Source: Hirudinaria manillensis
Taxonomy: Eukaryota; Annelida; Clitellata; Hirudinida; Hirudinidae
Assembly: GCA_034509925.1 (NCBI GenBank)
Contig: CM067531.1
Coordinates: 6,281,319 to 6,345,318, forward strand
Length of the DNA: 64,000 nt
Reading direction: 5' to 3'
Position numbers and translations under genes: made by a program. Positions 1-64,000 of the stretch are shown piece after piece. Position 1 is the first letter of the stretch; every line of letters starts with the position of its first letter. The notes beneath the pieces are model-generated. The model made no database searches. It had not been told where the DNA came from and saw only the letters and a list, made by a program, of their open reading frames with translations.

Positions 1-84
1 ATATTTTATAAGATAAGAAATAATTAGGCAAAATATAGCAACATTTAAAGAGCATTAAAATCCTTTTGAAGATGAATGCTGTAC

Positions 85-1788
85 CGATTTTTGTGCCAAT
101 GGAATCCACGTCTGAAGGAGAACTGCTACCCTGCCACCATGATGTGAGGATGTTCTTAGACATATAACTATTTCTTTAGCAATAACAAAAAATAATTTCA
201 ATTAATAATTTCTACACAAGTTACTATGTTGCTTACCATCAAGTTTAACTGTTGAAAAACTTGTAGAAACATTATTTGATGGATATTTTATGACATCTAC
301 GAAACAAAATTTATGCTAATTTTACAAGACATGAAAGCGATAAAAGTAAGATCAAAACTTAGATAGCAATCAGAATGAACAAGTAATTAAATTGACCAGT
401 AAAATATTTGAGTTTCTAGTATTTGAATATCGCCCATTAATATTATACATATTTTTTAAACATTGATTTTGTACAAAATCTTGGCCAAACATTTTTTAAA
501 TGTTACAACTCTATGTCTCTATGTCAAGTTAAGTTGTTCAATCATCCTGCAGCTCACTCCTTCGAAGAAAGACAATATAAATCTAAATTTGATTTGACAA
601 ATATTACCACCACATGAAATATATGATCCTTCATGAAATAACATTTTTCCAGAAAATAAGATGTGTTCCAAAACATGCCCTGGAAAATTGGTCCATCTAA
701 TCTAAGACAATTTTTGGCCATAATTCTCTTTGTCAGTAGTTATCAAACATCCAATGATCTCTAATGTAAAACAACAAAACTTGACTCCAACAGCAAAAAA
801 TAGCTTTGTTTTTAATTTGGTCATGTTAAAGGTGGAGTCACTAATCAAACCTTTCTGCAGGGAAAGTTAACTCATCAAATATGTCAAAGTATATACTTAT
901 TCGTGTTTTCTCCTGAAATTTTCCAAGAGGAAGTGTGACACAAACTATGTCTTCTAACAAGATAATGCTATAATTCATAATTACAAACTGGCACAAAAAA
1001 TAATCCAGGAGAATATCATAAATGTTTTGAATTAATTAATTATTTTTCTTATTGAAAATGTTTTGGGTGAGTTATCAAAAAAGGCTGCAACCATTAGGAT
1101 GCCATATTGATTGGGTACAGTTTATTGTGGCAATGGAAAGGATTGGTCAAAAAAATGGACCAAAATTTATAATATCATCTGTCTCATAATTACAAGATAT
1201 ACTTATGGTTTCCCTCCACCTTTCACTTCCATTAATTAATTTAGTATGTCATTAAAATGCTGTTTTGGAAAAGTTTGAAATACATTTCCAAATAGTAAGA
1301 AATTTCCTGTTTTTGGTGATATCATTCCAAAGTTAGTGTCTAAGAATGCCCTAACTTAGATGATCATGGTACCAAGGCTTTATATCTTCATAATAAAGTT
1401 TTATCCAAGAGCAATCTTTTTTACCATATTTTATAATATCCAATGCCAATTTATTAATTAGTCCTTACGAAGGATGTTTTGCAGTAACAACATGCATTAG
1501 TTTAAGAAATCTTTTTGTGAAATTGTTGAAATGTTTGTAAAACCCTTTCAAATGAAACACTTATAAAACAGATAAAATCCATTAGCATAATACTATTTCT
1601 GGATTAAACAGTTTTCGAATTCAAACAACAGCCACATTCAATTGTACAATCGTGGTCTCAAAAACAAAACACTCACATTGAAATTTTTCGCAAAGTCGGC
1701 GATTAGAAAAAAAAACAACTATTAAAACGAGAATAATTATTGCATAAATGCTTCGCACCATTGAGGTTCTGCCGAGCGCAACCTCCAT
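85..1788 (-). CDS. Possible fringe-type glycosyltransferase, first exons only (runs off left edge)
   Basis: Two candidate exons on the minus strand. Exon 1 runs 1788 to 1677. It opens with ATG, encodes MEVALGRTSMVRS, then a hydrophobic stretch (IYAIIILVLIVVFF) followed by basic residues, and ends at a good GTGAGT donor. This looks like the signal anchor of a type II Golgi membrane protein. A second exon at 154-85 follows an AG acceptor and encodes HHGGRVAVLLQTWIPLAQKS before a GT donor. The R-x4-LLxTW-x3-A pattern resembles the start of the fringe/C1GALT glycosyltransferase domain. The rest of the gene lies outside the window and the 1.5 kb between the exons shows no coding sequence. The family call rests on about 20 residues. 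Joining the two exons is inference; either could be spurious. Confidence 0.38.
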
Positions 1789-3721
1789 GACCCCCACGAT
1801 GAAAAAATCCCGCCGATTAAAGTAACGACATGAGCCACAGCAAGCACAAGAAACAAATCGAAGGATTAAGATAACGAAATATAAATTGTTTTAGCCAAAT
1901 GGCCTACAGCAATGAATAGGCTTTTTCGGTAGTAGTGGTCATTGCCAACGCTCGTTCATTATTAATTATTATCCATTATCCATTGGATAGGAGGGTGTCC
2001 CAGCGCTGAGATTTTAATGAAGGCCGACAGTTGGTGACACTATTTTGAAAATATTATATATTCGCGAGGGGGGGAGCTACGCTTCCTAACAACGTTCAAA
2101 GTTGCCGAGCCATCTTCGCTGACAACGGACAAGATAATATTGGCCTTATACTCCGGTGTAGCGAACAAGTTAAACGCTTCATTTTTACGAGCATTCAAAA
2201 GATATGGTACATTTGCTCTAGAGACCTGCAAGGGCCGACCGGGCCGGCGTTCAATGCTTCAAAGCGGGCTTTGGCGGGCCGACATGTTCTCAACTCAGAT
2301 TTGCATATTCGTCGTAATAAAATAATATTTCCTGCATAGCAAGAGTTACCATCCTTGGAACATTTCTTAACAAAAAGATTTTCCACGGAGTTTCATTCAT
2401 ATTCAAATTTTACTTCACAAAACTATTGAAATTTTATTAAGAGAGTATAGAGACGAAATAATTGAAACTTTGGGCGATTACATGGTTATTCAGAAAACTA
2501 GACAAAAGTGTAAAACAATGGATGCTAATCATAACTTATATTTGTTATAACATAAAACATGTTGCAACTTTAGACTAGTTATATGTAAAATAATGTTGTC
2601 ATAACTTCGTGTGTGGTCAGTGATGAGAGCATGTTGTGGGAACTTTAAACGATCAAAGTTCCTAAGGTTAGAAGTGTCGATAACATAACTTTTTAAACCG
2701 AATTTATAGAAATTCGAATGAAACTATATAGCTCATTTTGTAGAATATATGGTGTCATGTTTGGAGATCCTTCACGTGAGAAAATCTTGCACAAATGTAA
2801 AGAATGAAATTTACTTTTTCAGAAAGTTTGTTCGGTGCTTACTTTCCGCCATTTATACCTACGATAAAAATAATATTTACTAAAACATTGAATCTAAATA
2901 CTCTTCACACCATTTTGCAGCTCTAGTATTACGATATGGTCTTCTTGACAGAGCTCATCAAAATTTGCTGACGTTTGTAATCATCGAGGATCACGAAGTG
3001 TTGGCAACCTTAGTACAGCCTAACAAAAGCTTTTTATGAATTAATTATCCTTGGTGCCAACACATCTCAGATCTTGAACTTTTGTAAAGGGCTTCTCCAC
3101 GCGGTTATACATACACACGCATTAGCTTTTTTACAAAAGTAGTTTTGCCATTGAGCCTAATTAATTCATGTTAAACCGACTAAGTCACATGTGTACTGCT
3201 TTCAATACCTGATTGCAGGACCAGAAACCTCTATCTCTTTCTTCACATAAACTAGAAGAAATATATATATTTTTATTATTTTTGTAGCCTAGAATTCTAC
3301 TATAACATTTTTAAAACGTCTAAACAAAAATCTCTTGCCGCTACTCTCAGCTTCTATTTAAACTTCTAATTTCTCTGTCTTTCACAAACACAAACTTACT
3401 GCAGCATTAATGCTATAAATGTGTAGCTCATTTGTACATTTGATGCTGATCGTTAACTTAACCACATCAGACTATTAAGTTTTTGTTTTAAATTGAGTAA
3501 GTTTTAGAAAATTCACTGGCACTATTTCTGACTTCTTCTGAATTTAATAAATTAATTACAAATTATACGTTATTAGTAACAGAAATGCAAAATGCAAAGC
3601 AAAGAATGCAATATAATTTGAATACAATATCGTTTTATAACTAAAGACTATTATGAAATTTGTATTTGAACCGAGGAAATTTAATGATTTGAAGTATACT
3701 TCCGGTATAAACGCAAGGAAT
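1789..3721. other. Intergenic region between a minus-strand start and TCERG1
   Basis: No convincing coding sequence. The short frames at 2040-2386 lie in or beside a dispersed repeat and look random. The interval must contain the divergent promoters of the left-edge gene and TCERG1, but I cannot point to defined promoter elements. Confidence 0.5.
2223..2530. repeat. Dispersed GC-rich-ended repeat, second copy at 54828-55050
   Basis: A GC-rich head (gggccgaccgggccggcg) is followed at about 2390-2527 by a segment that recurs at about 54905-55050 with few changes. Shared landmarks are gagtttcattca, caaattttacttcacaa, a gaaacttt/agactttg stretch, and gaaaactagacaaaagtgt. The partner sits at the edge of a larger relic containing a hAT-like fragment, so this is probably a short non-autonomous DNA transposon copy. 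Ends are approximate. Confidence 0.6.
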
Positions 3722-6700
3722 ATGGCGGACGCAGGGATCGCCAACAGCGCTAGCGAAGTTGAAATTGGGAGTTCCCATGATGTTATAGGACCAGTGGGAA
3801 ATACGTCAGATTTGAATGAACACGATGATGGACACTCAATTCGTACTGTAACTGATATCGATAGGGATATTTCTGCCGATTTGTACAATCCAGAAGAGGC
3901 TCTTCAAGAATCGTTTCAAAATGATGTTCATGACCCAAATATGGATTACGATCAATGTCCACCAGATGAAACCAATTCCGAAGAAAAACTTTTGGAAAAT
4001 GACATGGGTTCAACACAACATGATTATTTTGGCCCAGAAGAAGATTTATGTGACAATTGGAATCAGAGAAATCCTTGGGAAAGAGGATTTCCTCCTCGAC
4101 ACATGCGACCTAGGTGAGCATTATTTTACTTGATTGATCTTGCTAGTCTCCAGCCCTGGGGCATAAATTATTTTGAATTAATGACTGTAGTGGGAGTTAA
4201 TGACCCATTACATTAGAATTGAACTAGAATATAATGTTGAAAGTTTTAAAATTTCAAAAATGGGAGTTGTGTTTCTTAAATAGATGTTTGTGTTTAACAT
4301 CTGCATCCAAATGTTTATGTACCACTTTTCTGGTGATACAAATTTATGAGCTATTTGATAATTTGCAGGAGTGAGATAAATTTCGTGATATTGCATTCCT
4401 TGTTATATGTTATGTTTGATATAATTTCATGGATGAGAAATGTTGTCCATCAGAAATGTTTAACACCATTTCAGATACAACAACCTTGGTTATAATTGTG
4501 GACCTGGAGGTAATTTTCGATTTGGACCGAGCCAGGCGGGCAGAGGGATGCCTATGATGAGGGGTCCACCTTACCCACCCATGAGGGGACCTCCCCGTAA
4601 CGCCGGCCCGCCGTTCGGCCGACCCAATTTTGATCCTAATTATGGACATAATGGAACTAGGTTCGGTGGCCCTCCCATGAGAGGTCACATGGGCATGGGT
4701 CCCCCTAATATGACCAGACCAGGAAATATTAATTACAGTCATAATGCACTGAACAAAGTCACTATGAATCCCAACATGAGGGGCATCGGTATGGGTCACC
4801 AGCCGTCTAATAACATGGGACCTGTTATGCCTGGAATGGTTAGTTCTCAAATGAACAAAAATTGACATTATTTACAATGTTTGTACTATTCACATCAGAG
4901 TCCAACAATGCCATCAAATTTACCCCCACCAAATTTTTCAATGCCTCCTCCTGGTTTTCCCAACAAAAGCATGCCGTTCGTCGGCGATGCTATTAACAGC
5001 AACAACTTTCAGGGTGGAACCCCGTTCGAGTCGAATGCTGAGTTATGGGTCGAGACAAAAACTTCAGAAGGAAAGGCTAGTTTAATAGTTTCAGTTTTTA
5101 ATATAAAAATCCTATTATGGACACCGTCGTCAGTTCTTACGTCGAAGTTACGTTTTATAGATTTACTATTACAACGCCAAAACGAGAGAATCGGCATGGA
5201 CTAAACCGGACGACGTGAAAGTCGTTACGCAAGCGGAAGTAGAGGCCATGGCAATGAACCAGATGCAGAACAATAACCAACAAGTGGGTCCATCCAATGC
5301 TGCTCAAGTTGCTATGGCTCAAGGTTTGTAATTTCTTGTGCCATTTTTTTATTCCTGTTTAAAATGATGCTTTTATAGTTGAGTGATGAATTAAAAGGTT
5401 TGCAATATTAACAATGATTTATGCTCATTTTAGCTCACCAAAGCAATTATTCGGTGCCACTAAAGGGAGGCGGCAACGAGATGATGGACCAAATACCTCC
5501 GATAAACAGTCAATTTCCTTTATTTCCACCAGGAAATATGCAATCAATGAGACCAAATTTGCCAGGTATCGATTAAGTTAAACATTAAGAAAAAGACCAA
5601 TTTCTAATCAAAGATTACAATGACTGTTACAATGTGACAATTACTTCTTAAGGTTTTGTTCCTCCATTTATACCTCCATTTCTCCCTCCTACATTCAATC
5701 CTGCAGCTACTACTGTGGTTAGTTAATGTATTAAGCTAGTCTAAGATGTAATATTTTTAATCAATTGCTTTTCTATTTCAGTTGAAATCTTCCGAAGGTG
5801 CCGAATGGACGGAGTACAAAACTCCCGAGGGAAAACCATATTATTATAATAGTAAAACTCAAGAGTCGGTTTGGGAAAAACCCAAATCACTATTAGATTT
5901 TGAAGGTTAGTGAATCACGGCATCAATTTTGGTTGCTTTTGGACATAATAATAAGGCTTTTTCATCTTTTTTTTTTGAAAATCACCCTAAACTGACAGGT
6001 CTCAAATAATTGGAATAATTTATTAAGTTTTAATGAGAATATAATGATTGATATTAAAACTAAGATCTCTTCATTAAACTTCAGTTCCTGTCAGTGCACC
6101 AGTTAATCTGCCCGTTCCTGCGAACCACCCCGAGAACACGGCACAACCGCACGTGAACTTGGACGAAACACGTGGTAAAACCGAAGAATCTAGCACCACG
6201 TCGCAGAACGTTCAAGAGAGTACTAACAATACTTTTCTGAATAAAGTGGTGGAAGAACAAGTTAAAACAGAAGAAACTGTTAATACTGTTAATAATGAAT
6301 CCATGGAAGCAGCAGGAAATGTGCCTTTGAAACAAGAAGCTGTAAAGGTAATCAAAGTGCCCAAATATATTTTACAATCAAATGTTATTATTTTTTTTTA
6401 CAATTATATTCAAATTACGAAATTTAATCCCAAAAATTATGAGGGCTTATTATTATTATTATTATTATTATTTTTTTTTTAAATGTGCTTTTTGTCATCA
6501 TACTTCAGTTTTACTTACATAATAATGTTCTTAATTTTTTAGGAAAACCTTTCAGATGAACAAAAAGCTGCTGAAAGGACCAAACCAGTTTCTAGCACTC
6601 CTGTACCAGGCACTCCTTGGTATGGATTTAAAATTTATTGTTTTATCTTTTCAATTATGGTTATGAAGAGATATTGTGCAATGTATATTTCTATTTGATG

Positions 6701-9700
6701 GGACGGATGTGATTCTAATGTCATTATGTGAAGATAATTTTATTCCTTAAGACTTAATGTAACTTGCAATTTTTGAAATATTCTTAGAAAAGGTCCTAAA
6801 ATACTCAAGCAGCAACTTTACCATGCACCAAAATTTGTATTTATTTAGGTTACACGTAAATATTTAATTAATAAGCATATAAGTAAATGATTATTGATCA
6901 TTGGAAAGATTTTGTATTGTATATTTTATATATGTATTTCTTATATAAATAAAAATATGAATGCTGTTTATTGTTTGTAATATATTACGTGGTTTGATGT
7001 GAAATCTGAACTGAATTAGGTTGTTACATGCTAAAGGATCTTTAGAACTTCTGACTTATGATATTTTGATTTAAGGTAAAAGTAATATAAAATATAAAAT
7101 ACTAAATAATACTCGTCACAAGGTGCGTCGTGTGGACTGGAGATTGTCGAGTGTTTTTTTACAATCCGAGTCAAAGGGTTTCACTCTGGGAAAGACCCGA
7201 GGACCTTCAGAACAGGCCCGACGTTGATAAGATGATTCAAAATCCTCCCGATGCAGCTACCGGTAGGTTATCTTAAAAGCTCGTGATGTTCACGACGAGA
7301 TATTAAAGTTGTTAAATTCGTTTGGCAACCGTTAAAAAGGCGATTTAAGTGCTTGAGGATTTCTGCGTTTTGATGTCCTATTGGCTATTTTCGGACAGGA
7401 TTAAAGAAGAAAGCCGGGGATAATTTGAACGAGGAACCCGAAAGCAAGAGACCTCGGTATTTGACATTGCAATTAACGTTTGTCTGTTCTCGGGAAATAT
7501 TATGTTTGGCGTCCTTTCCTCAGGCTCGATTCAGACGACGTCATAATCGTGAGCGACAGCAGACTGGACAAGAAAATTGATCTTGGTAAAGAATCTGCCA
7601 TCGAAGCTGAGGTGAAGGCTGCCAAGGAAAGGGCTCTCATTCCTTTTGAAGTTCGGGTGAAGCAGTTTAGAGAATTGCTGAGTGAAAAAGAGGTTATTTT
7701 TTTCTCTTGCTTGTCACATTTGTATGGCCAAATTAAACTTTTCTTAAAGCCTTTGTTGTAAAGTAATAACAACATCGAGCGTTGCTTTACTTATACAACA
7801 TAAAGCATGTTTCATTCCTTTTTTTACAGGTTTCAGCTTTTTCAACTTGGGAGAAGGAATTGCATAAGATTGTATTTGATCAAAGGTATCTGTTGCTAAC
7901 ATCAAAAGAAAGGAAGCAGGTTTTTGAGCAACACGTGAAGGAAAGGGCAGAAGAAGAGAGAAAGGAGAAGAGAAACAAACTGAAGGAGAAGAAAGAACAG
8001 TTCAAAGTTCTCCTGCAGGAAGCCAAGCTGACCAGCAAGTACGTTCGCACGATTCCTCTCGCTTGCGCTCGGAACGATGCTCGAAAATAAATCTTTTTCT
8101 TCGCAGGTCGTCGTTCGGCGAATTCGCCGCCAAGCACGGCCGCGACGAGAGATTTAGAAACGTCGAAAAAACCAGAGAAAGAGAATCCATGTTTGCCGAC
8201 TTTCTCGTGGACGTTCGACAGAAAGAGAAAGAAAATGCAAAGAATCAAAAAGAGAAGGTTAATATTTGTGACGAGATTGGAATGTTACGTGACTTTAAAA
8301 GTAACTGATAATTATTATTATAATTATTATTATAATTATTATTCTTACTGTTATTATCATGGATAATAATCATTTGGAAGACTGAAGGACTTAATTGGAT
8401 CATTTGGATAATGATAATTATTGTTATTATTGCTCGTTGCATTGATAACGACCTATTATCGAGTGCTTCGTGGAAGTGATGTTTGATAATTATTCATCAA
8501 TTAATCAAAGTTGTTTACAACTAATAATGATCTTTACGACGAGAACGCTCGACGACGGATTTTAAAATTATGATGTAAAATTACGATGCATGTGATTTGC
8601 CCTTTGTGATAATTCATTTAACTTAACGTGATGTGAACTCCAAGAGCCTCATTGTGCTCTGGATGTTACAGTTGAAGCTGTGCCAGAACAAGATGTGTGA
8701 GTGGATCTCCATCCATGCCATTGTCCTGTTTACTCAGCGAAACAATTTTGCTATCATGCATCTTAGTAAGGATATGTGTCTAGTATTTTTTATGTGCCTT
8801 CACTGATATGTTGTCCTCGGTGTGATTGTGCGACTGTGCGATGATGTCAGACAAGTTTTAAAAACCATGCGGTCTGGAATATAAAGCACATAATGGTTTG
8901 CATGCGTTCGAATTAAGCACGGAAAGTTCAAAGGGTCGATAACCGTTTTGCAACTAGTTCATTTGTTCCTTTTTTTGACAATATAACTAATGGAACAAGA
9001 AATAGAAAATGTATCTGCTTTTCAAGCTCCTCAAAGTTGCATGCCAAAAGCATTTTATTAAGGGAGAGTATAACAATGGCTGTTATCTGCTTTATATTCC
9101 TCAGACTAAATTTTTGTATATCTTGAACTTGTAGTTAAGGTGAATGCCTGATTGGAAATACACGATGTATGATTTGTGCAATTTCATTGGCCATTTTTAG
9201 GTACCTTTTGGATCTTATCGTGACATCTCTTTATCTCAATTGGTTAACGTTTTATGGCTAGATTTATCAATTTATACGTCAAATTTAATATTCCGCTCGT
9301 GATATTTCATTGCCGTTGGATAAATTTATTCGTGCTGTTAATAACTTCGAGGATCAATTTATTTTTCAATGTAGTTGAAGAACAATTTCTTTGACTTGCT
9401 GAGGGAGACCAGTTCCATAGAAAAGAATTCGAGATGGTCCGATATTAAGAGGAAGATCGATTCCGATTCTCGTTATAAAGCGGTGGACAGTAGTTCGAAA
9501 CGAGAAGATTGGTTCAAGGATTACACGAAAACTCTGGAGAAGGTGGCTTTTTGAATTTAACAAAAATAGGATGGAGGACATAAAAGTCTTCATTTTATGC
9601 ATTTTTATGCTTTTCAATAATTCCATTGTTGGTTCTTCCAACAGATTGATTTGATGTAATGTTTCGATCAGAAATTTATATTTATGTTTTTCATTGTAGC

Positions 9701-11270
9701 TGAATAGTCAGTAATTATCTTTTATATGATATGTATTTACTTATTTTAAGTAATTTATTAATATTTATTGATGAGGGTTCTTAATGTAACATCAAGTGAT
9801 TGTTATTTTTTTGTGAATGCTTGCTTGCAAATCCTCATATAGCTGCTAATTTTTGGTTCATCCATGTTTATGGACATTTGAATCCTACAGGAGTCCGACG
9901 ATGCAGATAAAAAGGTGCGAGACAAGCAAGCCCGGGTGGAAGCGAGCATCAAGGAGAGGGAGAAAGAAGTTCAGCAGTCGTTGGCCTCATCCATGAGGGA
10001 GCGAGATAAAGAAAGAGAACATCACAAAAAAGATGAAGCCATTCAGAACTTCAAACTTCTTCTCGTTGATTGTGTAAGTCACGGCCTTTTTTTTTCGTAT
10101 GTACTGACGAATTCGATTTTATTTCCTAACGTGGCTTAAATTAAAGGTGAAATCGGTGGATGCAAATTGGAATGACACGAAAAAGTCGCTGAGGAGGGAG
10201 TCAAAATATGACTCGATATCGGAACTCCTGGATCGAGACGAAAGACAAAAGATGTTCGACGAACACGTCGAAGGTTTGAAGAAGAAAAATCGTGAAATGT
10301 TCAGAAAGATGCTGGACGAGACGTCTCAGGTGACGTTAACTTGTAAATGGAAGGACGTCAAAAAAGCAGTCAAAGACGATCCTCGTTATTCGAAATTCTC
10401 TTCGAGCGACAGAGTGAGTCGATTTGTTTAAACCGGGGGTCCCCGATCCTGGCTTAAGAGGTTAATGGGCTGCAAAATTATAAATTTGAAATAATTAAAC
10501 ACAGACATTACATTAAATTAGCATTAAACACATATATGACTTAGCAAAGGTGTTGATTAAATGCTATTAACTTTTATGGTGAACTGCACAAATAAATCAG
10601 AAAATGATCTGGTGGGCCATTCATAACAATTTCAATAAGTTTCAGCAAGTGTATTTCAAAATAGCCAAGAGGGCTTCATGATCTTAGGTTGGGGGACTCC
10701 TGATCTAAATTTCTATAATTGTATTTTGAGCATTCAAAATGGTGTCAATTTGATATTTTGTCAGAAAAGAGAAAGGGAATTTGATGACTATATACAGGAA
10801 AAGATAGTTCAGGCAAAGGCTGATTTTAGGGAGCTGCTCAAAGAAACAAAGACCATAACATATAAGTGAGATATAAATCATTTAACTTTTGCTGCCATTT
10901 TTTTGCATTGAGTTTCTGCCTGGAGACACTTTAAAATACTTGTTTTTTATTGAATGTTCTCAATTTTTAAGGTCATTGAAACTAGTGGAAGAATCAGAGC
11001 ATCACTTTAAGGACATTGAAAATACTTTAAAGGTATTTATTAAATTTATTTCATATATTTTAACATTTTATTTTACCAGTCAGGTTATTGACTATTGTTA
11101 CTTGAATGCTTATGATGTATTCATTGGTTCTGCAGAATGACAAAAGATATCTTGTTCTTGAATGTATTGGAGAAGAGAGGAAGAAAATAGTGATGTCCTA
11201 CTTGTCAGATCTCAGCCACAAGGGGCCTCCCCCTCCGCCGACCGCCACGGAACCGAGCAGGCGCAAATAA
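3722..11270 (+). CDS. TCERG1: Transcription elongation regulator 1 (TCERG1/CA150), complete
   Basis: Nuclear WW/FF-domain scaffold that links RNA polymerase II elongation to pre-mRNA splicing. Coding exons: 3722-4113, 4475-4838, 4899-5075, 5161-5323, 5434-5565, 5653-5717, 5782-5905, 6085-6347, 6543-6619, 7123-7262, 7399-7456, 7524-7692, 7830-8038, 8107-8257, 9375-9542, 9891-10073, 10147-10413, 10765-10865, 10972-11032, 11136-11270. Phases join to 1132 aa (human about 1098). It shows an acidic N-terminus, a Met/Pro/Gly-rich block with [11 protein letters not shown]1 (about 297-327), WW2 (438-468), WW3 (583-615), then six FF domains from about 690 to 1115, and a [14 protein letters not shown] end. 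I chose the ATG at 3722 (aatATGGCGG); an in-frame ATG at 3653 would add 23 residues. The long Gln-Ala repeat of the human protein is absent. Intron 3 needs a GC donor. Confidence 0.95.
10432..10699. mobile_element. hAT-type MITE in a TCERG1 intron
   Basis: The left end reads gggggtccccgatcct. The right end, reverse-complemented, reads caggagtcccccaacct. Both resemble the common hAT terminal repeat beginning CAGGGGTCCCCAACC. A ggctgcaaaatta stretch next to the left end fits the usual subterminal region. There is no coding capacity. The flanking 8-mers (gtttaaac and atctaaat) are only partly alike, so it is an old copy. It lies between the exons ending at 10413 and starting at 10765. Confidence 0.55.
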
Positions 11271-11383
11271 TTAAAACTAGACGTTAAGAGTTTTATTTTA
11301 AGAGACAGTTGAATTTTGTTTTTGATGATATAATTTTATTAATAAGACCGTTGTGTTTAGAAATTAAAACCGGCACGTTTTAA

Positions 11384-14300
11384 TTATCCGAGTAATTGGT
11401 TCTGTTGGAACATTGGCCAATTTTGTATGGTCTGGATGTCCACGAGGAGCTTTTCGTTCAGTGCCTGGAGCTTTATTTGTGCCGTCGGGCTGATCTCCAA
11501 GTCGCTTATTATCGAATAGGCACCCGTCGAGCTAATGGTTACCGGAAAGTCGGCGAAGAGGCCCTTGGTAACGCCGTAGGAACCGTCGGACTCCACTCCC
11601 AGGCGCACGATTTCCCCCTGGAAAGTTGGATTTATTTCGATTGCTTAAAGGCAGAAGCGACGAGCGTATTGCGTTGGCGACAGTTTGTCTAAGTGCTTGC
11701 TACTGCCGAAATCGACGAATTTTTGTGCACGAGCTCTTTGCGGATACGCTATTATTTAAAATATACTTAAAATTATTATACAAATATAAATAAATGGTGA
11801 ATTTGTCTTGGGGGTGATGGTCATGAGTTAATTTCAGTCATTGTTTATGAGCCAAGAGTGTGGAATTCATGTTTGAAGATGAAACTTTTCCACCCATAAT
11901 TGTATTTGGATTTTCTAATAACCTTTGGAATCTTTTTCCTAAAAGGATCGGTGTCCGTGTTGTTATATATTAATAGCATGGGTGACGATTGACGGAGTAA
12001 AATCCAAAATATGTAAATTGGCGGCCTGCGCTAAATTAGCAAGGAGTATAAACAAAAAGCAAGAAATTTATATTTCAAGACCTTAACATGCGTTAAGGCG
12101 GATATGGAACACTTTGGTGGGGGAATTTGGCGAAGAAGGAAAAATATTTGAATGGGGACAGGAACGATCAAAATGTAAATGTTTAATTTCAAGTTAAATC
12201 CTTCTTTCTCTATAAAGCTTAAAAATTTGTATTTCTTTCTCGATCATGAGGGTGGTTTCGTTATGAAAATTTGATTGCGAAACCATCCAATCAGATGGAT
12301 TTCAGGTAGGCATAAATAAACCTTGTTAGGAAGATCAAGTGATAAGTGGCTATTATTATTATTACAGACCTCGGACTTCTTGCCAGATATAAAAAAATTC
12401 AAGATGTTAGATCTATGATGATAGGTTGGTATTTCTTGGAATGTGATTTGTGATTTTTTTAATAACTCATTAATCATCTGCAACGTTCCAGTTTGTTTCT
12501 GAGAAGGGTTACAGTATTCTATAAAATACCAGTTGTACTGACATCCTGAACTCCGTGCCACCAGTAGTGAAGTTGTTCACAAATTGCTTTCGACAGCATT
12601 AGGAAATTGGTTGAATCTTGTGCCACTCTGTTCATCCGTTGTTTTACTAACTTAATGAAACAATATCAAATTATATTCTTAAATTCCATTTTCTCTGTTT
12701 GTTATATTATTTTCATCCTAATATAATATTAGCAAAAAATATTGGTTTTGATTATTATGAAATTCAATACTTGAAATATCCTATAAAACTTCACATTGAA
12801 CCAATGCACACACCTAATGAACTGAAATTTAAAAAAAAACTGATTTCCGAGGTACAAATCTCTTTAGTTATCAATCGACCACTTCAGAGGTCGCAAAACT
12901 CCAGGGGTAACCTTTCAACCAGATTAGGGCTTAACCGGCATCCTAATCCAATCAAATTAGCGCCACCCCGGTTATTTATTATTGCATCCTGCCTGGCCAA
13001 TGTTCCGATGAAACGTAGCAAACCTCTTGACTGGTCCGGCCTAGCATATCTTCTCAAAACGCTGAAATTGCCTACTAAAAATAGTTTGCCCCTGGACTAC
13101 TCTAAGGTGTCAAAATTTGAAATTTGAACTGGATATGGTTTAAACCTTACCTTTGACACTTAAAATAACATACTTACTTCGGGAAGATAGTTCTTTATCC
13201 AATGGTCATTGGCCATAACCGATGGAAGATTTTTCCATGATTCTCCAACCTGCAACAATTTTATTATAACTCATAGTTATGAAAAAACGAAATCATGCTA
13301 CTGACTAAGTGAAAAAAATAATTGATTTTGTTACGGTCGGAAATTTCAAGCATCTCTCACATTTAGATCAACTTATTATATTATTTATATTAAATTAAAT
13401 GTCATTATATAATACAATTAAACATAATTTTCAACACATTAAAAAAATTCTCAAACTTCGAGCAAAAATATATCTTCTTAAGTTACCTTTATTAAACTGT
13501 GGTTTAAATCGTACTCCAACTTTGATGGTTCATCTCCCCACACGATGATATTTTTTATTTTATCAGGTCGAGCATCCATTTTCTTTGCTACCTACGATGA
13601 CGTAATAAACTAATTAAAATCATAACTGAATCGTCAGCAGGATTTGGCTTTTTACTTGATATTTGGTGATATTCACGACAATCAAAGACAGGGCGGCAAT
13701 GTTGCCCGGCTGAACGGCCGTGCAGTGTCGCCTCAAGATTTGAGCGTTTAGATTGGCTGGTTCAGGGGTTACGAGAACCTGAAAATGTTTCAATGTATAT
13801 TCTTGAATTAATCCTACAATTTATAAGTGTTATCTAATGGCGAATTCCACTGAAGAAGGCGGAAGAACTGATGAAAATACAACGTATGCATTTTCATCAT
13901 TGTCATTTGACTGCCAAGATTACGATCATTTGTGACAGATGTCACAACTACTGATTTCCAGGTTACAATCTTTCTATTGGAATATTGGATAATTGGCTGA
14001 GAAAAGTTAACTCGCTACCACTGAATGTCAGCCACTCATTCGAGGTTCTGGACGAGTGGGCCACATAATTGATGGGTGTAAGCCAATGGCGGAACTGGAT
14101 GTCATTAGAGCTAAAAACCCCCCTCCAAAAAATAAATATAGTCAATGATTTAAGTAAATGAAATGGCGGACTTTCTCGAAATAGGGGATGGAGCGAATGT
14201 CCAGGTTAGGGTCAGGAATGCTCAAGGATTATATTGGGTCAGGTTGAGTGATTGGGTCAAACACCGGGTCTGACACATTGACCCGGTGAATTTGTCACTT

Positions 14301-17300
14301 GTGACTAGAAAGCGCACCGATTCCAACTGATTTGAATGCCCTGCTTTAAACAGTAAAATATTTACCTTTACATTCGATCCAGAATAATTAAATGATTGAC
14401 CATAGTCTTTAAATATTTTAAAGGTTTCTACATATTTGTCAATAGTTGTCAATCTCTCGTTGGTCTGAGAATCTAATAATATTGCAATATGGATTCCACT
14501 GAAAGCTTCTTTTTCGTCCGAAGATACCATCACCTCTGCGAGATTAATGAATTAGTATGCACTCGTACACAAAATTTTTATATTCCAATAATGGTAATTG
14601 TTTTTTTTACAAGTATTAGATCCATTTTAAATTATATTCATTTCGTGAAACAATTTTTATTGGTTGTACTATTGACGGCAACAATAGATCTTGCTGGACA
14701 TAAAAAGGTAACAAAATTTGAAAACCTTTTAGCAATGGAAGGACACAATCTTTCAATTCATTAACCATATCTTGTAACATTGGGATCGATTTCTTGTTCC
14801 CATAGCAGACCAATGTGACATTCTACGTTAATTATTAATATTTATTTCAGAAGTTTAGTTCCAACAAATTTTCACGATATTACGGTGCGGACATCACTCA
14901 TGAAAACACCGCATAACTTTGTGAGAAATCACCAAATTTTTATGTAATTTTTTTTATTATATTCATTTATGTGTTTCAGTCCTTGAATTTTTTGTCGGAA
15001 TACGGATTATGGATATGGATCAATTTAAAGATTCAATAAAAATAATTTAGATGAGTCCACGCAAGTTTCGCTATCCCTCTATACAAGGCAGACTTCAAAG
15101 AAAATATTTTTAACTATAGGCCTTTTATATGTGCAATTTTAACTATAGGCTCTTTCAAATGTGCAATTCTGTCATACTGTTTTTTGAAAAAAGCAATTTT
15201 TAATAGAAATATATCAATTTTTAAATAAGTTTTTCGTTATAAATGATGGCCAATAAGGTCTTCGGCAAAATCATTCGATCTACGTGAGCATATCTTTCCA
15301 ATAAACAAGTTCCATAATTCGGAACAAGTCCAATCAAAAATTGGTGCCTATTTCGACTTTAATGAAATTCTCTTTAAGAAACTGCATTTAACATTAGTGA
15401 TAATCGTTTACCGTGGTGTTAGAGTTACTTAAGTAGCGTATCCACATCTCACATATCTTCAACAGTGCCCTCTCCCATATTATGAGTATCACTAGTCTCC
15501 ATCTTGGGTGGTGGTTTGCTACATTAGACAGAATAAGTAGTATCCGCTAGGCTGGATCCAACAATAAATAACTACGGCCAGATTGAAATGATGTATCTGA
15601 GATGATCCCTGCCCTATCAATTCGGGAAGATATAATACATTTACCTGATTTTTAACGTGCTCGATTTTATCCCAAAGGGATGTAAGGGCACCGACAAATA
15701 CCGGCGGAAAAACGACAGTAATCTAGTAGGTAATTAATAGAATAAAAGGAAAATTAAAGAATTAAAATTACAGTGAATGCCTTGGAGGACACAAGAAAAT
15801 TGATAAAAATAAACACGAGCAAAGAAACAGAATCGGTGGGATTGCATAAATAAGTGAATTTTGAGTTTGGATCGGAAGGTCTCTGACGACCGCGCCAGAA
15901 CATCCAATGTTCGGATGAAGCGCATTCCATGTCTTAGGGGGGGACTGACATAGAAAGCCCGGTCACCCTGCCTCACAGTCCTTGGAACGACTAGGGTCCT
16001 GCTGCTAGAGGAACGGAATGACTCCCAACCAGGAACGGCCATGGTGCTTGTAAGTAACTCAACAAGATAGTGAGAGGCATAACCTTTGGCGGTCTTATAG
16101 ACCAGGTGAGCAATCTTATATGTTATTCTATCCGAGATCTTCAGCCAGTGAAGGTTCACCAGCTTTATGTGGTTATGTGATCCGATGACCTCCCTCCGAT
16201 TATAAGTCGAGCGGCTGTTCATGACAACTCGGTAAGTGTTGATAACCTGGTGGTTGGGGTTGACCAGCAGGGAATTGCAATAGTCAAGACGCGAAAATAT
16301 GAATTGCACGCTGAGAGATCGAAAGGCTTCGGGCGGCAGGAATGGCTTTGCTTCCCTAAGGATGCGAAGTTTGGCATAGCAGTTGGCAGCGACCCGAATG
16401 ACATGGGGTTTCATGGTCAAGCAAGAGTCTAAGTAGACCCCTAAATTTCTGATTGTCTGTAAAGGAGTGATGGATGAACCCGCAAGCTGGGGCGGGAGAT
16501 TACTAATTCGACTGAGTCGAGCAGGTGTGACAAACCAGATTGCTTTTATTTCGTCAGCGTTAAGTAGTAGACAGTTGGATGCTGTCCAGGAAACACTTTC
16601 ATCAAGGCAATCTGACATACGACTAACTAGGGTTGGGGCATCCTCAAGGCTGCAGTGACCACAAGTATGAGTGTCGTCTGCATATTGATGACTGGAGTGT
16701 CCATTTTTAGAGATGATGCCCTCAATATCAGCCACGTACAAGGTGAAGAGTATCGGAGAAGGATTAAGAAGAGCACAAAGATATCGTGGAAACTTGAATA
16801 ACGTATGTTATAGGAAATCTTTTTTGCGGCGTTTTTTTTTTTTTTGAGGTTTATGAGTTTATTCCTTCATTAACACAAAAAACTGAAAAGAGCAGCAAAA
16901 AAAAATAAAACTCAAAGGGCCAGCCTTAAGGAAGCACATGCTTCCGCTAGTAGACTGACCCATGAACAGAGTATTTGTGTAAGGAAACAAGCTATCGAAT
17001 TACAATAGTTTAAATATGGATAGATAAATGAGTAATACAATGTAATTACTGTTTTTAGGTATTGACAGTCTCGCAAGCTCAAAAGATGCGAAGCTCAATA
17101 TATTTAGAGATTTAAGGTTTTGAACAATATTTTTGAAAGTATCCAAAATTTCCGTATCCACACCGCAACAACCTTGCACCGTTTTTATCGTTGTCGTTTG
17201 ATTCAGAAATCTAAATGATGCATGATATTGTACGATTCTGTGATTAACCTTATCTGGTCCCAGCATTTTTCCGTGAGCGATATCATGGAGAAGTGTTATG

Positions 17301-17547
17301 TATCTTCTGTCTGTGGATGCTCCAGTCACCAAAATTTTAATTGATGATCTGGTCACCTGAAATATTTAATCGGTTTCAGTTTGCATTACTTCTGTGCAAT
17401 GATATCAATATAACGAAGATATCATCTGGAAACCGAATCTGTTGAAGAGAGGACATGGCTTTTCTGTCGAGCAATGTCAGCGCAGCATTTCGGAAAGTCT
17501 ATAGCAATTTCTTCACGCCAATCGGCACGTTGATACTCGAGAGCCAT
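11384..17547 (-). CDS. Malate-dehydrogenase-like protein (MDH1B type), catalytically degenerate
   Basis: Coding exons in transcript order: 17547-17434 (tentative first exon, MALEYQRADW...), 17356-17249, 14822-14726, 14535-14366, 13778-13656, 13591-13487, 13249-13178, 12650-12552, 11617-11384. Phases close to 373 aa. The order follows cytosolic MDH: KILVTGAS (Rossmann start), VNELKDCVLPLLK, AFSGIHIAILLDS, NVKVLVTPEPANLN, IKNIIVWGDEPS, LSKAICEQLHYWWHG, then GVESDGSYGVTKGLFADFPV. Key residues differ: the substrate-loop PRR motif is replaced by TNERLT, the LDHNR segment reads VVNIT, and the catalytic His after IWGN is Glu. MDH1B also lacks these, and YWWHG resembles its YWYHG. It is probably not a working malate dehydrogenase. 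The 2.4-kb intron after 17249 holds LINE fragments. Its stop lies 113 bp from the convergent TCERG1 stop. Confidence 0.82.
15734..16790 (-). mobile_element. CR1/L2-type LINE, reverse-transcriptase fragment
   Basis: An open frame of about 335 codons on the minus strand begins just before the RT active-site motif QYADDTHT. It continues through LNADEIKAIW, RNLGVYLDS, SRLDYCNSLLV and HWLKISDRITYKIAHLVYK, the usual order in CR1/L2 elements. It lacks the endonuclease and the N-terminal half of the RT, and has internal losses near MNSRSTYNRREVIG. It lies in the intron of the MDH-like gene, same orientation. It is a 5'-truncated dead copy; clade assignment is from motif resemblance only. Confidence 0.8.
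16833..16963 (-). mobile_element. LINE 3'-end fragment with poly(A) tail
   Basis: On the minus strand this reads gggtcagtctactagcggaa through gcatgtgcttccttaaggct to an A-rich tail (poly-T at 16832-16845 on the plus strand). The same 3' end occurs in plus orientation at about 32940-33075, so this is the terminal piece of a poly(A)-tailed LINE family, severely 5'-truncated, beside the CR1 fragment. Confidence 0.75.
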
Positions 17548-18402
17548 CTCAAATATGTAAACAGCGTTGCTTACGTGCTAAGGCTCAAAGCTCTTTAACT
17601 GTTAATTACAAGCAAAAATGACGGCTATGTAAGCAACTTTTTTTAAATCAGTCTCTCATTATTTAATTCCACTTATTTAAGATAACCTTGACAGTTTTGA
17701 GTCAAAACGTTTGACATTAGACACAGTTTCTGAAGAGCGAAATGTTTAAGGCCTGAATGCCAAATTTATAAAATAATTGTTAGTTGTTTTCACGATTACA
17801 TGAAGATTTGTTCGCATGATCTCACTATACATGGGTCCATTTTTTTCCTTCTCCAATCTGCAGTCACTGTGTAAAAAGTTCTTAAATAAATCGTTAGCAG
17901 ATTTCTGAGGAGGCTATAGAACAATTAAGATGAATCAGAAATAAGATAGGCTACAAAATTATTCTGTAGTTAAGTTTTGGAAATATCTGACAATTAATTT
18001 AATTCTATATCAGTCTCAGAGATCGGTTTGAGTTGCCATTTTTCAATTATAGACTTCTCCAGATAAAAGCCTTTGTTTGGATTCAATCATTCTGCCGAAC
18101 CAATTGTTCCAAAATAGCCCCAAATTAATCCGCAGATGAATGTGGCAACATAAGGTGTTCACATAGGTTAATATATTCAATTAAATTTTTGTGCTCTTAG
18201 AACGTCCAAATAATTTGAATATTCTAGGCCACAATCTGTCTCAAAACTGCCATTATAGATTATTAAGAAATAATGACATGATGGAATTTTCAATTATTTT
18301 TCACACTAATTGAAAAGAAATAATTTAATTTGTAAAGATAAATTGCTCTTTTGGATCATTCCTTTAAAATCCATGTTTTGATTTTCTTATAAAATTCACG
18401 AG
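17548..18402. other. Intergenic, divergent upstream regions of MDH-like gene and TP53RK
   Basis: No coding sequence recognised. The 0.85 kb separates two divergent start codons, so it should hold both promoters or one bidirectional promoter. I see no TATA box or CpG-rich stretch that I could defend. Confidence 0.45.
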
Positions 18403-19286
18403 ATGCGTCACATTATCGCTCAGGGCGCCGAGGGGCGCATTTATAAAGAGGAATTTTTTGGGAGAACTGCTATTGTGAAGGAGAGGTTCATCAAGAATTA
18501 TAGGCACCCATGCTTAGATGACCAACTTAGCAATCAGAGGCTCAAATCGGAGGTGCGGTGTATATCTCGCTGCAGAGCCGCAGGTAATTTAAGACAGGGC
18601 CTGTCTTGTCAATAGGCTTAGGACTCTGGATTCATCATTTTGTTAGCTGTAATTCTATAAATATTCTGACATTTTGGTGCTTTCAATTGTGGGCAAAGTG
18701 CTTATTTTAATTCTTTAACTTGAACTGACTTGTTGAGATATTATTTTATTTATTATTGACCATCGAAAGTGTAGATAAGCTTACATTAGATTTGATGTCA
18801 TTTTATTATCCAGGTATAGCAGCACCAGCGATATATTTTATTGACCAGAATGCCAGAAAAATCTACATGGAATTCGTTGAGGACTCCGAAACAATCAAGA
18901 ATTATATATTGTCACATACTGAAAAAGAATGCCAAGTTGATATTGAAAAACTGGCTGAAAATATGGGAATCACCATAGCTAGGATGCATGGACAAAATAT
19001 GATACATGGAGACCTGACAACATCCAACTTCCTTTTAAATAGATCCACTTTAAAGTTGACAGTGATCGATTTTGGTCTTGGTCAAACTGAAGTGGCCCCT
19101 GAAGATAAAGCAGTTGACTTATACGTTTTAGAGAGAGCTATTCTTAGCACTCATCCCACTCTAGATGGGTTTTTCGACAAAATTCTTTGTTCTTATATAA
19201 AGACTAGTGGAAGATCTGCAGATGAAGTCATTGCAAAGCTTGAAGAAGTGAGAACCAGGGGAAGAAAACGTACAATGATTGGATAG
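18403..19286 (+). CDS. TP53RK: TP53-regulating kinase / Bud32 (KEOPS complex kinase)
   Basis: Small atypical protein kinase/ATPase of the KEOPS complex, which makes t6A37 in ANN-decoding tRNAs. Exon 1 is 18403-18583 and exon 2 is 18814-19286. The 230-bp intron is phase 1 and the product is 217 aa. Visible motifs are the glycine-rich start GAEGRIYK, the presumed ATP-binding Lys26 in AIVKERF, RHPCLD as in Bud32/PRPK, the catalytic loop HGDLTTSN with Asp127, the metal-binding VIDFG (Asp146), and the typical C-terminus RTRGRKRTMIG. It is shorter than human TP53RK (about 253 aa), mainly at the N-terminus, and close to archaeal Bud32 in length. There is no APE/activation segment, as expected for the family. 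A possible polyadenylation signal (aataaa) lies near 19447. Confidence 0.95.
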
Positions 19287-20495
19287 ATTAACTGGAGTTG
19301 TTTTAAACTTTTGAATGAAACAAAATTGATATAAAACAATAAGGACTGATTTGCACTCAAGTTGTATTGTTATAATTGGACTTAATTTAGGGGGGGGGGA
19401 GAGGCTAGCAGGAGGATTAAACTATATTTTATTGTTTCAATATAAAAATAAATTGACCATTTTTCAAATCAAAAATGGATCATGTGCAATCACATTTAAC
19501 AAGCTGAGTGATTCCAAGAGCTTCCATTAGCTTAAGCAGGCACATAAAAAACAAATTAAGCCATATATTACAGAAGGATTACCTAGTACAATTTGCTTTG
19601 ACCCTGGTTATTCATTGCAAGTGTTTATTTCCATGTTTTAATGTATTTCAACGCCTTAAAACTTCTGATGTAAAATGCAACTTGAAACTACAGTCAGGAA
19701 ACAGATTTTCTTTTCCTCAGATAGCTTTCCTTAGATATTTCAAAGTTACATTAATGCTGGATACTGATCTCTGACAAACTGTTTCATGAGTCCTTTTGAT
19801 CTAGAGAGGTGGCACTAGCACCTCGTGAAGCCTTGCCTTCCATTTCACATTGCTCTTTCTTAGAGAGAACTCAGTACATTGTAGCCAGTTCCTCTGGTGG
19901 TAATAATTCTTATCCCTACTGTCCCACAGGCAAAGGTAGCAGGGATACACTGTAAAGCCCTTGCAATCTCTGATAAAAATGCACAAATAACCATCACTAA
20001 AACAAACAAAACCAAAATAAAAATCTCTTAAGTTACATAATTGAAGAGGTAGGAATAGTAAATTTAAATTGGAACTGGGACAATTCTGGCTAGTAAGCTG
20101 TTGGAGGTGTGTCCACTGATCATTGAAAAATAGGTATCAACAAATTACTTGTAAAAGCACTTGATCATGTTTTTGTTGGCACTCGTACTTTAGTCCTCAA
20201 CAACTTGGAACTTTGGTACTCGTTCCCATATCTTCTTGAAACTTCCATATAAAATATTGTTCTTTCTTTCAAAATTCCCACAATAAAGTATGGTTTGCCT
20301 TGAGGTTGGATCAATAGTTTACCTTGTCTCATGATGAAACAAAGTTAAAAAAAATATAATGAATTCAACCCCATGTTAGCTTCACGACTGAACCTTCAAA
20401 ATATTATTTAATATATTTTGTACAAATATCTTTCAACAATGATACCCCCTATAGAAAGTATGCTTAGCCATAAACAAATTTGTTAGATATTAAGA
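19287..20495. other. TP53RK 3' flank, no gene recognised
   Basis: It holds the probable TP53RK 3' UTR, a poly-G run near 19391 and AT-rich sequence. The 88-codon frame at 19508-19774 and its neighbours show no family resemblance or codon bias and I treat them as chance. Confidence 0.45.
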
Positions 20496-21870
20496 TAATA
20501 ATAATAATAATAATAATTCGGTTCATTAGAGTGTCCGGTGGACTTCAAGGCCACTGAGGGGGATGAGGATGACTTTCCCTGAAGAGGAAGGTCTTCAGGG
20601 CGTAGTGGAAGCCAGCTGGGTCTGAGGTCGTCACTGCGGGATCTAGTCTATTTCAGGTCCTGGGCCCAAAGACGTCGATGTACCTGCCGTCAAGCGTGGC
20701 GCGATTGGCGTGTGGGCGGAAGAGGGAGCCTCTGGATGTGGACCTGAGGCCGCATCTGCGCTGGAGTTGCGCACTACGGGCGAATGGCAGGTAGGACAGT
20801 GAGCAGCCCAAGAGATTTAAAAACCAGCGTGGCGATCTTGTAGTCGATGCGCTGGTGAATGCGCAACCTCGAAGGAGAGGCGATGCTGCGAATCTCCCTT
20901 AGGGAAGCGAAGCAAGAACGGGAGATATTGTTGATATGTGTGCTCATGGAGCAGTCCGAATCCAGCCAGATCCCCAGGTTGCGGACGGAAAGTACGGGGT
21001 GGATAACGTCAGAGCAGATGGTGACCGGGCTGGAAAGAAGAGCCGAGGCACGTCTGGGCGAGGAAGTCCACATCACCTCGGTTTTGCTACTGTTCAGCTG
21101 CAGACGGCTGCTGAACACCCAGTCACTGATGGCCTTCACACATCGAGACATCCTGGAAGAGAGGGCCTCGGTATGGTCGGGTTTACAGTGACCATAGACT
21201 TGGGTGTCGTCAGCGTACATGCGGCAGTGGAGTTCGTGATAGTGGATGATGCTCTCAAGTTCCGCTGTGTACATCGAGAAAAGGAGCGGACCGAGGACGG
21301 ACCCTTGAGGAACGCTGCAGGTTGTCGGGGCGTTGGGCGACGCGAGATTACCATGGCCACCGCAGAAGGAACGATCAGCGAGGTAGGACTGGAACCACTC
21401 AAGGACGCGGTCCGCGAAGCCAAAAGATCTCTCGAGTCGTTTGAGGAGTATGTTGTGATCAACAGTGTCGAAGGCGGCCGAAAGGTCGAGGAGGATGAGC
21501 AGTGACACTTCGCCCGCCCCCACGGCACGGAGGAGATCTGAGGAGACGCGGAGAACTTTCTTGATCTTGGAGGTGAAGTGGTGCAAGAAGCTGTCTGCGC
21601 TGATGGAATGGTTGGAGGGAACCTTGCCTTTGCCCATGATGGAGTTCAGCGAGCGTCACAATTGACGGGACGACTTGCAGGCCGCAGTAGAGCTCTTCCA
21701 ATAGTCTTCTCTTTTACTTTTGATGAGACACGATTTCCACTCTATGGCATCGGGAACTGCTTGGGTCGAGTGCGCTACTCTCTCGAGGCGTCTTACGTTC
21801 CTTTTCGAGGACCAGCATTCGTGGTCAACAAAGCTCTTGCCAAAAGTGAACTTTTACAAATGGTTTAAAA
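20496..21870 (-). mobile_element. CR1/L2-type LINE copy with (ATT)n tail
   Basis: Minus-strand frame at about 21637-20774 with RT motifs LLILLDLSAAFDTVDHNILL, SVPQGSVLGPLLFSMY and MYADDTQVYGH, then LNSSKTEVMW and RNLGIWLDSD. Internal deletions are visible: RT motifs 1-2 are missing before RAVGAG, and about 65 residues are gone between REIRSI and the RIDYKIATLVFK segment. The 3' end is a run of AAT/ATT triplets at about 20496-20518, typical of CR1/L2 elements, which end in short tandem repeats instead of poly(A). The region is GC-richer than its surroundings, suggesting a fairly recent copy. Confidence 0.85.
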
Positions 21871-22123
21871 CATTTATTCCAAAGTTGCAATTAGCACCGA
21901 GCCAAATCTAGCATGCTTATTATAACTGCTGACCAGATTCTACAGTATAATCTAAACAATGAAACATCAATTCAGCAAATGACTAGAAGCTTGAAAACCA
22001 GATAAATGGTGCAATGATGTGCAACTGACAAGTAAGGCACAACAATCTCAGCCCCAACACCAATGTTTAAAATATGTTAAGCTTTAAACAGTTAAAAGTG
22101 CTTTCATAAGGTTAATTTCACTT

Positions 22124-25100
22124 CTAAACTTTGTTGGCTTCATTTGCACTACTTCTGTTGGGTGAAAGTGCTCCTGCATAAGAGGGAGGGGCATGACCAG
22201 CTCTAATTGGTTTAACAATGGTAGCAGAATGACCTCTTCTCAGCAAAGTCTTTTGTCTCACTGCTTCCTTTATTCTGTCAATTTCTTGTTGGTACCTTAA
22301 TACAATAGCACAATACAAAACAATTCGATGAACATTTCTTGTTGATCTTTACATTTGCAATTTGATTTAAAATATCAGGCAAAAACAACCATGAACTTAT
22401 TAAACTTAAAGATCGTGCTTGAAGAAGTTAAAGGAAAATAAAAAAAAATAATATAAAGAATTTAGAAAATACTCTTTTATTTGATGAAGTTTGTTACTTT
22501 TCACTCAAAATAAAAGGAGACATTGGCAGAGACAAATTTGCTCTTGAAGCCAGTCTTGGAAAGTGCACAAACTTGTGATAAGGTTGGTATGCAACCAATT
22601 TCCCTCCAAGGACAGTTTACAGAGGTGGGCTTTAGTGGGAGACACCAAGTGTAGACTCTGCGACAGAGCCACGATATTGCATGCGCCCTTGCCAAAGTTT
22701 GGAAGAAAAATATGCAAATCTATTGATGGACCACTCATCAAAAGATTACTAAACTTATTTCTTCCCCATCAAAGTTGGTGCATGGATCAGGTTCAAAAGT
22801 CAACATATGCATTCCTCCCCCAATTGATTTGTCTAGCAATAAGAAAAACAAGAGCTTTTTTTGTCTGAGGATATAAAAATGGCCTCTTTCTGGATCGGGT
22901 ATATGAGTGGCCAAAAGAAGTCTTTGGAGATCGTGCAGAAGGGCTGGAGTAAGTCATTTACTTATGGTCTCAGTGGTGCCAATTCATCAGCCAAGAGCCA
23001 CAGGAGTTTCAAATTGCCTAAACTTTCGAAGATGAAATACCTTCTCTGAGAAACCATGTTGGTAAGCTCTAAGGAGGAGTTTCTTTTAACTAATTACTCA
23101 CTATGCTAATTAGCATGCAGTTCAACTCATTGTTTTATGGAAACATGCTCTCCATATAAAAATGATTGAGAAAGCCCATGATTTTGAGATATGCCCATTT
23201 GTTGGCACTAAATTGCAATTTTTGTTTAATTTTGTAATTTTAATTAGTAACTTGATGCTCCATAGAAATACCACCATGGTAGCATGAAAAATAATTTTTT
23301 CCAAGAAATTTTCAAAACCATCCTGAGGCAAAAAGATGGCAGAAACTTTGTCAAAAATTGGTGATGCAGGGACCAGAGCTACACATTACAATTTGGAGAT
23401 AACAGACTGGAAACAACAAAAATCAGTATTTTGCTATTATAAACAAAACAAGATACTGTTATATAATTAAAGATCAATCCATAAAATTCTAAAAACTTTA
23501 CCCTACCCTGTTACATTCAACACAACAGGGTTGTTCATTAGAAAGTATGGGATTGATTGTTAAGTTTCCATGAAGCAAACTAGCACATGAGCAAAGTGTT
23601 TAAAAAAAATATAAAATTGATTTTAGATTGCATTTGTTATATTGGTTTTAAGACCTAACTCATACCTTTTTCTGTCTTTTAAAGCTCCTTCTTTAGCTTC
23701 TTTCAGAGCTGTTTCCAGTGCTCTTATGCGATCCATGGTGGCCTTTAATCTTTTTTCAAGCTTTGGTAATTCGCAACGCAAGTCTGCATTGTCTCTGACA
23801 AGCTACAAAGAAATAATATGATTTAATAAGACTTAAATAAATAATATCTTGAACTATGAATAAATGATGGACTCCAAAAAACAGATCCGGCTGAGGCCGG
23901 ATTTCTAAAAATGAACTAAATCAGTACAATGGACAATCACGAATGACTTTTTGAAAGTTTTCCTTTTTGGCTTTCCAAACTACTGGCTCCATCTCTCCAA
24001 CTCAAGTACTTGTTGGGTCACACTAACTTATGTACTAATGACCACAGCTTACGAATACTCAATCTTCACAGACTCCAAAGAGACTAAGTTGAATAGTAAA
24101 TTTTTTAGGGAACAAATTTGTAAAAGTGTGACAAAAACCTCAGACAATTTATAACAACTATCAAGAAACAAACAACAGAATTGGATATGTTGGAGCTATA
24201 TTTAACTACCAAACTATTTCTAATGAAGCCAGACTAAAAATCCAGCATATCCCTATTTCAAATTAATATCTAGATCATAAGTTTCAAATAAAATATAAAA
24301 TTGAATTTCTACTAATCAGTTTTCATTTGACCTGTTTATGAACTTTTGTGAGTTGATCCAAATTGCTTTCTAAGAAAGATATCTTCTGTTTTTGCACAGA
24401 GGTGTTGAAAGTAGCCTCATCATCATCCTGGTTTGCCTGTATCTGACCACATGAAAGCAAATATCTTAACATGACATTTTTCAAGTGCTTTGTTCAAAAT
24501 CAATTATTTCTAAATGGCTATATATAAAATAAGCTAATAAAGCAAAATTATTTATCATGTGAGAGAGTTACATAATTCTTGCCAAGTTATAGCACATCTT
24601 TCCAAAATTTTCAGCTGAAAATCATTAAATGTTTCCACAACTAACATTCCTACTAGGAATTTCCTATGACTTATAAAGTTAAAAATAAATTTTTTGCAAA
24701 TCTTAATAAAACTAGACCTACCATAATTATGAAACACAGATAGCCATAAGCAACACATTTAACAAACATTCACATGACTTACGTTGTGGAATGACCAGAT
24801 TATTTAATTAAAATACCAACCTTTCTTACTTTATCTTCCAGGTCAGTGATAAAAAGTTTGCGGAGACTATGCAAAATTTGCAGATCTTTGGCTACAGTCT
24901 CTTCGAGTCCTTTAAGATCCTTTGCGGCTTCTTCCCTCTTTTCCAGATTCCATCTGAGTTCCTTCAGTTCTGATGTCTTCTTTTGTTCTTCAGCCACCAA
25001 TGTTTCATACTCACATTGCAACACATTCAATGTGATTTTTAATTCATCTACTTGCCTATATTGCAATAATTTTTCAGTATCAAAACATAGTCATTAATAT

Positions 25101-28100
25101 TTTGCAAATCATGTTTAAGTGACAACAAATGTTGAATATGAGAGTATTCATATAATCTGAATTTAAAAAACTTTAAAAAAATCTCTATGATGAGTTTATT
25201 TTAGAATATATATTTTATCAAGCATATTTGGTCAAAAATGTAATCCCAAACTATCATGAAACTTTAAATTGTGTAGCCACAAATTGTTAATAAAATTTGA
25301 GATATTTATATATATATATATATAATTTCATGATAGTTTGGGATTACATTTTTGACCAAATATGCTTGATAAAATATACCTGTATCTGAAAACATGCAGA
25401 TTGTGATGGTCCAAAATTTTTTTTTTATTTCTTTAGATTAGAACCCACCATTGTGATTTACCATAAAAAGTAAGTACATAACTACTAAAATTCTTTGCCA
25501 GATGTAACCAATAATTTCATATCCTCAAATGACAGGTTTTGTGATTGTTTATCAGATGAATAAACTTTCCAGATGAATTGAATTTGATTTTTTTTAAATC
25601 CCCATCTAAACCCCAGCCTTTTGCCAGGGCCATGGGTGTAAAAAGGATTTGAGCTGGGGTCCCTGGTTGATTGCTAGACCTGTGTACTTGGTGTTGTATC
25701 TAAGCTGAGAAAGACTTGATTCATTCAGCTAGGCTAAAGCATCATTAGTTCGCATTTCTCTCAGTTAATTTCACAATATAGACTTATATTTATTATTTAT
25801 AATTTATATTTATATTTAGAAATTAAATGCAACAAGAAGCAGACTAAAGACTTATAGATCTCACACCTCAAAACTCTAACAACCTTGCAAATCAAATTTC
25901 AATTTTCATACAAATTCACTCCAGTTCCTATTACTTGTATGGTCATTGATTGGTGGGTTCCAATCAAGAAAATTACAAAAAATAAATTTTGTTTCCATAC
26001 ATTTTTGGACCACCCTAGTGTAGATGGATGCTAAAGTGATAAAATATTTTAATCTGGATCTGTTTTAAAGTTAAAATTGATGGCCAAGGAGCAGGAATGC
26101 TACAAGAGCCTTTGCATATAGCTTACTGGGTGAGTATTCCATTCAATTTTTCTTTTTCAGAAATATCATTTCTGAACTCCGAAATTTGTAACTGGTGTTG
26201 CTTGTGATGCAACTCCATTTGCTTCTCTAAAGCTATCTTCATTTGTGTGGTGGATGCCACCTCGTGTTCTTTTTTTTCTAGATCTTCAAGTTGCACCATG
26301 TACATTTTTTCTGCAAGAGAAAAATCAATACAAGTCTGTACAACAGGAGAGAAAAATAGTCAAGGCTTTGATCCCTACTTAACTTTATCATTTCGTGCTT
26401 TAAAGTATTTACATATCTTTCTGTATTCAAAAAATAATATGACTCTCATCCCCAATAAGACCCCATTTTGGATTCCAGAAATAAAAATTTCCATGGATTC
26501 ATTACATAACAAATGATAACAGGAATATTTAGGAAGCAAGACATTAGAAGACATTATCATCAACTTGTGAAGAGAATAATTACTGAACAAAACTAAATAA
26601 ATCTCGATTATTTGTATTGAGCCTCATCATTTATTATTATATTAAGCTGCACGATGGTAACATCACATTATAAGACACAGTTAACATTATGTGTCATTAG
26701 TGGTTTGTTCTAGGATTTTAAAAAAAGATTCACATCCCATATGGCACTCAAACGATCAAGATAAGTATAATAAAAAAAAAATTGAAAAGGAACCTTTAGT
26801 CTTAAGTTGAGAGCAGTTTTCATTCAAGTCATCAATTTGTGTCTCTAAAAGTCTCTTTTTCCCTTCCATATCTCGCAAAGATTCAAGCAATGTTTTCATT
26901 TTTGCCTCAACCTGCAAAATAAAGAAGGCCTTACATGGTTTCAGGGAAGAATTTAAATCCAAATTTTTACCTGTTGAATGATGAGTCTGCTATTAGCCAG
27001 ATCTTTCTCAGAACATTCAAACTTTTTATTGGCTTCCAAGAGTTTAGCATCCAACTGAGAACATTTTTGAACTATCATCTTAACTTCAGACTTCAGTTTA
27101 GAGAACATCAGTGGCACCATGCTTCCATCATCTCCCTGCTTTTCAAAATTTTTGTAGAGCTCCATCTAAAGCAATCATTGAATACATGAGTGCCAATGTA
27201 ATGTAATGGTATGTATGTAATATTAGTGTACAATATTACTGTGTAGTCTCACTCAATGCATGTTATAGAAACACACATGGCAAAATTGGTAGTTGTCTCA
27301 TGACAAATGACAATTTTTAATTTTATTATTTACACTATACATGGTTTAATTACTGCAAAACCTTGGCCACCAAAGAATTGGATAGAACCTGTACTTAAGC
27401 CCATTTTTTCTTATTTTTTTCCTAATATAATTTGAGGCTAATTTACAATTCACCAGACAAACTTGACTAAAGGGCATGCCAAAATGGTCTTTTGAGGTTT
27501 TCTATTTTCTATTTTCTTTAGTTTAACATATACACCTGATGAAAATCTCAATATTTCTTCTATGCAAAATCTAGCTGTCCCTATAAACTAGGTTTTATAG
27601 TATTTGTTTGGCATTATATTTTAACATTATTCTGAGTTCCAAGGAGATCTTACTCAGTCCATGAACAAGGCAATTCAATCGGTCAAAATGGGGACAAACG
27701 AAGGCGGTCCCATTCATGTACTCTATCTCACTCCCTTTCTCCAAGTGATGATAGAGGATCAAGGTCAAGAAGTTATCACAGACGATACAGGAGTAGATCG
27801 AGATCAAGAAGCCATGACAGATGCAGATCTGACAAATACGATGATAGGAGGAGAAACAGTAGGAAGTCCGTGTCAAGAAGGAAGAAGCATGCTGATGATA
27901 AGGAAGAACAAATTGCGAAGTCAGCAAGACAGAGGGAATGGTGTTGGCCATTCGACAGAGGCAAGTCGATGGTAGAGGAACACTCTCAATAAGACGCAAT
28001 GCCAAAACCAGCAAAAAGATCCACACGCCATCGCAGTCCACCTAAGCGTCTCGTGATCGACGCAAGCAAGAAGATCTATAATTATATATGAGGGGGAGGT

Positions 28101-31100
28101 GTTGTGGATATTGTAATAATATTGTAAGAATTTATTATTACTTAAGTTTATTATAATAATATACAGAATCTTTTTGAGGTTAGTGCAGTGGCACATTCTT
28201 CATAATAAAGTAGCTTAGTATCTCCAATTCCCAAAGTAGTCCTTAATTATATAGCAAGTAATTCAAGATACAACAATAATTGATTTCAACTATAAATGAA
28301 GAATGATTTAACCAATCTTAACAATATAGGAAACTCAACATTATAAAGACTGTATGTTATTTAGTTAATTTGAGGTTTTATGTTTAATTTATAGATTTTT
28401 TCCCATTTAGACCTCATTTTTTCTCCTTAATTAATCAAACTTATTAATACAAAGTGGCAATGATTCAGTTTCAAGCACATTTGTGCTAAGAATCTGGACA
28501 AATGTGATTCATAAAGCCATCCATAATTCTAAGTTTGAGTTGATTGAAACCTACTTTGACGTCAGGTCCCAGAAGGGCTGCAATTTCTATTATATCTTTT
28601 GAGGTGAAAGCATTAATTTCTGCAATCCTCTTCTTAAAATTGGATATTGACTCCTTTGCTTGTTCAATTTCCAGCTCCAGCAACTTAACACTTTCCTGAT
28701 AAATTAAAATTAAAAGCAAATTTAAATATTAACTTAACTTAACTCAAAAAGCTATAATGATAAAGCCACCTTATTTTTTTCAAGTTCTTCCACAAGAGCA
28801 TCATTTTCTTCCTTCCTCTTCATGCTTTCTGATAACTTCTGATCATAATTTTGAGCAAGCTCACTGAGTGCTTGAAAGACTTCCTTAATCTCAGTGTTAG
28901 ATGATTCTTTTTCATTTTGTAGTCTAGACACCTCATTGATTAAACCATCTCTTTCTCTGACCAGAGATCTAATTTGGTCCTCAGCTTCAACCAGTTGTTC
29001 TCTCATTTTCTCAACCATCTCTACTTGAGCACTTAATTCCTCATCCTGAAAAGTGTATAAGATTACAAAATTTCATGAAGATTATTCATAATAATTAAAT
29101 GTTATACATAATAAAATATTATCATAAGGATGCATTTAAAACAATTCTTGTTTCAGGAATATAAATGCCAACTTCAACAATCAATTATGGAATATAAAAT
29201 TAGAATAGGCAAAATAATAAATTAAAATTTGTTTTAAATGTTAAATTCTTAAAATGTCATGAAATACATGTGATTAAAAGAGCTTTAAACACTTTTTTTT
29301 CTCACATTAAGCATATTGTAGTGCTGCTAAACTGCCATTTCATGTAAATAAATTTATTTCTTACAAAATTATGCCAACAAAAAGCAACAAACTTTATCAT
29401 CCAGCTGCTGATACAACTTGTTCTTTTCCTCTTCTAATCTAGTTCTTTCAGACTCCAGTGCAAAAATTCCAGTGTTACCAATTTTGACGTATTTGTCAAG
29501 CAGTGACGAAGATGTGCTCACTTCATCTTTAATATCCAATCTCTCATCTTCTGGAACAGATTCTCCTAAATATTAAATAATGAGCATTTGATAGCTACTT
29601 TAGTAGCATTTCAAAAAATAAAGCCCTAAAAACTATGTGAAAAAACTTTTAAATTAAAAAATGGATTTCAACTTTCTTAAGTGCAATAAAACCTTTTCAT
29701 ATTACCAAGTTTCCAAAAATATTTCCTCACCCGTCCTCCATCTTGCTAGTTCAGATTGGCACCTTTCAAGAGCAAATCTTAGCTTGGAGTTTTTGTCACG
29801 CTCTTTCTCATATCTGCGCTTCCACTCCTCTGCTGTCAGCTCTTCATTAATCATCACACTGTTCTTTATTGTCTTGGCTCTTTATAAAGAAACTTTCATG
29901 ATTTTATAACGAATTCATACTTTCAGAATTCTACTTATTTTTAAATAAGTCTGCCCATAAGTCTAACAATTATTATGAGAATATGTAAACTCCCATAAAT
30001 CAGAATGTAACAGTTCCCAAAATTAACTTCATGAGTAGAACAGAATTATGAATTATTTCATAATTTGGATGATGTTTACCAAGTGTAAGTTGATATTCTC
30101 CTTTCTTTTAAATAAATATACACTTTTTTAAAATTAAAAGTGCATTACAAATGGAGACATTTAACTTGGAACCTAAGTTAAGCATTATCTCTGATCAGGA
30201 CATCCACCTTTTACTGAAAATTACAGAAAAGCTGATCTTTTTGAAGTGCAATCATTGCTGAATGACAGAGAGCTCACATGCACACCAACTGTTTCTATTG
30301 TTAATATTAGAGTTTATTTTGTTACTAACCCATAAAAAGAATTAGTTATCAATAGTCTGACTTGCTAAGTATTTACATAATTAGAATATGATAGAGTACA
30401 GGGGTCAGCAACCTTTTTGGTGACATTGTGACAAAGTCATACTTCTAAATCATTAATAATGCTGACTACCTCTTATTTTCTTTATTTGGAAGACAAAGCC
30501 AGCATGTAATCAAACTTCAACAAAACAGCATGCTAACTTCGAATTCAATCTAATCAAGATTGAGAAAATTTGTGATAAAGTTTTGATCATCTTCTAAATG
30601 CCGAGTGAAATTGGTATTAGTGCCATGACTAAGGTTGCTGATGCCTTTACTATTTACTTTTTTCAAAGAATCAAATCCAGTACATCCCTATTTGTAACTA
30701 ACTTTATGACTGCACTAGTAGGCATTAATGGGACAAGTAGAAAAAAGCAAACTTTGTACTTGGTATATCATTTTTTACATCATCTTAGAACTTGATATCC
30801 AAGAATATATCATATACAAATAAAATTTAAAAAAAAGTTTTATTGTCACAGGCCTGAGTTTCCAATTCATCTCAACAACTTTCAAATCAATGTGAATATG
30901 ACTCATTTGATATGGTAAACAATTATTCATCTAATTCCTGCTGGGAACATCAAAACACTTTCAATATAGAATATTTTGGTAGGCAATCTAATTCACCAAT
31001 AGAAAATGCCCTTTTCAAATAGAACAACAATTTCTGTTGTTCGACTTAATGTGATTCATTTGGAAATTAAAACCAAACTAAATTTTAAAAAAGAATTATC

Positions 31101-34100
31101 TTGTTGAAAAATGTTCAAATTAACCTTGAGCCAAACAAAAGGGTGGATTTAGTTTCTGTCTCATTAAATGATGCAGGTGAACAGCATATAATCATAGTGG
31201 TTCTTGCATTTCCCCCTAAACTTTCTTGTAGTATTCTGGTCAGTTTACTATCTCTATATGGCACAAATCCCTTAAAAAATGAATGTCAAAATATTTAGTG
31301 CCAACAATATTATTCAAATGACTCTAAGACATGGATAAGAGATTTTTACAAATTATGTGAAAAGGATTAAAACATTCAAACAAAGCACATCAAAATACAC
31401 ATCATTTTCAATAGGTGAAAATTTGTACATTTTATATATTTAATCCCATGGATAGCACATTTTACATCCAGAAGTTTGAATTAAACGTTGTGAATTGAGC
31501 ATCTCAAACCTAAACTGTATTGTAAGAGCAGATTAAAAGAAATGTGACATTAACAAGTCACGTATTAGTAGCAAATGGTTATCACAAATTAACACACATT
31601 AATTGTAGAAGTCTTTTAAGATGGCAAGTATAATCATCAATGTAGAGATTGCATCCATAAAGTCAAAAATAAGCCATCTTGTTGCACTTGGAAAAAGTAT
31701 GGAGAAATCTAGGAAAAGAATAATGTTAAAACCCTGGCCTTTATTTTGTCACTAATTAATTTCTAACAGTGTTTGTACAGACTCATTTTTATATGGACTA
31801 ATTTTTATATTTGCAGTTTTTTTTGTAGTAATTACAGTAGTACATAAGATACTAGTGTAATAGCATAGTATGAAATGCCAAGTTGATAATAGATGAGCAT
31901 TTCATTTCAGTTCATGATTATTACCCTTTCACAACACTACTGATAATTTTTTCACTGGCATAGCAATAGCTAAGAAGCTAAAACAGAAAGAGGAACTGAC
32001 AATGGTCTCAAACATAGAAGAAATGTTAAAGCAATTAAATGTGCAATGATTGTAAGCTATGATAAATCTGATTATTGATAACTAGGTTTTATTCACAACA
32101 AAAACAAAGTTTTGCCGCTAAACATTCATCAATGTTTTATTAAGTGTGATACTAATAAACATTCATTTATGAATAATTTCTGGAAAATATCAATAGTTAA
32201 ATATATACAAAAAGTATACAGATCTGGCAGTGGACCTGGAAGTAAAGGGGTTCAAAACTGACTGGTGCAGGGCTCAATAAATATTTTTAAATGTAAGGGC
32301 AAGGTGGCTTCGCTTCAGTAAGGTAGTAAAGCGACGAAAGAAGCCAACAACAGCTTTTAGTAGCTGTTCCAGTCTGGCAAGTGACTTCATAAAGAGGCCA
32401 AAGAGAGCCTTCCATAGCCGAAAGTACTGGAGTCCAAGCTGATCACCGGATGCGGCCCACCCCCGGAGAACGTCAGGGTTTTCAAAGGGCCGAAGCCTTT
32501 GAAGATGGGAGACCTCCTCTGAGGAGAGCTCCGAGAAGGAGTTTCTAACATCTAACACCATGTCAGTAGATCATCACATGCTGCCTCTTTTCGATAGCTT
32601 GTTTTCAAAAATATCCTCCTTACACAAATACTCTGTTCGAACGTCTAATAATTATAGACCGACTTTTGCTAAATCTGTCACTGGCTCTCGTTCTATTGTC
32701 TGTATGGGACCAAAAATTTACTCTGCTGTCCCGCTTAATATTACCAACATTTCTAATCTTTATGCTTATAAGAAAGCATTAAAACATTTTATTATTAACT
32801 CTATCGGATTAATTTAACTACATGTTATTGTACTATATTTATTGTTTAAAAACATGCACCTTCTGATTAATGGAACCATTTAATTATATACCATCATTCC
32901 TAATTTTTTGTGTTAACTTTTCTGCTTATTGTGTTTCATGGGTCAGTCTACTAGCGGAAGCATGTGCTTCCTTAAGGCTGGCCCTTTGAGTTTTATTTTT
33001 TTTTGCTGCTCTTTTCAGTTTTTTGTGTTAAATGAAGGAATTAGTATAATAATAAAACTCAATTCAAAAAAAAAAAAAATGTTGTAGGCACTGCCATATG
33101 GCACTGTTGAATTCAACAAATGTTTCATGAAAAATCTCAATAGAGCTACTATGAGGTACATTGGGATTTAAAAAGATGAACATTTATCTTGGTCTAAGGC
33201 ATTCAAAATCCTCTTTCTAACAACTAGCCCTAGGTATTATTCCTAGAATCCAATCAAAAACTGCACCTCTATTATAATTTTCTTCCGAATTATCCAAACC
33301 TCACATATTGCACTATCATAAAGACCTCTACTCAAAACTATTATTTGCACCAATTAACCGTGTTATTAAAAGTGGATTATTTGAATTATCTTTTTATTAT
33401 TGCCTTCATCTTCCACTGTCTCCAATAATTTGTTAAATGTATCTCAAATTTGTAACTTACAAACAACATTCTTCATGTTTTCATATGATTGCAATTCACT
33501 TCCTAAAATATTTTCTTTTTTTTTTAAATCAAGTAACAACTATAATAACTACACTCACCCAAGCAAGACCTTCCAAGTAAATTCAGCTACAAATGAGTGT
33601 GACTACATCAAAGATTGGGAGCAAAAACATACTTGGTGAGAAAACAGTAATGAAAAGGGATTCGATAAATTATGCAATAAAAAGCTTTTTTGTGCCATTG
33701 GGGGGGTATAGAATAAACAAGATGGAAGCTGTACTTCTGACACAATAGAAACTGCCAATACATTCCTCAAGCATCTTCACTAAAATGGCACCATAAACTG
33801 TTCTCCTCAAACATTCTATTGCAGTCTTGAACAAAGCTCGTTCCAAACGGCAGGAGCGGCTTGTAAAAAATCTCTGTTGATGATGGTCACCCTATGGACC
33901 GGTCGATGGAGGTTGATGGTGGCAGATGAGCGGAGAATAAATTAGTCCTTTAGACCGATGAGTTTCCAACAAGTTATGAGTCCAGCACCAAGAAACTAAA
34001 TTTGGAAGATTCTGGATTTGATTGATGTTTATTTTTTTTTAGCACAAGTTCAACCCATACTCAAGAAGCCCACCCTCGACCCGCAAGCACCTTCATCGTA

Positions 34101-37100
34101 CCATCCAATATCGAATCTAAGCGTCATTTCAAAGCTTCTTGAATGCCTAGTGCTTAGATGCCTCCTTTTCTACCTCAACAGTAATGCACTTTTTCCCAAC
34201 ACTCAGTCTGCCTATAGACCGCATCACTCCTCTGTGTGCATATTTGATGGTTGCAATGACAAACCAAAAGGATACAGATTAATTTACCCTGTCACAAAAA
34301 GACTGCAAGAAGCTAGAGATGTTGTCTTCTTTGAGACAAAATTCATGTCAACTGACAATGCCTATCCTTTTTCATCTCAAGATGGAAGATGAATCACAGG
34401 AATTCACAAATGTCATAGCAAGAAAGAATGAAAGATGAACCACAGGAATTCACAAATGTCATAGCAAGAAAGAATATCCCTCAAATACATGATTGCCTGC
34501 AAGTTCCCACTGAGACGAATACAACACAGTGGGACAGCATTTTTTATGAGGCAAATGATATTGAATCTGTTGTATCTTAAATTACTTGCTATATCATTAA
34601 AGACTACTTTGGGAATTGGAGATACTAAGCTGTTTTATTACTGAAATCGTGTTATCATACTAGCCTCCCAAAGACTCTGAATATTATCGTAATAAACTTT
34701 AAGTAATAATAAATTCTTACAATATTATTACATTATCCGCAACAGAATCTGAAATGGATGATTCAGAAGCATCAAATGGAGAAAGACCTCAAAAGAATGG
34801 AACACTCAATAGAAAGATCTTCAAATTGGCAGCTCAATACATGTGATGGTGATGAATTGAAGATAGAAAACAGATTTATAAATTTTCTTGTGGACAGGTT
34901 TTGGATTCATTATATTGATGAGAATGAAAAACTTGCAGCATCCTCGTGTCCTTGATTTAGTGATATCCTCAAAAGATAATGTATCAAACATCTGTTATTT
35001 TTCACCTTTGGGCAGAAGTGATCATTGTGTCATTGGGTTTAATATCAATATCGAGTTAAAAATTGCAGCAGAACATAAAAAAATAACTTTTGAACTTGCA
35101 AACTATGAGAATTTCAACAATGTTTTAGGTGATGTCTTGTCTGCTGGTTTGTGAGATGGCACTTTCAGAAGGTGATTGGAGGTCACATAATCCTCAACAA
35201 GAGGCCATCAACACAAGCTATGATTGGAATATATCATAGGTAGTGTCCCACAGCGGACAGCAGACAATCCAGCAACCAGCATGCAAAACCACCTCTCGAC
35301 TCGGCCCGTAACTTGAAGAGAGTACAAGGGCCGCTAGAGGATTTTATATGCAACGACTAAGTCAAATGGCCACATGGCAGTACCAATGGTCAAAACCAGC
35401 CAATCAAGAGCTCACTCGGCTCAACCAATGGGAAGACTTTAGACATAGCTCCCTGAAATGTTAGTGCAAATGGCAGCTGCACACCTCAGCTCCACCGGCA
35501 GTTTGAGTTTGACTGCAAGAAATATAGTATTTGAAGGCCATATGGTATGCAAGGCTGAAGGTCTTGTATGCATTCGTGATCGGTATCATGGTAGTAAGCA
35601 AGAGAGAGGGAGAAGGCAGGTTTTCAGAAGGCAGGACTGACAGGAACATCCATCTGGGTATGGCCTGGCCCCAGGGAACATCAGAGGTTCAAGGGCCAAA
35701 ACGTTCATAGATGGGGGCTACCTCTCTGAGGATTCCTGTCAGTACTTGTCAAGAGTATCAATTTATTTTTGTATTTACACCCAGAATACCTCCCTTTTGA
35801 ACTGCTGTGTCGATGTACAGATGTGACAGTAGAGAAATTCAGGACTGTCTAAGCCAAGTGCCCCACAAAACCTAAGGAATCCAGGTGGCAGACCGAGAAG
35901 CTTAAAGAGCAAACAGAAAGTCTTTTGCAATAGATGGAAAAGGTTGGATGAGGCTGAAAAGGCTGGTCTGATGCTACTATGGGAAGAGATTAAAGGAAGA
36001 ATAAATATCCTTTGTCAAGCGGAAATTGTCGAGGATGCAAATCCTCTGAAGATCTCTGCCAGAAAGCTCATCCAAGAGTTTCAAATAATATATTACATAA
36101 TTCATTCATCTCAGAATTATAGAAATGCTTTTGCCAAATCCAACATTAAATCCTTTTATATGGAACCAATAACATATTCTAGGATTCCAATATATATTAC
36201 CAACCAGCCAAATTTATGAACATTCAAACATCTACTTAAACAGCTAATCATTGAATGAATTATTAATCTAATATTCTTTGCTTCAACATTTATTCAGCTG
36301 GAATTTTCAACATTCAACATGAGAATTTTCCTTTAGGATGTTTTCCCACAATGCTATTAATTGTGATTATTATATTCATATTTATGTGATTTGGCCACTC
36401 ATCAATAAAAGAGATTTATGATAACTTTTGCCTCTCAAAACCTCAGAAACAGTCTCTCCCAGGCAAAAAGGAATGTGATAGAGAATCAAAAATAAACATT
36501 AATGAATCCATAAAAATGCTTTGAAAATTTCTAAACACGGCTGCTGATATAAAGAAAACGCATACAGTGATACTGAATGAACAATATTAATAAAGGATTC
36601 AATATATTAATTGTTGTGATGCCCTAGTTGAATGAGTGTTCACTTTTGGTTGTGGTTATGTTGACTATTGACATGAAAGAACACAACGTACTGCCCTCGC
36701 GCGACAACCTACAACGATGGAGGATGGCACAGAACACTGAATGCGCTCTCTGTGGAGAAAGACAGATGCTCCTTCACGTACTGTCTGGGTGCAGTTACGC
36801 CCTGGCTCATGGCCGCTTTACGTGGCGTCACAATTAGGTTCTGCTGGGCGTAACCGAAGCCATCAAGACAGCCTGCTCCAGCGCCAACGCAAGAGAATCA
36901 GTTCCACAAAGAACGACATACTTCCTACGAGAGGGTACCTCCCAGTTTGCAAAAAACAGATTTTAACAGATTAGTCAAAAAGGAGCCACCTCCTCGAGAT
37001 TGCCAACGACTGGGAGATAGCGGAAGATATTGCAGGGTTGAGGCACTATCCCCAGGTGCTAGCAGAAAGTGGAAAAAGGCCGGACATTGTACTGTTATCA

Positions 37101-40100
37101 ACGAAGGCAAATGCACTCATCCTGGCAGAATTGACAGTGCCCTGGGAGGATAGGATGGATCTTAGCAACAGTCTGAAGGAGCAAAAATACCTGGACCTAA
37201 CGATGGACCTCAGACAGAAGGGGTACAGGGTTTGGAGCAAGAGGTGGGAGCAAGGGGACTCATCGGAAAGTCTACCTACGCGTTCCTGCGAGAGGTCAGA
37301 CTAACCAGTAGTGCCAGGTCAAAATCCATGGTGAAGATGTCCAGGGCTGCTGAGGCGGCGTCGCAGTGGATATGGTCAAAGAGGGACACCAGGTAGTCTC
37401 CCACGGAGAACCATCGACCACGACAATCCATCGACCAGTGCTCAAAACCACCTCTCAACTCGATCCGCAACTCGAGGCGAGTATAAAGCCAGCTGAAGGC
37501 TTTTATAGGCAACGTCCGAGTCGAAAGGTCACACGGCTGTACCAGTGGCCAAATCCATCCAACCAAAAGCTCGCCAAGCTCAACCAATTGGAAGACTCCG
37601 GGCATAGCCCCCTGAAAGGTCGGCGCTAATGACAGCTATTTAAGCTCTGTACCTGAGCTCCGCTGGCAGTTTGATGTCGGTTTCGGGAGCAAGAGTTGTA
37701 ATGAGCGAGGGGTGCGTGGTATGGCGATGGTCTCGTATGCGCATCGTATTGTGGGACAAAGAGAGAGAGAGAGAGGGAAGGCAGGTGTGCAAAAGATTCG
37801 ACCGACAAGAACATCCCCCTGATCAGCGGGTGTGGCCCGGCCCGGAGAACGTCAGAGGTATAATGGGCCGAAACGTTTGCAGATGGGGCAACCTCTCTGA
37901 GGATTCTTGTCGGCACTTGCACAGAGTATCAATTTCTATTTCCACAACCTGGAGATGGGGAATTTCTGAAAAGTCAGCTTTTGAACATTTGGAGAAAGTC
38001 ATTCAAAATGATGTTCAATTAGCACATTTTTATAAAAAATGCCCATAGGCATTGCTTGTGATGCATCAAATGTTGTTATTGGTGTATAAAGAGGGGAATG
38101 AAGGACCTGTAGCTAATGTTTCCAAGAATGACTGAATGACTCAGCGATGATATAGCCAAATACATAAAGAGGCTCTCGACATAACCTTTGCATTACAAAA
38201 GTTTCATAATTACATTTACAGGAAATTCATTTTGATTACAGATCATAAACCTTTGATGAGCATATTTAACCCAAAGAAAAGAATTCGATCATGGCATTGA
38301 ATCATCTTGCAAGATGGGCCATATTGTTAAATCAATATGAATATGTAATCAAATTCTGGGAAACTGCAAAGCATGAGAACGCAGATGTTTTAACTTGCCT
38401 CTCAATCAGAGAGGACGCACTATTTGATGCTTATATGAAGAGTAAAATGATTCTTATGTGTTTTTAGTTAACACCATTAGAGAACAAATGGGATTCACGG
38501 ATGCTAAAACATTGATTAAAGAATCAAACAAAGATCCATTTCAAGCTTGATGAAATATATAAAAGAGGGTTGGCTATAGAAGATTGAAAACGAGTACATA
38601 AAAAAGTACAAGAACCTTGAAAATTTTCTGTGAGTTGAAAAGGGTTGCCTGATGCATCCACAAACTAATGGAATTGCACTAAGATTGGTGCAGACAATCA
38701 CTGAGAAAATTTTCTCTACCTCCATGCTGAGCCCTTCAAGAATTTTTATGCAATCTGGAGACTGATTACTCACCAAGTGAAATTTTGAGAAAAAATTCCA
38801 CAGAGCCCATGGAATCAGCTAAGTCAGTGGAGCCTACGGATGTTTCGGCTCCATTGGAGATAACAGAAGGGAGTGCTCGGGATTTCGGGAGTGATTGGAG
38901 AGTGCCTAGCATGGAAAGTGGAGCAGGTGATCCTATAGAGAGTTTGAGATCTGGCGACATGGTGGAGCAGGAGGGTGAACATGGAAGTGGTGATGTTCCG
39001 CAACTGAAACTTGCGGGACACAGGAGAAAAAGGGAGGAAACAGAAATCCAAGGAAATGGGAGACAAATAAGAAGCAGATTGGATGCTATATTACCGACAT
39101 TTGTGAACATGATGCCCAGGCCAAAAATAAGAAAAACTTATTTAATTTCTCATTTACAACAGGAATGCCCTGTTACACAAAACATTATGGACACCTGAAT
39201 GACCGGGAGCCTAAATGGTCATACTCCCACATTCCTTGTCTCAAGGTACCACACTGTCAAGTTTGGTGACTGCTCCTTCCATGTCAATGAACCAAAAACA
39301 TGGAATGCTCTCCCATTTACATTCGAAAAACAGCCACAACTGAGCTCTTTAATAATCAACTAGACACATTTTTTTAATCAATGCTATTCTTAACCAAGTT
39401 AGACTACTTTTAGGAGCAAAAGGACCAGAGAAAGCCACAGATCACCGGTCAGAATAGAACCACCAAGGTAATTCATCGCCCGAGAGGCACGGAGCCGGTG
39501 GAAATTTCGGTTACCGTGCGCTGCTTTAAAGAAAATTTAGAGCCCAAGTCGATATTGTTGGGTGGCAGGGTTGACGGAAAGAAGACCACTGAGAGTCGTA
39601 GGGGCTAGGTGGCTTCGCTTCAGTGGGAGAGTGCAGAAAGAAGCCAATGAGAGCTTTTAATAGTTGCTCCAGTCTGGCAAGTGACTCCAGCCAAAGAGAG
39701 CCTTCCAAAGCCTAAGCTCTAGAGTCCGCATATGGAAAGCCGACAGGGACAGCCGATCACCGGATGCGGCCCATCCCCGTCAGGGGTTTCAAAGGGCCAA
39801 AACGTTCGAAGATGGGGGATCTTCTCTGAGGATCCCTGTCAGAAAGCTCCGAGGAGAAATTTCCATCATCATCATCTTTATTATAATTATTAATTGCTCT
39901 AACTCCATATTCTTAAGTTTTTTAATTGTTTTTGTTTTTATTCAACGTATTTCATTTTATTGTATTTGATTGTCTCTTAGTGCTATAAGTGTGATGTAGT
40001 GCCTTAACATCCTAGGACTTAGGATAAAAAAGATATTTAAATATTTGCTGAATGAATATGAATACGAAATGGATTCCAATGACTATGGCGGAAGTTCAAG

Positions 40101-43100
40101 GACCTGGGACAGTAGAAGTCCAACTATCACCAAATGGGGTTCTATAACGACATATCTATCAACTACAAAGAAGAACTTCAGCAGAAGGAGAAGAGATCCA
40201 AGAGGACTCCAATGAAGATTCAAAGAAACAGAGTCCAGGCAGTCCGGAAGTTTGGTTGGCCAAAAGATCATCAAGGCCGCAACCCGCCACCCCCTGATAG
40301 ATTAATTGTAAACTTAGAATCTATCAGGAAACTAATTAAAAGGGGGAGGTGTTGTGCAGTAGTTGAACGAGCGTTCACTTTTAGTTGTGGTTATGTTGAT
40401 AATTGTCGAGTTACTGGTGGCTTGTATTCATGTGAATAAAGTTGAAATATAATAACTGTCTTCGACATTTAAACATATAAAAACATAACATTAATGTTAA
40501 ATGTTCATAAATTGAACATGAAAAGGCAAACAAAGACAACAAGTACTTTGGTGCATGTTACCAATGATAGGTTCTCCCTCTAGGTAAACTAAGCAGTTGC
40601 TGTCCCACATTGAAGTATGCATACTATAATGCATCAACTGCTTATCCCATGTTACAACATTTCAAATTAGTTCTCAATCACAACAGGCCATTTATTCTAT
40701 GAACATCATGAGTTCAAAAAACCTGCTCAAATATAAAAAGAAAAAAATGAGTTATGGTCAGGCTGACTGAACAGCAAGCTCATTCACTGATTTCAGCTAA
40801 TACAAAGCATTGATTAAAAGCCATTAGTTTCTTTGGTTTCACAATTCAGAAACTTTACAACCTGTTTTTCTTCTACCTGTTAAAGGAAGGCTATCATTAA
40901 GTCCAACTACCACCAACTATCAAGATCTCACTCAAACCATGGGCAAGGAAGAGAAACTAGATTGAATAGATGGAATCAAGCTAACAAAATCAAAGAGTTT
41001 TGGCTAAAGTCAGAGACAAAATAAATTATGCCATTGCAAGAGTTGAGGCCCATGTATTGGACAGGATCATTCAGCTTTCAAAAATTATATAGGTTTCTGT
41101 ACAGTTTTCTGGTTTTAAATTCTATCCAAAATCAATGTTATCCACATACTGTACTTGGGACATATAACTTGACATTAATCTTATTTTTCAAAAATAAAGA
41201 ATTTCTGTTAAATTATAAGGTCATAGGATTTTCTAATCCTTTCAAAATAAGAATGTAGAAGCAGTGCTGGCACAGAATTTGATTCAAACCTCAACAAAAT
41301 GTTACCTCAAGATCAGAAGGACTGCTTGAAAATCCCAAGTTGAGATGGCTAAAAACAACTATTTAAGAAAATGGGACAGACATTTCATAATCATGAAAAT
41401 ACAGTTACAATTTTATCATCATTATCAAACCCTGGAACTCACATATGATGCCATTAACTCCTTAACATTTTCTTGCTTGAAATCATGCATGTCATCCTTA
41501 AACCTAAATAACTACCTATCCATTAAGTGAACCTGATTTTCTGTTGACAATGTTGCTTGTTTCTGTTTCACTATAGTTTTCTGTTGTCTAACGCTATTAC
41601 AAAATGTGTAAGTTGTCATCTTCATTTTGTTTAGAAAAATAAATAAATAAATAAAAATATGTAAAGTGTATGCATGGATTGTATTAACAAAGAGTTATCA
41701 GAGATCCAGAATATAGTTACCTAGTTTTATTTAACCGTAGCTTAATGTTTCTTTTAGGTTAAGTACCTTTGAGTACAGAGAAAACTGAAACTTATTAACA
41801 TATTTTCCATGGAAGTTGGAATGTCATTCAAAATAATATGTTAAAGTCTTAGTCTTGTGATTACCATATTTTCCCCATTACAATCCCCATCGGCACATAT
41901 ACCCCCTAAAGCCAACACAAAATTCACATATAAAATCTGCGGTCTTATGACCAACACCCTTAATTTCAGAATAGCAATACATATATTCTGTTTATAGTTT
42001 GATAAAGGTCCATTTATTTATGAACTGTGAAAAAACAAAGTATCCATCCATTGTCAACTCATTTTAATCAAGTCAAAAATCACTTGATCCCATAACTTTC
42101 CAAATTGAATCCATTATTTGCCTTGTCTACCATGCCATTTTGAAAGATATGGTCATAAAGTTCTGCAAGCCCATGTTTAATGTTACAACATTTCACCCAA
42201 CAAGAAAGTATAATCTGAGAATAATCCGGCAATAAATACCAAGTGCGATGCCAGATATAAGACCCTTGAGTGCCTGGACCATATCTTCCAGATGTGTCCA
42301 GGAAGGGACAAGAAAAGACGATTGAAACAACAATCTCGTTGACCAGTTAAAAAAGAAATTGGTCAAAGAAGGCTATACCATCAAGGTTGAGCCTAGAGTA
42401 AATGTTGATGAAGGCATCAGAATTTAGTAGCACAGAAAAAAGAAAATGCAATAGTATGCAACATTACAATCGTACCAGATACAGCCCCGCTGGACGAGGT
42501 CCACTCATCCAAAATGGGAAAATAATTCTAAAGACATCCACACTTAGATGTCAAACAATCATCCTGAAGGACTTCCTGCTTAGAAGATTATAGTGACTGC
42601 CATTGTCTTCAAATGGAGAGGAGGTCTTACTCCTCATGGCAGGGCATCATTCAAATTTAGCGATGGTTGTGCTGGGGAATGTGATTATAATATGTCTCAG
42701 GATCAGTAGGGGAACTTTAAATGCCCTAGTTAAGGAGTTGATGACCGTGTTTGCTTTGTGGTAATTGTTTTTGGCTGAGAGAATAAATTAAAAAAAAACA
42801 AAATAAGCAAATAATGAATATGATAATGTGTTGCATAACATGAATTCAGGGATAACACTACTGCTAATTTAGTTCTTGGTAGTTTTTAAATGCAATAAAA
42901 ATGCAGATACGGAATATATGTATTATAAGTGGAGAAATTCAGTAACAACTTGGCAAAAGGACTGCAAAAACATTTGACCATTCATGACAAAGTCATGCAT
43001 AATGCTCAATGTCATAAAACTCAAATCCCCTCTTTTGTGCCCTAATTTTGAGCAAAAATCCACTGGTTATGGTCCAGAAATTAAGGTACTTTTAATACAC

Positions 43101-46100
43101 ATTCAAAGTAATAGATTTATAATTTTATGAAAGCATGGAAATGACTAACAGCATTGTCAGCAAGGGCAGCGATAACATTTCCCAAAGCAGAAAGAGACTT
43201 GTTGATGTTTTTAGCCTCATCCAACACTGATCCTTCTGCCCCAGTTTTGCTAACCTTAAAAAATTATAGCTTTAGAAATTACTTTGCTGTTAATCTTAAT
43301 ACTTGACATTGGTATAACCTTTTCACTTCCCGCAAGATCCACCAAATACAATTTACCACTTAATTTTTTTTCAGTTTCAATATTGACTTGTTTTACATTT
43401 ATTAAGAAAACACTGTGGCTTCTTGAAGAATGTTCATTCATATCTGAAACAATGAAACTTTTTATGATCTAAATGCAGAGAAGGTCATGCTTAAGATACA
43501 AGAGAATGAGATAAATATTCTTATATTTTCAATGCTTCAATTGGTTGGAATAACTCATAAATTATCCAATACATACTCAAACTTATTCAGTATTCACACG
43601 TGAAAGTCATACAAAATTACAATGCATTTATAGTGACAGATATGTTTGTGAATCCTGAAATAATAATAATATTCAAGTTTCAGAAAACAACAGTCTTAGA
43701 TTGACCCTAATTTATATTGTACAGCTTCCGATATGAAAGAAATTTATTTCTTTAAAGAGCAAGATGCATTATGCAGAATCTACTAGCTTGCTCTGGAATT
43801 TTGCATCACATTTCTTGGGAAAACTTCAAGTTTGCTAGCTAGGTCCAGTGCTTGTTAGCATGCATTCACCGTTGTTGCAAAAAGTAGATACTTAAAGCAA
43901 TTTAAGTTCAAAGCCATATGAAGGAAGCAGACTTCAATGTAATTCCAACTAAAAGACCTGAAACAGTTTTGATGCTACTGTACAGGCAGGAATAGATGTT
44001 TTCTGATGCAACAAACAACTCAATTTTTGGCCTCAGTCTTGTGCCAGAAAGACTACCAAAAATCCACAGAATCTAGATTGTGGAAAGCTCCCCCATAAAT
44101 ACATTTTCAAACAAAATAATAAAAAAGCAAAATAATAAATTAAAATTTCTTAATGTTAACAATGACTAATAGTAATTATCATTGCTGGTCAATCCATTAT
44201 AATTGCAGTTAAGATTACTATGAACCTAAACAATAAATAAGAATAAACGAGATTGTAGAATTTACATGTACAGCACAACCTCTACATATATTGTTTGATT
44301 CGGTCAAGTTTTTATATAACTACAAAATCTTGTAGTACATCAAGTTGCTGGGTTCTAATTTCATCAATTTTTTACTTTTTTGCTAATTTTCTACACAAAA
44401 GTCTTGTTGGACCTTAATGACTTTTTTTAAATGCAGAACAAATTAAAATAATTGTAAGAAATGCAATTTCAAAATATTTGCTTTTTATAATTTCTTAGAA
44501 GTAGGGATGTACCATACACCCAATTGGCTTCGGTATAATTAAGTCAGATATTGGATATCCAGAACCATCTTGCATCTGGTATTCTAGATAGATCTAGAAT
44601 TATCATATTACATCCCTACTTGCAACATATCTCATTCTCTGGACACATGTCCAGTCAATTCACATCAGTCAAGCACCTTCAACTTGATTACCAATAGACC
44701 ATATCAAGTTACCAATATTAACTACAACATCTTGTGAAATCCTTGCAAAAATGAATGAAGTCAAGTTTACTCCACATATTGTGAGGATGACCTTGCTTGG
44801 CCTTAATTCCTCCTTGTCAATGGGACCGGATGGAATACCCAACATTGTTTTAAAAAAGTGTCCATCCTCTCTAGCTTTACTACTTGCCCATATATTTGAC
44901 ATATCCCTTAAGGATCAAAAGTTACCCTGTTACTGGAAAATGGCATTAGTTACCCCTATACATAAAAAAGGTTCCACCACTTCTCCTGGAAACTACAGGC
45001 CCATCTCAACCACAATGCCATGGAATGGAAGTGGATTATTAACAAATCACTTATGCATCATCTAAAAAACATAAATTAATAAATCGACATAGATTTGCAA
45101 GTGGAAGATCCACTGCAACTCTACAACTCTGCAACTCTGCAAATCTACCTGAATGCATAAACCTAGAATTTAAAAAGGCATTTGACTCCATAGCACACAA
45201 CAAGCTTTTAACCAAATTACAATGTTATGGCATCCATGACATGTCCAGTTATGAGTTGGCTCCCCAACTTTCTTTCACAGAGGAAATAGCATGTTACTAT
45301 AGGTGGAACTTAATCAACTATCGCTTCTATGACCAGTGGCGTCCTCCAGGGCAGTGCGCTTGGCCCCACACTCTTTTCGTTGGACATCAATGATCTTCCA
45401 AGCATATTCAAAGATACTGGTGTCATTTGCAAACTATTTGCTGATGTTGCTAAGCTTTATTGCTTCCCAACGTCATCTGAAACCAAACTGCAGTCTGCTC
45501 TTGAAGTCATATCTGGCAACTTCATCTCGTGCCAGAGAAATGTTAGGTTTTCTCTGTAGCAGGATGCAGAAAGAAGAGAAATAATCATGAGTACTCTATC
45601 AATGGTCAGACCCTCTAACGAGTGGACAGGATTAGCAATCTCGAGATTATGATGGACCTAAGCTTAAAATTTGCAGCCCATATCTACACAATCATTCATA
45701 AAGCTACAACAGCTTCATGGATGATTAGGGCATCCTTCTCCTCAAGGGACCAGGATGTCTTAAAACTTGCCTTATGCACCTACATCCAACCAATACTTGA
45801 ATTTTGTTCCCCGGTGTGGAACACTCACCACAAATACCTAATTGATAGAGTTGAAAAAATCCAAAAACGATTTACCAAATCAATACCTTCAGTTACTAAA
45901 TACCCCTACACGGATAGACTAAAACATCTTAAACTTATGACCCTGGAGAGATGCCGCCTCCTGGCAGACTTAACATTATGCTTAAAATTACTAAATGGCC
46001 TTGCGGACTCCCCCTGAGGCATCTGCTACATGTCCAGAATTACCTAGGCATGAGATGACACACTTTCAAACTTTGATATAACAAATTTTCAACAAATAAA

Positions 46101-49100
46101 GTCAAATATTCTTTCTGCAATAGGATCATAAAGCCATGGAATGCACCATCAAATGAAATTGTTAACTGAAGTACAATCTCTCGTTTTAATGCACAACTTT
46201 GACTTCAATAGTTTCTTAACATACCTGATTATCTCTTCCATTCAGAGCTTGTGTTGTACTTTTTGTATATAAATTGTATAGACTTGTGTTAGTGGTCTCA
46301 AGGACCCTTCAGTTTGATGTTTAAATATATAAAATAAATGAATTAAAAAAGTTTAATAATTAATTTAAACAACAGGATCCCATATCTGCTCTACAAGAGA
46401 TGCCTAAGAACGCTCAAGCTGCTCCACACAATAATAGTTTCCACCTGGGCCAATGCCGCAGTCGACAACAAATGGAAAGTAGCGGAAGGTGTGTACATTC
46501 CGAAAGAAAAGGAATCGAAGCACATAAATCAGTTCAGGCCTATTTCGATGTTGAATGTCGAAGGAAAAATCTACTTCTCATGTCTAGCAGCAAGGCTGAC
46601 TATATTCATGACAACAAACAAGTACATCGACACAGCAGTTCGAAAGGGAGGCATCCCAGGTGTGCCGGGGTGCATTGAGCACACCGCAATGATATGGGAG
46701 GCGATCCAGAACGCAAAAAGGAACCAACTCAGTTTACACGTCGTGTGGCTCGACCTGGCCAACGCCTATGGATCGGTGCCCCATCAACTCCCCGGAAGAC
46801 GTTAGAGATCCACCATGTTCCTGGAATGGTAATTGAGGTACTCAAAGAATACTTCAACAGTTTCATGATGCGTTTTCCCACGAAAGATTGCACCACGTGT
46901 TGGATCCCTCTGCAAATCGGCATAGCCATGGGATGTGCCATTTCCCCATCGCTGTTGGTGCTTGCCATCCAAGTCGTACTAAATGCAGTAGGGGCTGAGA
47001 TGCGCTTGGGTAGAGGGGTGTTTATGCCTTCAGTAAAGGTTTTCATGGACGACACCACCATCGATCTAAACAGGCAGCAGTTTGTCCAAAGAGCCCTTGA
47101 CAAGCTAAATGATCTACTCCAATGGTGTCGCATGGCTCTGAAGCCTGCAAAATCCTGGAGTCTTTCTCTTACAAGAGGGAGAGTTTGCAGCGAGGTGTGC
47201 TTCACTGCCAGAGGACAAAGCATTCCGACGGTCTCAGAAGAGCCAGTAAAGAGCTTGGGAAAGGTTTTCGACGAGATCCTCCGCAACAAAAACCAGGAGG
47301 CAGCCACTGTCAGTAGGATGACCGATGGTCTGAAAGTCCACAGCGAATGTGCAGACAAAAACTGCCATGATAATCCAAGAGAGAAGGCGAGAGATGGAGA
47401 TCGAAAGGATTGCGCTGGAAGTGCAGAAAAGCCAGCAAGGACAGTGGACGACCTGGGAAGACTCCATCCACAGATCCATCACATGGAAAGACATTTGGAA
47501 AAAATCTCCCCTCTGCTTGGCATTCCTCATAAGGTGCTCCCTTCTGGGTCCAACTTACAGGAGTGGGGGATGGTTCAAGACGCCAGCTGCGAGCTCTGCG
47601 GAGGTGCACAGTAATCCGACACGCCCTTGCTTAAGGTCACTACACATGGTGACATAACCAGGTCGTTGTCGAGGCGGCTAAGACGGCATGCTTCCAGGCA
47701 AATGCCCAAGAAATCGCGGCACCAGGAGAAGGTGCCTCTTTAGAGAGGGCTCAACACAGCACCACAAAAGGAACATGGGCCAAAGGAGGGACTTGCTGTC
47801 CACAGCCAAAGACTGGGCAGTTGCGGCAGAGCTGCAGGGAGAAAGGCACTACCACCAGGTGCTACAAGAGAGAGGCAAGCGGTCTGATTTGGCGCTGGCG
47901 TTGGCAGCAACCGATTCCGTCATTATGGTAGAGCTCCCATGAGAGGACCGAATGGATGTCAGCAATGCTCTGAAGAGCAACTGTTACGAAGAGCTGATGA
48001 TGGATTTAGAGGGGAAAGGTTATAGCACCCATGTGTTGCCAATAGAAGTCGGAGCGAGAGGGCTGGTAGGCAAGTCTACCTATGCCTTTCTCAGGAAGAT
48101 AGGCCTTTCAAACAGGCTAACCAAACAGTTCGTCCAGAGAATAGCCGAGTCCGCAGAATCGGCTTCTCATTGGACTTGGACCAAGAAGGACCAAAGGTAA
48201 GCCTCAGGCACGGCGAGGCAAGTCATCCCTGTCCACTCCACCAAAACAGGGACTCCAGTTTAAGGTCTCCAGGAAAGAGACATCCCGGACGAAATGGTAT
48301 AAGAAGTGCTGCAATGGCGTCTTTGACAGTTTTTCAGATGGCGGAGCCCTCGCGGAATTTTTCGTAAAATGGCGGTGCGAGTATTGCTTGTTTGTCGGAA
48401 GTCGTTGTCTGGTTACCGGAAGAAAGAATCTGGCAGGGACATCCGCTTGGTCAATGGATGTGGCCCAGCCCCCGAGAGTGTCAGGATTCAGGGCCAAAAC
48501 ACTTGTCGAGGAGGCCAATCCTCTGAGGATCCCTGCCAGAACGCTCGTTCAAGAGTTTCAATCAATAATAATTAATTTAAATCATTATGATGTCCTTGTC
48601 AAAAGAAATATTATGGAAAATACATTTTTATGCACAAATGAAGCATCAGTCATATTTACCAAATATCATATCTACATTTATTTTTGGAATGAGAAATACC
48701 CCAACCCAAAATAATGACTATTTTTCATAAACTTCTGCTTTATCACTAAAATTCATATCCGTTAACCTGCATGTATTTTAGGCTAAAAGTCATCACGGAT
48801 ATAGCACCATTTAAAATTTCAAAGAATATAATTTGTATCATACAGAATTAACACCCACTCGTTACTGCCACATGGCGATTAGCTTTGCCTTCTTCGATGA
48901 CTTCCATGACTTCCTCAGGACTGGCAACGAATCTTTCTGTGGCACCCTAAAATGCATGTTTAATGGATTTCATTAATCTCTTACCTCATTTCTGTCTTTC
49001 ACCTTCATTTGTTCAGTTTTAATAAAAGTTTTTAACCTTTACATATGGAACTCTGTTTTTGTCTTCATGGACTGATAAATTTGTTTGAGTAACTATCAAA

Positions 49101-52100
49101 GAAAAGAAATTTCAAAGAATTAACAAAACTGATGTGTTTTCCAATAAACAATTTAAAAAAATTTCAAGATTTTGACTAGCATATCCCAATTTAATATAAT
49201 CAGAGATTTGCATACAAAGTTACATGACTTACTATAACTATTTCATGAGTTCAAGTAGTGAATGCCAAACTACACAAAAAATTTTTTTAAATTTTAAAAT
49301 CTGACAGACACAAATTTGATCTTCAAGTCTATGCCCCCCCCCCCCCCTTTATTTTGGGTGAAAGTAACAAATTTTAACATATTCATTAAAATATTTTTCA
49401 TTATTTAGTTCATTTGATACCATCAGATAAGAGAGTATTTTCAAAATTTTTAAATAATTTTTTTTTAATTTTAGTATGCTTGATATTGTCAAATAGGAAA
49501 TATTTAGAATAAAGCAATTATTAAAAAAATTTGAACAAGTGTGTTAATTGCTGTTAGATCTAACTAAAAACTGAACTGTCCATGCATTTTACTGGATTTT
49601 ACAACAACAGTAATTGAGCCTGACCAAGCAATTCAATGGGCAGATATCTTAAACACCATGCTAACTTGCACGACATCATTCAGTTAGCATCATTGTCATT
49701 TTCTCTAGTAGGTAGATATACATGAGCAGACAAAGCAGCATCACAACCAAAGTGACACGCCAATGAGTTCAATAAAGGAGTATAAAACATCATTTGAATA
49801 ATCAATTCCCACTCAAGCGTTAGGATAGAGCTTACCACAAAAACAGCCAAGTGGGATAGATTGACCCAAAATGGGTTTCTTTAAATTAACTCTAATAATG
49901 TTATTGCCTCAACGAGGCATTTAATTGTTTTTCCTAGAGGAAAGGGAACAGCTGTTTTTAATCAGAGCTGAGAGGAAAATAAAATCCCCCATTGGCTTTT
50001 TCAATTTTTCCAGGTAACACACTAAAAAATTAACATGAGGAAGGAAAAATTACAAATTTGCAACTTGAGGAGAACAAAAAATATAAAATAATGCATTGTC
50101 CCCTGCCCTTGGAAAAAGCAAAAATAACTTCACCAAAGATTGAAAGACATATGAGTACATTAAACAATGAAAATCTAGATTGATTTGCATTGTTGTTGAT
50201 CAAATATCTAAAGCTATACATTGATTCCCATAATAAATATTCATTGCATTACCTGTCAAAGAACAACAACAAAAACAATAACTATTGAAACGACGCTACA
50301 GCCTGCTGATGATGGCGATTATGTAACATGTATTACTAATATTCATTGTTATCACCACGATCATCATCATCGTTGATAATAGTTATAACTCATCATAACA
50401 AAGTGATGCTCAGAAAATCTCCCATTCTTTAAACATTGGTTTGGGTTCCTTCAGAATTTTCAGGAAGCCAAAAAAAATTGTTACTGCTGCTTCCTTGGAA
50501 ATAAGTCTCATATTACATTTTGTTGGTTGGTAGGCCTTATTTCTTGAGATGTCTTATACTTAAAAAGGCAATAAGCTGCTGGCATATTTATTGTTTCAAT
50601 GCAGAAAAATCAGCCTGGCCATTTGAACATTTATAAATATATAATCCAAATAAATTATATAGTTTATAATATTATAAATACATGTTTCCAAAGATTCATC
50701 ATAAGGAAAGGCATTTGGAAAAAGTTGTCCCTCCATTCTGCATTCCTAATAAGATTACTCTATGACATAATCTCTTCTAAGGCCAACTTGCAACTCAAGC
50801 AGAAGTGGGGGATAGCTCAAGACACCAGCTGCGAGCTCTACAGAAGCATTCAGTCACTCCGACACTGAGCTTTCATCATGACAGAGTCACTACACATTGC
50901 AATATAAATTCTGCAGGTTGAGGCAGCAAAAACAGCATTCTCCCATGCTCGTGCCCAAGAAATCATGACAACAACAAGAATATATTTCTTAACAGAGCGT
51001 TCAACACAGTATTCAACACAAAAAGAACGTGAATCAAATGAGAGACTTATTGTCCAAAGCCAAAGACTGGACAATTAGGGCAGACCTGCAGGGAGAGAAT
51101 GGTCACCAGGAATTACAGGAATGCAGCAAGTGGCCAGATTTGGTGCTGGTGTTGGCAGCAACTACTCCTTCATTTTGGTTCATCCATTAATGCTTCCTTG
51201 GAAAGATAGAATGGAACTCAGCAATGCTTTAAAGAGTGACTTTTATGAAGAACAGTCAGTAGAGCTAAAGGGAAAGGGATACAATGCCTGTCTGATTGCC
51301 ACAGAAATCAGATCTAGATAGGCAAGTCTACCTAGGCCTCACCAACAGATAAACAAAGCATTTTGTCCAGAATATAGCTGAGGCTACAACCAGCATTGCA
51401 CTGGATCTGGACCACGAAGGATTATCCTGAATTCGGAATTCATGTTCCAAGCTTCTTGATGCAAAATAGCTGTCAGTTCTGGATGGTCAGAACCTACCAT
51501 ACAAGGTAGATTTATCATCTTCAGAATTATTGTCACCATTTTCACATGCTGTTCGACATTCTTCATCCAGTGAAATGAATTCCTGAAAAGTCATATCTGG
51601 AGGAAGAACAGGCAAATTCAGTCTGTAATGCCTCATCCTCAAAGGCTATCTTTCCAGTGGGATAACACTGCCTTCTCCACACAAAATACAAAACTTGATG
51701 TTGTTTCTTCAGTCTATGATGCCTCATCTTCAAAGCCTTCATTTCCAGCCTATAGCTTCTAATGGGACATCACTGCTTTCTCCATACAAAATATAAAACT
51801 TAATGTTGTTTCCTTTGTTACATGACTCAAGCCATTCATGGCTGCCAATAAGTTTGTTGTCCAACTCATTTGAAAGCAGTAAAGCATTTACTTGTACTAA
51901 AAGAAAGGCAGATTCTTTGATCTGGCAGAGCAAAACCATTAAAAGACTCTGGTTTACATCATTATATTGACATTTCATGTCTTTCACTCTCTTGCTCTCA
52001 TTTTTTTGCTCCACATTCCCGTTTCTTTTATATTTCCTCTCTCTTCATTATAATGTTTGACATTTGGTGCCTGCTAACTTCATAACTTGGAGAGTTTTGA

Positions 52101-53794
52101 GATCAAATTGCCCTTTTAAAAACTTTTAGGCACTTCCATTTTCTTTTCTGGTGAAAGTGAATGCCATTTCTGGAAATAGCTAATAATTTGCTGATAACGA
52201 AACAGCCTTAAAACACAAAGAATGAAAGACAAAGGAGTTGGAACAAATCAAAACGAAAGATCAAACATGCTTTACCATGAAAAATGCTTAAAAATTGACA
52301 AATTTAAAGCATTTAAGAAATTTTTGGAAAAAGCAAACATACTTATTTACAGTTTCAGAACCATTTTAGTTAAGTTTGACAGATGCATTGTGTCAAACTG
52401 TATTGGGAAAAAATTGGTTCCTAGAAAAAAGTGGCCCCCAGGTTTTACTATATTTTCAAGTGCTCCAATTCAAAGGTTTTACTGTACTATGTTCACTCTA
52501 ACTGTTGGCAAACCCTTAGTGCATGGCATAACAGATGGGATAATTAATTGCAGGAAAAACTCAAAAAGTTTTAAAGTAATAAAACAAAACATCTGGACAT
52601 CCTAAACAACTTTACATTATTGAGATATCACACAATTTTGACTTCAAGATATTTTTGAATGTTCTTGATTTTCATACAAATTCAATGAAAATGAGGAAAA
52701 AATATTTAAGCAAAATTGATATATGCAAACAGCAAGTCATATTTAAAGCATTTTCCATGCAAGATGCATGACAAGGCTATTTCAATCACATTATGAAGTT
52801 ATTTTGTTTATTTTTTATTTAAACTACTTTATGTAAAACACATACTTCGAGCAAAAGTTAGCTAAGATGATTACAATCCTGAAGTAATGCAGTCACAGCA
52901 CCAACAATTATAAATTCTAAATATCAAATTAAATTCTTACTGTCTAGAAGATCTCTGATTTTGTCCATATATATTTCAAAATACGAAACCTGAACATGCA
53001 CATGCATTTGAAGTGTTTATTTATTCATTTTGGTTAAATCATGCACATGCAGAGCCAGTGACTAACTTTTATGTGGAACTCTATGTTTTCATTCATTTGA
53101 TATATATATCCAAAAATATCCCCAATTATTCTTGGGATTATTCCACTCATCATAGAGTTTCCAATCTCTCCCTACAAAATAAATCTCAACTTTACGACAT
53201 TCACATTACAATCCGATTGAAATCATAAAAAATGACCTCCATGGTGTGTGTTTTTCCACTTGCAGTTTGCCCATATGCAAAGATGGTACCATTATAACCA
53301 GAAAGGACATCTAAATAATCCATCATTAATATAAATTAATCACCTGATCAATCTATTGAATAGTAATTCAGTTACAAATCAGAATACAATAACAGAAAAC
53401 AATAAAAATTGCCTTTGACTATAGGCTTTGCAACTGTTATATAAACCTCCTCTTGGGTGACTTCTGGTTTATAAACTCTATCATAAGTAAAGTTCTTTCC
53501 CTGTGAAACATTACATATGTTATCTCAGTAGCTTGAGATGGGAACGATTAGCAAATGACACAGTAGTTCAAACTTAAGCTTATTAACATAATTCTCGTTA
53601 GTAAAGACAAGATAACTTAATTTAGTTAGTTTTACAACGTGAATAGAACATTTAGAAGAACCTACCCCTATAGATACCGCCTCATCTGACAAAAATTTTA
53701 ATATGAATCTGCTGCCTGCTCTCTCCTCAGCATCATTTAACGGTCTGACTCTACAAATAACCTTTATGTTGCACTCCGCAGGTCCCTCACTCAT
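22124..53794 (-). CDS. KIF5: Kinesin-1 heavy chain (KIF5/KHC), complete
   Basis: Plus-end-directed microtubule motor. Coding exons in transcript order: 53794-53666, 53500-53413, 53310-53237, 53171-53067, 52989-52941, 49092-49037, 48946-48859, 43443-43319, 43254-43150, 31270-31125, 29879-29731, 29565-29393, 29045-28770, 28695-28555, 27165-26971, 26911-26794, 26310-26127, 25055-24821, 24436-24332, 23802-23666, 22295-22124. They total 2850 nt, 949 aa, in phase throughout (human KIF5B 963). Visible: [13 protein letters not shown] start, P-loop GQTASGKT (86-93), switch [10 protein letters not shown] (199-207), switch II DLAGSEK (232-238), [15 protein letters not shown], neck and stalk coiled coils, [14 protein letters not shown], cargo/light-chain region QKQKISFLE, and the autoinhibitory tail, which reads IVKPIR where IAKPIR is usual. 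Intron 2 uses a GC donor. The long introns are packed with transposons. Confidence 0.97.
22540..22870 (+). mobile_element. R2-like retrotransposon relic, C-terminal fragment
   Basis: Degraded coding sequence resembling the C-terminal part of the 805-aa element at 57060-59477: [17 protein letters not shown], then KCRLC (CCHC region) and, after a deletion, [15 protein letters not shown] against [15 protein letters not shown]. It lies just beyond the 5' edge of the last kinesin coding exon, inside the last intron, antisense to the gene. Confidence 0.6.
25209..25378. repeat. Perfect 53-bp inverted repeat in a kinesin intron
   Basis: Arms 25209-25261 and 25326-25378 are exact reverse complements by eye over 53 bases (left arm starts tatattttatcaagcatatt). 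They are separated by 64 bases that include a TA repeat. The transcript would form a long perfect hairpin. There is no coding capacity. It is probably a recent foldback or MITE-like duplication. Confidence 0.9.
27665..27965 (+). other. RS-rich coding-like block (SR-protein-like fragment)
   Basis: In one plus-strand frame this stretch reads as an arginine-serine domain: [37 protein letters not shown], then [13 protein letters not shown] and [11 protein letters not shown], ending at a stop after VEEHSQ. RS domains belong to splicing factors. There is no start codon or splice context I can defend. It lies directly upstream of a Gypsy-type pol end and LTR, so it may be captured or retroposed host sequence, or an unusual element-encoded domain. 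Confidence 0.45.
28005..28273 (+). mobile_element. Gypsy-type 3' end: pol terminus, polypurine tract and LTR
   Basis: A short frame [15 protein letters not shown] resembles the end of Gypsy/Ty3 Pol. It is followed by a polypurine tract (gagggggagg) and an LTR beginning TGTTGTGGATATTG at about 28098 and ending ACAACA at about 28273. The same LTR occurs inverted at 34548-34744, which defines its ends. Confidence 0.72.
30399..30430 (+). mobile_element. hAT terminal inverted repeat
   Basis: CAGGGGTCAGCAACCTTTTT matches the widespread hAT terminal sequence. I could not find the partner end, so only the terminus is annotated. It lies in the kinesin intron between 29879 and 31125. Confidence 0.4.
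32235..32550 (+). mobile_element. R2-like retrotransposon 3' UTR, subfamily shared with 39440-39875
   Basis: It shares ggtggcttcgcttcagt, cagtctggcaagtgact and agagagccttcca with 39600-39700. It then enters the conserved terminal RNA module (gatcaccggatgcggccc, aaagggccgaagcc, ctcctctgaggagagctcc) but with its outer helix degenerated. It ends ggagtttctaac. Only the 3' end is present. Confidence 0.65.
32556..33078 (+). mobile_element. LINE 3' end with poly(A) tail
   Basis: An 85-codon frame ends with the usual LINE C-terminal pattern ([29 protein letters not shown]). It is followed by a 3' UTR also present at 16833-16963 and a poly(A) run at about 33066-33079. The LINE body starts immediately after the R2-like 3' end. 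Confidence 0.75.
33740..33965 (-). mobile_element. CR1-like LINE C-terminal fragment
   Basis: The minus strand contains [14 protein letters not shown] sequence and a [10 protein letters not shown] stretch. This matches the end of CR1-type ORF2, where a short C-terminal exon-like block precedes the stop. Heavily decayed. Confidence 0.45.
34020..34235 (+). mobile_element. CR1-like LINE RT fragment (motifs 1-2)
   Basis: The frame [36 protein letters not shown], then [12 protein letters not shown] corresponds to the N-terminal part of a CR1/L2 reverse transcriptase. It is abruptly broken on both sides. Confidence 0.75.
34548..34744 (-). mobile_element. Gypsy-type LTR, inverted copy of the 28098 LTR
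   Basis: It begins tgttgtatcttaaattactt and ends ccgcaacag on the plus strand. This is the reverse complement of the LTR at 28098-28273 with scattered differences. No internal Gypsy sequence is attached, so it is probably a solo LTR or a truncated copy. Confidence 0.75.
34745..35155 (+). mobile_element. LINE endonuclease-domain fragment
   Basis: The frame contains [14 protein letters not shown] and [13 protein letters not shown]. The LD-V (strand) and GRSDH motifs mark the C-terminal end of the apurinic-like endonuclease of non-LTR retrotransposons. The copy has stops and frame changes. Confidence 0.65.
35250..35770 (+). mobile_element. R2-like 3' UTR (subfamily shared with 37420-37935)
   Basis: It aligns over about 500 bases with 37420-37935. 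Shared blocks include aaaaccacctctc, ttttatatgcaacg/ttttataggcaacg, gctcaaccaat, ggaagac and cctctctgaggatt. No coding part is attached. It carries copy D of the terminal RNA module. Confidence 0.75.
35636..35743 (+). ncRNA. Conserved 3'-terminal RNA module of R2-like elements, copy D
   Basis: Outer helix ACUGACAGGAA with UUCCUGUCAGU (11 bp). Inner stem AGAGGU with ACCUCU, placed between an AUC triplet and CUGAGGA. UGGCCC pairs with GGGCCA. The purine before AAA is A, not G, so the hammerhead-like core is imperfect here. Confidence 0.6.
35779..36095. mobile_element. Mixed R2-like fragments
   Basis: 35779-35818 (cctcccttttgaactgctgt) is an antisense fragment of the RT region of the element at 56690-59477. 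Sequence at 36020-36090 (aatcctctgaagatctctgc, then caagagtttcaa) is a sense-strand 3' end lacking the 5' half of the terminal module. The middle is unassigned. Confidence 0.5.
36616..36668 (+). mobile_element. Gypsy-type LTR fragment
   Basis: tgttcacttttggttgtggt and flanks match the first part of the LTR at 40349-40490. It breaks off where the R2-like copy begins, so that element probably inserted into the LTR or joined it by rearrangement. Confidence 0.5.
36675..37935 (+). mobile_element. R2-like retrotransposon relic, C-terminal half plus 3' UTR
   Basis: Coding remains match the C-terminal third of the 805-aa protein in several frames: [47 protein letters not shown], then a [16 protein letters not shown] endonuclease motif near 37080 and AELTVPWE near 37125. 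Frameshifts and stops make it dead. The long 3' UTR (37330-37935) matches 35250-35770 and carries copy E of the terminal RNA module. Confidence 0.8.
37802..37913 (+). ncRNA. Conserved 3'-terminal RNA module, copy E
   Basis: Outer helix CCGACAAGAA with UUCUUGUCGG (10 bp, four pairs changed on both strands relative to copy A or B). GAACGU pairs with ACGUUU. AGAGGU pairs with ACCUCU. The core GUC, GAAA and CUGAGGA are all present. Confidence 0.65.
37936..38470 (+). mobile_element. Gypsy/Ty3 pol fragment (RT end and RNase H)
   Basis: Frames with [30 protein letters not shown], then [19 protein letters not shown] with KPLMSIF match the RT thumb and RNase H junction of Ty3/Gypsy polyproteins. Several frameshifts and stops. 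Nothing was assigned in 38471-39119 apart from a 137-codon frame of unknown origin. Confidence 0.75.
39120..39405 (+). mobile_element. LINE C-terminal fragment
   Basis: [18 protein letters not shown] followed by [10 protein letters not shown] is the typical C-terminal block of CR1/jockey-type ORF2. Its probable 3' tail (tgaatgaatatgaata, about 40045) lies beyond an R2-like 3' UTR, suggesting nested insertion. Confidence 0.6.
39440..39875 (+). mobile_element. R2-like 3' UTR inserted in LINE sequence
   Basis: Second member of the subfamily at 32235-32550. It carries copy C of the terminal RNA module and ends gaggagaaatttc. No coding part is attached. Confidence 0.65.
39742..39840 (+). ncRNA. 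Conserved 3'-terminal RNA module, copy C
   Basis: Outer helix GACAGGGA with UCCCUGUC. CGGCCC faces GGGCCA. CGUC, AAAACG and CUGAGGA are present, but a short deletion before CGUC shortens the stem III equivalent, and A replaces the G of GAAA. Confidence 0.55.
40060..40490 (+). mobile_element. Gypsy-type 3' end with polypurine tract and LTR
   Basis: The decayed end of pol is followed by aaaagggggagg and an LTR starting TGTTGTGCAGTAGTTGAACG. A partial copy of the same LTR is at 36616-36668. The LTR's right end is approximate. Confidence 0.65.
40491..42239. other. Kinesin intron, no element recognised
   Basis: AT-rich sequence without a convincing open frame, repeat end or structured element. 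Confidence 0.4.
42240..42600 (+). mobile_element. Second type of REL retrotransposon, C-terminal fragment
   Basis: One frame reads [20 protein letters not shown] and, after frameshifts, [20 protein letters not shown] with PLDEVHSSK. The C-x-H-x-C spacing followed by an endonuclease-like strand resembles NeSL/Utopia-type elements. It is clearly different from the ELTVPWE family elsewhere in the window. Confidence 0.5.
44499..44621. mobile_element. 123-bp MITE with perfect 13-bp terminal inverted repeats
   Basis: aagtagggatgta at 44499-44511 and tacatccctactt at 44609-44621 are exact reverse complements. TAGGGATG ends are common in hAT MITEs. There is no clear target-site duplication. Confidence 0.6.
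44700..46345 (+). mobile_element. LINE with near-complete RT, broken into three frames
   Basis: In order: [18 protein letters not shown] and [20 protein letters not shown] (RT motifs 1-2), [34 protein letters not shown], a [10 protein letters not shown] segment where the usual ADD is altered, and a C-terminal region with [20 protein letters not shown]. Frame changes separate the blocks. It is CR1/Rex1/jockey-like; I do not assign a clade. It lies in the kinesin intron between 43443 and 48859. Confidence 0.8.
46370..48566 (+). mobile_element. R2-like retrotransposon, 5'-truncated copy B with target-site duplication
   Basis: Nearly identical to the element at 56690-59477. It starts at the IPYLLYKRC position of the RT. 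It is frameshifted near 46795 (after GSVPHQLP), has an internal deletion of roughly 500 bases near 47340 (MTDGLK joined to the sequence before VQTKAAM), and other lesions. The 3' UTR is intact. It is flanked by a 15-bp direct repeat, aataattaatttaaa, at 46355-46369 and 48567-48581, a clean target-primed insertion footprint. Confidence 0.9.
48429..48540 (+). ncRNA. Conserved 3'-terminal RNA module, copy B
   Basis: Outer helix UCUGGCAGGGA with UCCCUGCCAGA (11 bp). It differs from copy A by a compensated A-U to G-C pair. AGGAUU pairs perfectly with AAUCCU, and GAGUGU with ACACUU. GUC and CUGAGGA are present, but GAAA has become AAAA. Confidence 0.65.
50700..51430 (+). mobile_element. Older R2-like relic, C-terminal part
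   Basis: It aligns with residues of about 555-800 of the 805-aa protein: [49 protein letters not shown] and [15 protein letters not shown] segments, then [15 protein letters not shown]. Many stops. No recognisable 3' module remains. Confidence 0.75.
51430..52495 (-). mobile_element. Pogo/Tigger-type DNA transposon relic
   Basis: A minus-strand frame at 52014-51739 contains [20 protein letters not shown] followed by [11 protein letters not shown]. This matches the CENP-B-like N-terminal DNA-binding domain of pogo/Tigger transposases. A second minus-strand stretch at about 51600-51430 ([19 protein letters not shown]) resembles the acidic C-terminus. The catalytic DDE region between is missing. 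Sequence at 52415-52495 has the look of the terminal region (agtaaaacctttgaattgga on the minus strand), which also explains the 127-codon plus-strand frame there. Confidence 0.55.
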
Positions 53795-54827
53795 CTTAAG
53801 TCGAAATTGGATGTCCTGAGTAATGCGAATTAGTATTCAGATGATGTTCTAAAAGGCAAACTACTAACTAGCAAAGCAAATATTACCAGACGACGCACAC
53901 ACGCACCACGGCCGAAAACTGTTTGGGGCAATGTTCGTGAGAGCAGTTAAATAAATTGAGCAGTTAAATAAACTGATCTCAATGTTAATATTTTCAAAAA
54001 ATTATTTTGCTAAAATAAGTGAAAAATCCAGCGATCACCAAAGCTTTTCATTAATATGCGAGAACTTGAAAAAGTAAAAAATAAATCATAAAAATCGAGC
54101 CAGCCACGTATAACCAAATCCAACCCAAGTAAAATGGCAAATTATTTTATTTAAAACCTCCAAAAAGCCATAGCAAATAAATTTGATATTCATAAATCAC
54201 ATCTGGAAGGTTATAATCGTCCAGCTGAGGGTCAGCGACAACGAATTAAACATACTATTTATTCTTCAGAGGTGGAGCTATGTGTAATACCTCCCTCTAA
54301 CCGCAACCGTGAAATTATATGCATATGCGACGAGCACTAACAATAAACCAAATCGCCCAATCAAAAGCCGAATCAATATTAATGAGATGTAATTACATAT
54401 AAATAACCGCGGAGTCCCAAAATTACTAAGTGAAAGATAAAGTCTATTGAACAACTGTTTAGTTCGGGAAGCTAAATATTTGAATATTTTCAAGGATGCC
54501 TGGAATGCTGGAGCGTCCGGATTGTCCTATCTTATTTCTTGACCTTGTTTTACCGGTTTTGCTTGGTACTCTTGAAATGTCGTAAATATATCGGATAAAC
54601 TACATTAATGACAATATAAATAGAATTAGTTAATTACCTAGATCGGTGTTACAACACTGCGAACGAAGCTTAAACTTGCGGTATACCCTCGAATGGGTTC
54701 ACTTTTCGCGGTCCCGGATTTCTGTTCGTTCCGTTCGTCACATGTTTATATTCAGGAAGATTAGGAACTTTTCCAGTGGAACAATATAATCCAATAAGCA
54801 CTTTTAAGCACATTTAGATTCACAGTT
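53795..54827. other. Upstream flank of the kinesin gene
   Basis: Probable 5' UTR and promoter of the minus-strand kinesin gene. No clear TATA box or further coding exon. The short frames here have no family resemblance. Confidence 0.4.
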
Positions 54828-56470
54828 GAGACCTGAAAGGGCCGGCCCGGCCCGCTAAAGCCTGCCAAAGCCCGGCCTGGGGCTACCAGACCTCAGACAA
54901 ATTATCCATGGAGTTTCATTCACATTCAAATTTTACTTCACAAGACTATTTAAATTTTATTAAGTGAGTATAGAAACGAAATAAATTAAGACTTTGAGCA
55001 ATTACATGCCATGGTTTTTCAGAAAACTAGACAAAAGTGTGAAACAATGGATGCGGTGTTATTTTTGTATTATAATAACAAAAATTCATAGATCTATTAA
55101 ACATGATTTTGCTTTCAGACTTATATAGTGTTGTGTGATTATTAAGATATTGTATGCGATGGATGCTTAATTCGAGCGGGCCTGTGCGGTCAGGTTTTTA
55201 AAACGGTAAGTGGTGGGACTCTTACCTAACTTTCACATTTAATGGGCCGGGCATGATAAATGTGATAATCTTTTATCTTTATTAGAAAAGAAACGCACTA
55301 TCGCTGTGGTCTAGCGGTAGAAAGATCTTAAAGAACTGAAAACGCCGGCAATAAATTATATAGAACAACAAATTTCTGTTTTAGAAAAGACTCCAGCAGT
55401 GCCAGTACTAGAGGCATGTGAAGAAGAAACATTCTGGGACACAACAAGAGCTTCATAATTACCTGGAAATTGCCAGTCTTTATGAAAGAATAGATTTATT
55501 AAACTTCTGGAAAGAACACACGGAGTCTCACCCCAATCTGTAATACTGGCACAGGACTTATTCTTTGTCACAGTGTCTTCTCTTTCTTTCACTTAACAAA
55601 CTTTTAAGTTCACTTTTTAAAGAATTTGAAAATAGAGGAAGTTAACGTGCAGATTAAAATTAAAACTACAATTTGAAAATAGGAAAACAGGTAATAATAA
55701 CTTGAATAAGTTAAAACAATATGTTATATAATATAACTATAAAATATGTCTTAAGTTTTAGAACAATCCTAACTTTTACTAGGCTTCTAGCATCGAAACT
55801 AAGAAAGGAAAGATACTCACCATTGTTGAAAGGGCCTTACGAAAGCATAATTCTTCAATTTTATTTACAGAATTCGAAGCCTGAACTCTCGTCTGCTCAA
55901 TATTGTAATCGACAGCGGAATCAAAATATATCTTTTGCTATAGAAACGAAATAAATTAAGACTTTGAGGGCAATCTTACTGAATCAGGGTCAGTGTCCTC
56001 GGCAAGCTATTCAAATTTCCTAAAAATTAAAATCATCCTTGGATTCCTCCCCTTCCGGCATTATAAAGTCCTGGTACAACTTCGCCAGAATTTTATTTTA
56101 TTGATTTGTTATTGCTTCAGTTTCACTGGCAATAATGTTGATAACTTAGACTTAGACATGAACATTGCCAGCTTTCATGAAGATTAAGTTTTGATGTTAA
56201 AATCTAATAGATATTTGCTCGTTCGCCTCGTCAAGTGCTAATATGAAAGCTTGGTTTTGAATCTGTTGAATTCGGCCAGACATCCATCCTAACATCAACC
56301 TTATTTTGCACGACGAACATCAGAGTTGAAACAGAAATTCAGTCTATCACCATATCATTGAACATTTGTATTAAATTTTTGTTCACGTTGAATCTATTTT
56401 TGATTGTTAGACACAGTCATAGCCTGTTAGAGGGCCAAGGCGCGCTGCTTGGCTCGGGCCTGTGTTTTAA
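54828..56470. mobile_element. Composite hAT-like DNA transposon relic
   Basis: The left edge repeats the GC-rich-ended unit also found at 2223-2530. At about 55340-55610 one plus-strand frame reads LLERTHGVSPQSVILAQDL and FFVTVSSLSFT, reminiscent of the hAT C-terminal dimerisation block. A 40-base piece of the left edge (atagaaacgaaataaattaa) is repeated at about 55940. Another GC-rich end (gggccaaggcgcgctgcttgg) is at about 56430. The internal structure is unclear. Confidence 0.4.
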
Positions 56471-56554
56471 AGGGGTATCGATAATAAGAATAATAAATTG
56501 AAATTATAATACTGAAAATTGTAATTCTATTCTAAAGAAACAAAAAGAGAGTAA

Positions 56555-56661
56555 TGGATTTAAGTGATGAAATGGTATTTTGGTCATAGATTTATATATT
56601 GATATATAAATGTAATATCATATAGTGGATTTAAGTGATGAAATGGTATTTTGGTCATAGA
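56555..56661. repeat. Direct repeat of 36 bases, 71-bp spacing, at the 3' flank of the R2-like element
   Basis: tggatttaagtgatgaaatg and the following 16 bases occur at 56555-56590 and again at 56626-56661. The second copy runs straight into the TA microsatellite abutting the retrotransposon 3' end. Confidence 0.85.
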
Positions 56662-56710
56662 TATATATATATATATATATATATATTGATAGAAACTCTT
56701 GAACGAGCGT

Positions 56711-56822
56711 TCTGACAGGGATCTTCAGAGGAATGGCCCCTTCTACGAGTGTTTCGGCCCTGAATCCTGACACTCTCGGGGGCTGGGCCGCATCCGTTGA
56801 TCAAGCGGATGTCCCTGTCAGA
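56711..56822 (-). ncRNA. Conserved 3'-terminal RNA module, copy A (hammerhead-like core in pseudoknot order)
   Basis: Reading the minus strand: outer helix UCUGACAGGGA (from 56822) with UCCCUGUCAGA (to 56711), 11 bp. Hairpin CAUCCG/CGGAUG. Helix CGGCCC/GGGCCG. GAGUGU pairs with ACACUC (stem III equivalent) and is followed by the GUC triplet (56771-56769). AGGAUU pairs with AUUCCU with one mismatch (stem I equivalent), directly followed by CUGAAGA (56728-56722). GAAA is at 56755-56752. All three hammerhead core strands are intact, but the strand order gives a pseudoknot, unlike a standard hammerhead. Role inferred: recognition of the RNA 3' end by the element's RT, possibly with self-cleavage. 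Confidence 0.7.
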
Positions 56823-57059
56823 TACTTTCTTCCGATAACTTGACAACGACTTCCGACAAACAAACAATACTCGCACCGCCATTTTACGAAAAATTCCGCG
56901 AGGGCTCCGCCGTCCGAGAAACCGTCAAAGTAGCCATTACGGCACTTCTTATATCACTTTGGTGTGAATGCCGTCCGGGGTGTCTCTTTCCTGGTCTTAC
57001 ACTGGAGTCCCTGTTTTGGTGGAGTGGACAGGGACGACTAGCCTCGCCGTGTCTGAGGC

Positions 57060-59477
57060 TTACCTTCGGTCCTTCGTTGTCCAGCTCCAGTGAGAAGCCG
57101 ATTCTGCGGACTCGGCTATTTTCTGGACGAACTGCTTGGTTTGCCTGTTTGAAAGGCCTATCTTCCTGAGAAAGGCGTATGTAGACTTGCCTACCAGCCC
57201 TCTCGCTCCGACTTCTATTGGTAACACACGGGCGCTATAACCTTTCCCCTCTAAATCCATCCTCAGCTCTTCATAACGGTCGCTCTTCAGAGCATTGCTG
57301 ACATCAATTCGGTCCTCCCATGGGACCGTCAGCTCTACGATAATGACGGAATCGGTTGCTGCCGACGCCAGCACCAGATCAGGCCGCTTGCCGCTCTCTT
57401 GTAGCACCTGGTGGTAGTGCCTTTCTCCCTGCAGGTCTGCCGCAACTGTCCAGTCTTTGGCTGTGGACAGCAAGTCCCTCATTTGGGCCATGTTCCTTTT
57501 GCGGTGCTGTGTTGAGCCCTCTCTTAAGAAGTACATTCTTCTTGGTGCCGCGATTTCTCGGGCATTCGCCTGGGAGCATGCCGTCTTAGCCGCTTCGACC
57601 ACGACCTGCAGGACTTGGTTATGTCGCCAAGTGTAGCGACCGTGAGCAAGGGCGTACGTGCATGATGAAAGCACGTGCCGGAGTGACTGTTCACCTCCGC
57701 AGAGCTCGCAGCTGGCGTCTTGAACCATCCCCCACTTCTGTAAGTTGGACCCGGAAGGGAGCACGTCGTAGACCGACCTTATGAGGAATGCCAAGCGGAG
57801 GGGAGACTTTTTCCAAATGTCTTTCCATGTGATGGATCTTTGGATGACGTCTTCCCAGGTTGTCCACTGTCCTTGCTGGCTTTGCTGCACTGCCAGCGCA
57901 ATCCTTTCGGTCTCCATCTCTCGCCTTCTCTCTTGGATTATCATGGCGGCTTTTGTCTGCACATTCGCTGTGGACCATCTTGGAAAATGGTTCCATCCGA
58001 CTCCATGGCGGTCTACCTGCACGGGTCCTCTTTTCTCCTCGAAGGTTAGGATTGCCTCGGATTCCTCAATTTCTTCCTGGGCTCTGAATTTCCTTCCTGA
58101 GCGGAGTTGCGGCATGACGTCGCGGACCCTGCTGTCACTGGAGTTGTTGAGCGACCATTGAGTTCTGATTTTGCTAATTTTATATTCTTCAACGATGGAT
58201 CTGAGGGGCAGCCTCAACCGTGTGCTTCTGCTGTACAGGGCGATCGACGATAGCGAAGGCGGCAACCCGAACCATTTCCTCGTACACCGATTTATTTTCC
58301 TTTCCATCTCTTCTACCGACTGCAGGCCTATTTCGTAGATGGTCAATGGCCACAGCAGTCTTGGTAGCAGGACGAACTGCAGGAGCCAGACTTTGAATCT
58401 GCCCTGTAGCGGCGATTCTGCAATCGCTCTCAGACCGTCGGTCATCCTACTGACAGTGGCTGCCTCCTGGTTTTTGTCGCGGAGGGACACGTCAAAAACT
58501 CTTCCCAAGCTCTTTACTGGCTCTTCTGAGACCGTCGGAATGCGTTGTCCTCCGGCGGTGAAGCACACGTCGCTGCGAACTCTCCCTCTTGTGAGAGAAA
58601 GACTCCGGGATTTTGCGGGCTTCAGAGCCATGCGACACCATTGGAGTAGATCATTGAGCTTGTCAAGGGCTCTTTGGACAATCTGCTGCCTGTTTAGAAC
58701 GATGGTGGTGTCGTCCATGAAAACCTTTACTGAAGGCATAAACACCCCTTTACCCAAACGCATCTCGGGGATCTCAGCTCCTACTGCATTTAGAACGACT
58801 TGAATGGCAAGCACAAACAGCGATGGAGAAATGGCACATCCCATGGCTATGCCGATCTGCAGAGGGATCCAACACGTGGTGCAATCTTTTGTGGAAAAAC
58901 GCATCACGAAACCGTTGAAGTATTCCTTGAGTACCTCAATTACCGTTCCAGGAACATGGTGGATCTCTAACGTCTTCCAGAGGAGTTGATGGGGCACCGA
59001 TCCATAGGCGTTGGCCAGGTCGAGCCACACGACGTGTAGACTGAGTTGGTTCCTTTTTGCGTTCTGGATCGCCTCCCATATCATTGCGGTGTGCTCAATG
59101 CACCCCGGCACACCTGGGATGCCTCCCTTTTGAACTGCTGTGTCGATGTACTTGTTTGTTGTCATGAACGTAGTCAGCCTTGCCGCTAGACATGAGAAAT
59201 AGATTTTCCCTTCGACATTCAATAACGAAATAGGCCTGAACTGGTTTATGTGCTTAGATTCCTTTTCTTTCGGAATGTACACACCTTCCGCTACTTTCCA
59301 TTCGTTGTCGACTGCGGCATTGGCCCAGGTGGAAACTATTATTGTGTGGAGCAGCTTGAGCGTTCTTGGGCATCTCTTGTAAAGCAGATATGGGATCCCG
59401 TTGGGCCCGGGCGCGGAGCGGTTTCTTGCCTTCTTCACGACTCCCTTAACCTCCTCGATCGATGGAGCTGCCTCCAT
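57060..59477 (-). CDS. R2-like retrotransposon polyprotein, RT plus restriction-like endonuclease (805 aa, N-terminally truncated)
   Basis: The open frame starts at an ATG formed at the microsatellite junction. RT motifs: APGPNGIPY (22-30), [17 protein letters not shown] (77-93), [10 protein letters not shown] with catalytic Asp153 (151-160), [13 protein letters not shown] (209-221), FMDDTTI with the Asp pair 255-256, and KPAKSRSLSL (286-295). The thumb and linker include LLWPLTIYEIG and KWFGLPPSLSS. A CCHC knuckle is formed by Cys590, Cys593, His601 and Cys606. The PD-(D/E)xK-like endonuclease has KRPDLVL (697-703, Asp700) and VELTVPWED (714-722, Glu715), then [20 protein letters not shown]. 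The protein would copy element RNA at a nicked target by target-primed reverse transcription. Lacking the DNA-binding N-terminus, this copy is probably not mobile by itself. R2-like is my call from architecture; the exact clade is open. Confidence 0.9.
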   Translation of the reverse strand: MEAAPSIEEVKGVVKKARNRSAPGPNGIPYLLYKRCPRTLKLLHTIIVSTWANAAVDNEWKVAEGVYIPKEKESKHINQFRPISLLNVEGKIYFSCLAARLTTFMTTNKYIDTAVQKGGIPGVPGCIEHTAMIWEAIQNAKRNQLSLHVVWLDLANAYGSVPHQLLWKTLEIHHVPGTVIEVLKEYFNGFVMRFSTKDCTTCWIPLQIGIAMGCAISPSLFVLAIQVVLNAVGAEIPEMRLGKGVFMPSVKVFMDDTTIVLNRQQIVQRALDKLNDLLQWCRMALKPAKSRSLSLTRGRVRSDVCFTAGGQRIPTVSEEPVKSLGRVFDVSLRDKNQEAATVSRMTDGLRAIAESPLQGRFKVWLLQFVLLPRLLWPLTIYEIGLQSVEEMERKINRCTRKWFGLPPSLSSIALYSRSTRLRLPLRSIVEEYKISKIRTQWSLNNSSDSRVRDVMPQLRSGRKFRAQEEIEESEAILTFEEKRGPVQVDRHGVGWNHFPRWSTANVQTKAAMIIQERRREMETERIALAVQQSQQGQWTTWEDVIQRSITWKDIWKKSPLRLAFLIRSVYDVLPSGSNLQKWGMVQDASCELCGGEQSLRHVLSSCTYALAHGRYTWRHNQVLQVVVEAAKTACSQANAREIAAPRRMYFLREGSTQHRKRNMAQMRDLLSTAKDWTVAADLQGERHYHQVLQESGKRPDLVLASAATDSVIIVELTVPWEDRIDVSNALKSDRYEELRMDLEGKGYSARVLPIEVGARGLVGKSTYAFLRKIGLSNRQTKQFVQKIAESAESASHWSWTTKDRR

Positions 59478-62400
59478 ATATATATATATATACAGGTTTA
59501 TTTATTGATATATAAACAGGTAATGGTAATGCCAAGTAATTTTCGTAAACAAGTCAAGATTTACGACGAGGGATCTCTAGTGAGTTCAAACTGTTTAGAA
59601 ATCCAGATTCTCCACTACTTGGCAACATTAGGGCATTTATGGCCTACAAAAACTACAATTTCCCTCTAGTTTTAATTACCTTTCAACATGGAAGGTTTGT
59701 TAGAATTGTATTTTGGAGCAATGGCATTAAATTTGGTCGAGGTTACGGATGAGGGGAAATTTAGGAGGAGAAAATTTTACTTACAGTGGTTGGTGGTGAT
59801 CTTATTTCGCACCAAAAAGTAATCATTTTAATGGGTTTACTAGCAGAAGTAAGCATTTGCTCCCCCAGTGGCGCATGTGAAGCAAGTTCTGGAGTATCCT
59901 TAAGACTTTAAATATGTTGAAATATATTAATTAAATATATAATACTTTTCATTTGCTACGTCTGGCAACTGCTATCGATTAAATAAACAAAGCCAACAAT
60001 CCCAAAATAGTCTCGTGCGGAGAGAACAACGCCTAAGCAAGAAACGATTAATCGACGAAATGAAAGATCTTTCTTAATTCAACTTGTGCTTTTAAACATC
60101 AGCTCATCCGTCTATCCATCTTGACAATATTTCGCTGTGAAGGACTTTTTAACTTCCGACATCTTGGACAATTTCATTGTTGTTCGCCTCTGAAAAGTTG
60201 ATGCCACCGAGATTTCTAGAAACTCACATTTCTTAGGACAAACGTTTAAAACGCTAAGAGATCGAGCATGGCATGGTCACTTAATTTTGTCGACTGTAAT
60301 TGGTTAAGCAGCTTACTTGTAAATAATAAAAAATTCAACCACCATTTTGAATCCAATGTAGCGGTATTGCCCTTATTATCTGGTATGATTAAGAGAATAA
60401 ATGTAGGCATCCGCCCAGTATTGAACACATGTTGTTAGGTGCATGAAGTGCAATCGATGATAACATCAACATTTTGATTTCACATTAAATGACATAATTT
60501 ATTTCTATCCACATGCCTTTAAGTCCCCTTCAAATTTCTTTCATTTCTGTAGAAACAAATTCAAGGTTTTGAACGAGTCCTGATCTCTTCCAGAAACTGC
60601 TATTTTTATTTTCGGCGGTTTTATAATTTAATTCTAAATTAATTTGTTTAATTTAAATCAGATTTATTTAATTTTAGTTTTTCTTTTTTTCATAAATCAA
60701 TATTGCAAACATCGAAAAACTCGATCATAAAGGGGTTTATTTAACAATGAATTCTTCAAAGCGCGTGATCAGACCACACCTGCCATGATGAATGTGACTT
60801 TAAATCTTTTCCGACCTTCCAGTTGCACCATAATTTTGGAATGTTATAAAATAAAATAAATATCTTTTGTGACTTCGAAACCTAATTTAAAATTTACTTA
60901 CGATTTATCTGGCTGCTCCTACAATGAATTCACACGCACATTAACCGACATTATCATAACCTGTTCTTGTCCAACAGATGCATCGAAAATTTACTGATCG
61001 ATCCAGCCAATCAGAAGCCTCCTCATCCCAGGATAAAAATAAATCGAGAGATAGTTGAACTTTAAAATTTCAATTTTCTCGAGTGGTCCGCACAAAAGCT
61101 TCAAAAAGGTGAGTCTAAAGTAGTTGTTTATGATGTTGGAACCTTGCAACTTAATATTTTATCTCTAGAAACTCTGGAAATACATTTCAATATTCACTCC
61201 TAATTGGTGTGTTCTTATCGGGCAATTAATTATAATTTCACAAACTTTCAGAATCTTGAACGGCGAAAATGTCAGTTGAACTTTCTCTCGAGAAAGTGCA
61301 TCAAAATTTCGGTGGGCATCACTCCATTCATTTGTGGCTAGCGATCAGACAAATTTCACAGCCCAAACTTCGCGAATGGGCATTTCTATGAACTCATTAA
61401 ACCAAGCAAGTTCATTTGCTAGTAATAATGTATCTATTTTTGTCATTAATTTTACACTAACTTGTTAAGTGTCATGCATCATTTGGCAAAGTAGAAACAA
61501 TGCACCTGCCCCGTACACGTGTATAGCAGACTGTTCACGTGTTCTGATCGAGATTTCAATTTTTATAAGAAAAAATATTATGCACATAGTCAGTGATGCT
61601 TTTAGCGGACTATTTTAAATAACTGTGAAGGAAATGTCCAATTTGAACACTCGCTTTGAAATCTGTTTTGCATTGTAACGCAGATTTTGTTATGCAGATG
61701 GCGAGGAGAAACTGTCCTTAATATCAGCAAGTAAATCGGAGTTGACTGAAATAACGCTTCGGTTGCTCGTTGATATTATTGGACCGTTCTATGGGGACAT
61801 CTAATCTAATGTAAAACTCATGCATCGACAAAAATTGAAAAATTGAGATCGTCTCTAAACGATGTGAGTAACCAAATTTTAACTTTTAAATTTTATAGAA
61901 ATCGGGTAGTAAAGCGCTGTCCGCAACAAAGTAAACCTGTCATTATGAATTTATCAGTCACTACAGATGTTCCAGATGGATCACATTCAATTCTCTTCAT
62001 GATGACGCATGAGTCGCTTTGTAACTCGACATAATTTTGTCGTGTTCGCAACCCAGCTAGTACTGCCACGAAGCGTCCTCGGGAGAGGTAAACACAAAAC
62101 TGAAAATGGAAAGCACTTCTGGCAATCTTCAAAGGGCGCTACAATGAATTAACTGCCACTTTTGACAAAAATTTTTTAGCCTATCTTAAAATATCACTAA
62201 TTTATACTAACCGGACGTGAAGGCACCGCTTAATCGTTCTGTCATTTGTATAGTACCCCTAAAGTTTAGGTTCGGTCTGGGTATCGAACATGACACAGCT
62301 GTTGCGTCCGTAACAAACGCCTATGTCGACCAACTCGCATGCAAAAGCCTGTGCCGTGAATAACTAAAACTCGGTTACATTCAGGAAAAGTTAATAAGTA

Positions 62401-64000
62401 CGACATTTTATGTACGTATTAAATCACTGGTTTTTAACCCACGGCCCAATGGTGAGGCGTGGCAGGTGGTATTTTGAACCGCGCCAAAGTCTTAGTAGTC
62501 TGAACCAACTCGAATTGTTACAGGTTTTTTTTGCTGAATCCAATTTCAACCTGTCCAGTTAGGTCTTATACTGGCATACTTAAACCATACCTTGTTGACA
62601 TTTAAACCTTAGTTTTAAATCTGAACACATCATGAATAAAAACGTTTATTAAATCCGTTGACTAAATGGCGGCTTTCAGGAAGAGCTACGACTTTAATAC
62701 ATGCGATACATCAATTTCGCTTCATGTTTTGTAAGTTTACGAGGCCATGATTTGGAAGAACCAAATATCTTTTGGCAACATAGGGAAGGCAAATATAAAT
62801 TTTAAATGAAATATTTAATACTATTTTTTAGCACTATCAATGTTTTCACAACGTTTATCATTATCTTTAATATACAATTTTGTTGTATTAATGAATGCGA
62901 CGACTTTAGCCAAACTATTGCTGAAGAAAGAGGGGATGATAAACATTTCTTTCATTACTTGACGGGTGACTATGAAACTCTTATTTCTAATTTTGAGCAA
63001 GATTCCTCCTGCTAACGTTGCCAAATTTCACTTTCTTTGTGAATAAGCTCACATGCTGCAATGTGAAAAGTCACATGCCAAAATTGATTTCAAGCTTTTG
63101 AAGATGGCACTCACTATCTTATGGTGAGATAACCATCTCGTTTCGACACATTCGGGATCTTAAGAATTAGATCATTTATTATTGCTTGAATATCATGCAA
63201 GATATTTTCTCTTTTCTGGTTTCAAAATAAACATTTTGTAGATGTCCTTCAAAATATGAAAAAACTGTTTGGCCTTCCGGTTTTTGTTCCTGCTCGAAGC
63301 TGCCAGGGATATGTGCTCTACAATGAATGTAGAGAGTTTATTTTCCAGACTTCTCTGAAAGCTTTCTTTGCACACCTCCAACATTACCAGCCTTATTGGA
63401 AACACCAACAATTTCTAAGGCGATGAGATTTTCATACTTAAAGCCGAGTCGGCTCGTTGTCAATAGCATTCGTAATCGTTTCTGCCTTTCCATCCGGGAT
63501 TTTTATTATTGCTGAGAACTTTTCCGTTTCTTCTATAATTCTGAAACGAATATTTAATTCCATTTCAGCTCTTGCAAAAGTACTTTCTTTCGTCAAAATG
63601 GAGAACTTTTCGTTTTCAACGTCATCTTCACCTCATCTTTCAAAACTTCTTCCATACACACTAATAGTAATTTAAATGGTTGTAACTTTCTGATGTAATT
63701 GGACTTATCACTCTGAACCTTATTCCATGGACGATACCAATCAAATAATTTGCCATGTCAAAAAAATTGACTAAATTATTGATAAAAAAAAACATTAAGA
63801 CTCAATCTTAAAAAGAAAAAAATAAATTCTGAAAAGAAACCTTATTTGCTAAGAACTCCTCAAAGAATACCGGTCTATTAGTAGATCATGGCTATGTCTA
63901 GAAATTCTTCAGTTAGTCTTAGGTCCTTCCAAGTTTATGATCGTACAATGAGTCGATATTTCTGGTGTTATTCTTTCTTTCAAAATTTTATATACGATAG
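59478..64000. other. Intergenic region, only weak exon candidates
   Basis: No family recognised. Candidate plus-strand first exons: 61269-61311 (gcgaaaATGTCA context, MSVELSLEKVHQNF, GT donor) possibly joined to 61698-61730 (DGEEKLSLISA, GTAAAT donor); and 62666-62730 (MAAFRKSYDFNTCDTS with a GTAAGT donor). Neither can be followed further. A hAT-like end (ctggtttttaacccacggcc) is at about 62428. The frames at 63193-63675 overlap on opposite strands and neither resembles a known protein. Confidence 0.3.

Follow-up and report, generated by a model that had tools for sequence, protein, structure and literature searches.

What does a covarying, structured RNA do near the 3' end of R2-like retrotransposons? 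The question is raised by a stretch of 64,000 nt from Hirudinaria manillensis (contig CM067531.1, 6,281,319-6,345,318 of the forward strand), hereafter the window, within a genome of 148 Mb in 23 contigs, 13 of them large. According to the original prediction this window holds five copies of a module with an outer helix and two internal stems whose strands change together, as expected of selection on RNA structure, and the position of the module suggested template recognition in target-primed reverse transcription. The helices pair as described, and selection on RNA structure near the 3' end of these elements is supported by covariation above controls; template recognition by the module is, by analogy, possible. 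Judging by its sequence, the module is likely to be a hammerhead-like self-cleaving ribozyme of the block order S-G-C in the 3' UTR of an R2-like element, which would cut multimeric transcripts. It would process these multimers perhaps into circles, and is possibly bound by the reverse transcriptase (RT) as well.

All five reported copies were recovered, by alignment and by a covariance model (R1), at the same coordinates or a few bases off. R1 was trained on 12 copies and holds nested helices only (stem I and P1, described below, are excluded); it finds six significant matches within the window, the five known copies and a further one at 32426-32536:

56711..56822, minus strand, copy A, the whole module with its core intact (R1 125.3 bits, E 9.5e-28)
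48429..48540, plus strand, copy B, AAAA in place of GAAA (R1 match)
39739..39843, plus strand, copy C, shortened, part of the inner sequence lost, AAAA in place of GAAA (R1 match)
35636..35743, plus strand, copy D, AAAA in place of GAAA (R1 match)
37801..37914, plus strand, copy E, core letters intact, helix h2 shorter by one base (R1 match)
32426..32536, plus strand, sixth copy, decayed (R1 63.3 bits, E 5.9e-13)

GAAA is the reading in intact families, as against the AAAA of copies B, C and D. Weak R1 rows in the window lie at 22960-23063 (E 0.2), at 56711-56822 on the wrong strand (E 0.46) and at 35979-36063 (E 0.62). By eye, the stretch 35979-36090 resembles a decayed A-like module, with a 3' half that lacks its 5' half. 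Family A comprises the copies at 56711 (minus strand) and 48429, and family E the copy at 37801; the one at 35636 is a further copy, D, and copy C at 39739 is a decayed relative of family C. The five are not one recently converted sequence, since they fall into separate families; the two encoded proteins compared, P0001 (family A) and P0002 (family C), are 67% identical.

The architecture of the module in copy A is given below in 5' to 3' order, together with the pairs that show double-sided change; distinct rows are those of alignment A4, which contains 108 matches in 31 distinct rows and 39 proposed pairs in six helices, pseudoknots included.

56812..56821, minus strand, 5' strand of the outer helix P0, CUGACAGGGA; double-sided change in 8/10 pairs
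56791..56811, minus strand, hairpin hpA, with the palindrome UGAUCA in its loop; double-sided change in 2/7 pairs
56785..56789, minus strand, 5' strand of P1, GGCCC; 98.7% paired, double-sided change in 0/5 pairs
56779..56783, minus strand, 5' strand of h2, GCCCC, the outer part of stem III; double-sided change in 1/5 pairs, between G-C and C-G
56776..56778, minus strand, 5' side of a kink-turn-like internal loop; G and A each in 29/31 distinct rows
56770..56775, minus strand, 5' strand of stem III with U16.1 at its end, block S; double-sided change in 2/6 pairs
56768..56769, minus strand, cleavage site predicted by analogy, C17 (56769) / A1.1 (56768)
56763..56768, minus strand, 5' strand of stem I, AGGAUU; double-sided change in 3/6 pairs, the fifth pair being a U-U mismatch in copy A
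56756..56760, minus strand, 3' strand of P1, GGGCC, the nearly invariant partner of GGCCC
56752..56755, minus strand, GAAA (conserved; G12 A13 A14 A15.1), block G
56747..56751, minus strand, 3' strand of stem III, CACUC
56741..56746, minus strand, 3' side of the kink-turn-like loop, GUAGAA; GNAGA conserved
56736..56740, minus strand, 3' strand of h2, GGGGC
56729..56734, minus strand, 3' strand of stem I, AUUCCU
56722..56728, minus strand, CUGANGA (CUGAAGA in copy A), block C; N7 is G or A, and the other letters differ in at most 1/31 distinct rows each
56712..56721, minus strand, 3' strand of P0

Beyond the helices originally described, the module thus contains hpA, the nearly invariant GGCCC/GGGCC and GCCCC/GGGGC, and its internal helices cross. 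Hairpin hpA lies between P0 and P1: it abuts P0 without an intervening base and is separated from P1 by one. The loop between stem III and h2 mostly reads (G/C)GA opposite GNAGA(U/A), which we take to be a match to the kink-turn.

In A4, 95.4% of the cells in the 39 proposed pairs (31 distinct rows) are paired; shuffles give 89.0%, and controls with one strand displaced give 36-49%. Double-sided change affects 16 pairs (shuffle mean 9.3) and 101 cells (shuffle mean 31.8), and none of 500 shuffles reaches the observed number of double-sided pairs, of double-sided cells or the covariation score; the measure of further pair types is reached by 25/500. These counts, and those of alignment A2, include decayed rows, and the rows are related, which can inflate the comparison with shuffles. 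A4 was moreover fitted to R1 and therefore leans P0, hpA, h2 and stem III towards the structure, while stem I and P1 lie outside R1. In A2 (MAFFT, 12 rows, not fitted to R1) 96.3% of the cells are paired, against 34-51% in slid controls, and 12 pairs show double-sided change; here the measure of further pair types is reached by 393/500 shuffles. P1 does not covary, having no pair with double-sided change, so that covariation is silent on it. Stem I, with 90.6% of its cells paired, is the weakest of the helices: its fifth pair fails in 7/30 rows and its sixth in 9/30. A scan of all 5-bp column pairs on A4 yields 15 that covary, corresponding to registers of P0, I, III, h2 and hpA and to two more (28-84 and 31-56). 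The minimum-energy structures of four modules (z-scores -2.5 to -3.7) contain P0 and hpA; stem III appears in 2/4 and the whole knot in none, a knot of crossing helices being beyond what such programs can draw. RNAalifold by itself favours a nested structure from which stems I, III and h2 are missing. The nested folds of RNAalifold and RNAfold, which combine P0, hpA and mostly P1 with hairpins that do not covary, were rejected as the structure of the module.

The module is widespread in the genome. The pattern GGCC + GGGCCGAAA + CTGANGA has 176 forward and 153 reverse matches (329 in all, some copies matching twice, and with roughly the first hundred places listed), while the same pattern read backwards has 0 and 1. 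DNA searches of the genome returned at least 41 rows for copy A (best 40 of 355 candidates), at least 40 for copy C (of 334) and at least 40 for copy E (of 251). Seven divergent copies from the pattern list, on which the pattern is silent as to P0 and hpA, were fetched whole and are matched by R1 in 7/7 cases; they keep P0 and hpA in part, with hpA damaged in two (L105 and L109) and mismatches in the P0 of several.

The two internal stems of the original prediction prove to be stems I and III of a putative hammerhead core, both covarying and both in register with the core letters. Amid these covarying stems the single-stranded letters are a single base that separates III from I and follows a U-A pair, the GAA that precedes the final A in the 3' strand of stem III, and CUGANGA between stem I and P0. 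Numbered by what we take to be the hammerhead positions (U16.1, H17, G12 and so forth), the core letters U16.1-H17, G12-A15.1 and C3-A9 are intact in families A, C, E and H, the last of which is described below. Among the 31 distinct rows, A14, A15.1 and G8 each deviate in one row and C3-G5 are missing in one; G12 is an A in 4/31, all reading CAA, as expected of CpG decay. Mean conservation is 0.968 over 12 core columns (position 17 included, N7 left out), compared with 0.864 in the helices and 0.803 in the rest. N7 is G or A and position 17 is C or A in these rows, and N7 and position 17 are the positions that the hammerhead leaves free. Among 39 distinct strings of the matches listed, position 17 is C in 32, A in 6, U in 1 and G in none, and U16.1 is present in 36; four further distinct strings from the pattern list all read GUCA at the site. 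In the pattern set the letters of GGGCCGAAA and CTGANGA are no evidence, because the pattern demands them, whereas position 17, U16.1 and the stems are free. Both CUGAnGA and GAAA, as well as the division into blocks, follow the hammerhead scheme set out in the part of Eckert et al. (2023, PMC10085705) on which we draw.

From 5' to 3' the blocks run S (stem III, U-H, stem I), G (GAAA, stem III) and C (stem I, CUGANGA), and this order, as read for the putative core, is that of type SGC, a non-circular permutation in the scheme of Eckert et al. (2023, PMC10085705). Between stem I and the P1 strand that leads up to GAAA lie 2-6 nt. The module has no stem II that would link blocks C and G directly. 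Instead, the nucleotides that follow CUGANGA form the covarying P0 with the 5' end of the module, and those that precede GAAA match GGCCC to give P1. An extra helix between the other sides of stems I and II, as in type SGC, was not seen; P1, h2 and stem I seem instead to come together in a second junction. Family H carries one extra U between CUGANGA and P0.

How readily could such letters arise by chance? When the window is scanned for the core flanked by two 5-bp stems, copy E is the one S-G-C match, beside a single match of another order; copy A is recovered only once stem I may be as short as 4 bp. First-order shuffles totalling 640 kb contain one S-G-C match and five matches of any order. 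A core match in a single copy is not overwhelming, because shuffles yield matches and copy A needs the shorter stem I; the weight rests on the register with covarying stems in four families. Roughly estimated, and with the two stems given, the required letters and spacings have a chance probability of about one in ten million; this figure is uncorrected for the six block orders and the fifteen or so ribozyme classes, and it rises about fourfold if pairing explains G12. Such pairing is conceivable: the base preceding P1 is a pyrimidine in 30/31 distinct rows and could pair with G12 (the combinations are U-G 14, C-G 12, U-A 3, C-A 1 and A-G 1), and RNAalifold draws the pair, which would lengthen P1 and break the core. 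As to other ribozymes, an HDV-like fold, compared by hand, was set aside since the helix order is unsuited, and the circular permutations of types I-III misfit in order; other orders match at a few different places of the window and in shuffles. Rfam has no match in the window at gathering scores; for five loci at E up to 5 it gives 23 matches, mostly microRNA families on simple repeats, and no ribozyme.

The host element of copy A is truncated at its 5' end and contains one long open reading frame:

57060..59501, minus strand, ORF of the R2-like element with copy A, 5' truncated (PF00078 E 1.3e-23, PF13966 E 2.9e-07)

The ORF encodes a reverse transcriptase, a zinc knuckle and a stretch resembling the R2 endonuclease, and aligns to residues 407-1212 of P0002. 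Pfam finds reverse transcriptase and zinc knuckle in both P0001 and P0002, and their top PDB sequence matches are R2 proteins; the putative C-terminal endonuclease of P0002 was read by eye from its motif, a second stretch of similarity to a PDB R2 protein being weak (i-Evalue 9.9). A single insertion site in 28S rRNA was not found among 90 loci, whose 3' flanks vary and are often simple repeats. The 3' end of many family A copies passes into simple repeats of 2-5 bases, different ones in different copies, as though reverse transcription had slipped at its start or such repeats were the target. A protein search with the C-terminal part gave at least 139 rows of 1118 candidates (138 scored), and eight rows resembling other families were chosen for retrieval of their 3' flanks, the sequence of which was not known beforehand. 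R1 matches all 8/8, seven of them belonging to a new fourth family, H, and one to family A; family H, found blind in this way, keeps the plan of the module, with A at position 17. The module accordingly lies near the 3' end in at least four families of R2-like retrotransposon, CUGANGA starting 41 to 46 bases upstream of the unit 3' end in families A, C and E. In one tandem C unit (L091, G000:C4:10158230-10162400) a stop-free frame leads from the 3' end of the previous unit through the module into the protein of 1232 aa, and the open frame of one A-family row (C11:3265402) spans 2390 aa. Relatives elsewhere were sought in viral_contigs (0 by DNA pattern, 0 by protein) and in genome_contigs, where 15 stretches match a peptide pattern, none of them confirmed; this absence carries little weight because both collections consist mainly of viruses and prokaryotes. 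R2 elements are known from ctenophores, as reported in the parts of PMC5035012 and PMC13188248 consulted for this point.

Within the genome the elements form head-to-tail arrays. The spacing of the modules is almost constant within a family: 3972 bp in family C (as in a series of seven from C4:10158270, with 3970 bp at two further loci), 4020 bp in family E and 3848-3849 bp in family A. Queries crossing the junction from the 3' end of one unit to the 5' end of the next were used to ask whether a unit 5' end adjoins other DNA. For family C (best 40 of 60 candidates) there are 21 junctions at 14 loci with at least 98% identity and four more junction-crossing rows at 97% (with only 6 nt of the previous unit, possibly by chance), 93%, 99% and 83%; none of the rows begins exactly at the unit 5' end. 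For family A (best 40 of 185 candidates) there are 14 full crossings at 12 loci with at least 97% identity, one at 91% and one at 83%, and two rows with only 23 and 34 nt of the previous unit; C11:2873230, which begins at the unit 5' end beside a simple repeat, is the sole such 5' end among the best rows, the start of another candidate (C7:2286992) lying about 18 bases inside the unit. For family E (best 40 of 60 candidates) the 7 junctions are spread over 4 loci; one 5' end is truncated, and none stands alone. In 9/9 arrays that have a 5'-most row among the matches listed, the first unit has a shorter open frame than later ones. One insert, L103, starts inside the P0 3' strand of the previous unit, as if copying had halted at the structure, and another (L027, G000:C2:13585545-13585656) is made up of nothing but the module and 3' tail and lies within a TA repeat. 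Since nearly every unit 5' end found adjoins the 3' end of another unit, the templates of insertion were probably multimeric or circular. Inserts that extend past the unit end into the preceding unit imply a template that held the junction, whether as multimeric or as circular RNA; they would not arise from a transcript of unit length whose 5' end is fixed.

How might a ribozyme bring this about? Stem III, extended by h2 across the kink-turn-like loop, and stem I would flank the cleavage site U-H|, and GAAA and CUGANGA would complete the core. Because hpA joins P0 and P1, which pair the strands flanking the core, P0, hpA, P1 and the core would meet at a four-way junction that may stand in for stem II; the distal ends of P1, h2 and stem I would also converge, and the kink-turn bend would swing h2 towards P1 and stem I. 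The ribozyme of each unit would cut a multimeric transcript once per unit. The cut halves would stay paired and could be re-joined, across units or as unit-length circles, because 26/39 pairs (P0, P1, h2 and stem III) link both halves, and reverse transcription of circles, by rolling-circle copying, would produce inserts exceeding one unit. In the insertions inspected the 3' end is retained past the predicted cleavage site, and cut linear units were therefore not their templates, with the proviso that the loci were found via the whole module, so that copies ending at the site would be missed. The RT may bind the module, as the R2Tg protein binds its 3' UTR element, and might hold it uncut. The hammerhead reading is supported by covariation, core conservation, the blind fourth family, the 7/7 divergent copies and the arrays, and by the in vitro cleavage reported for S-G-C hammerheads. 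The further proposal, that a protein-coding R2-like element spreads via circular RNA which a hammerhead with a split stem II cuts and re-joins and which the RT copies more than once around, making the arrays, we advance only tentatively, as somewhat doubtful.

The reading closest to this account is one in which the module does both, the ribozyme cleaving free RNA while the fold bound by RT stays uncut, so that bound multimers or circles serve as templates. This is a form of the ribozyme explanation and does not exclude it. It would explain why the insertions keep the 3' end past the site and why some cross unit junctions, as templates left uncut or re-joined would do (the loci again having been found by the whole module), at the price of an added assumption; it is a serious possibility, short of being probable. 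Alternatively, unequal crossing-over or end-to-end template jumping, both possible makers of arrays, may have built them in the ordinary way, so that they would tell nothing about circles whatever the role of the module. End-to-end jumping by the R2 RT is known, and the units within an array are near-identical; against this, the junction is identical across loci within a family, and some inserts stop 6, 23 or 34 nt into the previous unit and not at its 5' end, as fits a template that held the junction. We regard such an origin of the arrays as well conceivable, yet not as the likelier case. Unlikely, finally, is a non-catalytic pseudoknot that is bound by the RT of the element in target-primed reverse transcription and whose hammerhead letters are coincidence or a dead relic: an analogous pseudoknotted 3' UTR element is bound by the R2Tg protein in the account drawn from PMC12222951, the encoded protein is related to R2 proteins, the 3'-terminal position of CUGANGA and the R1 matches in all 8/8 flanks of related RT genes would suit it and G12 may reflect pairing with the base before P1, but it predicts neither U-H, GAAA and CUGANGA in register with two covarying stems nor the variability between families of just N7 and position 17, and it needs an extra assumption for the arrays, with which a processing ribozyme accords no less well than a recognition signal.

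If the module is such a ribozyme, how does it relate to known ones? The closest parallel is the type-SGC hammerheads, HRIMA-1 and its variants, of which five candidates cleaved in vitro and which were reported as the first known non-circular permutations of natural RNAs; in the part of the paper drawn on here, the motifs come almost only from metatranscriptomes, and none came from the genome of a known organism, apart from a weak candidate in bacteria that belongs to a different type (Eckert et al. 2023, PMC10085705). The module shares with them the S-G-C order, the core letters, the crossing stems and a short linker, typically three nucleotides there. It differs in that stem II, a direct helix in type SGC, is split over the four-way junction, in the added kink-turn-like loop and outer helix on stem III, and in its residence in a retrotransposon of a chromosome-scale genome. 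With the 3' UTR elements of R2Tg and R2Bm it has in common a pseudoknot, a place close to the 3' end and a host element that encodes a related protein, whereas the helices there are others and no hammerhead letters are described in the part of PMC12222951 used, and the module is without an Rfam family. With retrozymes and hammerhead-bearing Penelope-like elements it shares one ribozyme per head-to-tail unit, and the model of RT-copied unit-length circles; as far as presented in the part of PMC7761336 consulted, those are short non-autonomous or Penelope elements with circularly permuted types, unlike the protein-coding R2-like unit of about 4 kb and the non-circular permutation seen here. The HDV-like ribozymes of the R2 5' end likewise reside in R2-type elements, where they process the co-transcript, according to the part of PMC3774820 on which we rely, but the fold of the module differs and it occupies the opposite end. 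Among the titles and abstract beginnings listed for open-licence papers, none describes such a ribozyme in an R2-like element, and in open-licence full texts the type-SGC hammerhead was met in its source paper alone.

If the module does cleave, a non-circularly permuted ribozyme would be present in some hundreds of copies in a chromosome-scale genome, in an element with intact genes in which its role can be studied, and would represent a new way of building the hammerhead core without the ordinary stem II. Cleavage could also help to explain the long head-to-tail chains of elements, and would offer LINE-type elements a testable route to the use of circular templates.

A few observations stand apart from this. 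The palindrome UGAUCA of the hpA loop occurs in 27/31 distinct rows (window 56791-56811 and other copies) and could allow loop-to-loop pairing of two modules. Another tandem array lies at G000:C6:6436375-6461391, where six places about 4980 bp apart contain part of the C-family 5' region only. Within the window, 16870-16966 and 32935-33031 are inverted repeats of 97 bases, 100% complementary and 16 kb apart, and 25209-25378 is a near-perfect inverted repeat with 61-base arms and a 48-base spacer, which resembles a small foldback element.
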